Assembly (NCBI RefSeq): GCF_018446385.1
Contig: NC_055996.1
Location: forward strand, 17,595,317 to 17,659,316
Direction: 5' to 3'
Source of the DNA: Zingiber officinale
Lineage: Eukaryota; Streptophyta; Magnoliopsida; Zingiberales; Zingiberaceae
Length of the DNA: 64,000 bases
The number at the start of each line of letters is the position of its first letter. The first letter of the stretch is position 1. Below the pieces are notes generated by a model, which saw only the letters and a program-made list of their open reading frames with translations, was not told the origin of the DNA and did not search any database. Position numbers and translations under genes: made by a program. This document shows, in pieces, positions 1 through 64,000 of the stretch.

Positions 1-1109
1 GGGGTTCCAGGAAACCCGACGACTATCTGAAGGGGAGATTACCGTCTACATGGGCAATGCTACTAAGATAGCAGCTGTTGCAGTGGGAGACGTCTACTTA
101 TCTTTTAGTAGAAATAAAAATTTGATTTTAAGAAATTGTCTTTATGTACCCAGTTTTAGAAAGAATTTAATTTCGGTTTCTAAACTGTTTTTAGATGGAT
201 ATTCAGTTTCTTTCAGTAACGATGTAGTTATTAAAAGAAATAAAGTGATTATCTGTTCTGGTGCATTAGTTGGCAATTTGTATACTTTAAATCCAATTTC
301 TTCCACAAAGCAAAACATGGAAATTTATAACTCATCTTCTAATTCTAATAAGAGAAAAGAACCTTCGCAAATGACCCAAGCATATCTTTGGCATCTAAGG
401 CTTGGTCATATTAACTTAAGTAGGATTCAGAGGCTTATAGCCGATGGACTTTTGAGTTCATTAGAGTTGGAAAATTTTCCAACTTGTGAATCCTGCTTAG
501 AAGGTAAAATGACCAAAAGGCCGTTCAAGGCCAAGGGGTATAGAGCCAAAGAAGTGTTAGAATTGGTTCACTCTGATTTGTGTGGTCCTATGTCTGTCCA
601 GGCAAGAGGAGGTTTTGAATACTTTGTCTCTTTTATAGACGATTATTCAAGATACGGATACATTTACCTAATGCGCCGAAGTCCGAGTGCTTTGATAAGT
701 TCAAAGAATACAAGGCGATGTGGAGAAACGACTAGGTAAAGTATCAAGACACTACGCGATCGTGGTGGCGAATACCTCTTAGGAGAGTTTAGGAATTACT
801 TATCGAAGGCCGGGATTCAATCCCGCTTGTTGCACCTGGTACACCCCAATGTGTGTAGCAGGACGAAGGAATAGGACTCTTATGGAGATGGTTAGATCGA
901 TGATGAGTTATTCATTACCAAATTCATTTTGGGGATATGCTCTGAAACAGCAGATACGTTCTGAACTTAGTACCTTCTAAATCAGTTTCTTCTACTCCCA
1001 TAGAATTGTGGAATGGGCGAAACCCAGTCTAAGACATATTCGGATTTGGGGTAGTCCAAGACATGTCTGAAACCAGATCTTGATAAGTTAGAATCCGTCT
1101 GAAGTTCGC
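1..1109 (+). pseudogene. copia pol, protease end and integrase part, frameshifted
   Basis: Residues readable from 50 to 739 include the end of the aspartic protease region, the GAG-pre-integrase block (YLWHLRLGHINLSRI followed by CESC, the His2-Cys2 zinc site) and the start of the integrase core, with the first two acidic residues in HSDLCGP and FIDDYSR. After 739 the frame breaks. From 740 to 1109 fragments of the integrase core can be read only by changing frame, with stops, so the third catalytic acid is not in a continuous frame. The open frame resumes at 1110. Known family: integrase cuts and joins the element ends to host DNA. This copy is inactive by inspection. Confidence 0.88.
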
Positions 1110-3029
1110 GTGTTTGTAGGATATCCCAAAGGAACGAAAGGTGGTTTATTTTATAGTCCTAAAGACCAGAAGGTCATTGTTAGCACCAATGCCCAGTTTT
1201 TAGAAGAAGACTATATAATGGATCACAAGCCCAGTAGTAAAGTTGTTTTAGAAGAACTAAGAGAGGACACGTTTACTTTAGTACCAACAGTACAAGATGT
1301 AGTACCACAAGAGACTGCAACACGTGTCACACATGATACACAACCACAGTCAGTGCCTCGTCGTAGTGGGAGGGTTGTAAGGCAGCCTGAAAGATTCATG
1401 TTTTTGGGAGAGTCTTCGGACTTGATCCCGGGTAAACATGAACCTGATCCCCAAACATATGACGAAGCACTCCAAGATATAGATGCAGCATCTTGGCAAA
1501 AGGCGATGAATTCTGAAATAGAGTCTATGTACTCTAATAAGGTCTGGGAGCTTGTAGAACCACCTGATAGTGTAAAAGCCGTTGGATGCAAGTGGATCTA
1601 CAAAAGGAAAAGAGGGACAGATGGGAAGGTAGAAACCTTCAAAGCTAGGCTTGTTGCGAAAGGGTACACTCAGAAAGAGGGAATCGATTATGAGGAAACT
1701 TTTTCGCCAGTAGCCATGCTTAAGTCTATCCGGATACTCTTATCCATTGCTGCTCATATGGATTATGAGATTTGGCAAATGGATGTCAAGACAGCTTTCC
1801 TTAATGGAAGTCTTGAAGAGAACATTCATATGAAGCAACCAGAAGGGTTCATTGAAAAAGGCAAAGAGCATCTAGTGTGCAAGCTCAATCGGTCCATTTA
1901 TGGACTAAAGCAAGCTTCAAGATCTTGGAACATCCGGTTTAATGAAGTAATCCAGTCATATGGATTTATTCAAAGTTCGGATGAATCTTGTGTATACAAG
2001 AAGTGTAACGAAAACGTGGTGGTATTTCTTGTACTATACGTAGATGATATTTTGTTAATTGGCAACAATGTCAAAGTATTATCAGACGTAAGGGTATGGT
2101 TGTCCAAAAAATTTGATATGAAGGACTTAGGAGATTGTGCACACATTCTTGGGATCAAAGTTATAAGGGATCGTAAGAAAAGAATGTTGTGTCTGTCCCA
2201 AGCTTTATATATAGATACAATCCTTGCTCGTTTTAGCATGCAGGATTCCAAAAAAGGTTTCTTACCTTTTAGACATGGAGTAGCTCTATCTAAAGAGATG
2301 TCTCCAAAGACATCGAAAGAGATAGAGGACATGAAAGCAGTTCCTTATGCTTCAGCTGTAGGAAGCCTAATGTATGCAATGCTATGTACGAGACCTGATA
2401 TCTGTTTTACCGTGGGCATGGTCAGTAGATATCAGAGTAACCCTGGACAAGGACATTGGACTGCGGTAAAACATATATTAAAGTACTTGAGAAGGACTAG
2501 AGATTATATGCTAGTTTACCAAGCAGACGATCTGCTCCCTGTGGTTTACACGGATTCAGATTTCCAATCAGATAGGGATAACAGTAAGTCTACATCAGGC
2601 TATGTGTTTACTTTAGGAGGTGGAGCCATTTCATGGAGGAGTGTTAAGCAGAAATACGTTTCGGACTCAACCATGGAAGCTGAGTATGTAGCAGCCTCTG
2701 AGGCAGCTAAAGAAGCAGTATGGCTCAGGAACTTTCTAATGGACTTAGATGTGATTCCTGGTTTGCCCAAAATCATCACAATTTATTGTGATAATAGCGG
2801 TGCAGTTGTAAACTCGAAGGAACCACGAGCTCATAAGGCAAGTAAACATATAGAGCGCAAGTACCACCTGATACGAGATATCGTGAAGCGAGGAGAAGTT
2901 GTCATCGCCAAGATTGCATCAGCGGATAACCTGGCAGATCCTTTCACTAAGGCCCTTCTGGCGAAAGCTTTCGATCGGCATGTGGAGGGAATGGGAATCA
3001 GATGTATGGTAGAAGATATGGCAGCTTAG
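1110..3029 (+). pseudogene. copia pol, reverse transcriptase and RNase H (639 codons open)
   Basis: A 639-residue open frame starts in the integrase C-terminus (FVGYPKGTKGGLFYSP, the usual copia block before RT). It continues through reverse transcriptase, with GCKWIYKRKRG near residue 158, the TAFLNG block, YGLKQA, and catalytic YVDD near residue 310. The RNase H domain follows near residue 480 (YTDSDF, then SWRSVKQ and TMEAEY). The frame ends just before the polypurine tract, as expected for the end of pol. The methionine at 1110 is an internal codon, not a true start. The part is open but is cut off from protease and integrase by the upstream frameshift, so it is called a pseudogene fragment. 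Confidence 0.92.
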
Positions 3030-3050
3030 TCATTAGTATAAGTGGGAGAT

Positions 3051-5460
3051 TGTTGGAGTGTATACTGAAAGCCTAAGCTTTGTAAACATTCATTATGAAT
3101 AAAGAATCACATTTGGTCTAATTATCTACATTTGTTTGTAGTTGTTCATTTAATTTATATTGTAGATAACATAGTATGTGGTGTCACATACAGAAGATGA
3201 TGTTATCAGTACCTTATAAATTATAAACAGTAGCTCACGACCAGAATGGAAAGGAACAAACCATTAGAAGGTCGTAGTGTAATTAGGTATTAGTTTATCT
3301 TGACTATATAATTACATTAGTACACTCAGAGTGTATTTGAGTAGGACCATTTGAGGTCGTTTCTTTTATACTGACTTTATAAAGGAACAAAGACCTCGGT
3401 TATTATAGAAGTGTATGCTCTTAATCCTAATATAATAACAAGCACATATATTTGATATTTATTTCTTTAATTTATCAATGGGTGAGATTTAGTTCGATGA
3501 ATCAATAAGCCCGATAAATTGGGAAATAATATCACTTATAGTGTGTGTTGTTGATTATAGAAGGAGACTGTGTCCTAGAGATACTAGGTTGATAATGTCC
3601 CCAAGAGGAGCTCATAAGGATTGTCATGTTAAACCCTGCAGGTGGACTTAGTCCGACATGACGATAAGGTTGAGTGGTACTACTCTTGGACTTAGACATT
3701 AATTAAATGAGTTGTCAGTAACTCACTTAATTAGTGGACATTCGATATCTTAAACACAGGGAGACTAACACACTCATAATAAGAAGGAGCTCAAAAATGT
3801 AATTTGGGATTGGTGCGGTAGTTCAATGATAGTTCTCTAGTGGAATGAATTATCATTGATAAAATTAAGTTGTGTGTTCGGGGCGAACACGGGATGCTTA
3901 ATTTTATCGGGAGACCAAAACCAATTCCTCCTCTCGGTCCCTATCGTAGCCTCTTATTTATAGAGTTCTATACCCACCTATACCCACCTTCTATACCCAC
4001 CCAATGGGGGCCGGCCAAGCTAGCTTGGGAACAAGCTAGGGTCGGCCTAGGTATAAAATTGGGTGGCCGGCCCTAGCTTGAACCCAAGCTAGTAGGGCCG
4101 GCCAAATAAAATTAAAAAGAAATTTAATTTTAATTTTTATTATTATGTGGAAGATATATTTTAAAGGGAATTAAAATTAAAATATCTCTCTTGTAAAAGA
4201 TCTACAAAAGATTAAAGAAAGAGATTAGATCTCTTTCCTTATTTGTAGATTGGAGAGATGTTTTATTTTTTCTTTAAAAATTATTCACATGTTGATAAAA
4301 TTAAAATTATAGAAATTTCCTTTTATCAACCATGAAGAGATTTTAAAGAGAAATTTTATTTTTTAAAATTTCCGGAAACAAATTAGGAAGTTTTAATTGT
4401 TGATTAAAACTTGTCCTCTTTTGTTTTCCAATGACGTGGCCGGCCATCTTAAGTTAATTGGGAAATTTTGTTTTATTTTTCTCAATTAATTCATGTCAAG
4501 GAAAATTAAGGAAATTTTATTGTAATTAAATTTCCTAATTTGCCTAGGCCAAGGAATATAAAAGAAGGGGTGAGGGTGCCTTCAAGAGACACAACATCTA
4601 TTATTTCTCTCCCTCTTTTGTTCCTTGGTGTGGCCGACCATCCTCTCCCTCTCTTCCTATTGTGGTGGCCGAATCTCCCTCTTCCATTGGAGCTTTTTTG
4701 GTGGCCGGATACTACTCGGAGAAGAAGAAGAAGAAGGAGAGAAAGCTAGCATCTCTTAGAGCTTGGTTAGTGTTTTGATTTTCTTCCTTGGTGAAGCTTC
4801 CTCTTTGTTGGCCGAACCTAGCTAGGAGGAGAAGAAGGTGATTGGTGGTTTCTCGTCTCGGAAGATCGTTGCCCACACAACGTCCGAGGTTAGAAGAGGA
4901 ATACGGTAGAAGATCAAGAGGTTTTTCTACACGGTATAACTAGTAATTTTTCTTTCCGCATCATGCTAGTTATTTATGGAAATAATACCAAATACAAGAG
5001 GCTTACGTTCTAGAATTTCGAATATGTTTTTCAAAGTTGTGTTCTTTTGTTTCTTTCTTTTCCTTGTGATTTGATTGTTCTCTTTGGTTAACCTAAAGTT
5101 ATTTTAGGAAATTAAATATTAGCTTTCTATTAAAGGTTTTGTCTAGTCGGTGGTGGTTGCTCCCATATCCAAGAAGGTCATGTGCCTCGCCACGTCAGTA
5201 CTGGGAACCTTTTATGGAAATTAATATTTAATGGAATTAATAACTTAAGGAGACTTGGGTCGAACGTGTTAAGTTCCGCAGGAGATCCAAGTCAAAACCT
5301 AAAAGAACAAATAGATTAAGTTTTGGATCAAACGTGTTAAGTTCCGCAGGTGATCCAAAATTTAATTTAAAAGAACACATGGTAGCTAGGAAAAGGTTCA
5401 GACCTTTGTACAAAATTTTTGTACAGTGGAACCTATAGGTTTTCCGAGTAGCAACCAACA
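3051..5460 (+). repeat. 3' LTR of copia element A (2.4 kb)
   Basis: It starts TGTTGG right after the polypurine tract and ends CCAACA, a perfect 6-bp inverted terminal repeat. A second, partial and inverted copy lies at about 43826-45237: both share the terminal TGTTRGAGTGTATACT, a block reading TTCGGGGCGAACAC, and a GGCCGGCC-rich block. A TATA box is at 4557-4564. Short open frames inside (3870-4076, 4540-4749) are not conserved genes. Confidence 0.9.
4557..4564 (+). promoter_or_regulatory. TATA box of the A-family LTR
   Basis: TATAAAAG followed by a purine-rich stretch, placed about 900 bp before the LTR end. It is the best candidate for the U3/R promoter of this LTR. Position and sequence are seen; activity is inferred. 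Confidence 0.55.
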
Positions 5461-5644
5461 ATCTAGACTTCCCACCAACTATAAGGTCTAATAGACCTAA
5501 TTAGATTTTAGCCTGATGTTAGGTCTTCCAGACTCATTAAGTCCTACAAACTAGGTAAAAAGATTAGATCACACAACACTTAACTTTAACCATTTGACAT
5601 CCATCAAAACATAAATTTGACCATTGATGACAATTGCACCAACA
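5461..5644 (-). repeat. truncated minus-strand LTR start inside the gypsy pol
   Basis: On the minus strand the segment begins at 5644 with TGTTGGTGCAATT, the usual start of the SIRE-like LTRs also seen at 17660, 20425 and 30790. It runs only 184 bp before being cut by the end of the A element at 5460. Directly to its right the gypsy RNase H frame is interrupted, so this LTR had inserted into the gypsy element before A arrived. Confidence 0.6.
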
Positions 5645-8322
5645 AATGCTTCATGATCAGTAAACAGGATAAACTCCTTCTGTACTAAGTAGTGTCTCCA
5701 ATGCTTCAATGACTGCACAATGACATAGAACTCTAAGTCATAGGTAGAATAATTTTTCTTAGACCCGAAAAGCTTCTTGTAGAAGAAAGTAACTAGTCAC
5801 CTAGATTGACTTAGAACACCTCCTGTTTCTATGTCAGATGCATCATAATTGACCTCAAAAAATTTGTCAACATTAGGAACGACCAGAACTGGTGCTTTGA
5901 TCATCCTTTGATTGACTAGTTGAAAGCTAGCCTCTACGTCTTTAGACCAAATGAAATCCATTCCCTTGAGACACTCGGTGATAGGAGCAATCAAAGTGCT
6001 AAAATTTTTGATGAACCGGCGGTAGAAAGAAGCTAAGCCATGGAAACTTCTGACATCATATAAGGTCCTCGATTAAGGTCACTCTAAGACTGCATCTATC
6101 TTTGTTTAATCTATGTGGAAAACATTAGTAGACACAATAAAGCTGAAGAAAGTTATAAATGTAGTAAAGAAAGAGCACATTTTCTTATTTACAAATAAGT
6201 ACTCCTTTTCAAGCTTTTCAAAGACAAGATGAAGATGATCGAAGTGTGATGCCCATGTTGGACTATAAATGAGAATGTCGTCAAAGAATACCACGACAAA
6301 ATTTCCCATAAAAGGTCGTAAAATCTTATACATAAACCTCATGAGGATATTGGGGGTATTAGACTGTCGAAAAGTCATGACCATCTACTCATATAGCCCA
6401 TACTGCGTCTTGATTGTCATATTCCATTCATCATCAAGCCTTATTCTGATCTGGTGGTATCCGCCATTAAGGTCAAATTTTGAGAAGACCTTAGAACCAG
6501 ATAGCTTATCCAGCATATCATCCAAGCTGGGAATTGGAAACTGGTATTTCACTATAATTTTGTTAATGACTCTACTATCAACACACATATGCCACAAACC
6601 ATCCTTTTTCGACACTAATGGGGTAGGAATTACATAGGGGTTCATGCTCTCTCGGATGTGTCTTTTTTCCAGTAACTCCACCACCTGATGTTGCAATTCT
6701 TTAGCTTTCTTAGGGTTAAAGTGATAAGTTGGTCGATTAGGAAAACTTGACCTCAGAACAAGGTTAATCTAATACTGAATATCTCGCATAGGCAGTAGCA
6801 CAGAAGGAAGATCCATTAGCATTAGCTGATACAAATCTGCTACTAGCTATTGTACTTCGGCTGGTAACTTAACGTCTGTGGCAGGAGCGAAACTGGCACA
6901 ATAACAAAGAATATACAACTCCATGCTCCACTTTATCTAAAAACTTGGATATAGAAAGCAGATTAGTATTATTAGCTACCGGAATTAAAGTAGTTCCTTC
7001 TTGCTACGATGCCAACACAATTTTTTCCCCATGATGTGAAGGGTATATGTATTCTCTCACCCATAATGAATAACACTGCGATCATACTGCCAAGGTCACT
7101 CCAATAATAGATGACATGCATCTATAGCCACCACATCACACCAAGTACTATTAAAATATTTGTCAATTGAAAAGGAAACGAGGCATTGTTGATCTACTAT
7201 TACCTCACTTTCTTTATTCAACCAAGATAATTTATAGAGTTTATGATGACAACCTATCTTCAGTTGTAATTTTTGGACAACCTCATCAAATATTACATTC
7301 TCACAACTGTCGTTGTCGATGATCATCTTACAAATTTTATCCGTAATATTACAGGTAGTGTGAAAAATATTGGTTTTCAACCAATCATCTCCTAAATTAC
7401 CCTTGGGAGTTAGAGGACTCTTACGACAACCAAAGTCTCATGGTCATCACCATAAATCTATTCGTCAGATACATTATACATCAGATCACCAATTGGTTGT
7501 ATCTTCTATCATATCTTCCTTGGTTAGCAAGTTTTTGCCCTTTGGATTAGTAGAAGAGAGCTTTCTGCATTGGTGCACCATATATCTCTATTCACTACAT
7601 TGATAACATATGATAGGGGTCTTAGAGTAAACTTGTGGCGACCGCTACGGTGGCTGCTGTTGTGAAGAATGAGATTTTTGAGAGTGAGTTGGCCTATTAT
7701 TCTGGTCATTTCTCCTTGTTGGTTTCTGATTTTGTTGCTTTTCAGCCACCATTGCACGCTGAAAGACCTTTGACATCATCGAAAATGAATAAAAATTGAA
7801 TGCATCTTGCAAGGCCAAATGTAGACCCCCCCCTAAGTATCATGCCACCTTCTACTCCTCCATCTTGAATAGATCATTTCAATCTATCAGCTGGAAAAAC
7901 TCATTTGTATATTCGTGGATCGATCTCACATCCTATCTTAATGAGTGAAGTCACTGGAATAGAGTTTGGGTGTAGGCGAAGGGAATGAAGTGTTCCTTTA
8001 TTTTTTTTCTTCATATTCTCACAGTCAGTTATTTGGAATTTACCTTATTTGTCTTGAGAGTGCTATATATGTTCCCACTATGATGATGCTTACCCCTTGA
8101 GTTTGATGGTAATTAACTTCACTTTCAACCGATCTAGAACTTATTTGTAGTTGAAGATTCACTCTGCTTCATTAATCCAATCAATGAAGTTCTCTACTCA
8201 CAATGAACCAAAAAATTCAGGCAGATCCCAAAATCCAAAGTCTTCAACAGGCTCCTCTCGTCCATAGCATTCCTGAGGTGTATCCCGTCGGTGATATGAG
8301 TTCTCGAAGAAAGTCTCATATT
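5645..8322 (-). pseudogene. Ty3/gypsy gag-pol remnant
   Basis: Read on the minus strand, this holds in order a gag zinc-knuckle region (about 7560-7760, a decayed CYQC...HQC), an aspartic-protease-like segment (7096-7380), reverse transcriptase (6106-6696) and the start of RNase H (about 5645-6060, with KNYSTYDLEFYVIVQSLKHW and TDHEA). RT shows FDLNGGYHQIRI and the catalytic FFDDILIYS, both typical of Ty3/gypsy. A nonsense codon at 6382-6384 replaces the tryptophan usually found after YGLYE, and other frames are broken. Integrase is missing: the element is cut by an LTR fragment at 5644. Gag continues upstream at 9602-9782 and 13001-13055 beyond two inserted solo LTRs. Confidence 0.88.
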
Positions 8323-9601
8323 TGTAGGATTGAAAAGCGCTAGAGGGGGGGGGGGTGAATAATGCTTGTGGCTTTCACTTTTGTTTCGAAAAACTATGAG
8401 TAAAATCTAGCGTAAATAAAACAACAATGCACACGAACACTAAGGGTTTTACTTGGCTCGGAGCCTGTGGCAATTCCTACTCCAAGGCCCACGCTCGTTG
8501 AGCGTTTACTTTGGGCAATCACTATAAGCTCAAAAATATAATTTTGATTTACAATATAGAGCAAAATAGAAATTATACCGACAATGAAAAATAGAGAATT
8601 TGAAGCTTTTGATTGTCGGGGTCGAGTTACGACTTAGTCGGATCGATCTTTGAGTAGCACACAGAAGAAGGATCGTAGTTTCGAGTGATGTCTGGGCTGC
8701 TGCTTGAACTGGGCTTAAGTAGCCTGTGGTGGGCACCTCCAACACCATGGAGGGCACCCTCAACCCCGCTGGATCCGCAATGACGATAAGATTTTGACTC
8801 TTCGCCGCTTATTCGCCTGAGGGCGCCCCCAACTGCATGGAGGGCACCCTTCACCTGCGTCCAGGGCACCTCCAAGCTCTATGGAGGCACCCTCATGCCT
8901 TTGTTGCGGAGCTATCGACGAGGGTGCCCGAGGTGCCTCCAAGCTCCATAGAGGGCGCCTCGGGCACTATTGGTCCGAGGCAAATATGTCTGATTCGCTT
9001 CTTGCAAAATATGTTAGTCCAAGAAAATAATCATACTCTGCAAAACAAAGTTAGCACAATATAGACATGATAAATAAAATATTTGACAGCCTTCGGACTG
9101 CCCGATTCTGATTACGGATTTCCCATCCGGAAACTCTAGGTTGAACCGACGCTTACTGTTCCCTCACCGAGGAACGTGTCCTCACCTACTCCACTCAGGA
9201 GAGTTTACCTATTGTCAGACCGGTTCTCCAGACCTACTAAACTTTTACTCAGCGCCCGAGGCTCCAAGACATTCTACTGGACGTCCGCTCCATGACCCAT
9301 CCAGTCTTCCACTTGGTTTGCGACACCAAGACTTTCCACCTAGAGTCTCCGACTCTAGGACTTTTACCCGAAACCCTCGACCCGCCAAGACTTTCCGCCT
9401 AGGGTTACCACCTTCTAGGACCTAGGATTACCACCCCTAGGATTTTCCACTTGCCTAACCGCAGTAAGACTTTTGTCTAAGTACACTTAGGACTTTCCTG
9501 TAATCTCATTTAAACACATTAGATCACAAATAACCTTAACTTTGAACCATTTGTCATTATCAAAACTTAGGTTCGATCATCGGATGCTTCCTGCACTAAC
9601 A
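8323..9601 (-). mobile_element. solo LTR, family B
   Basis: On the minus strand it runs from TGTTAGTGCAGG at 9601 to CCTACA at 8323 (1279 bp). The flanks read ATATT (8318-8322) and ATATC (9602-9606), a 4 of 5 match to a target duplication. The gypsy gag reading continues on both sides, so this is a solo LTR left by LTR-LTR recombination. A related LTR with a gag stub lies at 45780-47119. It contains many copies of GGGCGCC/GAGGCGCC-type blocks at about 8720-8970, a run of about 13 G near 8345, and the CACCCCC...CTCTAG-type end shared with other SIRE-like LTRs here. Confidence 0.8.
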
Positions 9602-9782
9602 ATATCCACGATCAGAAATCTCATGATCATCGAGATTCCATGCCGCTAGACGCTAAGTTAACTCTGCAACTTGCCTTCGTAAATCGTCAATCATCATTAT
9701 GTCCTCGACGTTACGACCATGGTGCTTGACTTCTCCATCGAAGCCTTCCTATTGTTTTAACTATGACTATGACCACGATGAC
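9602..9782 (-). pseudogene. gypsy gag N-terminal fragment
   Basis: On the minus strand this reads DIMMIDDLRRQVAEL followed by a stop and RLAAWNLDDHE, the familiar start of plant gypsy Gag proteins. It joins in sense to YETFFENSYHRRD at 8322 once the B solo LTR is removed, and to the primer-site region at 13001 once the D solo LTR is removed. It is a decayed piece with stops. Confidence 0.65.
9778..9782. repeat. target-site duplication of D1 (left)
   Basis: ATGAC, identical to 13001-13005 on the other side of the D1 solo LTR. Confidence 0.9.
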
Positions 9783-12700
9783 TGTAAAATACGACACCCA
9801 GATAATAATTAAATAATAAGGTTATTTGTCAAATAATCTTATGGGATTTTTCAGGAATTTTTAGAAATTTTCTGGGATTTAAACGGAGTTCGTAAGAGGT
9901 AGTTTGCGGGGATGAATTAATAGGTATGGGAGAAAGCCTGTTTGGAATATCTAATAAGTGGGAATTGATTGAGGAAGCAACTTAGGATTTAATTAATTGA
10001 AACCTAAGTATGAAAATGCCCAAATCCTATGCCTTCATTCCCATCTCGCCGAACCCCTTACCCCTACCCGAATCCCATTTCTTCTCCTCTGCTCACGACC
10101 CTCTCCTTCACCTCTTCTTCTCACGCGATCGGAGTAGACGACGCCCCTCTTTGCCATGGGATGCTGCCACCGTCGACGCCGAGTCACCCGCTGTGGCCGC
10201 CGGTGAAGCTCTAATGCCACAGCCACCTTGAGAGCATCTTTTTCCTTTCCCCTAATCTCGTTGCCATGCCCTAGATTTGTCGGCGCCTCACACTCCACCC
10301 GATCCATTGCTCTCTCCCTCTACTCTACGTCTCCACCGAACACCGCCGATGACCATCCGTGCTAGATCATCGACGACACTACATCTTTCGTCGTTGATGG
10401 AGGTGATGATGTTAGCCATAGATGTAGTGAGCTCTCTCTGCTCCCGATCCACCTGAGGTCCTTCTCCCACCTCAACGTAGACGCTGACGTTTCCTCCTTC
10501 GCTTTCATCTCCGGCCGAGGACAGCGATCAGTTTCACATAGTGGATGTCGACACTGTGGTAAGGGGTTTGACTCAATCCGTGCATCATTGATCGACGATT
10601 AGTGTTAATTGCTATTATGGTGTTCTTAACCTTCCTATAATTTCCAATCTGTGCCCTAATTGTGGTGTCACCTTATCATCTGCCTTGGCTTGCCATCACA
10701 GCGATATTCCGATGCCATCAAATCCTTTCCTCCAGCTAGTTCGTGAGATTTCAGATACTGGATCATTGATGTCCAGCTAACCACCTAGCTCCGGCTATTG
10801 AGAACAGTCCCATTTCTATCTGGACACCCTTGCCTCCTCTTCTGATGTATGTTGTTGCTGGCATAGAGATCATCCTCAGTCATCTGCCACCATTGCCGGT
10901 GAGAATGGGGTAACTATTTATTTAGTTGTCTATTACATTGAATTATAGTTTAATGGACAGTGATTGATAGTTGTATTGGATTTATGATGCTTAACTTGAT
11001 AGTTGAGTTAAAGGATTAAATGATTAGAAGTTGGAATTCAGTTGCGATGTGTTGATTAAATTGCATTGGGTTTATTAGTTGAAATGAAATTGTGATTAAT
11101 TAAATCATTAAATTGAGGATGATATTAATCAGGTGGATCTTCTCTATGGGTGAAGGATGTAATTGAGAGAAATGTCAACAGATGGATCAATTCATGAATG
11201 TATAAGAGTTGTTATAAATAAAACCCTAACGTGATTAAAGGGAATAGGTGTATCTATTTGGAATTTGGGCTTTAGGTTTAGCTACTTGTTGCATACGTGA
11301 TTAGCTAAACTGCATATTATGTGATTTGCAGGACGTGAGTTCAAGATGAGCGTCTCGACGTGGGACTGTTTAGCTCGATCGGCACTTAAGGCGGATATTT
11401 CTTGCTTTATCTCTTTAGTATTTTGATCCTAGTGCATGAGCTTTATGTTCAGATAGTTGCTGTATCTATCTTGACTCCGCTTTTATTTTTCCTGCGTTTG
11501 ATACTTCCACTCAATCTTTGAGCTACTCGTTTCTGTACCTATATAGTCTCTCGTTGCTATCGATGATATTTAGCAGATACTATATTACTAGGCATCAGAT
11601 ACCAGATACCAGATGTCAGACATTAGATATTAGGTATTGGATATATAGACACCTGATACCATGTTTACATGCTTTGGTTGCTGTTTATTTACATACCTTA
11701 CTGAGCATGCTGGCTTCATGTAGCATACCTGTTTCTGTTTATATATATATGATGACTGTTGCATTGTTCGCATCATGTCATTGCATGCATTGCCGACAAT
11801 CCTGTCTTCCTTGTGGTTGAGGCGGTTGTTGGCCTGGGCCGCACGCTCGGCCACTCATGGGTAGTGGTAGCTTGGAGCGTGCCGCATGTCCTGTCATGCC
11901 CCCCACTCGCACACTCACGGGTAGTGTCTGCTGGAGTCGCGGGCAGCAGGGACCCCCGTCGCAGACGTAGCTATTCAGCTACTATGCAACTGTCCCCTCG
12001 GCCACTCGAGAGTAGTGGTAGCTGGAGTGGTGTACAGTTTGTCATTGTCCCGGCCTCTCGTCCATACTGGGGTCATGGACTTGAGGGGTGGGCGGGAGTG
12101 ACCATCCGTATATACGCTGTTGTTATTATATCTACTGGTTGTTTACTTATGCTGTTGCTGCTTATCTATGGTGCTGTTATTAGCTTATGCTGCTGTTGTT
12201 TACTTATGCTGATATGCTTACATAGGTTGAGATATATACCTGTGGTATGTGTTTAGACACTAGCTTACTTACTGTTGACATGTATATACCTCACATGATA
12301 CCATGTAGTTATGAGCAGTACTGTAGCAGGACTTTGTTACACTTTACCTTCTACTACTAGCCTAGAATATGGTTTCAGGTATGGACACTTATTATGATAT
12401 CACTGTAGTATCTGCTATTTCCATACGAGACTGTATACCTTTGCATCTCTAGTTTGATTTACTATACTCATGCACTATCTGTCTATTACCCGCTGAGTCT
12501 TTATACTCACCACCCCGTCTATTGGTAATTTCACCAGGTAGCAGGTAAAGGATCTATGGAGTCGCCTGGAGATCATGTCCGCCAGTTCCACGTCACATTC
12601 GAGGACGACCATACGATTTTGGTATTTCTTACGCTATTTGTATTTTGGGCTTTGTACTTGTTTATGTATTTGTGTTCTCTTGTATTTGGTTTGATATTAT

Positions 12701-13000
12701 TGTGTCAAGCCGAGCCGGCTCGCAGTTAGTTGATTTGTGTTTTGTGATCGTTGTTTGTGCTTTCCGCTGTGTTGATTTTAGTACAGCCGTGTGGGCTGAT
12801 TAATATAGTTATATAACTGCGTGGTTGTGTTTATTTTTGTTCCAGCCGAGTGGGCTGATTATATAACTGCGTGGTTGTGTAAATATATTCCAGCCGTATG
12901 TGGCTGATGTATTTTGTATGTATGATTGCCTCATATTGTCACCCGTACAGGGGAGATGCTGTCGAAATTTTTCGGTAAGGACTCCTCTGGGGGCGTGACA
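9783..13000 (+). mobile_element. solo LTR, family D (3.2 kb), copy D1
   Basis: It starts TGTAAAATACGACACCC and ends GGGGGCGTGACA. The flanks are a perfect 5-bp target duplication, ATGAC at 9778-9782 and 13001-13005. No internal retrotransposon sequence is present, so this is a solo LTR. A second copy with its own target duplication is at 34620-37943 and a truncated inverted copy at 32015-33250. The long LTR and GGCGTGACA end are typical of plant chromovirus-type gypsy elements; that assignment is inference. Open frames inside (for example 11759-12256) differ between copies and are not genes. It includes a repeated CCACTC...GAGTGG block at about 11850-12040. Confidence 0.93.
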
Positions 13001-13005
13001 ATGAC
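13001..13005. repeat. target-site duplication of D1 (right)
   Basis: ATGAC, identical to 9778-9782. It lies in the 5' internal region of the interrupted gypsy element. Confidence 0.9.
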
Positions 13006-13031
13006 CCCCCATTGGATCTAGCGATGACCTT

Positions 13032-13055
13032 CTTGTGGCTCTGATGCCAACTAAT
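13032..13055 (-). other. primer-binding site and LTR edge of the gypsy element
   Basis: On the minus strand the sequence reads CCGGCA (an LTR end) then TTGGCATCAGAGCC, close to the methionine-initiator tRNA complement TGGTATCAGAGC. This places the 5' LTR of the minus-strand gypsy element to the right of 13055. The outer LTR edge, somewhere in 13.5-13.9 kb, cannot be fixed by eye. Confidence 0.6.
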
Positions 13056-15080
13056 GCCGGGCAGGATATCGATTATCCTGTGGGTTATCGAGAAATGAAG
13101 ATTAAGGAGAAAACAAAAAGAGGATCTTTCAAAAACAAAGAGAAATACGTTGTTCTTTTAGTTTTACCACAAAAAAGGAAATTTTATTATGAATAAAGGA
13201 TAATTCCTCAATATCTAAATAAGATTTTTATATATATCACAACCTATGACGCAAATAAAAGAAAGAAATTATAATTAATAGATCTTAATTTCAATCTTGT
13301 AAAGAAAGGAAATATATCTTAATTTCAATCTTGTAAAGAAAGGAAATATATCTTTTACCTGAAAAGAAAGATTCATAATTAAATGATCTTAACTCCAAAT
13401 AGGACACTAACCAAGACAAATCCTCTCCTATAAATACCAGGAATACTAAAATTATCCTAAATACCCTAAAAATGGAAATGACCAAATATAGTAAAATTGC
13501 TCTAAAAAGGGTTTAAATGATGGAATTTGGGGCCAAAATTTGGCTGTTATGATTTCACCCATAATACATGTAGGTTTTCAAATTCTATACACGTGACCAC
13601 CGACAACACTTGATTCTAAGTTCCAAGTGAAAAGTTATGCTCTTTTGAAGTTTGAAGAGTCATATTGGGCTTCATCATGGGTTGGGTCTACATTATAACC
13701 CGACTTGAACATAATTCGAAAATCCTAAACCTGAACACGAACCCGAACAACCTAACCAACTCGAATAACCTGACTGAGCCGATTAATAAGGATTTTTTTT
13801 TTTTACTATTTTCCTTATTATTTTTTTATTTTTATCTTAATAATTTATGATTATAATAGTAACATTTTTTTATTTGTTATTTGTTATTATGTACCTCAAA
13901 CATCTTAATTTTTCAAACAAAATTTGATTTAACTCTAAAAATCTATAAATCCTAAATTCAGTTAATCTAAGTTAATTCAAATCCAACTCAATCCTAACAC
14001 AATCCAAAAACTTCCAACACAAACCCGAAAAACTCTAATTCTAATCTAATATTTCTGAGATTGACTTGAATCAAATTGACAGGTTAAATTTATTTTTACG
14101 CCTTTAACGGGCACGCATAAACCCTCCCTAGTGTTCGACCATCTCAACCTAATCATCGTAACTTTGACAAGATAATTTTATTTTGTGTATTAGCAAATAG
14201 CTTTTATTTTAGTGGAACAAAGTCGAATCCTTAGTCAAGTAAAAAAAAAAATGATAATCTCAATTAGTCTCATTGACTATTTCTGGGATGACTGGTCCGG
14301 TCCTATGGAAGTTTTCCACCGACTACCAGAATAAATTGGGAAGCACATATGATGATCAACCTAAAAATTCAGCATCTTTTGATTACGTCCCTTAGTCAAG
14401 TAACTAGCCTAACATATTGTCTACTTAAACCCTACAACCTCGTAGTCCTAAAATATTAATCAAGGGCTCGTCCATTTGTAATTAGGACAAAACAGATGGG
14501 AGTTCCACGATTTTAGTGGCCAAAAAGTCAGTTGCTCGGACAAAAACGAAGTTGACAGTGAATTACGGATGAGGTCCGTCCTGCACTTCCCTACTTAATA
14601 CCTTTATGCCCACGCCACTGAAACACAACTAAACGTCATCATCGGCATTAATGGAGAAAGAACATGGATTACCTATCAAAAGCTTGGAGTTAATCATGCA
14701 AGAAAAGAACAGTCTGAGTCGACCTTTTGCGTCATGCCTATCTTCTTTATCGAAGAAAAAGTTTCTCCAGCAGTAGAATGCCAGACGCCAGTCAGGAAGC
14801 TCGTTTCGACGTCTGTTCTTGTCCAAGTGGAACTGTGGCAGTAGAATGCCAGAATCCAAAGGGAATATGTAAGACATGCAAAAGTGTAAAAGAAAATTGC
14901 ATCTCTTAATGGTCGATACTTATCAACGCGATGTTATTTAGTTTATCTAACAACAAAATCTTCTGTCGAGAAGATGAAGCAGAACAGAGCTGGATGTGCA
15001 TCAACCATGGGAACATTTTTTCCTTCCTCACTTCGCTCATTCATGTACAGTTACAACGAAGTCAGGGATTTGGCTTTATT
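13056..15080. other. probable gypsy 5' LTR, then SAUR downstream region
   Basis: About 13056-13600 is AT-rich and holds a short tandem duplication (13285-13350); it is the likely gypsy 5' LTR. About 13670-14110 is rich in CCCGAAC-type motifs and may be a decayed MITE. From about 14130 to 15080 the sequence is repeated at about 57100-57998 next to the second SAUR gene. No credible coding gene is seen. Open frames on both strands here do not stay in frame between the two copies. Confidence 0.5.
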
Positions 15081-15353
15081 TCAGTTAAGGGCGGCGGTGA
15101 GGGACCTGAAGACGACCTCCTCGCAGGGGATGGTAAGCCCCCTCTCGTGGTCGAACCCGAACTCCTCCTCCGCCTGCCGAAGTAGGCTCTGGAACTTGGG
15201 GTGGGCGAGGTAGGCGATGGGAACCACGAAGCGGCTCCGGTTCTCGCCCACGTACACCGCGAAGTGCCCCCTCGGCACGTCCGCCGTCTCGCCCTGCTTC
15301 CGGCCCAGGCTCGAACACCGCTTCAGTATCTGCTTGATGGTTGGCTTCCCCAT
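15081..15353 (-). CDS. SAUR family small auxin-up RNA protein, copy 1
   Basis: An intact intron-less 90-residue protein, the normal SAUR size. The N-terminus [20 protein letters not shown] is basic. The SAUR core follows: [13 protein letters not shown] (about 26-38), RFVVPI (about 41-46), [19 protein letters not shown] (about 51-69) and GLTIPCEE (about 72-79). This is the SAUR50/SAUR16-like pattern. Known family: such SAURs inhibit PP2C.D phosphatases, keeping plasma-membrane proton pumps active and promoting cell expansion. The start is the ATG at 15353, since it gives the canonical length; longer upstream extensions have no homology. A TATA box lies 71-80 bp upstream. A second gene at 57999-58271 differs by three residues (T to A, A to S, E to Q). 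Confidence 0.95.
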
Positions 15354-15423
15354 GCTTAAATTTATCGAAGAAGAAAAAGAGGAGGAGGAGTGAAGCGTAT
15401 GCAGCAAAGGGAGCTCTCTGAGA

Positions 15424-15433
15424 GATATATAAG
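15424..15433 (-). promoter_or_regulatory. TATA box of SAUR copy 1
   Basis: On the minus strand CTTATATATC, about 75 bp before the ATG, followed by a CT-rich leader. It is conserved in the second SAUR copy at 58311-58320. Function is inferred from position. Confidence 0.6.
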
Positions 15434-16548
15434 CAGAGGGAGGAAGAAACAGAGCATGTGGAGGGTTGTGAGAAACCATGGAAGCGTGACGGGCCCAGTG
15501 AACATGCGGGCTGAAGGTTGGCTGCGGTTGTTGGCCCTTTGAAGGACAAAGCCTGGCCCTCCTCTCGCCATGATCTATCCGTAATGCATCCAGCTTGAAG
15601 TTGTGGGGAGCCACTGTTTTCTTGCAGTAAAGAAACAAGTATAAAATGTATCTAATTGACATTTTAATGAGCACTTTACTTTTTTGTTTGTTTGTTTAGT
15701 TGTTTCTGAAGCTGTTTTGTAGTTTGCTATTAATACAATGTTAATTGACTTCTGTGAACTAGACGTTTCATGCAAAAGCGGCACTTGCGTGGAACTCGGG
15801 CTAAGGCCATTCGTCCAGGTTAGCTTAAGTTGCGAGTTCCTTCCTAAATTTGGCTTTGCGGGATGACGCTCGGCCCCCCGGCCTACTGCTTGCTTGCTCG
15901 TCGAAAGAAGAGAGGCCCGGAAGCCTGGGAATTTGACAGGTAAGCACTTCTTGAGGATATGACAGAACAATCACTAATCAGTGTGTGAACATCTGAATAG
16001 CAGCAAAAGCAATCTAACGACGAATAATGGCAATCATAATTTTTATGCTGGCAATGAACTTCTGTTCATTTTTAGGATAAAATTGAAGCCGATTTTCAGG
16101 GGTTATTATAATGGGATAAAGGATTAATTTTTTAACAGGTACATATCTTTGAGGAAACAAAAATTCCTGTCACGGGACTATATGATAGCTATTTGACTAT
16201 ATGATTTAGTCAAATTAAAGAAACTTTTGTCATATGATCGTTAAAGGATGTTCAGAGAATCATCAAGATGATCCTGATCAAATTAAAGAAACTTTCAAGA
16301 TTTAGTTGAAAAGTAACCATTGACTTGTTTAATCCCTTTAGTCTTCAACAAGAAACTTGCAAGATGATTGTGTTGAAAAGTAACCATTGACTTGTTTAAT
16401 CCCTGATGGATGTACTTTGGCCAAAATTGAACAAGTTGGCAAGAAAATAAATGGCATGATATGAACTGATGAAGATAGCAATGCATGTGATCTTGACACT
16501 CTCTTTACACAGCTAATTCAGTGAAAGACTCAGAGAAGCAAAGCAGAG
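15434..16548. other. SAUR copy 1 upstream region
   Basis: Non-coding. The part to about 15970 matches the region upstream of SAUR copy 2 (58321-58850). Sequence around 15935-16100 also matches 59235-59400. From about 16251 it enters the direct repeat shared with 56291-56740. Within 16283-16409 a short tandem duplication repeats the AAAGTAACCATTGACTTG block. Confidence 0.6.
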
Positions 16549-16710
16549 TGTTGGAAATTGCTTTTCCGAATAAAGCGCGTTGTCAATCTCTATCGAAAGA
16601 GATAGCGAAGAATATGTATGGAGATATTTAAACCTAATCGGAATAGTTTTGTTTTGATATTAAAGTCTCTCTCGACTATGAAATGAGATTTTGAGATATT
16701 TTAAGGACTT
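16251..16710 (+). repeat. direct repeat X, left copy
   Basis: This segment is closely similar, in the same orientation, to 56291-56740. Shared blocks include TTCAGAGAATCATCAAG, the run through GGCAAGAAAATAAATGG, and TGTTGGAAATTGC at 16549 (56573 in the other copy). The copies flank the whole nested-transposon block. The similarity covers host sequence and the first 160 bp or so of the copia LTR, then stops. Confidence 0.8.
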
Positions 16711-16861
16711 CATATGAGACAATAATTTCTTTATTAGAGGATATTTTATTAGTTTATTTATTTATTTATTTATTAGTAGTTTAGGAGTTTTTCCTATTTT
16801 ACACTTATAATACTATTTATACTGCACACATCATTCATAAAGATTATATTATCAACTTTCA
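16549..16861 (+). repeat. probable 5' LTR of an Ale-type copia element
   Basis: It begins TGTTGGAAATTG and is followed at 16865-16876 by TGGTATTAGAGT, a primer-binding site with two changes from the methionine-tRNA complement TGGTATCAGAGC. A short LTR of about 310 bp fits Ale/Retrofit-type copia elements. The 3' edge is placed at the CA before the primer site and may be off by a few bases. Confidence 0.6.
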
Positions 16862-16950
16862 CCATGGTATTAGAGTGCTAAGCTTGACAATAATTAATTG
16901 TTCTTCTCTCCACAAACCCTAGCCACACGCCACCATAGCCGCCGCCCACA

Positions 16951-17659
16951 ATGGCCAGCGCTGCTGACAACACCTATTGGCCGCCTTCCACGAAAGCTCT
17001 TGATTTGTCTTCTAATCTTGTGGTTCTCAACGTCAATGATCAAGCACCGTTAAAACTCACCACTTCTAATTATTCGGCCTGACGCTTGCAATTCACGTCT
17101 CATCTATTCGGGTATGAATTACTAGGATTTGTTGATGGCTCACATCCCTAACCCTTGTACAGATAATGCCTACAAACGCCATGCTCCCTCAGGCGATCCT
17201 GATCATATTCTCTAGCTCTGCTAGGATCAACTTCTCCTCACTGTTATTATTGGATCAATGTCTCCTACACTTGTGTAGTTTATTTCTGCATGCACTTCAT
17301 CTAGAGATGTGTGGTAGATGCTGGAGAGAACCTATGCTGCTCTCTCACATGTTAGGATTATGAGCTATCATCAAAACCTTGTTAGCCCTTACCAAGATAA
17401 CAGATCTTTCATTGATTATATGGAAGATATCAAAAAAATATTGATGCTCTTGCGCTTATGAATATCAAAGTTGACTTTAATGAACTCTCTATTTGCATCC
17501 TGAATGGTTTTAGCCAAGACTATTGCAATATCTCACATGCTCTACACGTGCTTGATATCACTATTACCTTTGGCGAGCTCTTCGAGCATCTCCTTAGCTA
17601 TGAGTCCGGTTAAAAACCTTGACAACATCTTCATCTTCGACACCAGTGACTGCTCTTGT
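16951..17659 (+). pseudogene. Ty1/copia gag, decayed (Ale/Retrofit type)
   Basis: From ATG at 16951 the frame reads MASAADNTYWPPS and then, with interruptions, a segment like VVLNVNDQAPLKLTTSNY and a relic of the following W-R-L-QF block, typical of Ale-type copia Gag. An in-frame stop follows at about 17080 and further stops and shifts later. It is split by element E at 17660. The glycine-arginine-rich Gag tail (SNSRGGR) resumes at about 31930. Confidence 0.7.
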
Positions 17660-18740
17660 TGTTGGTGCAGGTTGCACTAACGGTCGAACTCAGGTTTTAA
17701 TGAATAATAAAGTAAGTTAAGTTAGGTTTGTTATGATCTAACGATATAACTAAGTGTGCAGGAGAAGTCTATATAGGTTGACGGGTTGACCAGATATCTG
17801 GCAAGAAATCCAACTAAGTCGACGGGTTGACCGGATAGCTAGTACGAAGTCCATATAGGTCGATAAGCTGACCGGATATCTAGCACGAAGTCTAGCTAGG
17901 TCAACGAGTCGACCGGATAGCTGGCACGAAGTCCAGATAGGTTGACAGGTTGACCGGATGTCTGTCAAAGCGGTAAGTTAAGGTAAGTCACTGGAGGGGA
18001 GTGACTTGGTGAGGACGCGTTCCTCGTTTGAGGGAACAGTAGGTGTCGATCCAACTTAGATCCATTTCAAAAATCTAAGTTGAGATCTTGACTAGATTCT
18101 GGTCTCGAGAAGAAGGAATCTAATTATTACTCTATTTTTATAATTGTGCTAACTTTTGGTTTGCAGGGTAGTATAATGTTTATTGCCTCTGACTAATCTT
18201 TTTCTTGCAGGAAAAAGTTTTGCTGGAAAAAGTGGTCCGAACGCCCAGAATGCAAAAGTCTATCTTGTCCTAAACGTGGAGCGCGCTGATTGGCTGAGTC
18301 GACGTCACAGTTCAGGTGTCCGGAAGGGATCCGAGCGCCCGGAGCTACTTATATAAGAAGCCTTCCGCTAGAGCATGAAACACAACTTTCTACCATGATT
18401 GCTCTATTGTGCACTACTCCAAAGATGCTCCTACGATGTTGCGAAGCACCTCCGACAACCTACGACTCAATTTTATTTTCCTTGTTGTCGGTAATTTAGT
18501 TTTATAGTTCTTGTACTAATCTTGTAACTCTTTTCACAAACTATTAGTGGATTGCCCAATGAAAGTACTCGACGAGTGCGAGCCTTGGAGTAGGAGTCGA
18601 CGAAGGCTCTGAACCAAGTATAAGCTTGGTGTGTTAGCATTGTTCTTGTTTTTCTGTTTCTGCTGCTTACTCGATTAAGTTTCAACGATCGCGATTCAAC
18701 CCCCCCCCCCCCCCCCCCTAGTGAACTCTACAATCCAATA
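17660..18740 (+). repeat. 5' LTR of element E
   Basis: Begins TGTTGGTGCAGGTTGCAC and ends TCCAATA, where the 3' LTR has TCCAACA. It carries about five imperfect 41-bp units at 17763-17965 containing GTCGACGGGTTGACCGG-like cores. A TATA box (TATATAAG) is at 18350-18357. A run of 19 C near 18700 replaces the eight-C run of the partner LTR. Confidence 0.85.
18350..18357 (+). promoter_or_regulatory. TATA box of element E 5' LTR
   Basis: TATATAAG, conserved in the 3' LTR at 31537-31544 and preceded in both by a GCGCCCGGAGC-type block. Likely start region of the element transcript. Confidence 0.6.
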
Positions 18741-18742
18741 AG

Positions 18743-18754
18743 TGGTATCAGAAC
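18743..18754 (+). other. primer-binding site of element E
   Basis: TGGTATCAGAAC, two bases after the LTR end, one base off the initiator methionine tRNA complement. Confidence 0.8.
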
Positions 18755-19077
18755 GGGTACCGCTCTGAATTGGTACAACCACCAATCAGGCAAAGGGGGT
18801 CTTTTTTAAAAGAAAAATTATATATCGTTTGTGATTAAAAATAATTCTTACGTCCTTCATTTTTTTCCTTTAATTTTTGTTTTAAAAGTTCACTACAATT
18901 TTTTCACCATTAGTTATAACTGACGAAATAACCCTTCTGGTAAAATTTGTCATAATATTTTTTTATTATTATTTTCAAAATTTTTGAAATACCTTCGATT
19001 CTTTATCTCCCACAGTACTTACCCCAAGAAAAAGTCTTGGAAATTGTTTCGTATCTATATTTTTTGCAAGTATATCA

Positions 19078-20310
19078 ATGTCTCATCAAGAAGGATGGAG
19101 CATCTGCGAACCGTCACCATATGAGATATACGAGAGATACAAATTCAATTTATGGAGGATGCAGATGGAAAGCTTCATCTTTATGAATGACTTTGATGGC
19201 GACATGGCACTGAAACGATCAACCCAGAACTTGGAAGCAAACCAGAAGGTAATAAATTTAATTTCAGATCTATTACTTAATTAAGTTACATGCACGATAG
19301 GAAAGGTTAAGGATACCCACGAGTTTTGGACCTGCCAGACCAAGCTTCACGAGGAACCGTTGGAGTTAGAGAATCAAGTCAAAATCAAATCCAAACTCGA
19401 GTCAGATCCAATGAAGAAGCCTACTGAATTAGGGGATGCGCTTAAGGGCAGTATAATTTACCAAAATACCCTTACCAGTAGTAGTTTAAATTATCTGCAT
19501 GATAATCTATATAATTATGAAATTATCCCTAGTATGCTTCATGACAATCTAGATTTTGATCAAATCAATCAAAATTTTGATCAAATTGACATCAACCGTG
19601 ACTTGGTCAAACAGAACATTGATCAAATCAATTCAGACACATTAATAAATTCAGAAAACTTAAAATTAAAGAAAATTTAGAAACAATTAATTTAAACATT
19701 AAAATAAATTTGAATTTAAAAAATAATGAAATAGATTTAGATAAAATCACTAAATATCTTAATAAATTATTTAATAATCTATACAATATCAATCTAGAAA
19801 ATTCTATCCAAAAACAAAATAATTTAATTAATAAAAAATTAAATTATAAAGATAGACTAATCTAATAAATTCAACTAATAATATAAACTTGAAAGATAAA
19901 GAAAATATAAGGATAAATTCAAACACTTTAATAAAATTAAAACCAAAGTTAACAAATTCAAAATTGAATAATAAAGATAACATCTTAAATAAACATAATC
20001 TAGAAAATTCAAAATCAACAATTAATACCAAGTTAAAAGATAAACAAATATAATTCAAACAATTCGAATTTAAAAACTAATAAAAACTTAAACACTAAAA
20101 ATAATCTTAACTTAATAAAATTAAGATTTAAAGAAAATTTAAATATTAAATACACTACTTTAAAGAAGGACACTTTGACCAATTTAATTCATTCAAAAAT
20201 TAAAAATTTAAATTTAAATTACAAATTAAATATTAAAATCTTAACTAAAATTAACCTTAATTATAAAAAAATATTAAAAGGAAAATCAATAATTCAGGGG
20301 AGGCTCCAAA
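19078..20310 (+). pseudogene. Gag-like stub with long Asn/Lys/Ile/Leu-rich tail, decayed
   Basis: The frame from 19078 reads SPYEIYERYKFNLWRMQMESFI, like the N-terminal Gag block of SIRE-type copia elements. A stop ends it at 19284. A second piece (19360-19680) reads KLHEEPLELENQVKIK and then repeats like FDQINQNFDQIDINRD. Beyond its stop the same kind of protein continues in a shifted frame to about 19864 (ENLETINLNIKINLN, then KITKYLNKLFNN), and similar Asn/Lys-rich stretches can be read with further shifts to about 20310. I see a decayed coding region with a low-complexity, possibly coiled-coil tail. Its function is unknown. Confidence 0.55.
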
Positions 20311-20419
20311 TTAATTGACACCTCCAAAATAATAGATTACTCGATTGGGTAATTAGGACTAGTTTAAATAGGGACAACGGTTTAACTTGACAAACAGTAC
20401 TGGTGAAGTTTTGGATGAT

Positions 20420-20424
20420 AATAG
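20420..20424. repeat. target-site duplication of G (left)
   Basis: AATAG, identical to 27025-27029. Confidence 0.93.
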
Positions 20425-22120
20425 TGTTGGTGCAACCTTAGGTCAAGGTTGACCTGGTTGACCAGACTCGAGTTGACTTGACTCGAGTTGTGTTTTGATG
20501 TTTGACGAGTTATGTTTGACAATGTTTGACGTGAACAGAAAAGTTGTATCTTGATGATTGACAAGGATACAAGCTTGGGAGATTGTGGGTGCAACCCGTG
20601 GTCAAGGTTGACCTGGTTGACCCGAGGTGAGTTGACCAGACATCTGGTGAAAAGTCCAAGCAGGGAGCTTGGAACGGGAAAAGTCCAAGTATGGAGACTT
20701 GGCATGGAGAAGTCCAAGTATGAGAACTTGGCAAGTGGAAGTCGGAGAGGGCTCGGTAGCTTGTTCTCCGGACTAGGTCAGAGAGGGCTCGGTAGCTCGT
20801 TCTCTGGACCGGATGTGGAAAGTCCTGGTGAGTGAAGCCAGGCAGACGGATAAGTCCTGGTGAGTGAAGCTAGGTGAAAGTCCTGGTGAGTGAAGCCAGG
20901 CAGTGGGAAAGTCCTGGTGAGATCCTGGTGAGTGAAGCCAGGTGAAAACCCTAGTGAGTGAAGCTAGGTGAAAGTCCTGGTGAGTGAAGCCGGGCAAGGG
21001 AAAATCCAAATGGATCAAGGGTGATCGGACATCTGGTGTTGAGAATGTCAAGTAGGTCAAGGGAGTGACCGGATACTTGGCACGAAGAGAAAAGTCCAAG
21101 TGGGTCAAAGGGATTGACCGGACACTTGGTGGGGAGTCTTAGCAGGTCAAGGGAGTGACCGAATGCTAAGCATGATGTATCAACAGGTCAAGGTTGACCT
21201 GATGTTGGTGTGGGAGACTTGGGACTTGGTATTGGGAAAAACCAAGCTCTAGATCGATCTGGGGACCGATCCAGTGATACGGCTGATCGGTCTGGTGACC
21301 GATCAGTAACCAAACAGAATGGTTCTGTGGATTATCTGATCGGTCTGAAGACCGATCAGGAAGCAAATAGAAGAGAAGAAGGAGAAAGGCTGATCGGTCC
21401 AGGGACCGATCAGACTCCTCCTGGACCGATCAGGACATAGCTTGATCGGTCCAGGCTTAGCCTGATCGGTCCCCAAGACCGATCATGGACAGTGTGGACC
21501 GATCAGGTTGGAGCCTGATCGGTCCAGGACTAGCCGTTGTGAGTGACAACGGCTAGATCTCGGTCTTCTGTGTCTTCTTCTTCCTTCACAGGTTTGCAGG
21601 TTCAGCTATATAAAGAGTCGAGCGACTCTACAAGTTCTTCTTCTTGCCTCTGCAAGTTCTTCCAGGTTCCTTCTAAGAGCTTTGCTGAGCTCGTACTTCT
21701 TGAAGCTTCGCGTGAGCTTCCCTGCTGCTGGCATCCGTGAAGCTGCTGCTTCATCAACGGATCTCCAGACGAGAAGGCAAGCTTGTTTGTTTTACATTCA
21801 TATTGTCTTGTGCTTCTTTGTATTTTGTGTACTTCTATCTTGCTGTTGCAAGAGTTATTGTGGCGAGGTTTCTCCACCCAGAAGGAGTTCATATTAGCCG
21901 ATTTTCCAGGGTTTCATCCACCGACGGATTGATAGGCTTCGTCCACCTTACGGACACGCCGAGGAGTAGGAGTATCATCTCCGAACCTCGTTACATCGTC
22001 GAGTTCGAGTTTGAGGTTTGATCTTTCCTTTTTGCGCTAACCTAATTCGTAGAAAGAAACGTGAAATTGGGGTCGGCTATTCACACCCCCCTCTCTAGCC
22101 GCGTCCATCGATCCTAACAA
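20425..22120 (+). repeat. 5' LTR of element G (1696 bp)
   Basis: It has three sequence zones. First come GTCAAGGTTGACC-type dyads (20440-20660). Next is a tandem array of AAGTCCTGGTGAGTGAAGCC-type units (about 20819-21000). Then comes an array of TGATCGGTC/GACCGATCA half-sites (about 21246-21530). A TATA box (TATATAAAG) follows at 21607-21615, so the half-site array sits in U3 just ahead of the promoter. Confidence 0.92.
21246..21530. repeat. GATCGGTC/GACCGATC hairpin array in the G 5' LTR
   Basis: A series of short inverted half-sites spaced by a few bases. One, at about 21391-21412, reads TGATCGGTCC, AG, GGACCGATCA: a perfect 10-bp stem with a two-base loop. The partner LTR has the same motif array at about 26140-26410 but a different arrangement. 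Confidence 0.85.
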
Positions 22121-22122
22121 GT

Positions 22123-22134
22123 GGTATCAGAGCA
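22123..22134 (+). other. primer-binding site of element G
   Basis: TGGTATCAGAGC, two bases after the 5' LTR end; complement of the 3' end of initiator methionine tRNA, the usual plant copia primer. Confidence 0.9.
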
Positions 22135-22181
22135 AGGTTGCTCTTCGTCGGATTAACACCCAAGGGAGCACAAGCTAGAGA

Positions 22182-23606
22182 ATGGATCAACTTGGAGGAG
22201 ACGTCACGATTCCACCCTTCTACGATCGCGACGACTTCGCGTTTTGGAAGGTAAGAATGAAGTACTTTCTTATGACTAACTTAGTTAATTGGAATTGTGT
22301 ACAAGTAGGTTTTGTTCCTCCAAGGGATGAAGAAGGAGAAATTCTTGAAAAGAAGAGGTGGACGAAGGAACAAATCCACCAATCCGTAATCAACGACGAG
22401 GTAATGAAAATTTTTGAATTCTCATTACCTAACGATATCTTGTGTAAGATAGGTGGTTACAACAATGCCAAGGAATTGTGGAACAACTTGGCCAAGTTCC
22501 ATGAGGGAAGCTCCAATTCAAGTCATGAAGAGGAGTCAAGTGAGTCAAGTAGCTCACTTCATGGAGGTAAGGAATTAGAAGTTGAGGGCTACTCAACATC
22601 TAAGGAAGAGGAGGAGGAGAGTTCTTCTTCAAGATTGGAGCAAGAAGAAGAAGCCTCTACTTCCGGAAGGGATGAAGAAGAAAGCATACAACCATCCTCA
22701 ACCCTAGGTAATTCAAGCAATTTACTTTCAAGTAAATTACATATAATGTGCTTTGAGTGTAGGAAATTTGGGCATTACAAGAGTAAATGTCCAAGGAGGA
22801 TTAGGAAGACTCCACCGGCGCCAAAGGTCAAGAAAGTCGAAGTCCCGATACGCAAGGGTAAGGAGCATGTGGTGTGCTTCCAATGCAAGCGAAGGGGACA
22901 CTATAGGAGCCAATGTCCGAGGGGGAGGCAATCTCACAAGGACAAGAGACCGAGCACGTCTATAGGGGGAGCTAAGGCAAACCCTAAGGTAATCTTTAAG
23001 GCACACTCTTGCAATTCTAGTAGGATGCATGCTAGTAGCCTTATTGCTATTGTCAATAATAATAAGCATGATAACTATAGTAATCGATACACGTGCTTAG
23101 GTGCCAAACATGTTAGTCTAGATAAGGACAATACTAGAAAAACCAACCCTAGAATTAACTCATCTAAGGTTAAGGAAAACCTAGGTAGAAATCCCAAAAC
23201 ACCTAGACATATGTCTAGGAATACCTCAAAGATAAATGACAAATTAAAACTTGAGGTATTAGAAAAGGAAAATCAAGTCTTGAGGTCAAGACTTGACAAT
23301 TTAGAAAAGGCCCTTAAGAATTTAGAGAAGTTAACTCAAGGGCCTAAGGGTCAAAAATCAAAGCTCACTTATCATAATGTTCCATTCGATTATGGAACAA
23401 GACCTAGGGCTAGAAAGACCATCACCAAGGTCACAAGGGGAGTCACCCCTAGAGTTGATCTTGATGAGTCCCAAATGACCAAGGCTTTAAAGCCTAGGAG
23501 GGTCATTAGGAGGGTTGCTAGGGAAGTCATCCCTAGTGAATATTTAGTGAACCCAATGAGCTCAAATAGGTATTGGGTTCCTAGGAGCGTGATTCCATCA
23601 CGCTAG
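22182..23606 (+). CDS. Gag polyprotein of element G, intact, no pol fused
   Basis: 474 residues, first ATG after the primer site. The N-terminal capsid-like part starts with PPFYDRDDFAFWKVRMKYFL and includes AKELWNNLAKFHEGSS, as in SIRE-type Gag. A Glu/Ser-rich acidic stretch follows (about 108-170). Two CCHC zinc knuckles lie at about 189-202 (CFECRKFGHYKSKC) and 227-240 (CFQCKRRGHYRSQC). A predicted coiled coil is at about 352-386 (LEVLEKENQVLRSRLDNLEK). The C-terminus has a repeated basic module with V-x-P (VTRGVTPRVDL, VAREVIPSEYL) and ends WVPRSVIPSR. It packages retrotransposon RNA. It stops where SIRE-type elements normally continue toward protease; enzymes must come from another element. 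Confidence 0.93.
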   Translation: MDQLGGDVTIPPFYDRDDFAFWKVRMKYFLMTNLVNWNCVQVGFVPPRDEEGEILEKKRWTKEQIHQSVINDEVMKIFEFSLPNDILCKIGGYNNAKELWNNLAKFHEGSSNSSHEEESSESSSSLHGGKELEVEGYSTSKEEEEESSSSRLEQEEEASTSGRDEEESIQPSSTLGNSSNLLSSKLHIMCFECRKFGHYKSKCPRRIRKTPPAPKVKKVEVPIRKGKEHVVCFQCKRRGHYRSQCPRGRQSHKDKRPSTSIGGAKANPKVIFKAHSCNSSRMHASSLIAIVNNNKHDNYSNRYTCLGAKHVSLDKDNTRKTNPRINSSKVKENLGRNPKTPRHMSRNTSKINDKLKLEVLEKENQVLRSRLDNLEKALKNLEKLTQGPKGQKSKLTYHNVPFDYGTRPRARKTITKVTRGVTPRVDLDESQMTKALKPRRVIRRVAREVIPSEYLVNPMSSNRYWVPRSVIPSR

Positions 23607-25313
23607 ATGGTTTAGGGTGGGCCAACCTTACTTGAATAGGTAGTTAACCTAATCATGGCAAAAGGTGGCACTTTAGGAATTTTCAAGGTGTAATCAAGCC
23701 TTGAAAATGAAATGAAAAGTTATTCCTAAGGTGATTAGGATGTGCCAATCATATTTGAGGAGTTGTCTAGTGTCAATCTAATTGACACATAGTGATCTAA
23801 AAATCTTTGGTATAAGATGCTAGGTCTATTACACTTAGGAATATAGAACCTATGGCAAAATGATCAAAACTATCAAAAATGGCAATTAAGGCTAGAATTA
23901 GGTATCTTCTATACCCTTACATGTCATTTTCCATATATTGTTTGTCATATGCCATGTCATGACATCATATTTAATTTATTATCATTTGAAATGTCATGAT
24001 AATGCTTATGTTAGTTAAATGTCATGCTCTATTTAAGTTTCATACTTTATGCCATGACATCATGACATTGGCACATGTTTTTACTTATGATATCATTATA
24101 TGCCATGTCATCATCTTTTGCATTTATAATCAATTAATTTGATTTAAGGACAAAAACACAATTTGATATGGAGATCAAATTGTTGTTTAGAAAATGCATG
24201 AGAACTTAGCCTAAGATGACCTAAACTCATATCTCACATCAAAATTGACTTGGATGTGTTTGATACACCTTAGATGTGTGTGAGATATTAGGATCATGAG
24301 TTAGGATCAAGGTGCATAGTTCTTATACCTAGATGAGCCTAATTCGAAATTGAGGATCATAGGGAAAGCTTGTGTACAAGTCATGTACATTTAGTCCTAA
24401 GATTGTGGTCCTAAATTAAATGGTTTAAAATCATTTCAAAATTGATTTGAAAAACCTTGATGAAGCTTTTCTAGTGATAACATTCATCATTGAGCAAGTT
24501 GATACAAAGTTCTTGAAACTTTGAGCTATTTCAAAACTTTTCGAACTTTGTATCAAGATTTGAAAATGGAAGTTATTTTCATAGAAAACTATTTTTTCTT
24601 GATAGTATATGTTATGAGGAATGTATCCTCAAAGTTTTACAATTTTTGGAATTTTCTGGAATTTTCTAGGAGTTTCTGAATTTCGGGAGGAAAATCAGAA
24701 ATTCTGATATCAGTTTTGTGGACCGATCAGAGAGGATTCTGATCGGTCCAGGAGGTATCGGTCCAAGTCTGTGTGGCTCGGTCACTGGACCGATCCAGAG
24801 GGAGCCTGATCGGTCTGGTGACCGATCAGGGCGTGCCAAATTGCTGAAATTCGACTGGTTGTCTGAAATTTCAGCTCGGGAGTTGGTATTTTGAAGGTTT
24901 GAAACTCTCCAAGACATTGTTGGTGCAATGGTCAAGGGGGAGTTGACCTTTAGGGGGAATTTTACCTATTAGTCAAGGGGAGTTGACTTTTAGGGGGAGT
25001 TTTTACTCCTAAAGACTTGAGTGATATGGGATTTTCACTAAGTTAATTGTTGGACCTTAGTATCAAGGGGGAAATTAAGAGTTTCAATGAAAGGTATGAG
25101 ACTTTCATTAGGAAGAAACTCTTGACCTTGATTCACTCTTTTTGATGTGTGTCAAAAAGGGGGAGAATGTCTCATTGGAGTTTGAGGAGAATGGAGAATG
25201 TCTAGAGAATGTTCAGGGAAGAACATTGGAAAACCTAAGTTAGGTTATCGGGTTAACCTAACTTGATTATGGGTTTGATTATGGATTTTGTCAAACATCA
25301 AAAAGGGGGAGAT
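23607..25313 (+). other. non-coding 3' internal region of G
   Basis: 1.7 kb without credible frames. Contains CATGTCAT/ATGACATG-rich text (23920-24120), a second, smaller array of GACCGATC/GATCGGTC half-sites at about 24719-24835, then several AAGGGGGA tracts (24935-25075) and the true polypurine tract at about 25300-25312. The array motif equals the one in the LTR. Confidence 0.75.
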
Positions 25314-27024
25314 TGTTGGTGCAACCTTAGGTCAAGGTTGACCTGGTTGACCAGACTCGAGTTGACTTGACTCGAGTTGTGTTTTGATGTTTGACAAGTT
25401 ATGTTTGACAATGTTTGACGTGAACAGAAAAGTTGTATCTTGATGATTGACAAGGATACAAGCTTGGGAGATTGTGGGTGCAATCCATGGCCAAGGTTGA
25501 CCTGGTTGACCCGAGGTGAGTTGACCAGACATCTGGTGAAAAGTCCAAGGAGGGAGCTTGGCACGGGAAAAGTCCATGTATGGAGACTTGGCACGGAGAA
25601 GTCCAAGTATGGGAACTTGGCAAGTGGAAGTCGGAGAGGACTCGGTAGCTCGTTCTCCGGACTAGGTCAGAGAGGGCTCGGTAGCTCGTTCTCTAGACCG
25701 GATGTGGAAAGTCCTGGTGAGTGAAGCCAGGCAGACGGATAAGTCCTGGTGAGTGAAGCCAAGCAGTGGGAAAGTCCTGGTGAGTGAAGCCAGGAAGTGG
25801 GAAAGTCCTGGTGAGTGAAGCCAGGCAGTTGTGAAAGTCCTGGTGAGTGAAGCCAGGTGAAAATCCTAGTGAGTGAAGCTAGGTGAAAGTCCTGGTGAGT
25901 GAAGCCAGGCAAGGGAAAATCCAGATGGATCAAGGGTGATCGGACATCTGGTGTTGAGAAGGTCAAGTAGGTCAAGAGAGTGACCGGATACTTGGCACGA
26001 AGAGAAAAGCCCAAGTGGGTCAAAGGGATTGACCGGACACTTGGTGGGGAGTCTTAGCAGGTCAAGGGAGTGACCGAATGCTAAGCATGATGTACCAACA
26101 GGTCAAGGTTGACCGGATGTTGGTTTGGGAAAAACCAAGCTCTGGACCGATCCGGGACCGATCCAGTGATACACTGGGTATCTGGATCGGTCTGGTGACC
26201 GATAAGTAACCAAACAGTAGGTTACTGAGTGTTATCTGATCGGTCTGAAGACCGATCAGGAAACAACGATCAGAAGGCAAGAAGTTCGGGAGAAAGGCAT
26301 GCTGATCGGTCCCTGGACCGATCGGAAGCCCTGATTGGTCCCCAGGACCGGTCAGAGGAAGCTCTGATCGGTCCCCAAGACCGATCGTGGTCTTGCTGGA
26401 CCGATCAGGAGATGTTCTGGTCTTCTCTTCTTCGCAGGTATAAAAGAGGGCTGAGGGCTTCTACAGTGCTTCTTCACCGAAGCTTCTGCTTCTTCTTGCT
26501 TCTGCAAGTGCTGTGCTAGAGCTCTGTTTCTTGCCTCTGCAAGTTCTTCCAGGTTCCTTCTAAGAGCTTTGCTGAGCTCGTACTTCTTGAAGCTTCGCGT
26601 GAGCTTCCCTGCTGCTGGCATCCGTGAAGCTGCTGCTTCATCAACGGATCTCCAGACGAGAAGGCAAGCTTGTTTGTTTTACATTCATATTGTCTTGTGC
26701 TTCTTTGTATTTTGTGTACTTCTATCTTGCTGTTGCAAGAGTTATTGTGGCGAGGTTTCTCCACCCAGAAGGAGTTCATATTAGCCGGTTTTCCGGGGTT
26801 TCATCCACCGACGGATTGATAGGCTTCGTCCACCTTACGGACACGCCGAGGAGTAGGAGTATCATCTCCGAACCTCGTTACATCGCTGCGTCTAAGGTTT
26901 GATCTTCTCGTTCTCGTTTCTATTATTTTATTTCCGCTGCGCTAACCTAATTCGTAGGAAGAAACGTGAAATTGGGGTCGGCTATTCACACCCCCCTCTC
27001 TAGCCGCGTCCATCGATCCTAACA
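25314..27024 (+). repeat. 3' LTR of element G (1711 bp)
   Basis: Same ends as the 5' LTR. TATA box TATAAAAG at 26439-26446. The AAGTCCTGGTGAGTGAAGCC array (25709-25910) has a different number and order of units, and the half-site array differs in the middle, so the two LTRs have diverged mainly in array regions. Confidence 0.92.
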
Positions 27025-27029
27025 AATAG
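27025..27029. repeat. target-site duplication of G (right)
   Basis: AATAG, identical to 20420-20424. Confidence 0.93.
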
Positions 27030-30000
27030 GTTAGGGAAGCTCTGTCTATGCATATTTAGGAAGATATGGCTTCGACCTGCTACATTTGGCTTAGTGGAAT
27101 TAACTGAAGCTACCCCTTATGAATCCTAATTAGTTAGACCAAGGTTTTGTACTAAGTTCAGTGGATGAGACCATTTGGAAAACCTCGAAGGCATGGTTAC
27201 TCTAATGATGTTCAGGTGACTCACCATAGCCCAGAAGTTTATGCAAAGAATGTATGTTTGTTGAGCCCAAATATAAATCTGAATCTAACACAAAGTTCAA
27301 CCAAACCCTAAAATTGAACCGAACTCATCTCACAAAATTAAAAGATTACTTGATTGAAAACATAGATCATGTGAGATAACTAAGAACTTAAAACTAAAAC
27401 TAAATTAAATTAAAATAAAAATAAAATAAAATTTAAATTAAATTAAAACTAAATAAAAATTAAAACTAAATTAAAATTAAATTAAATTAAACTAAATTAA
27501 AATTAAATTTAATTAAAAATAAATAGAGATTAAATTAAATTAAATTAAAAACAAATTAAATTAAATTATAATTAAAAATAAATTAAAATTATATTAAATT
27601 AAATTAAAACTAAAATAAATTAAATTAAATAAAAATTAAATTAAATTAAATTAAAACTAAATTAAATTAAATTAAAATAAAATATAAAAAAATAAAATAA
27701 AATGAAATAAATTAAATTAAAAATGAATTAAGATTAAATTAAATTAAAATTAAAGAAAAATTAAATTAAAATTAACTTAACTAGAAATTAACTTAAAAAT
27801 TCAACTTAAATTAAATTAACCTAAATTAACTTGAAATTTAACTTAAATTAAATTCAATTTAAAGTTAAAATTAAAATTAAAATTAATCTTCAAATTAATA
27901 AAAATTAAACTTAAACTTAAAATTTAAAAAATTAAAATTTAACTTAAACTTAAAATTGCACTCAAACTTAAAATTAAAATTAAATATTAAACTTAAACTT
28001 GAAATTAAAATTAAACTTAAACTTAAAAATTAAAATTAAACTTAAACTTAAAAAATTAAAATTAAACTTAAACTTAAACGTAAAAAATTAATAAAAATTA
28101 AAATTAAAATTAAACTTAAACTTAAAAAATTGATAAAAATTAAAATTAAACTTAAACTTAAAAAATTAATAAAAATTAAAATTAAACTTTAAATTAAATT
28201 ATACTCTAACTTAAATTAAAACTTATACATAAACATAAAATAAATTTAAAACTTTAAATTAAATTAAAACATAGATTAAATTAAACTTTAACTTAAATTA
28301 AAAATTAAACTTAAATTAAAATTAAAAATTAAACTTTAACTTAAATTAAAACTTAAACTTAGATTAAAATTAAAAATTAAACTTTATCTTAAATTAAAAC
28401 TGAAACTTAAATTAAACTTAAGATTAAATTAAATCTGTAACTCAAATTTGATACCCTAACTACTTAACCTAATCATTTTTTTTAATAAAATTATCACCCA
28501 GTCAAATTAAACTCTAAAATCATAATTGAATTAAACATATGATAATTAACATAAAACATATTTTAGGTTTTTTTAAAAAAATCCTTTTAAAGATCCTTTT
28601 AAAATTCTTTTAAAAGCTTTTAAAAATTATATAAAAAACATTTTAAAACTATTTTAAAAATTATTTTTAAAATTATTTTAAAAACTATTTAAAAAATTAT
28701 TATAAAAATTATTTTAAAAAATTTAAAAATTATTTTTAAAACATTAAAAATCATTTTAAAAATTATTTTAAAATTCTTTTAAAATTTTAAAAATCATTTT
28801 AAAAACTTTAAAAATAATTTTAAAAATTGTTTTAAAAACATTAAAAATAATTTTAAAAATTATTTTAAAAACTTTTAATATCATTTTAAAATTTATTTTA
28901 AAAACTTTAAAATTAATTTTTTAAATTCTTTTAAAAATTATTTTAAAAACTTTTAAAATCATTTTAAAAATTCTTTTAAAAACTTTAAAAATCATTTTGA
29001 AAATTAAAAACTTTAAAAATTCCTTTATTTTTTTTAAAAAAATTATTTTTAAAAAAACTTTAAAAATTATTTTAAAAAACTTTATAGATCATTTTAAAAA
29101 TTCTTTTAAAATTTCCTTTAAAAAAAACTTTAAAAACAGTTTAAAACTTAGACACTTAACTTAAAACTTAAATCCTAATTAATAAACAATCAATTCAATC
29201 AAAATTCAATTAACCTAAACTTTAAATTTAATTAATAAATAATAATTAAGTAAACTTAGTTATTTAGCATAACCTTATTTAAGAACTTTGTTGACTTGAT
29301 CATTATCTTAATTTAACCTAATTAAAATATTAACTCTAAGTTATTTTTAAATCAGACTTGCCTATTCATTAAAACGTTAATCCAAATTTAAACTTTACTT
29401 TAATTAAATCATAATTTATCTCATTTAAAGATTACCTTAAAATTGAACATTAACTTTACTTAACTTTATTTAATAATTTTAAAAAAATTAACTCTGAATT
29501 AATACTAACTTAGTTAATCTAAGTTAAATCTAATAAAAAAGGATGATGTAAATGTAAAATTAAATTATAACTAAGACTTTTATTAAATCAATTAACTCAA
29601 TCAATTAATATGAAATTTAAGTTGTTTTAATCAAATAAGTATTAAATTGAGTTAGTAACAAATCATTACATTTAACTTGAAACTTAAATGAATAATTATA
29701 ATAAGTATGTAGAAATACTTATGGAAATAGTATACTAAATATGAGTGTTACTGACCTCAATTCCCTTAAAACACTTAGGTAGACAAATGTACTAAGGCCT
29801 TGAAATTGAACATACCCAAACTCTAGTACAAATTAAGGGGAAGTGTTAAGTTAAGGAGGAGTATTGAGTACAGGGGGAGGATTAATAACTTAAAAATTAT
29901 TTTGAAAATTGTTTCATTTTTTTAACTACTAGCATTTTCAAAACTGTAAAGTTTGTAAACACTTCAACTTTATCACACTTATACAAATTTCAAAAGTGTT

Positions 30001-30789
30001 TTAAAAAGATAACTTTTAAAAATCAATTTGGCAACTATTTAAGTTTTGAAATATTGCTTTAAAAGATATTTTTGAAAACAGCTTGGCACAATTTTCAAAA
30101 AGTTTAAAAATCTTACTTTAGTTTTATCATTTTATTCATCCCTTATATCTTTTTCAAAAATTCCATTTCTTGAAAAAGGTTTTCAAATTTTTTTCCCAGC
30201 TATTTTTCAAAATATTTTTTTTTTAAAATAATTTTGAACTCTCTAACCGTAAAGTTATTTTTACAAAAACTTTTCTTTTGGAAACCTTATGAAAAATTAA
30301 TAGATTTTGAAAACAATTTCAAATTTTCTAATCTTTAAAGTTATTTTTGCAAAGTTTAGAAGTATCAAATTTTTGTATCTTTTGGAAATCTTATTTTTTG
30401 AAAACTTAGTAGATTTTTAAAATAATTTCAAAATCACCTTATTTTTGGGAATCCTGACATAAAGTTTTTGCTCTTGAAAATCACTTTATAAGATGTCTTT
30501 AAAGATTTTCTTAAAGTTAATTAACTTATTTTCTAAGTTAATTCCCCAAGTAATCCTGAAAATTTTTCTATTGTCAAATATTTTTGGTTACTTTACATAG
30601 CAAATTTTTCCCTGAATTGTCTATTTCAATTTTTTGATGAATGTCAAAGGGGAAGGGTTAAGTGGATTAAGTTAGCAAAATACCAAAGCATAACATTAAA
30701 ACAAGACTAACTTAAAAACCATATCATTTTTTCATATTATTTTTTTTTAAACTTAACTCAGGTTGTCATTGCATCTAAAAGGGGGAGAT
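27030..30789 (+). other. AT-rich interior of element E after the G insertion
   Basis: 27030-27300 is ordinary sequence continuing E. About 27380-28440 is nearly pure A/T with repeats of AAATTAAATTAAAACT type, the top strand rich in A and poor in G. About 28560-29130 is built of AAAATTATTTTAAAAACTTT-type units. 29150-30780 is less extreme, ending in the polypurine tract AAAAGGGGGAGAT. No coding gene is visible. Confidence 0.75.
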
Positions 30790-31916
30790 TGTTGGTGTAG
30801 ATTGCACTAACGGTCAAACTCAGGTTTTGATGAATGACAAAGTAAGTTAAGCTAGGTTTGTTATGATCTAACGATGTAACTAAGTGTGTAGGAGAAGTCC
30901 AGATAGGTCGACGGGTTGACCGGATATCTGGCAAGAAATCTAGCAAGGTTGACGAGCTGACCGGATAGCTGATATGAAGTCCAGATAGGTCGACGGGCAG
31001 ACCGGATATTTGACAAGAAGTCCAGCTAGGTCAACGGGCCGACCAGATAGCTAGCACGAAGTCCAGACAGGCCGACGGGCTGACCGAATGTTTGACAAAG
31101 TGGTAAGTTAAGGTAAGTCACTGGAGGGGAGTGACTTGGTGAGGACATGTTCCCTGTTTGAGGGAACAGTAGGCGTTGATCTAACTTAGATCCATTTCGA
31201 AAATATAAGTTGAGATATTGACTAGATTCTGGTCTCGAGGTGACAGAATCTAATTACTATTCTATTTTTATAATTGTGCTAACTTTTGTTATGCAGAGTA
31301 GTATAATGTTTATTGCCCCGGACTAATCTCTTTCTTGCAGGAAAAAACTTTGCTGGAAAAAGTTGTCCGAGCGCCCTGAAGGGATCTGGGCACCCGGAGT
31401 TGGCCCGGGGGCCCGGAACTAGTCCAGGCACCCGGAATGTAAAAGTTCATCTCATCGTAAACGTGGAGTGCACTGATTGGCTGGGCCGACGTTACAGTCC
31501 AGGCGCCCAGAAGGGATCTGGGCGCTCGGAGCTACCTATATAAGAAGCTTTTGCCAGAGCATGAAACACAACTTTCTACCATGATTGCTCTATAGCACAC
31601 TGCTCCAAAGATGCTTTTGTGACACTGCAAAGCACCTTCGACAACCTGCGACTCAGTTTTAATTTCTTTGTTATAAGTAATTTAGTTTTATTGTTCTTGT
31701 ACTAATCTTGTAACTCTTTTCATGAACTATTAGTGGATTTCCCAACGAAAGCACTCGACGAGTGCGGGTCTTGGAGTAGGAGTCGATAAAGGCTCCGAAC
31801 CAAGTAAAAAGTTGGTGTGTTAGCATTGTTCTTATTTTTTTGTTTCCGCTGCTTACTCGATTAAGTTTCAATGATCGCTATTCACCCCCCCCTCTAGCAA
31901 ACTTTACTATCCAACA
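30790..31916 (+). repeat. 3' LTR of element E (1127 bp)
   Basis: Begins TGTTGGTGTAGATTGCAC and ends TCCAACA. Contains the 41-bp array at 30893-31095 and a TATA box at 31537-31544. It differs from the 5' LTR by many substitutions and small indels, so E is older than its nested element G. Confidence 0.85.
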
Positions 31917-32014
31917 CTTGGAATTCATGTACATGGTATTCAAATTCTCGTGGTGGTCGCTAGTAGACTTCTAATTCAAATTTGCATAGCTACGAGCATG
32001 GTAGATTCCAGCGA
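31917..32014 (+). pseudogene. copia gag tail fragment
   Basis: Reads YSNSRGGR then a stop, the glycine-arginine-rich Gag tail expected after the piece that ends at 17659. It is interrupted at 32015 by an inverted D-family LTR. Confidence 0.5.
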
Positions 32015-33250
32015 TGTCACGCCCCGAGAGTAAGGTTGCCCGACTAAAATCGGACATCACCTCTCCTGTAGTAGTGACAATGAAACTAGTATACATTATC
32101 CAAGGCTACTCACAAGCCAACAACAACCCACACAGCTAGATATAAAACACAACCATGCAGTTATATACACAACCCACACCGCTGGAACAAAAAAAATATA
32201 ACCACATAGTTGTATAGTAAGAAGCCCACATGATTGGAGCAAAAAGGCAGTGAAAGACATAAGAAAAATATAAAAATAATACAACTAACTGCGAGTCGAC
32301 CCAACTTGACATAACAAGTTCATAACCGAAATAAAGGACACCACAAGTCTGAAAAACCATACAGAAGGTACATAATACAAATACAAGTACAAAATCAATA
32401 ATGCGAGTAGAAGCAATAACGATAGAAGTCGCTCGATGTGACATGGGACTAGCGGACAATATCTCCAGGCAACTCTATAAATCCTTTACCTACTACCTAG
32501 CGAAATAAACCAGTTTACGGGGTGATGAATACTAAAACTCAATGGGTAATAGACAGATAGTACATGAACATAATATATATCACCAGAGATTCAAAGGTAT
32601 ACAGTCTCATAAGAAAAATAGCAGAATCTACAGTGATATCATAGTAAATGTCCATACTTGAAACCATATCCTAGGCTAGTAACAGTAGATCAGGGATAGT
32701 GAGGATCTGCAATAGTACTGCTCATACTACAAGGGTATCATGTGAGGTATACTACCAATGAGTAAGTCAGTGTCTAAGCACATGCAACAGGTATATAACT
32801 CAATATAAGTAAGCATATCACATGGATATAGCAAGAGAACTGTATAAGTAAACAAACAGCAACATAAGAAAGTATAATAATAACAGCGTATGTACGGATG
32901 ATCACTCCCGCACACCTCTCTGCACCATGACCTCTGTATAGTCGAGAGGCCGGGTCAGTGATATATTGCACACCACTCCAGCTACCACTACTCTTAAGTG
33001 GCCGAAGGGACAGTTATATAGTAGCTAACTAGCTACGTCTGTGACGGGGTCCCTGCTGCCCGTAACTCTAGCTATCACTACCCCTGAGTGAGCGAGTGAG
33101 GGCAAGAAAGGACAAGTGACATCTGCTCTAGCTACCACTACCCATGAGTGGCTGAGCGTACGACCCTAGCCAATGACCCTCTCAATCACAAGGGAGACAT
33201 GGTCGCCAGCATGCATGCAATGACATGATGCATAAAATGCAACAGTCATC
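32015..33250 (-). repeat. truncated D-family LTR, copy D3
   Basis: On the minus strand it ends GGGGCGTGACA at 32015 and is homologous to the 3' parts of D1 and D2, including the CCACTC...GAGTGG-type blocks (about 32980-33160). It is cut at 33250 inside the block GATGACTGTTGCAT by the end of element H. The rest of this LTR is not in the window. Confidence 0.82.
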
Positions 33251-34614
33251 TGTTAACGCAACCGTAAGTGCATGGTTTCATCATTAGTAATAAAAAGATA
33301 TCGAATCCACAGAGACTGTTGATTAAGCACTAGTTAACTTCGTACGGTGAATTATCTAGACAACCATAGGATTGGTTGGAAAAGAGAGTAAGAGAAGAGA
33401 TGGTGGATCTTAAGAGGGGTTAAGCTAAGAGGATATGAGAGATGGTTTGAGGTGTGATTCTAGGATTTTGGTTTCCTTGTGATGGTAGGCGATGTTACAT
33501 AGATTGCTTAGTTCCTATCCTCTATGTTCATGTTCTTGTAGGAAGTTAGATGCATTACCAACTCTTCCCTACAGTAGATAAGCCGACATGATCTCCTACT
33601 CCATGTCCTATGCTACTATATGGAAGTGATTCCTATGAAGTCTGTTAGCAGGACAGCCTATCACTAACACCCCTCAGTCATACAACACAAAAACACACTA
33701 ACACACAATAACATAGAAATAGAAATAGTGAATATGCCCGATCCCCTACTTCCTTGTGGAGATTTGCTTCTCCTTGCAAGGTGATACCCTCGACGTCCGT
33801 TAGTGAGGTAGCCTGTCACTAGCGCCCCTCGATCATATGATCTAGGGTATCTCCCCTACGGGACTAACAATTCTACACAACCATTTAATAAAACATGCAA
33901 AAGATATATATAAGCTTCACACACACATTTCATCAAACATGAACAGGGCATTAACAAGTCATTGAATAGAAACATAACAAATCCACATAGTTTTACATCT
34001 CCATCACATCACATATACTCCCTAATCCTAGAAAGGAGATCTACTCCATTACAAAGGATGAACAACCCCAAAACATAAAGTAAAGCATACTTACAACCCT
34101 AGATGTGAGAAGAAGGGGAAGAAGAGATGCTTGCCGAGGTTTCCGATGTCTTGGGGATACCTCCTTGCTTCGGCGATGGACAAATTATCAAGGGATAGAG
34201 GTGAATGAAGCTCTAGGGTTTCCTCCTAAGGGGAGAGCCCTTCCCCAAGATAGGGATGAAGTCTCAAACCCAAGATAAGTCAATGAATGGGGTTCTTGAC
34301 CCTTTTATACCTCCTCCAAACTGCCCAGAAAAATCAGGATTATAGGGATTTGGTAAACAGGGTTTTTTCACACATTAAACTAGGTTTTCTCATGATTCAC
34401 CCTGAACAAAAGTTCTGTCCCTTAAAATTATATACAATCTGATACTTGGATCGAGCCCTGGTTCCAACCGAGCCGAAAGTTATGGTGGTTCAAAGTTTGG
34501 TCTGCGGTCTGGGCGGAGGTCCAGATGAACCCGCGGTTGGGAGGCACGGCCATGCCATTTAGCACGGGTAGACAATGCTATCTTTTTGTTGGATCTTAAT
34601 CAAAGTTATATACC

Positions 34615-34619
34615 TTGAG
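34615..34619. repeat. target-site duplication of D2 (left)
   Basis: TTGAG, identical to 37944-37948. Confidence 0.88.
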
Positions 34620-37600
34620 TGTAAAATACGGTGCCCAAAATAATAATTAAAAATAGGGTTATTTGACAAATAATCTTATGGGAATTTTTGAAGTTTTTAG
34701 AAATTTTATGAGGAATTTTCGGAACTTGTATGACGTATTTTGAGGGAATAAAATTATAGGCTTTGAAAAATGTCTATTTGGAATACCCAAATATAGGAGT
34801 TGATTGAGAAATAAACTTAGGTCTTAATTTTTCTTAAAGCTAGGTTTCGGTTATAAAAATCTAACCTAGCCTCCGCTCCTCTCCGCCCCAATCACGCCGA
34901 AGTCATCCCCTCCCCTCACGGCGCCGAACTCATCTTCTTCCCCTACCTTCCTCTCTTGCTCTCGACGCCGACCTGTCGATCTCCTTCTTCCCTCTCCCTC
35001 TCATGTGTTCCCGCAACCAGAGCTGTCGACCTCTTCTTCCTCTCGAGCCACAGTCGCCTGCAATCCTCCTCACGCGAGCACCACAGCGCCGCTGTTCCAG
35101 CCCTAGCGCCAACAGCCGACCCTTTCCTCTGCCCTTGATTGCTGCCCCACGTTGGCTGCCAAATCTCTGCCCTAGCGCCGGTTGGCTTCTCTTTGTCCTA
35201 GCGTCGGCAGCTAGATCTCTTCCACCCCCGGCCGCAACAAAAGCTAGCCAGTAAGTTTCTTCCTCGGTAGATACGGATAGAGTTCTAGGTAGGTTGATAA
35301 ATTTGCCAACAAAGTCCGATTGATGGATTGTGTTATGGATCAATTTCTTTCCCGCGATGTTCTTGATTTGGCTTGAGGTTTCCGTGATATTCATGATTCA
35401 GCTTGAGATTTCTGAGTTGTTCTTGCTTGTTCTTATGGCTCCATGAGGTTTTGGCTTCGATTTATGATCTCTATAATGAATTTGCTTCGACTAGAGATTC
35501 CTATTGGATTTCCTCCATGGAACAGGGCAAATGTGATTGGGCATGGTGGGTTTAGCTTCTCTTGATGGCTTTGGTTTCCTAGATCCAAGTTTTGGATGGT
35601 TTTGATTGGATGATGCCATTCATTGTTCTTCATGGGAATTTTCAATGCTAATATAATTTGGTTCTACCTTGCAAGTTCTCTCCATAATGTTAAATGTCCA
35701 GTTGATGGTATGGGTCGCAAGTCAAGATTCTGTGTTCTTGTTCCATTCGATGGGTTAAGGGGTAGATGTCTTAGAGAATAGGCCACAGATTGGTTGCCAT
35801 TGATGCTTCACATCTTCTTGTGTTTTTTTTCTTCGAGTTCTGATGCTGTCTTTCTCTGTTCTTCCATTGCCAAAAGTTTTGTATCAATTTCTTCACTGGG
35901 TAGTTGGGTTGGATTGAAGCTACCCTTGTTCTTCTTACCATATTCTGGATTTTTGGACAGATAAATGGAGTTTTGAATTGCTTTGTTTCCTTTTCGGTAC
36001 ATGAAGATTTTGGTCAAATCATGGTAGTTGTTTCAAGCCTTGTTAGAAGATGCTTTTGTTTGTCCTATCATTTTAAAAGTATTGAATAAATTAGGATAGT
36101 GTAGATCCAAACCTTGATGCTCTGTGCCATTGAATAACTAAGGACTTCTAGGGGATTTGTCTTCGTGGTCGCTTTATTTTCATGATGGTTCCGGGATTCT
36201 AGTAGCGGATTCGATTGTTGACAAATTGATTTCAAGATTGTAATGGTTCCGCATAGGGGAATTTGGTGATATGCGATTCTATTTTTTTTTAGTAAATTAG
36301 GGTTTTCCCTAATCATATTCGGTTATAGGTTAGCCACCTAATTCATGATGAGTTTAGTTAACTAGTTCATGTTTGACATAGTTATAGTATGCATCATGTG
36401 TTTGCAGGATTTGATTCGATACGGGTGATTCAACATTGGGTTGGTTTGGCATAGTCTTCGCAATAAAGGCGGGTACTTCTTGCTTTGTTTCTTTTAGTAC
36501 TTTGACCTTAGTGCATGAATTATTTTGGATAATGACTGTTTACCTTGACTCCACTCTTACTTTCCTGTGCTTGATACTTCCACTCAAAATCTTTGAGTTA
36601 CTCATTTTTATATCCATACAGTCTCTTGTTGTTGTCCATGATCAGTAGCAGATACTAGATACCATGTTTGTATGTTTTGACTGTTGCTTATTTATGTACT
36701 ATATTGAGCATGCTGGCTTCATGTAGCATACCTATTTCTGTTTATATATATATATATGAGGACTGTTGCATTATTCGCATCATGTCATTGCATGCATGCC
36801 GCATCCTCGGCCACTCGAGAGAGTGGTAGCTGGAGTTGATGCCGCTTGTCCTGTCGTGCCGCACTCGGCCACTCATGTGAGTGGTAGCTGGGGTACGAGC
36901 AACAGGGACCCCGTCGCAGATGTAGCTAGTTAGCTACTATGCAACTGTCCCCTCGGCCACTTGTGTGAGTGGTAGCTGGAGTGGTGTACAGCATGTCACT
37001 GACCCGGCCTCTCGACCATACAGGGGTCATGGTGCAGAGAGGTGGGCGGGAGTGACCATCCGTACATACGCTGTTGTTATCATATTTGTTTTGGCTGTTG
37101 CTGTCTATATATGTTGTTATTGCTTACTGCTGTTGTTCACATATGCTGATACGCTTACTTGTGTTGAGATATATTTTCATTAAAGATGTTTGGTCATTGG
37201 AAATTTGTATATACCTTTCTTATTACCTCGGTAGTTATGAGCAGTACTATAGCAGATTAGTACAAATTTTGACCTACTATACCTAGCCTAGGATATGGTT
37301 CCAGGTATGAGCATTTATTTTGGTGCTATTGTAGTATCTGCTATTCCTCCTATGAGACTGTATTCCTTTTGGCATTCTCTATTGGTTTATTATGTTCATG
37401 CACTATCTCTTTCCTTACCCGCTGAGTTTCAATACTCACCACCCCGTAAAATGATTTTCTTTCGCCAGGTAACAGGTAGATAAATCATAGATGCTTGGAG
37501 AGTCTCGGTTGCCGGTCCCACGTCACACTCGAGGATAGTTCTTTTTCTGGTTTTAGTTTCTAACGCTATTTATGTTTTGGTTTTGTGAACTTGGTATTGT

Positions 37601-37943
37601 ATGCTTCGATATGGTTTATGGAGTCTAGTCTGTTGGTTGCAGGTAATTTAGTTAGTGTCTTTGTCGGTCACACATTTGTTTTCCTTTTGTGATTTCCGCT
37701 GTGTTTACATCCAGTCGTGCAGGCTGAGTATTTATTGTTCTGTCTTCCGCTGTGTCTGTTTCTATGTTGTTTCAGCCGTGTAGGCTTATTAAACTGCGTG
37801 GTTGTGATAATTATATTCTATATATATTCCAGCCGAGTGTGACTAATGTATATTTTGTATGTAGTAATGTTTCAGATTGTCACCCGTACAGGGGAGATGC
37901 TGCCGAAATTTCTTCTGGCAGAGACTCCTTTGGGGGCGTGACA
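34620..37943 (+). mobile_element. solo LTR, family D, copy D2 (3.3 kb)
   Basis: Starts TGTAAAATACGGTGCCC and ends GGGGGCGTGACA, with a perfect target duplication TTGAG at 34615-34619 and 37944-37948. The middle includes a TATA-like TATAAAA at about 34853, followed by a CT-rich GC-high leader and the CCACTC...GAGTGG blocks at 36810-36985. No internal sequence remains. Open frames such as 34930-35394 (minus) are in the GC-rich leader and are not conserved with D1. Confidence 0.93.
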
Positions 37944-37948
37944 TTGAG
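37944..37948. repeat. target-site duplication of D2 (right)
   Basis: TTGAG, identical to 34615-34619. Confidence 0.88.
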
Positions 37949-38064
37949 GTTATCTACGTTTCAGTATAAAGAACAACCTAAAACTCTAAATTAACACAAA
38001 GTTATGACCGTTTTACTATCAGTCTGCAATTTGCCTAGAATTCAGCACAACTCTGTTTTGGCAT

Positions 38065-38340
38065 GGCACGACCGTGTGGATCCACACGGTCGGCTTCTTC
38101 TTGGCCTCGACTCTGGTCACACGACCGTGTGGGTCACACAGCCGTGGCCTTCTTCTTCTCTTCCAAAGTCAAACGGCCGTGTGGATTCACACGGTCTTTC
38201 TTCGCCTCTGGAAAGTTGGCATGGCAGTGCCATTTGGTACGACCGTGTGCTGCATGGCCACAGGGTATTCGGCCGTGTGGCTCACACGGCCGTGGCTTGA
38301 TTTGCCTTTGGTGGGGGAGCATGACCGTGTGGGTCACAAG
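38065..38340. repeat. CGACCGTGTGG dyad array in the H LTR
   Basis: Several pairs of CGACCGTGTGG and CCACACGGTCG-like half-sites, for example GACCGTGTGGATCCACACGGTC, a near-perfect palindrome at about 38069-38090. Units are spaced about 50-60 bp apart. Confidence 0.8.
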
Positions 38341-40254
38341 GCCTTGGCTTAATCTCTTCCAAAGTTATTCTCGTGTGCGATTTTGCTCCATTTTCGCTCT
38401 AATATGCATCCTATCAATCAAAATATGCAAAGAGCAGATCTCCGAATAGAATATAATGGAAGTATGACATTATAATGAAATAGGGTGAAATAAACATAGA
38501 TTATGCTCATGAAATCTAAGTAGATGTGCGTTCAAACATGCATAAAAGTGTATATATTCTATGCACATCACATCCCCAGACTTAAACCTTTGCTTGTCCT
38601 CAAGAAAAAACTGCATCTAAACTCATGTGGTTAAATAGTGCATCATAATCTCTAGCAAGTAAATCTAATCCTATCAAATGATTTCATTGGTGAGCAAGAT
38701 ACAAAAGTAGTTTGAGTATGACTTAAGTAGTAGTCCTCTGTGCTTAGTGCGATAGTGACCTATGTTTATCAAGTATTAATCCATAAGCCTAGTCAAATCA
38801 CCATAAAACTGTGTTCCTTATGTTTCTGGCGATAGACACTTACTTGCCACACGCTTGGTTCATCCTTCTCAATCTACCCAAGGTCTCAAAGGCATACTCG
38901 ATATCAAGAGAAACATAGCAGTTATTTCCCCAGTAACCTAACTCAATCTCAAAGGAGTAACTTACTAGTTTCCACATACGACAACTATTTTTTATATCCC
39001 TTATTAATTTATTATTATTTTTTCATCAATTCATTTTTTTTAAGTGATTGCAAGATGCAATACTCAAACACAAATGCAAATGTTGGGATAGTTTGATTTT
39101 TCCAAATGAGTTGACATGATTCGAGCCTCATCCAATAACCAAAATGCAATTTGAGAAGTCACCATAGAAACACCAGTACTAATTAAGTTCTATGAATCAT
39201 GACTATTTTCAAAGTTATCTACTATTAAAACTAGGTAAGGTGTAAGAGATCCTAAAATAAGGCTAATACTTAAACTCTTATAGTAAAAACATTGCTCACT
39301 TCATGCTATCATAGATAGAATAAGATAGATTACTAAACATACTAGCACCATAAGTAACCCATAAATCACATAAATCTAGAACAAGCATGCTAGTATTTTA
39401 CATTAAGAAATAAGCAGTCATAATATGATGAATGATGCAACTATCAAAAAAAAATTTATTATGCAAAAAGAAGAATATAACAAAAGCTAAACCAAACCTA
39501 ATGCATCTAATGCATCCCCCCAGACTTAAACTTTTCATTGCCCCAATGAAAATTAAAAACAATGTGGAGGAGATTTAAAGTAAAAGAAGTTACCAAATGA
39601 TACGTGCCAAATACCCATGTCATGAACTTCTCCATCATGTAGTTGCCCTCCTCCTAATCTTTGAGTCCTATAAAAGAAGATAGACAACAAAAATTAAGTA
39701 GAGGATACATGTTTATTATATAAAGAAAGAAATGAAACTAGAAAGAATTAAAGACATAAATGAAAACAAGGAAAATAAACTTGGGTTGCCTCCCAAGAAG
39801 CACTTGTTTAAGGTCATTAGCTCGACCCCTTATTCGGCTCGCTTAAATCGTGATCTGGCCGAAGTGAGAAACTTCCGGACTTTTCTTCCAATATCCCAAT
39901 TTATTATGAAGAGAGTTGTCATTATAAGAACAATGTAGTGTATCTTCGCTCTCTTCATCTTCATCTCCTTAAGAATCCTTTCCGGCAGTCGGAGACGGTT
40001 CAGTGTGAGCTTCCAATTATTAGCCTCTTGAAAACCTGCACACCCACGGGAAAAACATACCTCCCATATACATGTTAAATAAGTAAGAACCAAAACCATA
40101 TCAAGTTTAGTTATGCAATTATAAGTAATAGAATCACATCCAACAAAATCAAATATAGGTACCTCTATGAAATTTTCTAAAAGATCACTAGAAATACTAA
40201 CTTTGCATTTGTTGAGAAGTACCTGAAAGTTTTAAACAAGTGGATGTGACATCT

Positions 40255-41000
40255 TCAGAATTTTATAGTGGTTCCTAGCTCTGGTTCGAGTGGTGGTGCC
40301 TCTAAAAGTAGTGATTCTTGGGTCTTTGCTTCCATTGCACAAGTCCCTACACATTTATCATCAATCGATTTCATTCTTACAAATTCCATAGTATCAATCG
40401 GTTGTGTGATCAAAGGAGGTGATTCTTGGGACGTTTCCTCCATAGTACATGTTCCTACACTTTTATCCACCACATCAGTATCATAAGTAGTGAAGAGTCT
40501 ACTAACATCAAAATTATCAACAGAAGGAACAACATTATTAGAAATCTGTTTCAATAACCGTTGAGCTAGGATCCCCCGTTGCACCATTATCTCTTCAGAA
40601 TCTTGTGTTGTGGTCTTCATCCGACTAGGAGTAGGAGTATTTGAGTTTTGGGAGTCCTCCCAGACAGCTAGCTCATCTAATTATAAATGATGTGGTCTAT
40701 CTAATGATGAATCATCCTGAAACTCTGATGAATTCTGATTTACTTGGGAAGTATGCTCAACATTTTGTATGCAGTTGTAATCAAAATTTTGATAATCCAT
40801 CCAAAATTGATTATACTGTTGAGGTGGATAAGAGATCTACTGCTTGGATAGTGACTTCTCACTCTGCTCTAGAATTAGCTAGGGTTGAAGGTTCTGAATT
40901 TGATAATCTCCCCAATCATAGCCATAAGTATCAGGAACTTGCTCATATGTATCTTGATGTTGATATTGAGGTTGAATCAAATACTGAAGTTCCGAAATAA
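40255..41000 (-). pseudogene. Tat/Athila-type gag tail, decayed
   Basis: On the minus strand the frame reads YQHQDTYEQVPDTYGYDWGDYQ, a stop, more text with a second stop, then YPPQQYNQFWMDYQNFDYN, then a third stop before DELAVWEDSQNS, and continues open through the 121-codon frame at 40620-40255. The Tyr/Gln/Pro-rich text followed by a short hydrophilic tail is typical of Tat/Athila Gag C-termini. The tail has an imperfect internal repeat (VGTCTMEETSQES and VGTCAMEAKTQES). Three stops make it a pseudogene. Confidence 0.6.
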
Positions 41001-41334
41001 TAACAATTTTTTGGAAAAAGTGGCAAATAGCAACTGGATAAGACATACTTTCGCACACTCCACAAAAGAACTCAAATTGATCATCTTATGAGTCATGATT
41101 TTTATTGAGGGGAGATCTTGCTCTTGCATTCATGGGTGTGAAACATTCTCTTAAGGGCCTGCTTGACATGTTAGTGCTCAAGATATTTAAAAAAAATTAT
41201 AAGAAAAACCAAATAAGTAGAATTAAAGACAATAAAGAAAATACATAATAAAAACTAGAAAGAAAATGTAAAAGGAAAAATAAAAATGTCTAGAGTAACT
41301 CATATGCTAAACAACTAATGTTAATCGAAAACAA

Positions 41335-41352
41335 TCCATGGCAACGATGCCA
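41335..41352 (-). other. primer-binding site of element H
   Basis: On the minus strand TGGCATCGTTGCCATGGA, a close match to the aspartate-tRNA-type site of Tat/Athila elements (TGGCGCCGTTGCCGGGGA). Differences are C/G to T/A transitions, as expected for methylated repeats. Confidence 0.8.
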
Positions 41353-41357
41353 AAAAC

Positions 41358-43196
41358 TGTTAGTTAGAGCCCTAGAGCCAATCATTTGATGATTGTTGTA
41401 TGGACTCATTGTATCATATTCTTGTATATTAATAAAGGTATTTGTTTTGGTTATTATACTTACTTGTATTGGTGCCAAATAACTAAGTATAGTAGCGTCC
41501 TTGAGTAGAAGGTTCTTACCTATATCAATCGATTGGTTGAATCGATAGTGAGATGATATAGGGAACACTACTCTTAATCATTCCTAGTCGAGTATTAACA
41601 TTCAGGGACAATGTAAATGTAACGAGACTAGCATGTAGGTCAACTCGATGACTTGATCTCACAAGTCATGGATATGGAGATATCAAGTTGACACATGGGT
41701 ATGCATTAGAGAATGTATATTGAATGACCCGTCATGAGAAAGTATCATGGATCATTATATGAGTGTTATATACTTTCTCATGTGGCTATTAGTATGACTA
41801 CTAGTCCTTGGACCTGAAGTCACCATGTATCCCTACATAAGGAGTTACGTACTTTGGCTTCGTCAAACATCACCCGTAACTGGGTGGACTATAAAGGCGA
41901 TTACTGGGTATGTAACAAATTATGCAGAGGGATGTGAGTGATGTAGATGGGATCTATCCCTCCTATATGACGGGAGCGACATTGATATTCTTGATAGAGT
42001 GAGACCACGAAGTGCATGGCCATGCCCAAATGAGTCAATATGAGATATTGAGCTCATTTGTTTGAGTGAGTCTACTTGGAGTTCAAGATTTAGATTGATT
42101 ATAGGATGACACAGTCTATGCCTCACATTGATCAATCTAGATGTCTAGGATAGAAAGACAATGTCATATATTGTGAAGAGTCATAATTAGTAGTCACAAG
42201 GTGATGTTGGATCTCAACATTCTTGTAACTTGGGTAGTAATGATGTATTGCTAGATACCGCTCATTACTTATGCTTCTAAATGGGTTTAGGAGCATTGCC
42301 AACGTTACAAGAACCTATAGGGTCACACACAAAGGATAATTAGATGGAGATTAGGTTCATATGATGAACCAAGAGGATTAGGTTCATGTGATGAACCAAA
42401 TTGGATTAAGAGTAATCCTAATTGTACTAATTGAGTTGGACTCAATTTGATTCATGTGTTCAATGAGTCTAATTTAGATTATGACTCATTGAATCAATTT
42501 AATTAAATGAATTAGATTCATTATATTAAATTGGCTTGAATCAAATGGTTGGATTAGATCAACCATGAGAGTTATAATGTCAAGTTTGACTTGACTTGAG
42601 AGGAAGATGAAAAGTCAAGTTTAACTTGACTATATGCCACCTCATTTGTGAGTTGGCATTAAGTGGCCAATAATGGTGTTACACATCATTAAGTTTAGCA
42701 CATGTGTGTGCCACCTCATGGAGGTTACAAATCTCCTCTTTAATGGTCACATTAAATGAGAAAGGAGGTTACACTCCTTAATGTGACCGGCCACTTATGG
42801 TTGAATGGATGGATTAATTTTTCATTCAAGCCAATTCATTCCATCATCTTCCTCCTCTCATTCTCCTCTCCCTCTCCTCCTCCTTGACCAAACCACCTAA
42901 GGTGATAGCACACTTTTGTTTGGTCTTCTCCACCTAGTTTGTTCGTGTGGATACACATAGAGGATCGTACACTTGACGATCTCGAGATCCGGCAAACCTT
43001 TGGACGAGCGAGATTGCGAAGGGCATCGCATCAAGGGTAAAATCTCTCAACCATGTAGTTCTAGTGTAGATCTAGAGGTAAGAAACTTGTACTCGAAATT
43101 TTACGAAACTATTTTACTTCGCACGGATCCGGTGGCTTGGGGTTCGGGGTTTCCGCAACGCAAAAAGACGGTTTTTGCGGTCCGAAAAACCCAACA
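41358..43196 (+). repeat. 5' LTR of element C (1839 bp)
   Basis: TGTTAG start and CCAACA end with primer site two bases later. The U3 holds AATCGATTGG/CAATCGATTG-like text only once (41525-41550). No LTR partner is in the window. Confidence 0.75.
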
Positions 43197-43197
43197 G

Positions 43198-43210
43198 TGG
43201 TATCAGAGCC
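43198..43210 (+). other. primer-binding site of element C
   Basis: TGGTATCAGAGCC, two bases after the LTR; initiator methionine tRNA type. Confidence 0.88.
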
Positions 43211-43825
43211 ACGTGCGAACTCTTGTACGAGTTTAATTTGTATTTTTATGAAAAATATCAGTTCTATAATATTCTATGAATTTCCTATTTTTATAGTTTT
43301 TATGGGTATTTTTCTCGTAGAAGCGAAGCACAAGTGTTTAGACACTTGTAGGCTTCGGCTACCGAGAAGATTTTTCCGAAACGACAAGGTTTCGCCCCAA
43401 ATCTTTTTGGGACAGCGGGCTAAGGTATTGTATGATCGCTAAGGAACTCTCACGATGGTTATATCGCGGGTAGGGGAGCTGCCCCTGACCCCGCAAGGGG
43501 CTTCGTTCCGCGATTACGCCCGAAAACCCGTTAAACGGGACCGCCCGGAATTTTACTCATAAAAATTATAAAAATTGTAGTAAAAATTACAGAAAATTAT
43601 AGAAAATACATAATTTAGAATTATGTATTATTTTGTGATAGTCATGGCCCAAAAGACCCAAATTGGATTTGAAAATTATGTTGTAATTCATATTACGGCC
43701 TGCACGCCGTCATTTGTGTTGTGTGTGCTGTATGCTGTATACTTGATACGCGACCTGCACATCGTGCCTCTCTTTTTATTCTTGTTGTAAATTAGTTTAG
43801 ACTCGAATGTAACTCGAGTTTCAAA

Positions 43826-45237
43826 ATTGTAACATGTGAATGATTTACAAAAGGAAAGTTTTCTCTAAAATTAAAATCTTTCTTTCAATTTACAAATAAG
43901 GAAAGATATCAAATGTTTTGTAGAAACTATAAAAGGAAAATTTTAATTTTAAAACTCTCTTTTAAATCATGAGGATGGTTACATAAAAGGAAAGTTTTAT
44001 AAAAAATTAAAATCTTCCTTTTAACTACAAATAAGGAAAGATATCAAACCTTTCACTTAATCTTTTGTAGAAAACTATAAAAGGAAATATTTAAGTTTTA
44101 AACTCTCTTTTAAAACCATGGCTTCCACATAATAAAGATTTTAAAAAATAAAAACCTTTTAATTTATTGTGGCCGGCCACACCAAGCTTGGGTTCAAGCT
44201 AGGGTCGGCCACCTAATGAAACCAACTCACCATGGTTTGGCCGACCCTAGCTTGGGCTCCAAGCTAGGCTTGGCAGGCCACCTTAAGGTGGGTAAGAAGG
44301 TGGATATGGGTGAGTATAATACTTTATAAATAAGAGGCTACGATAGGGACCGAGAGGAGGAATTGGTTTTGGTCTCCCGGTGAAATTAAGCTTCCCGTGT
44401 TCGCCCCGAACACTCAACTTAATTTCATCAATAATAATTCATACCATTAAAGAATTATTATTGAATTACCACACCAATCCCAAATTACATTTTGGGCTCC
44501 TTCTTATCATGAATGTGTTAGTCTCCCTGTGTTTAAGATATAGAATGTCCACTAATTAAATGAGTTACTGACAACTCATTTAATTAATATCTAGCTCAAG
44601 AGTAGTACCACTCAACCTTATCGTCATGTCGGACTAAGTCCACCTGCAGGGTTTACATGACAATCCTTATGAGCTCCTCTTGGGGACATCATCAACCTAG
44701 ATTACTAGGATACAATTTCCTTCTATAATCAACAACACACACTATAAATAATATCATTTCTCAACTTATCGGGCGTATTGATTTATCGAACTAAATCGCA
44801 CCCTTTGATAAGTCAAAGAAATAAATACTAGATATATGTGCTTGTTATTATATCAGGATTAAGAGCACACACTTCCATAATAACAAAGGTTTTATTCTTT
44901 TATGTAGTCAATATAAAAAGAACTTACCTTAAATGATCCAGCTCAATACACTCTGAGTGTAGTAGTGTAATTTTATAGTCAAGATAAACTAATACCAAAT
45001 TACACTATGACTATTTCAATGGTTTGTTCCTATCCATCTTAGTCGTGAGCAACTATTTATAATTTATAAATGATAACATTATCTTCTGTGTGTGACACCA
45101 CACACCATGTTATCTACAATATAAATTAATTGAACAATTACACTTAGCATATAAATGTAGGCATTTGACCAATGTGATTCTTTATTTATAAAATAAATGT
45201 TTATACAAAAGTTAGACTTTTAGTATACACTCTAACA
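43826..45237 (-). repeat. partial inverted A-family LTR
   Basis: On the minus strand it begins TGTTAGAGTGTATACTAAAAG at 45237 and matches the A LTR from 3051 to about 4300, including the TTCGGGGCGAACAC and GGCCGGCC blocks. The 3' part of the LTR is missing. Near 43850-44130 a unit of about 130 bp is present twice in tandem. It truncates the gag stub at 45241. Confidence 0.82.
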
Positions 45238-45240
45238 ATG

Positions 45241-45516
45241 TCATACTCTATTGAGTTCCTCCTTCGGCAGGCCACAGTGGAGGGTGTAGGTCACTTTGGC
45301 ATTTGCTTCTACCTTCTTGATTAGGGTTGCATCCCAGTTCTCGCAAGGCATCGGTTTATCGTTGCCGTCAGTTGGAAGTTCGAGTTCGGTTTTGACAATC
45401 ATCCAGACTTCAAAATGAATCTGGAGATACGCCTCCATCCGGCCGTTCCAGTAACCGAAGTCGTTTCCGGTGAAGAGCGGTGGGCGAGCGGTGTTATAAC
45501 CTTCTTGGAGAGCCAT
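45241..45516 (-). pseudogene. SIRE-like copia gag, N-terminal stub
   Basis: Reads MALQEGYNTARPPLFTGNDFGYWNGRMEAYLQ, then continues for about 90 residues. The P-x-F-x-G-x-x-F-x-Y-W-x-x-R-M-E block is the common start of SIRE-type copia Gag. It is cut off by the A-family LTR that starts at 45237. Upstream on this strand lie the primer site and B-family LTR, so this is the gag of a B element. Confidence 0.82.
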
Positions 45517-45779
45517 TGAAGATCTAGCACGAAAGGACGAAAAAAAAAATGTGTCCCAAGACTTGATCCTGGATTAGCAGTGCGGTTTAAAAGAAGAATA
45601 TTACGCGATCTCGAGTGGTGTTGCACCAACTTCGAGAAAAAAATCTGATTATGAAAAAAAATAGATCGAAGGACGGTAAGAATACCGATTTCGATCAACT
45701 CTGAAAAATTAAAATCACCACGAAAGAATGCTTGATTGGTGGTTGCACAAAATCGAAGCTACCCCACTCTAATACTAAT

Positions 45780-47119
45780 TATTGGATCGAGAAGCCCTAG
45801 AGGGGGTGAATAGCGCTCGTGGCTTTCACTTTTCGTATTCGGAAAACGTTCGAGAGTAAAGCAGCGGAATTAAAAAGTAATCACACGAAAAGGACCCAAG
45901 TGTTTTTTACTTGGTTCGGAGTCTTGGGCGACTCCTACTCTAAAGCCCACGTTTGTTGAGCATTTACTTTGGCCAATTCACTATCAGATCGCAAAGTACA
46001 AATATGGATTACAAAATAGAATTAAGAAGGTTATACCGACAATAGAATTACAAGAATTAAGGCTCCGGGTCGTCGGGGACTTGTCGTAGCTTAGTCGGAG
46101 TGTCTCGTGAATAGCACGTTGTAGAAGGATCACTTTAGAATTGTTGATTTGAGCTGCTGGTTGAGTGCTCCTTATAAGGGTTGTTGGAGGGGCCTCAAAC
46201 CCCCTTGAGGGCGTCTCAAACCGCCGAGTCAGCCGCGCATGGATAGGCTGAGAAGAAGTCTTCGTCTATCCTGTTGAAGGCGCCTCTATAAGCCTTGAAG
46301 GTGCCTCCAATGCTGTCTGAGGTGCCTCAAGCTACCATGAGGGCGCCTCCAACTTCGCTGTGCATAAACTCTTCTCCTTTGCACCCGAGGCGCCTCAAGC
46401 TCCATGAGGGCACCTCGGGTACTGTTCATCCGAGGCTAATATTGCTCCTTTGTCCCTGCAAACCATGTTAGTCCACAAACCAACCACATATCCTGTAAAA
46501 CAAAGTTAGCACACACAATAAACATAATAATATGAAAGTTTGACAGTCACGAGCTGTTCGGTTCTGACTTCGAATTTTCGATCGGAAACCCTAGATCGAA
46601 CCGACGCTTACTGTTCTCTCTTCTGGGGAACACGTCCTCACCTACTCCACTCAGGAGAGCATACCTGATGTCAGTCCAATCCTCCAGACCTACTGGACTT
46701 TTTGCCTAGGGTTACCACCCCCTAGGGTTTTTCGCCACCTAGGGTTACCACCCCCTAGGACCTAAGGTTACCCCCCTTAGGATTTCCTCCACCTAGGGTT
46801 ACCACCCCCTAGAACCTAAGGTTATCACCCCTTAGGGTTTTCCTTCACCTAGGGTTATCACCCCCTAGGGTTACCACCCCCTAGGACCTAGGGTTACCAC
46901 CCCCTAGGACCTAGGGTTACCACCCCCTAGGACCTAGGGTTACCACCCCCTAGGACCTAGGGTTACCACCCCCTAGGGGTTTCCACTTGCCAAATCGCAG
47001 TTAGGACTTTCCTAAAAAACCTCATTCACACATGTTTAGATAACAAAATAACTTAACTTTGAATCCCTTTATCATTATCAAAACTTGGGTTCGATCGTCG
47101 AATGCTTCCCGCACCAACT
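45780..47119 (-). repeat. 5' LTR of a B-family element
   Basis: On the minus strand it runs from about 47119 (AGTTGGTGCGGG, first base changed from the expected T) to CCAATA at 45780. A decayed primer site (TTAGTATTAGAGTGGGG) follows at about 45762-45778. It is related to the solo LTR at 8323-9601. It carries a 23-bp minisatellite at about 46690-46980 and GGCGCCTC/GAGGCGCC blocks at 46190-46440. Confidence 0.78.
46690..46980. repeat. 23-bp minisatellite in the B LTR
   Basis: Units contain CCTAGGGTTACCACCCCC and are perfect for about five copies at 46870-46980, with degraded copies before that. The solo B LTR has only scattered remnants (9395-9450), so the array expanded in this copy. Confidence 0.9.
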
Positions 47120-48745
47120 CTTAGTCTCCCTTCACCAATGCATTCATGTTTTCATCATGAAAACTCCCCCTAAATGTATACAAATGTGTATCAAGGGGTT
47201 TGGAATGGTTACCTAAATTGAAAATGATTTAAAATGCTGAAATAAGACTTTCCCAGCCAAAATCAGCATTCCCAATCGATTGAAGTTGGGTCCCAATCGA
47301 TCGCCTGATCGATTCCACGAGCTTCTGTTCTCGAAAATTGTCTCTGAATCAGTTCAGGTAGATTGAATCAATCAGTTGATCAATCCAGTGAGGCTTTGCT
47401 CGCGAAGAAATGCATCTCAATCGATCGGCTGATTGATTAAGGTTTCCCAATCAATCGGCTGATCGATTGAGTTTCTGAAATTTTGAAATTCAATTTCAGC
47501 CGAATTTTAGAAATGCCCTAGAAATTCTAAAAAATTATAAAAATCATGAAAACTCTTGTAGACACTATTTAGGGTATATATTATCATGAAAAAATAATTT
47601 TCTAGGAAAATACTTCATATTTTTAAAAATTAACACAAAATTAGAAACTTGCAAAAACTTCAATGTTTCTTCCAAGTTTGTGCATAACTATTCAATGATG
47701 ATTATTATCAAAAGATAGCCTTCACCAAGGTTTTCAAAAGTATATTTAAAATCATTTTCAAAACGAATATCCAAGCATGTTCTTTGGGCTCAATGCACAT
47801 GACTTGTACATTAGCTTTCCTAATGATTGGAGTACACATAACTATGTGTTTTGATGAACCTAAAACTCAAAAAGAATGTACTAAATCAACATCTTGAGTT
47901 TTGTTCATCATCCTAACACCTCACTTTTATCTTATGTGTAATAAAACACATACAAGTCACCTTAAAGTTCTTTGTGAGATGTAAAATTTAGTTTTGCCCT
48001 AAACTAGGATCATACATATCTATCTAGGCATTTTGGATTATGAACATCCACCTAGGATGTTACTTGTTAGTAAATGTCATTATTCTTAATTGCAAAGAAT
48101 TAAAAATAATGCATGATGAGTTATGACATACATCAAAATGAATAATTTAAAAAAAACTATAACTACATGATATATGTATGACATGACATGGTATTTTTGT
48201 GTTTTTCATAATAAAGCATGAATGTAAAATATAATATCATGGCATATGATGGACAAACAATCATGGTAAATTAGCATAAATAAAATATACCTAAATTACC
48301 TATCTAAGTATCCTTAACCTTAGTTAATTTAAATTTAAATCCTAGATTGCCCACTTTTTCTCAAGAAAATGTCAAACTCCCAATTTTGATATTTCTTTTT
48401 CTTTTATTAATTTTGTGCCAATTTAAATTAAGCATAATTCCTCAAGGTTTGGCACACTTTACTCTTCAAAGAGTAATCATTTTAAATTAAGGCCTAACTT
48501 GCCCTTAACTTCCTAAGAAAATACCAAAACCCCAACTTGGGATTTCTTATCCTTTTATCAAATGTGTCAATTTAAATTAAGTCTAATTCCTCAAATTTTG
48601 ACACATTTTAATCTTCCAAAGAGTAAACAATTAATCCTTTATATTTTCAAAGGTTAACAAAAATCTTGAAAATGCCTTCAAGTGTCAACTTTATTAAAGT
48701 TGGGTTAACCACCCTTCCAAATAGAGTTAACACTCTCTAACCCAT
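47120..48745 (-). other. non-coding 3' interior of F
   Basis: No credible gene. Near 47270-47470 it holds CAATCGAT/ATCGATTG half-sites, the same motif that fills the F LTR at 51129-51470. The rest is AT-rich text with parallels to 23607-24950 of G. Confidence 0.7.
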
Positions 48746-50489
48746 TTATGGGGTAGAGAAAATACTCCTAGGAACCCAAAACCTATTGGTGCTCCTTGGA
48801 TGCTCTAGGTATTCATTAGGGATAACTTCCCTAGATACCTTCCTAGTGAGCTTGTTAGGCTTCTTAGAAGCCTTGGTCACTTTCTCTAGGTCAAGTCTAG
48901 GGATAGCTTCCCTTGTGATATTCTTGGTGACTTTCTTAGACTTCTTAGAAATCTTAGTCACATTTGTTGTTGCAAAGATACTCCTAGGGATAACTTCCCT
49001 TGTATCCTTGACTTGACTCCTAGACCTAGGATTGGTTCCATAGCTATATGGAACCCTATGGTAAGTAGTTACATCCTTCTTAGCTTTAGGTTTGTATCAC
49101 AAACCTCTATGATCATTTGATGGCTTTTGTGTTCCTAGCCCTAGGTGGTGCCCATTTTGGTCCTTAAGAAAATCTTTGATTATCTTTAAGGTCTTTTCCA
49201 TATTATCAAGTCTTGACTTCAAGACTTGATTTTCCATCATTAAATCCTTAGTTTTGAAATTTTCTTTAAATCCTTGAGTATTTCTATTTTTGGGCGTGTA
49301 TCTACTATCCTTAGTATTCTTGCCCAAATTTATATCTACCTTCCTAACCCTAGGTGTGGTAGTTTTGGCATGAAGAGCCATATGATTTTCATTAATCCTA
49401 TCATGCCTTCTATTTGCATGATAAATAGCATTAAAATGATTAAAATTTGAATTATCATGATTTTTATCATGAGTCAAAGGAATAGGTTCAATAAATAATG
49501 CCTTGGGTTTTACCTTAGAAGCTCCCCTTTGACTAGTGCTTCCTCCCTTGACTTTGACCGATTTCTTCCCCTTAGGGCATTGGCTCCGGTAATGTCCCTT
49601 TTGATTACACAAGAAGCACACTATGTGCTCCTTGCTCTTCTTTGTTATGGGGTGGTCTCCTTGAGCTTCTCCTTACCCTTTGGTGTCATTTGGCCCTTTT
49701 TCTTGACCAATTTAGGGCACTTACTCTTGTAGTGCCCATGTTCCCTACACTCAAAATATATAATATGATTTTTATTTTTAATTGAACTAATTATACCTTC
49801 ACATGCAAGGATGACACCCGATCCTTCATTTGATGTCTCTTGATTTTGGAGGTTTTATCATCATCTTCTTCTTCACTTGACCCGGAGGTAGAAGCCTCTT
49901 CTTGCTCCGGTGTTAGTGAATGACGCTCCCCCTCAATCCTAGAGGTGGAGGTCTCTTCATCTTCATCTTCTTGTCCATTGAACAAAGAGTATGCTCCCTC
50001 TTTGCCCTTTTCATTGTGCCTCGTTGAAGATGAAGCTTCTTGGACCTCTTCTTCGAAAGTTGAGCATCTCTCAACTTTGGAGTCCTCTTCCTCTTGGTCT
50101 TGATCCAATGAGTCATCCTCTTTGGATTCTTCTTGATTTGATATAGTGGAAGGGACCTCATGAATCTTTGTCAATTTGCTCCAAAGCTCCTTAACATCCT
50201 TGTATTCTTCAATTTGCTTCAAGATGTTGCTAGGCAATAAATTGACCAATAACTTGGTCACTTTATCATTGGCTTCACATCTTTGGATTTTCTCTTGGCT
50301 CCACTTGCTCCTCTTGAGAATTTTTCCCTTTGAATTTGTTGGAGCTTCAAAGCCTTTCATGAGAGCAAACCATTGCTCTATCTCCACCATTAAGAAATTT
50401 TCGATCCTTGATTTCCAAAGATTGAAGCTTGTTGAAGTGAATGGTGGAGGCATCCTCGTATCATATCCAAGTCCATCTTGGAATTTCAT
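48746..50489 (-). pseudogene. Gag of element F, broken
   Basis: Start MKFQDGLGYDTRMPPPFTST, with FNLWKSRIENFLMVEIEQWF as in SIRE-type Gag. An acidic Glu/Ser-rich stretch (about 50161-49850) follows, then a first CCHC knuckle in shifted frame (CREHGHYKSKC, about 49740) and a second at about 49620 (CFLCNQKGHYRSQC). A coiled-coil segment (MENQVLKSRLDNMEKTLK) comes next, then three basic VIP modules (TREVIPRSIF, TREAIPRLDL, SREVIPNEYL), ending WVPRSIFSTP. The open parts are 50489-49791, 49621-49097 and 48961-48746. Frameshifts and a stop separate them. The layout equals that of the intact Gag at 22182-23606. Confidence 0.85.
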
Positions 50490-50598
50490 TTGAAGTTGAG
50501 CTTTAGAGGAAGTCTTTGACTTGATGAAGTTGCTTCAACTTCTTCATCCTTTAGCCTTGTTGCCCCTTCCGACGATGATTCCGGTAAAGAGCAACCTC

Positions 50599-50610
50599 GC
50601 TCTGATACCA
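50599..50610 (-). other. primer-binding site of element F
   Basis: TGGTATCAGAGC on the minus strand, two bases from the LTR end at 50613. Confidence 0.88.
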
Positions 50611-50612
50611 CT

Positions 50613-52279
50613 TGTTAGGGTCGATTTGTAGCTAAAGGGGGGTGAATAGCTCGTCGCGCGCTCGTTGCTTGCTTCGTCAATGATGATGTGTAGCGGAATA
50701 CTCTCAAAGCAAGCTCCAATGCTAACAACATAGATTTACTTGGTATCCACCTCAAGATGAGGTGACTAATCCAAGGATCCACACACGATGCACTTCTCCA
50801 CTAAGAAAATAGATCCTTCTTAATAGCAGCCAGAGGCGGAGAAGCCTCGTACAAGTTAACACACAAGAAACAAGACGAGAGAAACAAGAAGCTAATACAT
50901 AAGAAATCTTACAAGATTACACAACAAAACCTTAGCTTCTTCTTCTTCTTGCTTGAGTACACCTCTTGAGATGCTTGGGAATGAAACAACACTCCTATCT
51001 AAGCTTCCAAGGACTGGTGCATGTCACTGAGCTCGGTGGAGAAGAATCGGTGAAGAATCGGAAGCACGGGACAGGAGCTCTGTGAAGAAGACGCTCGCCA
51101 ACGACTATAACCTGCGCAACGGTCGGATCCCAATCGATTGAATGGCTCTCAATCGATTGGGGAGGCTTTGAATCGATCAGCTAATCGATTCAGAGCACCT
51201 CTGTGCTCTCTGGAAAGTACCTGAATCGATTGCCCAATCGATTCAGCCTCTATTGCACGATTTCCAGCCCCCCCAATTGATTGCCCGATCGATTGGAGGT
51301 TTCAATCGATCAACTGATCGATTTAAAAGCTCACTATTCATTGAAAAACTCTCCCAATCGATTGGAGAAGTTTTGATCGATTACCCAATCGATCAAAACT
51401 ATTTCTGCACTAAATCACGTCAACCAATCAATTGAACCCCCTAATCGATTGGCCAATCTATTGGCAAGCATAAAAATGTGTAGAGCCTGAAATGAGCTTC
51501 GTTTTGTATCCAAGATCACCTCATTCCGATATCCGAGTCAAAAGTTATGGCCTTCGGAAGTTTACTACGTCCGAACTTCCTAGTTCCATGCCAACTCCCT
51601 ATTGGACTTACGACCGCTAAGTGTTCGATCAACTTTCGACCTATCTGGACTTTTTCTCCTCGAGCCAAGTGTCCGGTCAACCTTGACCCACTTCGACTTA
51701 CCATTTCGTGCCAAGTGTCCGGTCCTCCATGACCCACTTGGACTTCCTTCCACCAGATGTCCGGTCACCATTGACCCATTTGGATTTCCTCATGTCTGAC
51801 TTTACTCACCAGGTCTTTCCACTGCCCGACTTCATTCACCGGGACTTTCCCCTATCTGGCTTCACTTACCAAGACTTTTACTCTGCCTAACTTCACTCAC
51901 TAGGGCTTCCACCTGACTTCACTCACTAGGGCTTCCACCTGGCTTCACTCACCAGGATTTTCACCACTACCCGCCTTCACTCACCGAGAGTTTCACCTGT
52001 CTGGCTTCACTCACCAGGACTTTCAACTGTCTAACCTCCAGTTAGGACTTTCTCAGTCAAGTATCTGGTCAATCCTTTGATCTACTTAACTCTTCTTCAC
52101 ATCTAACTGGTCAACCTTGACCAGAGGGGAATTGTATCAACAATATCTCCAAACGGATGATTGCATTTGCAATCTCCATGTATTGTCAAATATCGAAACC
52201 CAAACATCAAGACTCAAACTTGTGCCAACTCAAGCTTAGTCAACCAAGTCAACCTTGACCTATGGATATTACACCAACA
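50613..52279 (-). repeat. 5' LTR of element F (1667 bp)
   Basis: TGTTGGTGTAAT at 52279 and CCCTAACA at 50613. Contains GTCAAGGTTGAC dyads near the start, the AAGTCCTGGTGAGTGAAGC-type array at about 51790-52040 (shared with G), and an AATCGATT/TGATCGAT half-site array at 51129-51470. Confidence 0.85.
51129..51470. repeat. AATCGATTG hairpin array in the F LTR
   Basis: Repeated inverted half-sites such as CAATCGATTG and AATCGATCAGCTAATCGATT. The motif differs from that in G by about two bases per half-site (TGATCGATT here, TGATCGGTC in G), but the layout is the same. Confidence 0.85.
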
Positions 52280-52539
52280 GAGATGTCTAGCAGTGAGAAG
52301 CTTGTTAAACTAACAGAGTCTAGCGAGAAGAACCTACAATGTATTGGTGTTAATGATTTAGATTCTTAAATCTCACTAGTTATACTCTATAAGTAATTAA
52401 TGTTAAAGTAAATTTATTTTTAGGTCTAAATCTTACTAGTTCTATCATATAAGTCATTATTGTTATGATTTGATTATTATTATTATTATTAATGTGTGTG
52501 CTATAATGTAATTGTACAGATATAAACATGTTGGATCTA

Positions 52540-53765
52540 GTAGCTACACCCAAGGGCAGACTGTGTTGCAGATTATTGGGGTTTGGTAAGTATTGGTGTT
52601 ATTAATAATTTTTATTACTTTTATTTTTTTCTATAATATATTTCTAATATTTATAAATTTTTGATGTAGTTTTACCCCAGATGGTCATCGAGTAGCGGCG
52701 TACATAATGTCGAAATTTAAATAACGATTGAGCCTTACTAGTACTACATGGAAGCGTGTAGACCAGGGGATAAGACAGTTTTATCATGATGAATTTTTGG
52801 TAAGTAATTTTATGTATCAGGATTTTATTCTTTGTTATACTAATTTGTGAACTTATTGTTGAAGAAAAGATATACTTGGGAGTCAGGGCACGAGGAGGCA
52901 TTTTATGCAACTTGGAACACAACTTATGCCAAACTATATAGAGATATGCTATACAAAGCAAGACAAAAGGGAATAAAGTCATGCGATGTACTAGAGGATA
53001 TTCGGGATATATGGTGAGTCATTTAGTATGTAGATAGTTTGCAGAAAATTTCAACGACAGCTCGAGCCAACACAAACATTGAGCTGGCAGACCCTAGTAC
53101 TGAATCCACAAAGCATACAGTTGAATCTTGATCAGTTGTCGAGCATGCCTAAGACTTGGTGAGTTTACAATTAATAAATTTATATAAGAATTATGTGATT
53201 ATCAATGAATTCTAATATTTTAATTTAATTTCATTCTTTAATATTCAAGAAAATGAGCTACAACAACCTCCTACTTATTGGGAGGTATTTATCAAGACAC
53301 GCAAGTCAAAGGATGCCACATTTGTCGATCGTCAATTATCGGCATTAGATGTAAAAATGTAAACTTGAATATTTTTAACTATTGACAATAATTAGTTTTT
53401 TAATAAATATATGATATTAATAATTTTTAAACGTGGTTGTATAAGCGTCTCAGCCTTCTATAGTGCGACATGAGACACAGACTCTATCTACCGACTAGAA
53501 AAATGAGATTTATTATGATGTTGTTAGCAGAAGAAAAAATACCTCCACCCTCTACGATCTTGGGTCCCAAGTGAGAGTCATATATGATCGGGTGATAGCT
53601 TCTAGGGCCAGGGGTCATGTAGTGGATCATCTAGCGGATCCGAATCATCTATTAGAGTAGATGCCTTAGAACAAGAAAACCAAGATTTGAGGAATCAACT
53701 CTCGACATTTGAGAGATAATTTCAAGAGGAGCGACAATCTTGAACAAGATATGTGGAAATTGGAT
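52540..53765 (+). pseudogene. Transposase_24-like gene relic of the CACTA element
   Basis: Exon-like pieces with GT/AG edges: FTPDGHRVAAYIMSKFK, a stop, then LTSTTWKRVDQGIRQFYHDEF (52670-52799); KKRYTWESGHEEAFYATWNTTYAKLYRDM (52863-53010); PPTYWEVFIKTRKSKDATFVDRQ (about 53265-53340). A later piece (53600-53765) reads a Glu/Gln-rich coiled-coil tail. Block order and text match the plant transposase family PF03004 (Ptta/En/Spm). Stops and frame changes make it inactive. The known partner protein (TPase, DDE) is not in the window. Confidence 0.72.
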
Positions 53766-54033
53766 GGGAAATGCAGGAATTCATGGCTTGAATAGGGTTG
53801 TAAATGAGCTGAACTGAGTGGAACAGTAAGAGGCTCGAGTTCAAGCTCGGTTCATTATCCCTAAGCTCGAGCTCGGTTCGTTATCCCTAAGCTTGAGCTT
53901 GGCTAGAGTTCGATTCGAGCTTTAGTTCTTAAGCTCGAGCTTGGTCCGTAATAAAATTAAATAGCTCGAGTTCGGCTCAAGCTCGGCTAAAAAAAAAGCT
54001 CGTTTAAAAATTAAACAAGCTTAGTTCGAGCTT

Positions 54034-54050
54034 GTTTAAGATAATTAGCT
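54034..54050. repeat. SINE target-site duplication (left)
   Basis: GTTTAAGATAATTAGCT, identical to 54247-54263. Confidence 0.9.
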
Positions 54051-54246
54051 GTCCCCAGGGCGTAGCACAGCTGGAGGTGCATGGTTTCGTGGACGAGAGG
54101 TCCAGGGTTTGATCCTTGGGGTGTCATTGCCTGGGGTTAGCGTCCCGGCTATGCGCTTTCAGTTGTGTACCTGCATTTACCTCCCTCCATATCCATGGGA
54201 CCGACTCTAGGGGGTCGTCGTTGATGTGGTGGTTCCACATTTTTTT
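54051..54246 (+). mobile_element. tRNA-derived SINE
   Basis: About 196 bp with an A-box-like GTAGCACAGCTGG at 54062-54074 and a B-box-like GGTTTGATCC near 54107, then a body and a T-rich tail. It is flanked by a perfect 17-bp duplication, GTTTAAGATAATTAGCT, at 54034-54050 and 54247-54263. The long target duplication plus pol III boxes define a SINE. The T-tail resembles Au-type plant SINEs, but that match is from memory. Confidence 0.88.
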
Positions 54247-54263
54247 GTTTAAGATAATTAGCT
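54247..54263. repeat. SINE target-site duplication (right)
   Basis: GTTTAAGATAATTAGCT, identical to 54034-54050. Confidence 0.9.
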
Positions 54264-56066
54264 ATAAAATTTAATAATATATTATTATATTTATTATTTA
54301 TATGATATTAAATTATATATATATATATATTACAAGATAATCGAACCTTTTAACGAACATGTTCGCGAGCTTACGAACCAAATACTGTTAAGCTCAAGCT
54401 CGACTCAATAATGTTTTCGAGCTCAAAATTAGGCTCGAGCTCGACTTGTTAACTTAATCAAATGAACTTTTTTAAGCCGAGACCTAAATAACTCGCGAGT
54501 GGCTTGGCTCATTTATACCCCTAGGCTCGAATGAATCAAATGCGGCATCATTTTGACTTTCAACAAACTCAGGACCCTTAGGACTATACTGATCAGTAGG
54601 TGACTTAGAGGTGTGTTGACCTTTTACTTTTCTTTTCTTTGTTTATCACTTATGAAACATGCAAAATAGATCTATTAATTTTCATATTACATGCATCTCT
54701 AATTGTATTATATTTTTCAAGAACATTGTAGATTTATTTAGTATGTCACCATCATCAGATATCTAAACTAGCATTCAGGTGTATAAAATAATTTTCTATC
54801 CAAACTGTTTATATTATTAAATTCAATATGTTAGGCATAATTCTAATGATATGTCACTAATTTATTACTTGTTTTATTAATAACCTATCGTATTATACTT
54901 TCTGCATGATTGAATACTACTAGCTAGGTTTAGAGTGAATTGTCTTCGTTAGGAGGTGTTGTATTTCGTATTATTAGATTCAGATGTATTATACTTTATT
55001 TGAGATATTTAGATATTCATTTTTTTGGGATTAATTTGATACTTGCTTAGATTGGGTTTGATACTTTTTGTTTTTGTGAATGTATCGTTTTGTTGAATTT
55101 CATCTTTGTGAAGATTATAATGTGTCATGTGTTTGTGAATGTCATTGTTATGTTTGAGAATATGTTATATTGTTTGTGAATATGTAATGTGTTATGTTAT
55201 TTGTAAAAATGTGTAATGTGTTTGTGAATGTGTAATCTGAATATGTTTGAAAACCATGATGGTGTCGATTGATATATATGTAAATAAGAGGAAAATGAGA
55301 AAATGCTGTTGAAATTTTTCAAAAATTAGAGATGGAATTTTAAAATTCCATCTTTAATTAGAGAGAAAATTTTAAAATTCTATTGCCAATTAGAGATGGA
55401 ATTTTTTCCTCATCACCTTGTTTAAATATGAAATGTTAAAAGTTATGATAATTAGCGACGAAAATTTAATATTCCGTTTCTAATTTACGATGGAATTTTA
55501 AAATCTGTCACTAATCAGAGACGAAATTTATTAATTCGTCGTTAGGTTAATATATGAAATTTAAAAATGTAATTAGCGATGTATATTTAATTATCCCTCT
55601 TTAATTCGTAACGGTATTTAAATATTCCGTCGCTAATTAACAATGGTATTTTATTATTCCGTCGCTAAGTTTGGCTAAATTATGATGATATTGTTAAGAA
55701 TTTAGTTACGAAAATAAATATTCCGTCGCTAACAGAGACAGAATTTAATATCTATCTCTAAGATTAGCGACAGAATTAATAAACTTCCGTCTCTATTTTA
55801 GCAATAGAATATTTATTGTCATCACTAATTTAGCGTCGGACTATTTAATTCCGTTGCTAAATTTAGAGACAAATATTAAATTCTGTCTCTAAATTTAGAG
55901 ACGGATATTAAATTCCATTTCTAGTAGCGATAGGATATTTAATTCCGTCGTTAAATGACATCAGCAATCAATTTCATAGTGACGAAAATAATCGGTCGTT
56001 ATGTTCAATTAGCGGCCATTTAGTAATAGATAATTCCATCGCTAAAGAACCTTTTTTTTTGTAGTG

Positions 56067-57998
56067 CATGTCAGCATGACCTTTAAAGGACGTCTTCACG
56101 ATCATAGTTGAGTTAATACTTCGGTAGTAGATGCCACATGAGAACAAGAATTATAATCTCTAAGAGAAAATTCCTTTCACTTAGAGAGGCCTCTTGGTAA
56201 TCATGATTTACTCATTTTATCTCACTATGGAACTGACGATGAAGAAAGCTTGGGATGAGCAAGGTGCCTTTTGTTGTATGATCTTTAAAGATTCAGAGAA
56301 TCATCAAGCTGATCCTGATCAAATTAAAGAAACTTACAAGATTTAGTTGAAAAGTAATCCTTTAGTCTTCAACAAGAAACTTACAAGATGATTGAGTTGA
56401 AAAGTAACCATTGACTTGTTTAATCCCTGATGGATTTACTTTGGCCAAAATTGAACAAGTTGGCAAGAAAATAAATGGCATGATATGAACTGATTAAGAT
56501 ACCAATGCATGTGATCTCGACACTCTCTTTACCCAGCTAATTCAGTGAAAGACTCAGAGAAGCAAAGCAGAGTGTTGGAAATTGCTTTTCCGAATACAGC
56601 ATTGTCAATCTCTATCGAAAGAGATATCGAATAATATGTATGGAGATATTTAAACCTAATCGGAATAGTTTTGTTTTGATATTAAAGTCACTCTTGACTA
56701 TGAAATGCTTATAGCTTCTCAGATATTTTAAGGACTTCCCTAGCCTTTTTAATTTGTTTGAACTTCATTATTTTGCGAGATGCATTTTTATTTTTGTTTT
56801 TCTCAAGGATATTATAATATTTTAAGTTTCAAGAAAATCATCTTGAATAATGTACTGTTTGAGTGCATAAAGTCCTTTAGTATGATCTATGTAAAGGGCA
56901 TAAAAGATGTTTCATATAAATTTTCTCCAATAAACCATCGTTTAAGAAGAGATGAATGACTAACAAAAAAAAATATAGTAAAAAGAGAGTTGATCAAACA
57001 GTGAGTAATTGCACAATCAAATCAAATATTCTTTTCATAACTAATTATATATTTTTGCTAATGTCTTTTGTCGCAAGATAATTATTTTAGGTATGCATGC
57101 TTTTCGCCCCCTAGTTCTCGGGCCATCTCAACCTAACCATATCGTAACTTTGACAAGTAGCTTTCTATTTTAGTGAAACAAAGTTGATTCCTTAGTCAGG
57201 TAAGGTAGCCTAACATATTGTTTAGTTAATTCTTGTAACTACGATCTAACGGAGGATATTTTTCAAAAATTTAAAACGTTGGCTAGTAGATAAGGAACCA
57301 TGCATACTTTCGATTTCGGGGTGATCGATAAATTTTTTTTCTAAAAATCAGATTAGATATGCTTGGATTATAAAAAATAACTGATGCAAGCGGCCATCCT
57401 TTTGTAACTAGAACAAAAATGGGAGTTCCATGATTTTAGTGGCCAAAACGTCAGTTGCTCGGACAAAAAGAAGTTGACAGTGAATTATGGATGAGGTCCG
57501 TCCTGCACTTCCCTACTTAATACCTTTATGCCCACGCCATTAAAACATAACTAAACGTCATGATTTAATGGAGAAAGAACATTGGATTGCCTATCCAAAG
57601 TTTGGAGTTAATCATGCAAGAAAAGAACATTCTGAGTCGACCTTTTGCGCCATGCCTATCTTCTTTATTGAAGAAAAAGTTTCTCCAGCAGTAGAATGCC
57701 AGTCGCCAATCAGGGAGCTCGTTTCTACGTCCGTTCTTGTCCAAGTGGAACTGTGGCAGTAGAATGCCAGAATCCAAAGGGAATATGTAAGACATGCAAA
57801 AGTGTAAAAGAAAATTAATGCATCTCTTAATGGTCGATACTTATCAACGCGATGTTATTTAGTTTATCTAACAACAAAATCTTCTGTCGAGAAGATGAAG
57901 CAGAACAGAGCTCGATGTGCATCAACCATGGGAACATTTTTCCTTCCTCACGTCGCTCATTTCATGTACAGCAACGAAGTCAGGGATTTGGCTTTGGT
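56067..57998. other. SAUR copy 2 downstream region
   Basis: Right of the CACTA element. 56291-56740 is the right copy of direct repeat X. 56750-57080 is AT-rich without a match in the window. From about 57100 to 57998 it matches about 14130-15080 next to SAUR copy 1. A short frame starting at 57568 is frameshifted in the other copy and is not counted as a gene. Confidence 0.55.
56291..56740 (+). repeat. direct repeat X, right copy
   Basis: Counterpart of 16251-16710 in the same orientation. It lacks one of the tandem AAAGTAACCATTGACTTG blocks present in the left copy and stops in the first part of the copia-LTR-like text. Confidence 0.8.
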
Positions 57999-58271
57999 TC
58001 AGTTGAGGGCGGCGGTGAGGGACCTGAAGACGACCTCCTCGCAGGGGATGGTAAGCCCCCTCTGGTGGTCGAACCCGAACTCCTCCTCCGCCTGCCGAAG
58101 TAGGCTCTGGAACTTGGGGTGGGCGAGGTAGGAGATGGGGACCACGAAGCGGCTCCGGTTCTCGCCCACGTACACCGCGAAGTGCCCCCTCGGCACGTCC
58201 GCCGCCTCGCCCTGCTTCCGACCCAGGCTCGAACACCGCTTCAGTATCTGCTTGATGGTGGGCTTCCCCAT
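57999..58271 (-). CDS. SAUR family small auxin-up RNA protein, copy 2
   Basis: Intact 90-residue SAUR with the same layout as the gene at 15081-15353, differing at three positions (EAADV for ETADV, ISYL for IAYL, DHQRG for DHERG). Core blocks [38 protein letters not shown] and GLTIPCEE are unchanged, so both proteins look functional. The start is ATG 58271. The leader is shorter by a 35-bp deletion, so the TATA box is only about 40-50 bp from the ATG. Known family role: PP2C.D inhibition and cell expansion. High identity in coding and flanking DNA indicates a tandem duplication. Confidence 0.95.
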
Positions 58272-58310
58272 GCTTAAATTTATGCAGCAAAGGAAGCTCT
58301 CTGCATTAGA

Positions 58311-58320
58311 GATATATAAA
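58311..58320 (-). promoter_or_regulatory. TATA box of SAUR copy 2
   Basis: TTTATATATC on the minus strand, equivalent to 15424-15433. The leader between this box and the ATG lacks the CT-rich 35 bp found in copy 1. Confidence 0.6.
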
Positions 58321-59033
58321 CAGAGGGAGGAAGAAACAGGGCATGTGGGGGGTTTCGAGAAGCCATGGAAGCGTGACGGGCCCAGTGAACATGTGGGCTG
58401 AAGATTGGCTGCCACTGTAGGCTTTTTGAAGGGCAAAGCCTGGCCCTCCTCTCGCCATGATCTTTCCGTAATGCATCCAGCTTGAGGTTGTGTGGAGCCA
58501 CTTTTTCCTTGCAGTAAGTAAAGAAACAAGTATAAAATGTATCTAATCGACATTTTAATGAGCACTTTACTTTGTTTGTTTGTTTGTTTCTGAAGCTGTT
58601 TTGTAGTTTGCTATTAATACAATGTTAATTGACTTCTGTGAACTAGGCGCTTTCATGCAAAAAAACGACACTTGCGTGGAACTCGGGCTAAGGTCATTCC
58701 TCCAAGTTAGCATACATTGCGAGTTCCTTCCTTAATTAGGCTCTGCAGGATGATGCTCGGCGCCCCATCCCACTGCTTGCTTGCTTGCTGGTCGAAAGAA
58801 GAGGAATTTGACAGGTAAGCACTTCTTGAGGATGACAGAACAATCACCGATGAGTGTGAAAATGGAAGCCTTTTTCTACGGGTGTGACAAATTTAATTTA
58901 TTACAATAGGAAGAAATTGAAGCCTCAAAATCTTATGTGCCATACATGTGCTCATACATTGTAAGCTTAAGCATATGCAAAATCATATTAAATTACTTGT
59001 CTTTTATTTTATTTTTGTGTGTTATTCTTACCG

Positions 59034-59106
<73 letters not shown>

Positions 59107-59431
59107 GAAGCTCTAATTTAACTTACGTAAGATGTAAAATATTTTTTAAGAAATTTTTTTAATCTATTTTTGTTGCATAGAAAAAGAAAACGAAAACGAA
59201 AACAACAGAAGAGAGAGGCACAGAAGCATGGGCATTTGACAGGTAAGCACTTCAGGAGGATATGACTGGGAACATAAGAATAGCAGGAGAAGCAACCCGA
59301 GGACGAATAATTGCCATCAAAATCATATTTTAATCTGGCAATTAACTTTCAGTTCAATTATAGGAGAAAATTGAAACATCAAAAATCTTATATGTCATTC
59401 CTGTGCTGTGCTCAACCGATGCCAGAACTGA
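58321..59431. other. SAUR copy 2 upstream region
   Basis: 58321-58850 matches upstream DNA of copy 1. 58860-59230 is different and AT-rich, with the TA microsatellite. 59235-59400 again matches 15935-16100 of copy 1, so about 400 bp was inserted or replaced here. No gene. Confidence 0.6.
59038..59103. repeat. (TA)n microsatellite
   Basis: An uninterrupted run of about 33 TA dinucleotides. Confidence 0.97.
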
Positions 59432-59932
59432 TAAAGATGTAATCGAGTCAAGTCGAACTTTTGAATATTTGAACTTATTTTGTTTATAATTGAATCGAAC
59501 TCGAACTTTATTTAACGAATATATTCATGACTTACGAATTTATTCAAACTTTTATCGAACCTAAACGAATTTAATAAATATAAATTATAAATTTAAATGT
59601 TCATTAAAAATTAAATTATATATTTAGAAAAAATTATAATATTCTTATTAAATTTTATAATTTTATTCTAATAAATAAATTTAATATATTTATCTATATT
59701 TTTTTAATAAGTAGAGTGTAAAATTTATAAATTTAATATTAAAATTATTATTTTTTATTTAAAAATTAATTCATGAACTTAATAAATGTGTTCACAAACC
59801 AATGAGCCGAATATTATAAAATTTAAACTTAATTTGTTTATCTTAACGAGTCTCATTAAACGAACTCAAACAAACTCTTATCGAATCAAACTTCGAATAA
59901 CTCACGAGCGACTTAATTCATTTACACCCTTA
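59432..59932. mobile_element. hAT-like MITE, downstream of the BIG gene
   Basis: 501 bp, ends TAAAGATGTAATCGAG and CATTTACACCCTTA (inverted). Flanks AGAACTGA (59424-59431) and AGAACAGA (59933-59940), 7 of 8. Homologous in reverse orientation to 62026-62533. No coding capacity. Confidence 0.82.
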
Positions 59933-60119
59933 AGAACAGATATCACAAGACATGAAATTAAGCGGCAAAAACTGAATCAGCCGTGAAGGGATACTAGATT
60001 ACAACAAACCTTTTTGCTCTTCATTAAGAGTACACTGGACAATGCCATGAATGGATACCAACAAGTAAGAAAAAGTAGCAAACGCTAGAAAAACACTCTT
60101 TCATTGGTTGATTCCATGA

Positions 60120-63100
60120 TCATCTCGCGCAAAGCAAGATTGGACCTAGAGATGAACTGAGCATATGGCTCAATTCCAACTGTACTTCATTGGACCCATG
60201 CTCACAGCTTATGAGACCTGCGATAAGAGGGAAGAACTGTGCAAGGTTCTTTTTGAACGAGCTATCTCCCAATCCACATATAGCCCTCAGGGTGGACACG
60301 ACAATGGACGCTCGTGCTGCAAGTTCCCTTCGTTTTGCAGAGCCAACTGGGATGACCCAGTGGATTCCTGGTTGAGCAGCACTATTTGAAGCTTCACCAA
60401 GCTTTGTCCTTGCTATTGTGAGATACACCTCTAGAATCTCCCTGCAAAGATCAACAAGGTATGGTTCGACATCCAGGTCACCATTAGGGGGCAGGTCTAC
60501 AGCAATATTCTGAAGAAGAATGAGGCATAACTGATAGGACTCATTCTCAAGACGTAGCAATGGAGGATCCTGCATTTGGGTCATGGAACCAAGATCCTGC
60601 AGCTTGGATCTAAGGTCACCATCACTGTTTACCTTGTGCGCATGACATGCCACAGCATGCAAAGCTTCGAAAAGTACCAGTGTATTCTTTGCTGATATTT
60701 GAGCTCTGTGCATATTATATATTTCCATCACGGCCTGCAATACAAAGTGTGTTGTTAATTCAAAAAGATCTTTCTATTGCACTTCAGAATAGAAAGCATA
60801 AGTACACTGCTCATCCTACTTAGTCTTGTATTCCATTCAGTCATCATTTTTTTCAGGAGTCTGCTAGCTATCTCGGTGTATATATTCAGACTAATCCAGA
60901 AGCATTTAAAGACCAAGATGGAACCAAGCAATGGATCCTGAGATGGTTGCCTACTTGATCCACGTGCTCAGATATTGCTCCACCAAGTGATCATGCAGTT
61001 GTGAACAAACAGGTTTACATAGCCAAGTCTGATCTTGATGGTTCAATCAATTGAAGAAACGAGATTGGTGGCTAAAGTTTATGGTATTGATTACTTTGAA
61101 ACTTGTTTGGAAATAGTGAGAATTAGCACAGTGTACATCCTCTTGTTAATAGTTGTCATTCAGGGGTCAACAATGTTCAAATAAATGTTACTGATATTTT
61201 TATTATGATAATGTATGTGTTCAACATTGTCAGCATGGAGCAAATTCTCATCGAATAGTATTCTGACACAAGTATGAGTATTCAATATCTGTATGATCAA
61301 GTGTTCAACATAGCTATTTCCAAAAAAAAAAAAAAAGGAAAAAAGAGATCAATGGTGATAGCAAGTGTCCACATAGATTATTAGTTTCAAAGTATCAGCA
61401 TCCAAAATAGGTATGGAACGGGTAGATAAAGAATTCAAGTATCAAAGAGTATGTATTATAATAGACAATGAAATCAAAATGGAACACAGTAAATGTTAAA
61501 ATCATATTTATTACTATAAAAGATATTTAATGGATCTATTCATTAAATATTTATCATAGTTTTAACGATGACTGGCTGACAACCTAACACAACCCTCGCC
61601 CTTTATCTGGACTTGGGACCGGCCATTACTATAAAAGATATTTAATGATATTATTAAATATTATTTGAAAAAGTTATATTATTATTTAATATTCCATATA
61701 GATTAAGGCTTAGTTGGGACCTAAATCACATTCAAATCTACTACATAGAATTTCTCCTAATCAACAAATAATTTCTCAATCAAAATAGAGATAGATGGAA
61801 TGTTTGATCCAGCTAGTGGTTGTTTACAACTAGTAGCAAAGTTAAATAATCATCTTGTGACAGTCTCAAGTGGTGAAACGTGAGAAGTTTTAGGTTGGAA
61901 TTTGAAAGAGCAAAGAAGGCACTCTCCCTCTTATGCACATTTGTTATGATTTAAGCTAGGATTGGTAAAGAAACTCACTAAATCCTATAATTTTCTGAAT
62001 AAACTTAACTCAGTCTAATTTCAATTAGGAGTGTAAATGAACCAAGCCGCTCATGAGCTATTCGAAGTTTGATTCGATAAAAACTCGTTTGAGCTCGTTT
62101 AATGAGGCTCGTTAAGATAAACAAATCAAGCTCAAGCTTCATAATACTCGGCTCGTTAGCTCGTGAATATGTTCGTTAGTAAACTTATGAATCAACTTTT
62201 AAATGAAAAAATAATAATTTTGATATTAATTTATAGATTTTACACTCTACTTATGAAAAATATAGACAAATATATTAAATTTATTTATTAGAATATAATT
62301 GTAAATTTTAATAAAAATATTATAATTTTCTCTAAATATATAAATTTAGTTTTTAATGAATATTTAAATTTATAATTTATATTTATTAAGTTCGTTTAGG
62401 CTCAATAAAAGCTCAAATAAGCTTGTGAGCCATGAATATATTTGTTAAATAAAGCTCAAGCTCAGTTCGATTATAAACGAATCAAACTCAAACATTCAAA
62501 AGTTCGGCTCGGTTCGGCTCGATTGCACCCCTAATTTCAATCAATTCTATCCATTTTCGCTCTCAATTTGAACAAATTTCTGGAATTTAACTTTAATTAA
62601 CGACAATCTTGAGTTGTTAAACATCTCCTGCAATCCTAATAAGATAATTGATTTAGAACCCTTTGTTGATCCTGATCCGATCCAACACAGACAATCCACA
62701 TCAGTATCATCGGATCTTGACAACCATGATCAAACCCATGAATATATCAGTAATTAGAAAATAGCAATTTTCACATTATGGGACAGGAACCATTGTTTCT
62801 AATATCATCCTTGACAAGATGAAAACAAGATTCTTTCTAATAGCAGTTCTCATTGAATAATCCTGAAAACTGAACCATTCGTTCATAAGCCCAAACTGGG
62901 CAACATTCCTATTTCAAGTTAAAAGATTGTAAACCTATCAAGCTTTATAACTATCTAAATAGCCTCTCATTCACAATTTGGGACTAAATTGGGATAAAAC
63001 TTACTCCAACCAAATCCTACTTCCACCCAACCAAAAGAAAAAAAAAGGAAACAGAACAATGCTTGCATGCATATTAAAGTGGGCAACACTGACCTGGATT

Positions 63101-64000
63101 AAGAGAAGCTGCACAGCAGCACGACATTTAGCATCACCAATTGCAAAATATAAATTTCTGGCCTTCAAGCCTTCAAAATCATCCATCGATTCCCTAGATT
63201 CACCATTCTCTTGCCTTCCAGTAGAATCTTCATTTTCAGATGTAACATTGCCAAGGTAATCGCCAGAGGATATATAGGAAAAATCAGGGAGAGTTGATAT
63301 AGCAGCTTCTTTCAATGAAACAACCACAATTTCCCAATTGGTCTCAATAAATAGAGACCCTGCACTGCCCATTAATCGAACAAATGCAGTAATGCCAATG
63401 CCTGCAAGGCTTTGATGGGGGCGTTTAATGAAACTAGTCAACAGTGTCAACACCTTTTTCAAAAGTGGATGTACCGTGTCATAGAATTTAACAAACAAGT
63501 CAACAACTAACTGGAGAGCCAGTTTGCATGTTTCATAAAGCCAAGCATCTTGAACTAACTCGGATGTATCCTGTCCTTGCAAAGTCTCTCCAGACAGATC
63601 AATGGCATGCCTTACAGAATCAAATATAGGGAATAGCACTGAATCAAACACTTTCTCCCATAAGGGCAATGAAAAATGATGACCATAATTTCTTAGTGTA
63701 TCAAACAACACTTGCAAGGAACTTTGTCTGATTTCAGCTCGTAGGTCAAAAGTAAGTTCAGACAAACCTGCAATTTGAGAAAAGAGGATTATTTAAGACT
63801 ATAAGTTTCTCTTTTAATAGATTTGATCATATATGGCACCTACAGAATAATAACCTAGAATCTGCAAAATAAAAAAAAAAATTGTGTAACCTGCTAAGAG
63901 TGGAAACCATAAGTGCAGGTGATCATCATCCTTGTCAATAAGAAATGTGGTATCTTGTTTTTCTTCCTTTACAATGTGTGGTGAAGGAGGGCAACTACTT
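60120..64000 (-). CDS. BIG-type ARF-GEF (brefeldin A-inhibited GEF), C-terminal exons
   Basis: Exons on the minus strand: 64000-63891 (open at the window edge), 63767-63094 and 60734-60120, all with GT..AG introns that keep frame (LLAG|LSEL and LLIQ|AVMEIY). About 465 C-terminal residues are visible. The text LWFPLLAGLSELTFDLRAEI and LPLWEKVFDSVLFPIFD is the conserved HDS3/DUF1981-type block of plant BIG1-BIG4 proteins; the last exon holds the final HDS region and ends LLCAR. Known role: large peripheral Golgi/TGN proteins whose Sec7 domain (outside the window) loads GTP on ARF GTPases for vesicle formation. Which BIG paralogue cannot be told. The last intron is 2.4 kb and holds a MITE. Confidence 0.93.
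61510..61647. repeat. 92-bp insertion between 23-bp direct repeats
   Basis: The 23-bp repeat starting ATTACTATAAAAGATATTTA occurs at 61510-61532 and 61625-61647. Between them, near 61590-61624, is text whose reverse complement reads GGCCGGTCCCAAGTCCAG, a motif I recall as recurrent in plant genomes but cannot name. The repeats look like a long target duplication around a truncated retroposed fragment. Confidence 0.6.
62026..62533. mobile_element. hAT-like MITE in the BIG intron
   Basis: 508 bp, ends TAGGAGTGTAAATGA and TTGCACCCCTA, with a perfect 8-bp target duplication ATTTCAAT at 62018-62025 and 62534-62541. Inverted homologue of 59432-59932. Non-coding. Confidence 0.9.

What the first reader, a model, noticed from the sequence alone, without database searches (positions are those of the whole stretch)
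20425..27024. Complete gag-only LTR retrotransposon with an intact Gag and no pol
Element G has two LTRs, a perfect 5-bp target duplication (AATAG), a perfect primer site, a polypurine tract and an uninterrupted 474-residue Gag with two CCHC knuckles, but its interior lacks every pol domain. This is the structure of TR-GAG elements. Unlike most non-autonomous elements it has kept its Gag open, which suggests selection or recent mobility. Gag ends at WVPRSVIPSR, where SIRE-type elements would normally lead into protease, so pol may have been lost cleanly.
Basis: partly seen in the sequence, partly recalled or inferred. Interest (0 to 1): 0.75.

Follow-up and report, generated by a model that had tools for sequence, protein, structure and literature searches.

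The report
Gag-only retrotransposon family with half-capsid Gag
This is a jumping element that keeps only one gene, and that gene makes only part of the usual particle-building protein; the related copies that were read share this layout and their protein is being preserved by selection, so it looks like a parasite of complete elements rather than a recent wreck.

The parts
20420..20424 (.). target-site duplication AATAG, left
20425..22119 (+). 5' LTR, 1695 bp, U3 subtype shared with most fetched copies
21230..21640 (+). subtype-specific U3 block of the 5' LTR, TATA-like motif at 21607
22122..22133 (+). primer binding site TGGTATCAGAGC
22182..23606 (+). gag ORF, 474 aa plus stop
22182..22511 (+). 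predicted capsid N-terminal domain (aa 1-110), five helices, dN/dS 0.24
22512..22730 (+). acidic Ser/Glu linker (aa 111-183) standing where the capsid C-terminal domain would be expected
22749..22790 (+). CCHC knuckle 1 (aa 190-203)
22875..22916 (+). CCHC knuckle 2 (aa 232-245)
23220..23336 (+). predicted long helix (aa 347-385), probable coiled coil
23262..23603 (+). 3' part of gag with raised third-position conservation and hairpins (candidate cis-acting RNA)
23607..25303 (+). non-coding linker, hairpin-rich, no pol; AGGGGGAG octamers at 24935, 24992, 25158
25304..25313 (+). terminal PPT octamer AGGGGGAG plus AT
25314..27024 (+). 3' LTR, 1711 bp, different U3 subtype (block 26130-26530, TATA-like motif at 26439)
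27025..27029 (.). target-site duplication AATAG, right
17659..31892 (+). older element H into which G inserted: LTRs about 17659-18707 and 30789-31892 (86-88% alike), decayed gag about 19060-19680, PPT-LTR junction at 30780, no pol hit
48749..50489 (-). broken Gag of a second gag-only family (B); PBS at 50599-50610

Best explanation
G is one copy of a TR-GAG family of Sirevirus (Ty1/copia) LTR retrotransposons in a 3.09-Gb plant genome (probably ginger, inferred). Shown: the copies read are gag-only; Gag consists of a predicted capsid N-terminal domain, an acidic linker, two CCHC knuckles and a long predicted helix; Gag has been kept by purifying selection. Inferred: the RNA is reverse transcribed and integrated by enzymes of pol-bearing sireviruses that have matching PBS, PPT and attachment ends; the half-capsid Gag probably binds its own RNA through the knuckles and enters the partner's particles through capsid N-domain contacts, so that the element's RNA is packaged.
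Confidence: 0.65

Rival explanations
1. Interfering Gag: the half-capsid protein is a dominant negative that poisons particles of complete elements, like the N-domain-only Gag relative RTL8 against PEG10, or p22 against Ty1, and is kept for that.
For: RTL8 resembles the capsid N-domain, enters PEG10 particles and lowers their number (PMC11684626, abstract and passages); Ty1 p22 is in the listing (abstract starts only). The N-domain is kept here under strong constraint.
Against: The knuckles are kept under similar constraint, which a pure poison would not need; pol-bearing sireviruses with 97-100% identical Gags abound in the same genome.
Confidence: 0.15
2. Passive deletion derivatives: gag-only copies are carried along by cis signals alone and Gag is a passenger.
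For: Ends and PBS may suffice for trans-mobilisation; a non-autonomous element with no intact ORF moved in Arabidopsis ddm1 (PMC8704663, passages).
Against: dN/dS 0.36 and stop deficit; a second family at 33-38% Gag identity has copies with a 602-aa open Gag.
Confidence: 0.08
3. Remnant of a lineage that had pol until recently: the compact Gag belonged to complete elements, now rare or gone, and the selection signal is theirs.
For: [quoted passage not shown] Only a sample of copies was read.
Against: No copy read carries pol, and the one pol-bearing sirevirus found has a different, full-capsid Gag.
Confidence: 0.12

Closest known systems
TR-GAG elements (Chaparro et al. 2015, not held; described in passages of PMC6022998, PMC8704663, PMC9784723, PMC11728184)
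   Same: Two LTRs and a single Gag ORF, no pol; presumed mobilisation in trans.
   Different: Here Gag lacks the capsid C-terminal part and has two knuckles. The Arabidopsis TR-GAG that moved encodes what its authors call a full-length 562-aa Gag and resembles one complete element.
Sirevirus genus (Bousios et al. 2010, PMC2829016; abstract and passages)
   Same: Terminal AGGGGGAG-AT|TG junction, several PPT octamers near the 3' LTR, CGG/CCG palindromic boxes in the LTR, Gag with knuckle and downstream coiled coil.
   Different: No pol, reduced capsid, two knuckles.
RTL8 / PEG10 (PMC11684626; abstract and passages)
   Same: A capsid N-domain-only Gag relative coexisting with a full-capsid Gag.
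   Different: RTL8 is a mammalian gene without a zinc finger; G is a mobile element with two knuckles.
Short Gag isoforms of sunflower retrotransposons (PMC7730604; passages)
   Same: Shortened Gag with an RNA-binding knuckle.
   Different: There a splicing product that lacks the capsid domain; here a genomic family that keeps the capsid N-domain.

Membership tests
TR-GAG | Two LTRs with TSD, PBS and PPT | tested here: met
TR-GAG | Only a Gag domain (or Gag plus protease) between the LTRs (criterion as given in PMC6022998) | tested here: met
TR-GAG | Multi-copy family with the same gag-only structure | tested here: met
   7 of 7 complete copies among 11 neighbourhoods
TR-GAG | Moves with proteins of other elements | not testable with these tools
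   only indirect: matching ends with a pol-bearing sirevirus
TR-GAG | Any requirement for a full-length Gag in the founding description | not tested
   founding paper not held; G's Gag is not full-length
Sirevirus (Ty1/copia) | Terminal PPT AGGGGGAG followed by AT and TG | tested here: met
Sirevirus (Ty1/copia) | Multiple PPT octamers within 0.5 kb of the 3' LTR | tested here: met
   24935, 24992, 25158, 25304; two more lie in gag at 22920 and 22964
Sirevirus (Ty1/copia) | Repeated palindromic motif with CGG-CCG core in the LTR | tested here: met
   GATCGGTC/GACCGATC 6 and 7 in the 5' LTR, 4 and 6 in the 3' LTR; only the core was counted
Sirevirus (Ty1/copia) | Gag homologous to that of a sirevirus | tested here: met
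   G aa 5-128 against the Gag of the pol-bearing element, itself called sirevirus by its PPT junction: 33.6%, E 1.3e-21
Sirevirus (Ty1/copia) | RT phylogeny | not testable with these tools
   G has no RT

The most novel reading that the evidence does not exclude
An old lineage of gag-only sireviruses lives on a half-capsid Gag: it kept the capsid N-domain and the RNA-binding part, dropped the C-domain, and filled its RNA with short perfect hairpins (G gag 7 and linker 13, family B linkers 24 and 18, against 0.7-1.7 in shuffles; gag and pol of the pol-bearing sirevirus 1 against about 3.1), so that its RNA is compacted for, or selected into, the partner's particles. It has split into families whose Gags are below 40% identical.
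Probability: 0.3. Interest if true: 0.8.

Novelty: new variant of a known kind. Interest (0 to 1): 0.6.

Why it matters
TR-GAGs are usually read as copies that lost pol. Families that lost part of the capsid too, yet keep Gag under selection, would show that a Gag fragment can be enough, and would make it testable which part of Gag a non-autonomous element needs to exploit a helper: capsid contacts, RNA binding, or both. The parallel with RTL8 and PEG10 suggests that N-domain-only Gag may be a recurrent solution.

Tried and rejected
Empty site: a homologous stretch lies on C12 (97% over window 16600-17650; 94% over 19000-19869), but similarity to element H ends there at window 19863, 561 bp before G, and the 3.5 kb read holds neither G nor an empty site. 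A second flank query, 32000-33000, hit only repeats (best 87%). LTR dating of G (1.56 My as computed) rejected because its LTRs are two subtypes; the 7 other complete copies come to 0.47-1.04 My at a recalled rate of 1.3e-8. Sequence search of solved structures: 7 matches, best E 0.043, mostly zinc-knuckle proteins. AlphaFold2 of the whole Gag was poor (pLDDT 41.1); only the helix at 347-385 is confident. Compensatory changes in hairpins: 48 double changes keep pairing, 30 do not, 497 single changes break a pair: suggestive only. Third-position identity of gag codons 361-474 between families: 47/58 against 69/136 elsewhere with L030 (p 6e-5), 42/60 against 77/138 with L029 (p 0.08); in hairpin stems 19/22 against 97/172 with L030 (p 0.01), 17/22 against 102/176 with L029 (p 0.11). 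Dropped before dN/dS and the stop test: C4c, length not a multiple of three, i.e. frameshifted; partial Gags at C10 and C8 were not used. L032-L037 were picked from the best protein matches and are biased towards intact frames. Literature: ten searches were made; those bearing on novelty listed no gag-only sirevirus with a reduced capsid, judged from titles, starts of abstracts and the passages read; the founding TR-GAG paper is not held.

Full report
What is there. The window lies at C11:17595317-17659316 of a 3,090,333,446-base assembly in 211 contigs. The size and a homologous stretch on C12 fit the haplotype-resolved ginger genome (3.1 Gb, 11 pairs; start of the abstract of PMC8342452 in the listing); that identification is inference. 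G is a 6600-bp element with perfect 5-bp TSD, two LTRs, PBS, PPT and an open Gag. Its interior holds no pol by tblastn with a sirevirus protease, integrase and RT; the same queries found their source element and other Copia pols in the same run.

It belongs to a gag-only family. An LTR query gave 8146 first-look candidates, of which 40 were scored. I fetched 11 LTR neighbourhoods. Seven held a complete element; 7 of 7 are LTR-Gag-linker-LTR of similar size, with no pol inside. The other four: C10, Gag interrupted by a pol-bearing sirevirus; C4:53608000 and C8, truncated copies; C5, LTR only. Near C4:53608000 and C8 lie Copia pols, 29-37% identical to the sirevirus pol; the C8 one is upstream of the LTR, the C4 one lies 3.8 kb beyond the point where the linker breaks off, most likely another element but not proven. 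A Gag query scored the 90 best of 134,440 first-look candidates; each spans about 1.41-1.48 kb, too short for the missing domain, and 50 of 90, G included, have no stop by my count of the table; that is a sample of best matches. Six of six Gag flanks fetched run into the linker, L034 for 45 bp only, and gave no pol hit. In the tables six LTR pairs lie 5.0-5.5 kb apart; one pair, 8.9 kb, is a gag-only copy with a further element in its 3' LTR and no pol hit.

A second family and two more. Family B, in the window at 48749-50489 on the minus strand with broken frames, has a Gag 33-38% identical to G's; its N-terminal part scored 150 places. Two of two long stretches (L029, L030) have an open 602-aa Gag, a linker with PPT octamers and no pol hit. 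Of six short stretches downstream of Gag, four continue into the B linker, L044 shows the Gag end only, L045 matched nothing; none has a pol hit. Element H, into which G inserted, is a third, decayed element with a Gag N-domain and no pol hit; the one nested at C4 (L038) looks like a fourth. Both are on weaker evidence.

Selection. Over 14 Gag copies (91 pairs, Nei-Gojobori counts in my script) median dN/dS is 0.365, range 0.23-0.90; pooled 0.36 (codon bootstrap 0.29-0.45, which ignores shared ancestry). By region: N-domain 0.24, acidic linker 0.51, knuckles 0.26, residues 251-350 0.42, coil 0.24, C-tail 0.62 with very low synonymous change. L029 against L030 gives 0.36. In the 8 LTR-sampled copies of frame-preserving length 4 stops were seen where a neutral simulation expects 22.9 and never gave 4 or fewer in 2000 runs; it uses a star tree starting from G, and one frameshifted copy was left out, both favouring the result.

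Cis signals and mechanism. G and the pol-bearing element share the letters around the terminal PPT and LTR start and around the LTR end with PBS, while blastn found no other similarity between their 5' LTRs. RT priming and integrase use these sites. Sirevirus junctions are conserved genus-wide (PMC2829016), so the helper is a type, not a proven individual. The Gag query of that element scored 119 places, itself included, all at 97-100% identity: enzymes were probably available recently. One TR-GAG has been reported to transpose in Arabidopsis (PMC8704663, abstract and passages). I therefore infer trans-mobilisation with a Gag that still takes part.

Chimeric LTR pair. The U3 block of the 5' LTR is the subtype of most copies read; that of the 3' LTR has its best matches elsewhere (96% at C22, 91% at C16) and aligns to the 5' LTR at only 77.6%. 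With an intact TSD this fits plus-strand transfer between two different cDNAs in one particle, or later gene conversion; I cannot tell which.

Hairpins. Perfect hairpins with stems of 7 or more: G gag 7 against 0.7 in shuffles, linker 13 against 1.2, 5' LTR 11 against 0.7; B gag 7 and 9 against 1.2 and 0.8, linkers 24 and 18 against 1.7. That is 3.9-10.3 per kb. Gag and pol of the pol-bearing sirevirus have 1 against about 3.1, its env/linker part 6 against 1.4. Six other window stretches have 0.5-2.0 per kb, three of them with a mild excess (5 against 1.4, 5 against 1.8, 6 against 2.1). Element H shows 2 against 0.8 and 8 against 3.6. Part of the LTR and linker excess is the palindromic sirevirus box. 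Three gag hairpins recur at matching places in G and L030; support from L029 is weaker. This is a lead, not a demonstrated RNA function.

Noticed in passing
window 22182-25313; L029, L030: Interiors of the gag-only families are packed with short perfect hairpins that gag and pol of the pol-bearing sirevirus lack.
   Followed up: partly
window 21230-21640 and 26130-26530: The two LTRs of G carry different U3 core-promoter blocks, each found in other LTRs of the genome.
   Followed up: partly
window 17659-31892: G is nested in an older gag-only sirevirus whose right half holds a degenerate tandem array at 27326-28280.
   Followed up: partly
L038 about 3660-7300: A short (estimated 3.6 kb) element with a Gag N-domain, PBS, PPT junction and repetitive coding-like sequence, inserted in a G-type 3' LTR.
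   Followed up: partly
G000 C9:35849366-35890021: Five G-type Gags within 41 kb, two neighbouring pairs 5.4-5.5 kb apart, as if elements stand in tandem sharing LTRs.
   Followed up: no
window 15081-15674 and 57999-58565: Duplicated small ORF about 43 kb apart, SAUR-like by recall only, with 86-99% matching blocks around it.
   Followed up: no
L013 about 4938-6355: The pol-bearing sirevirus copy has open frames between RT and the 3' LTR, in the env-like position.
   Followed up: no
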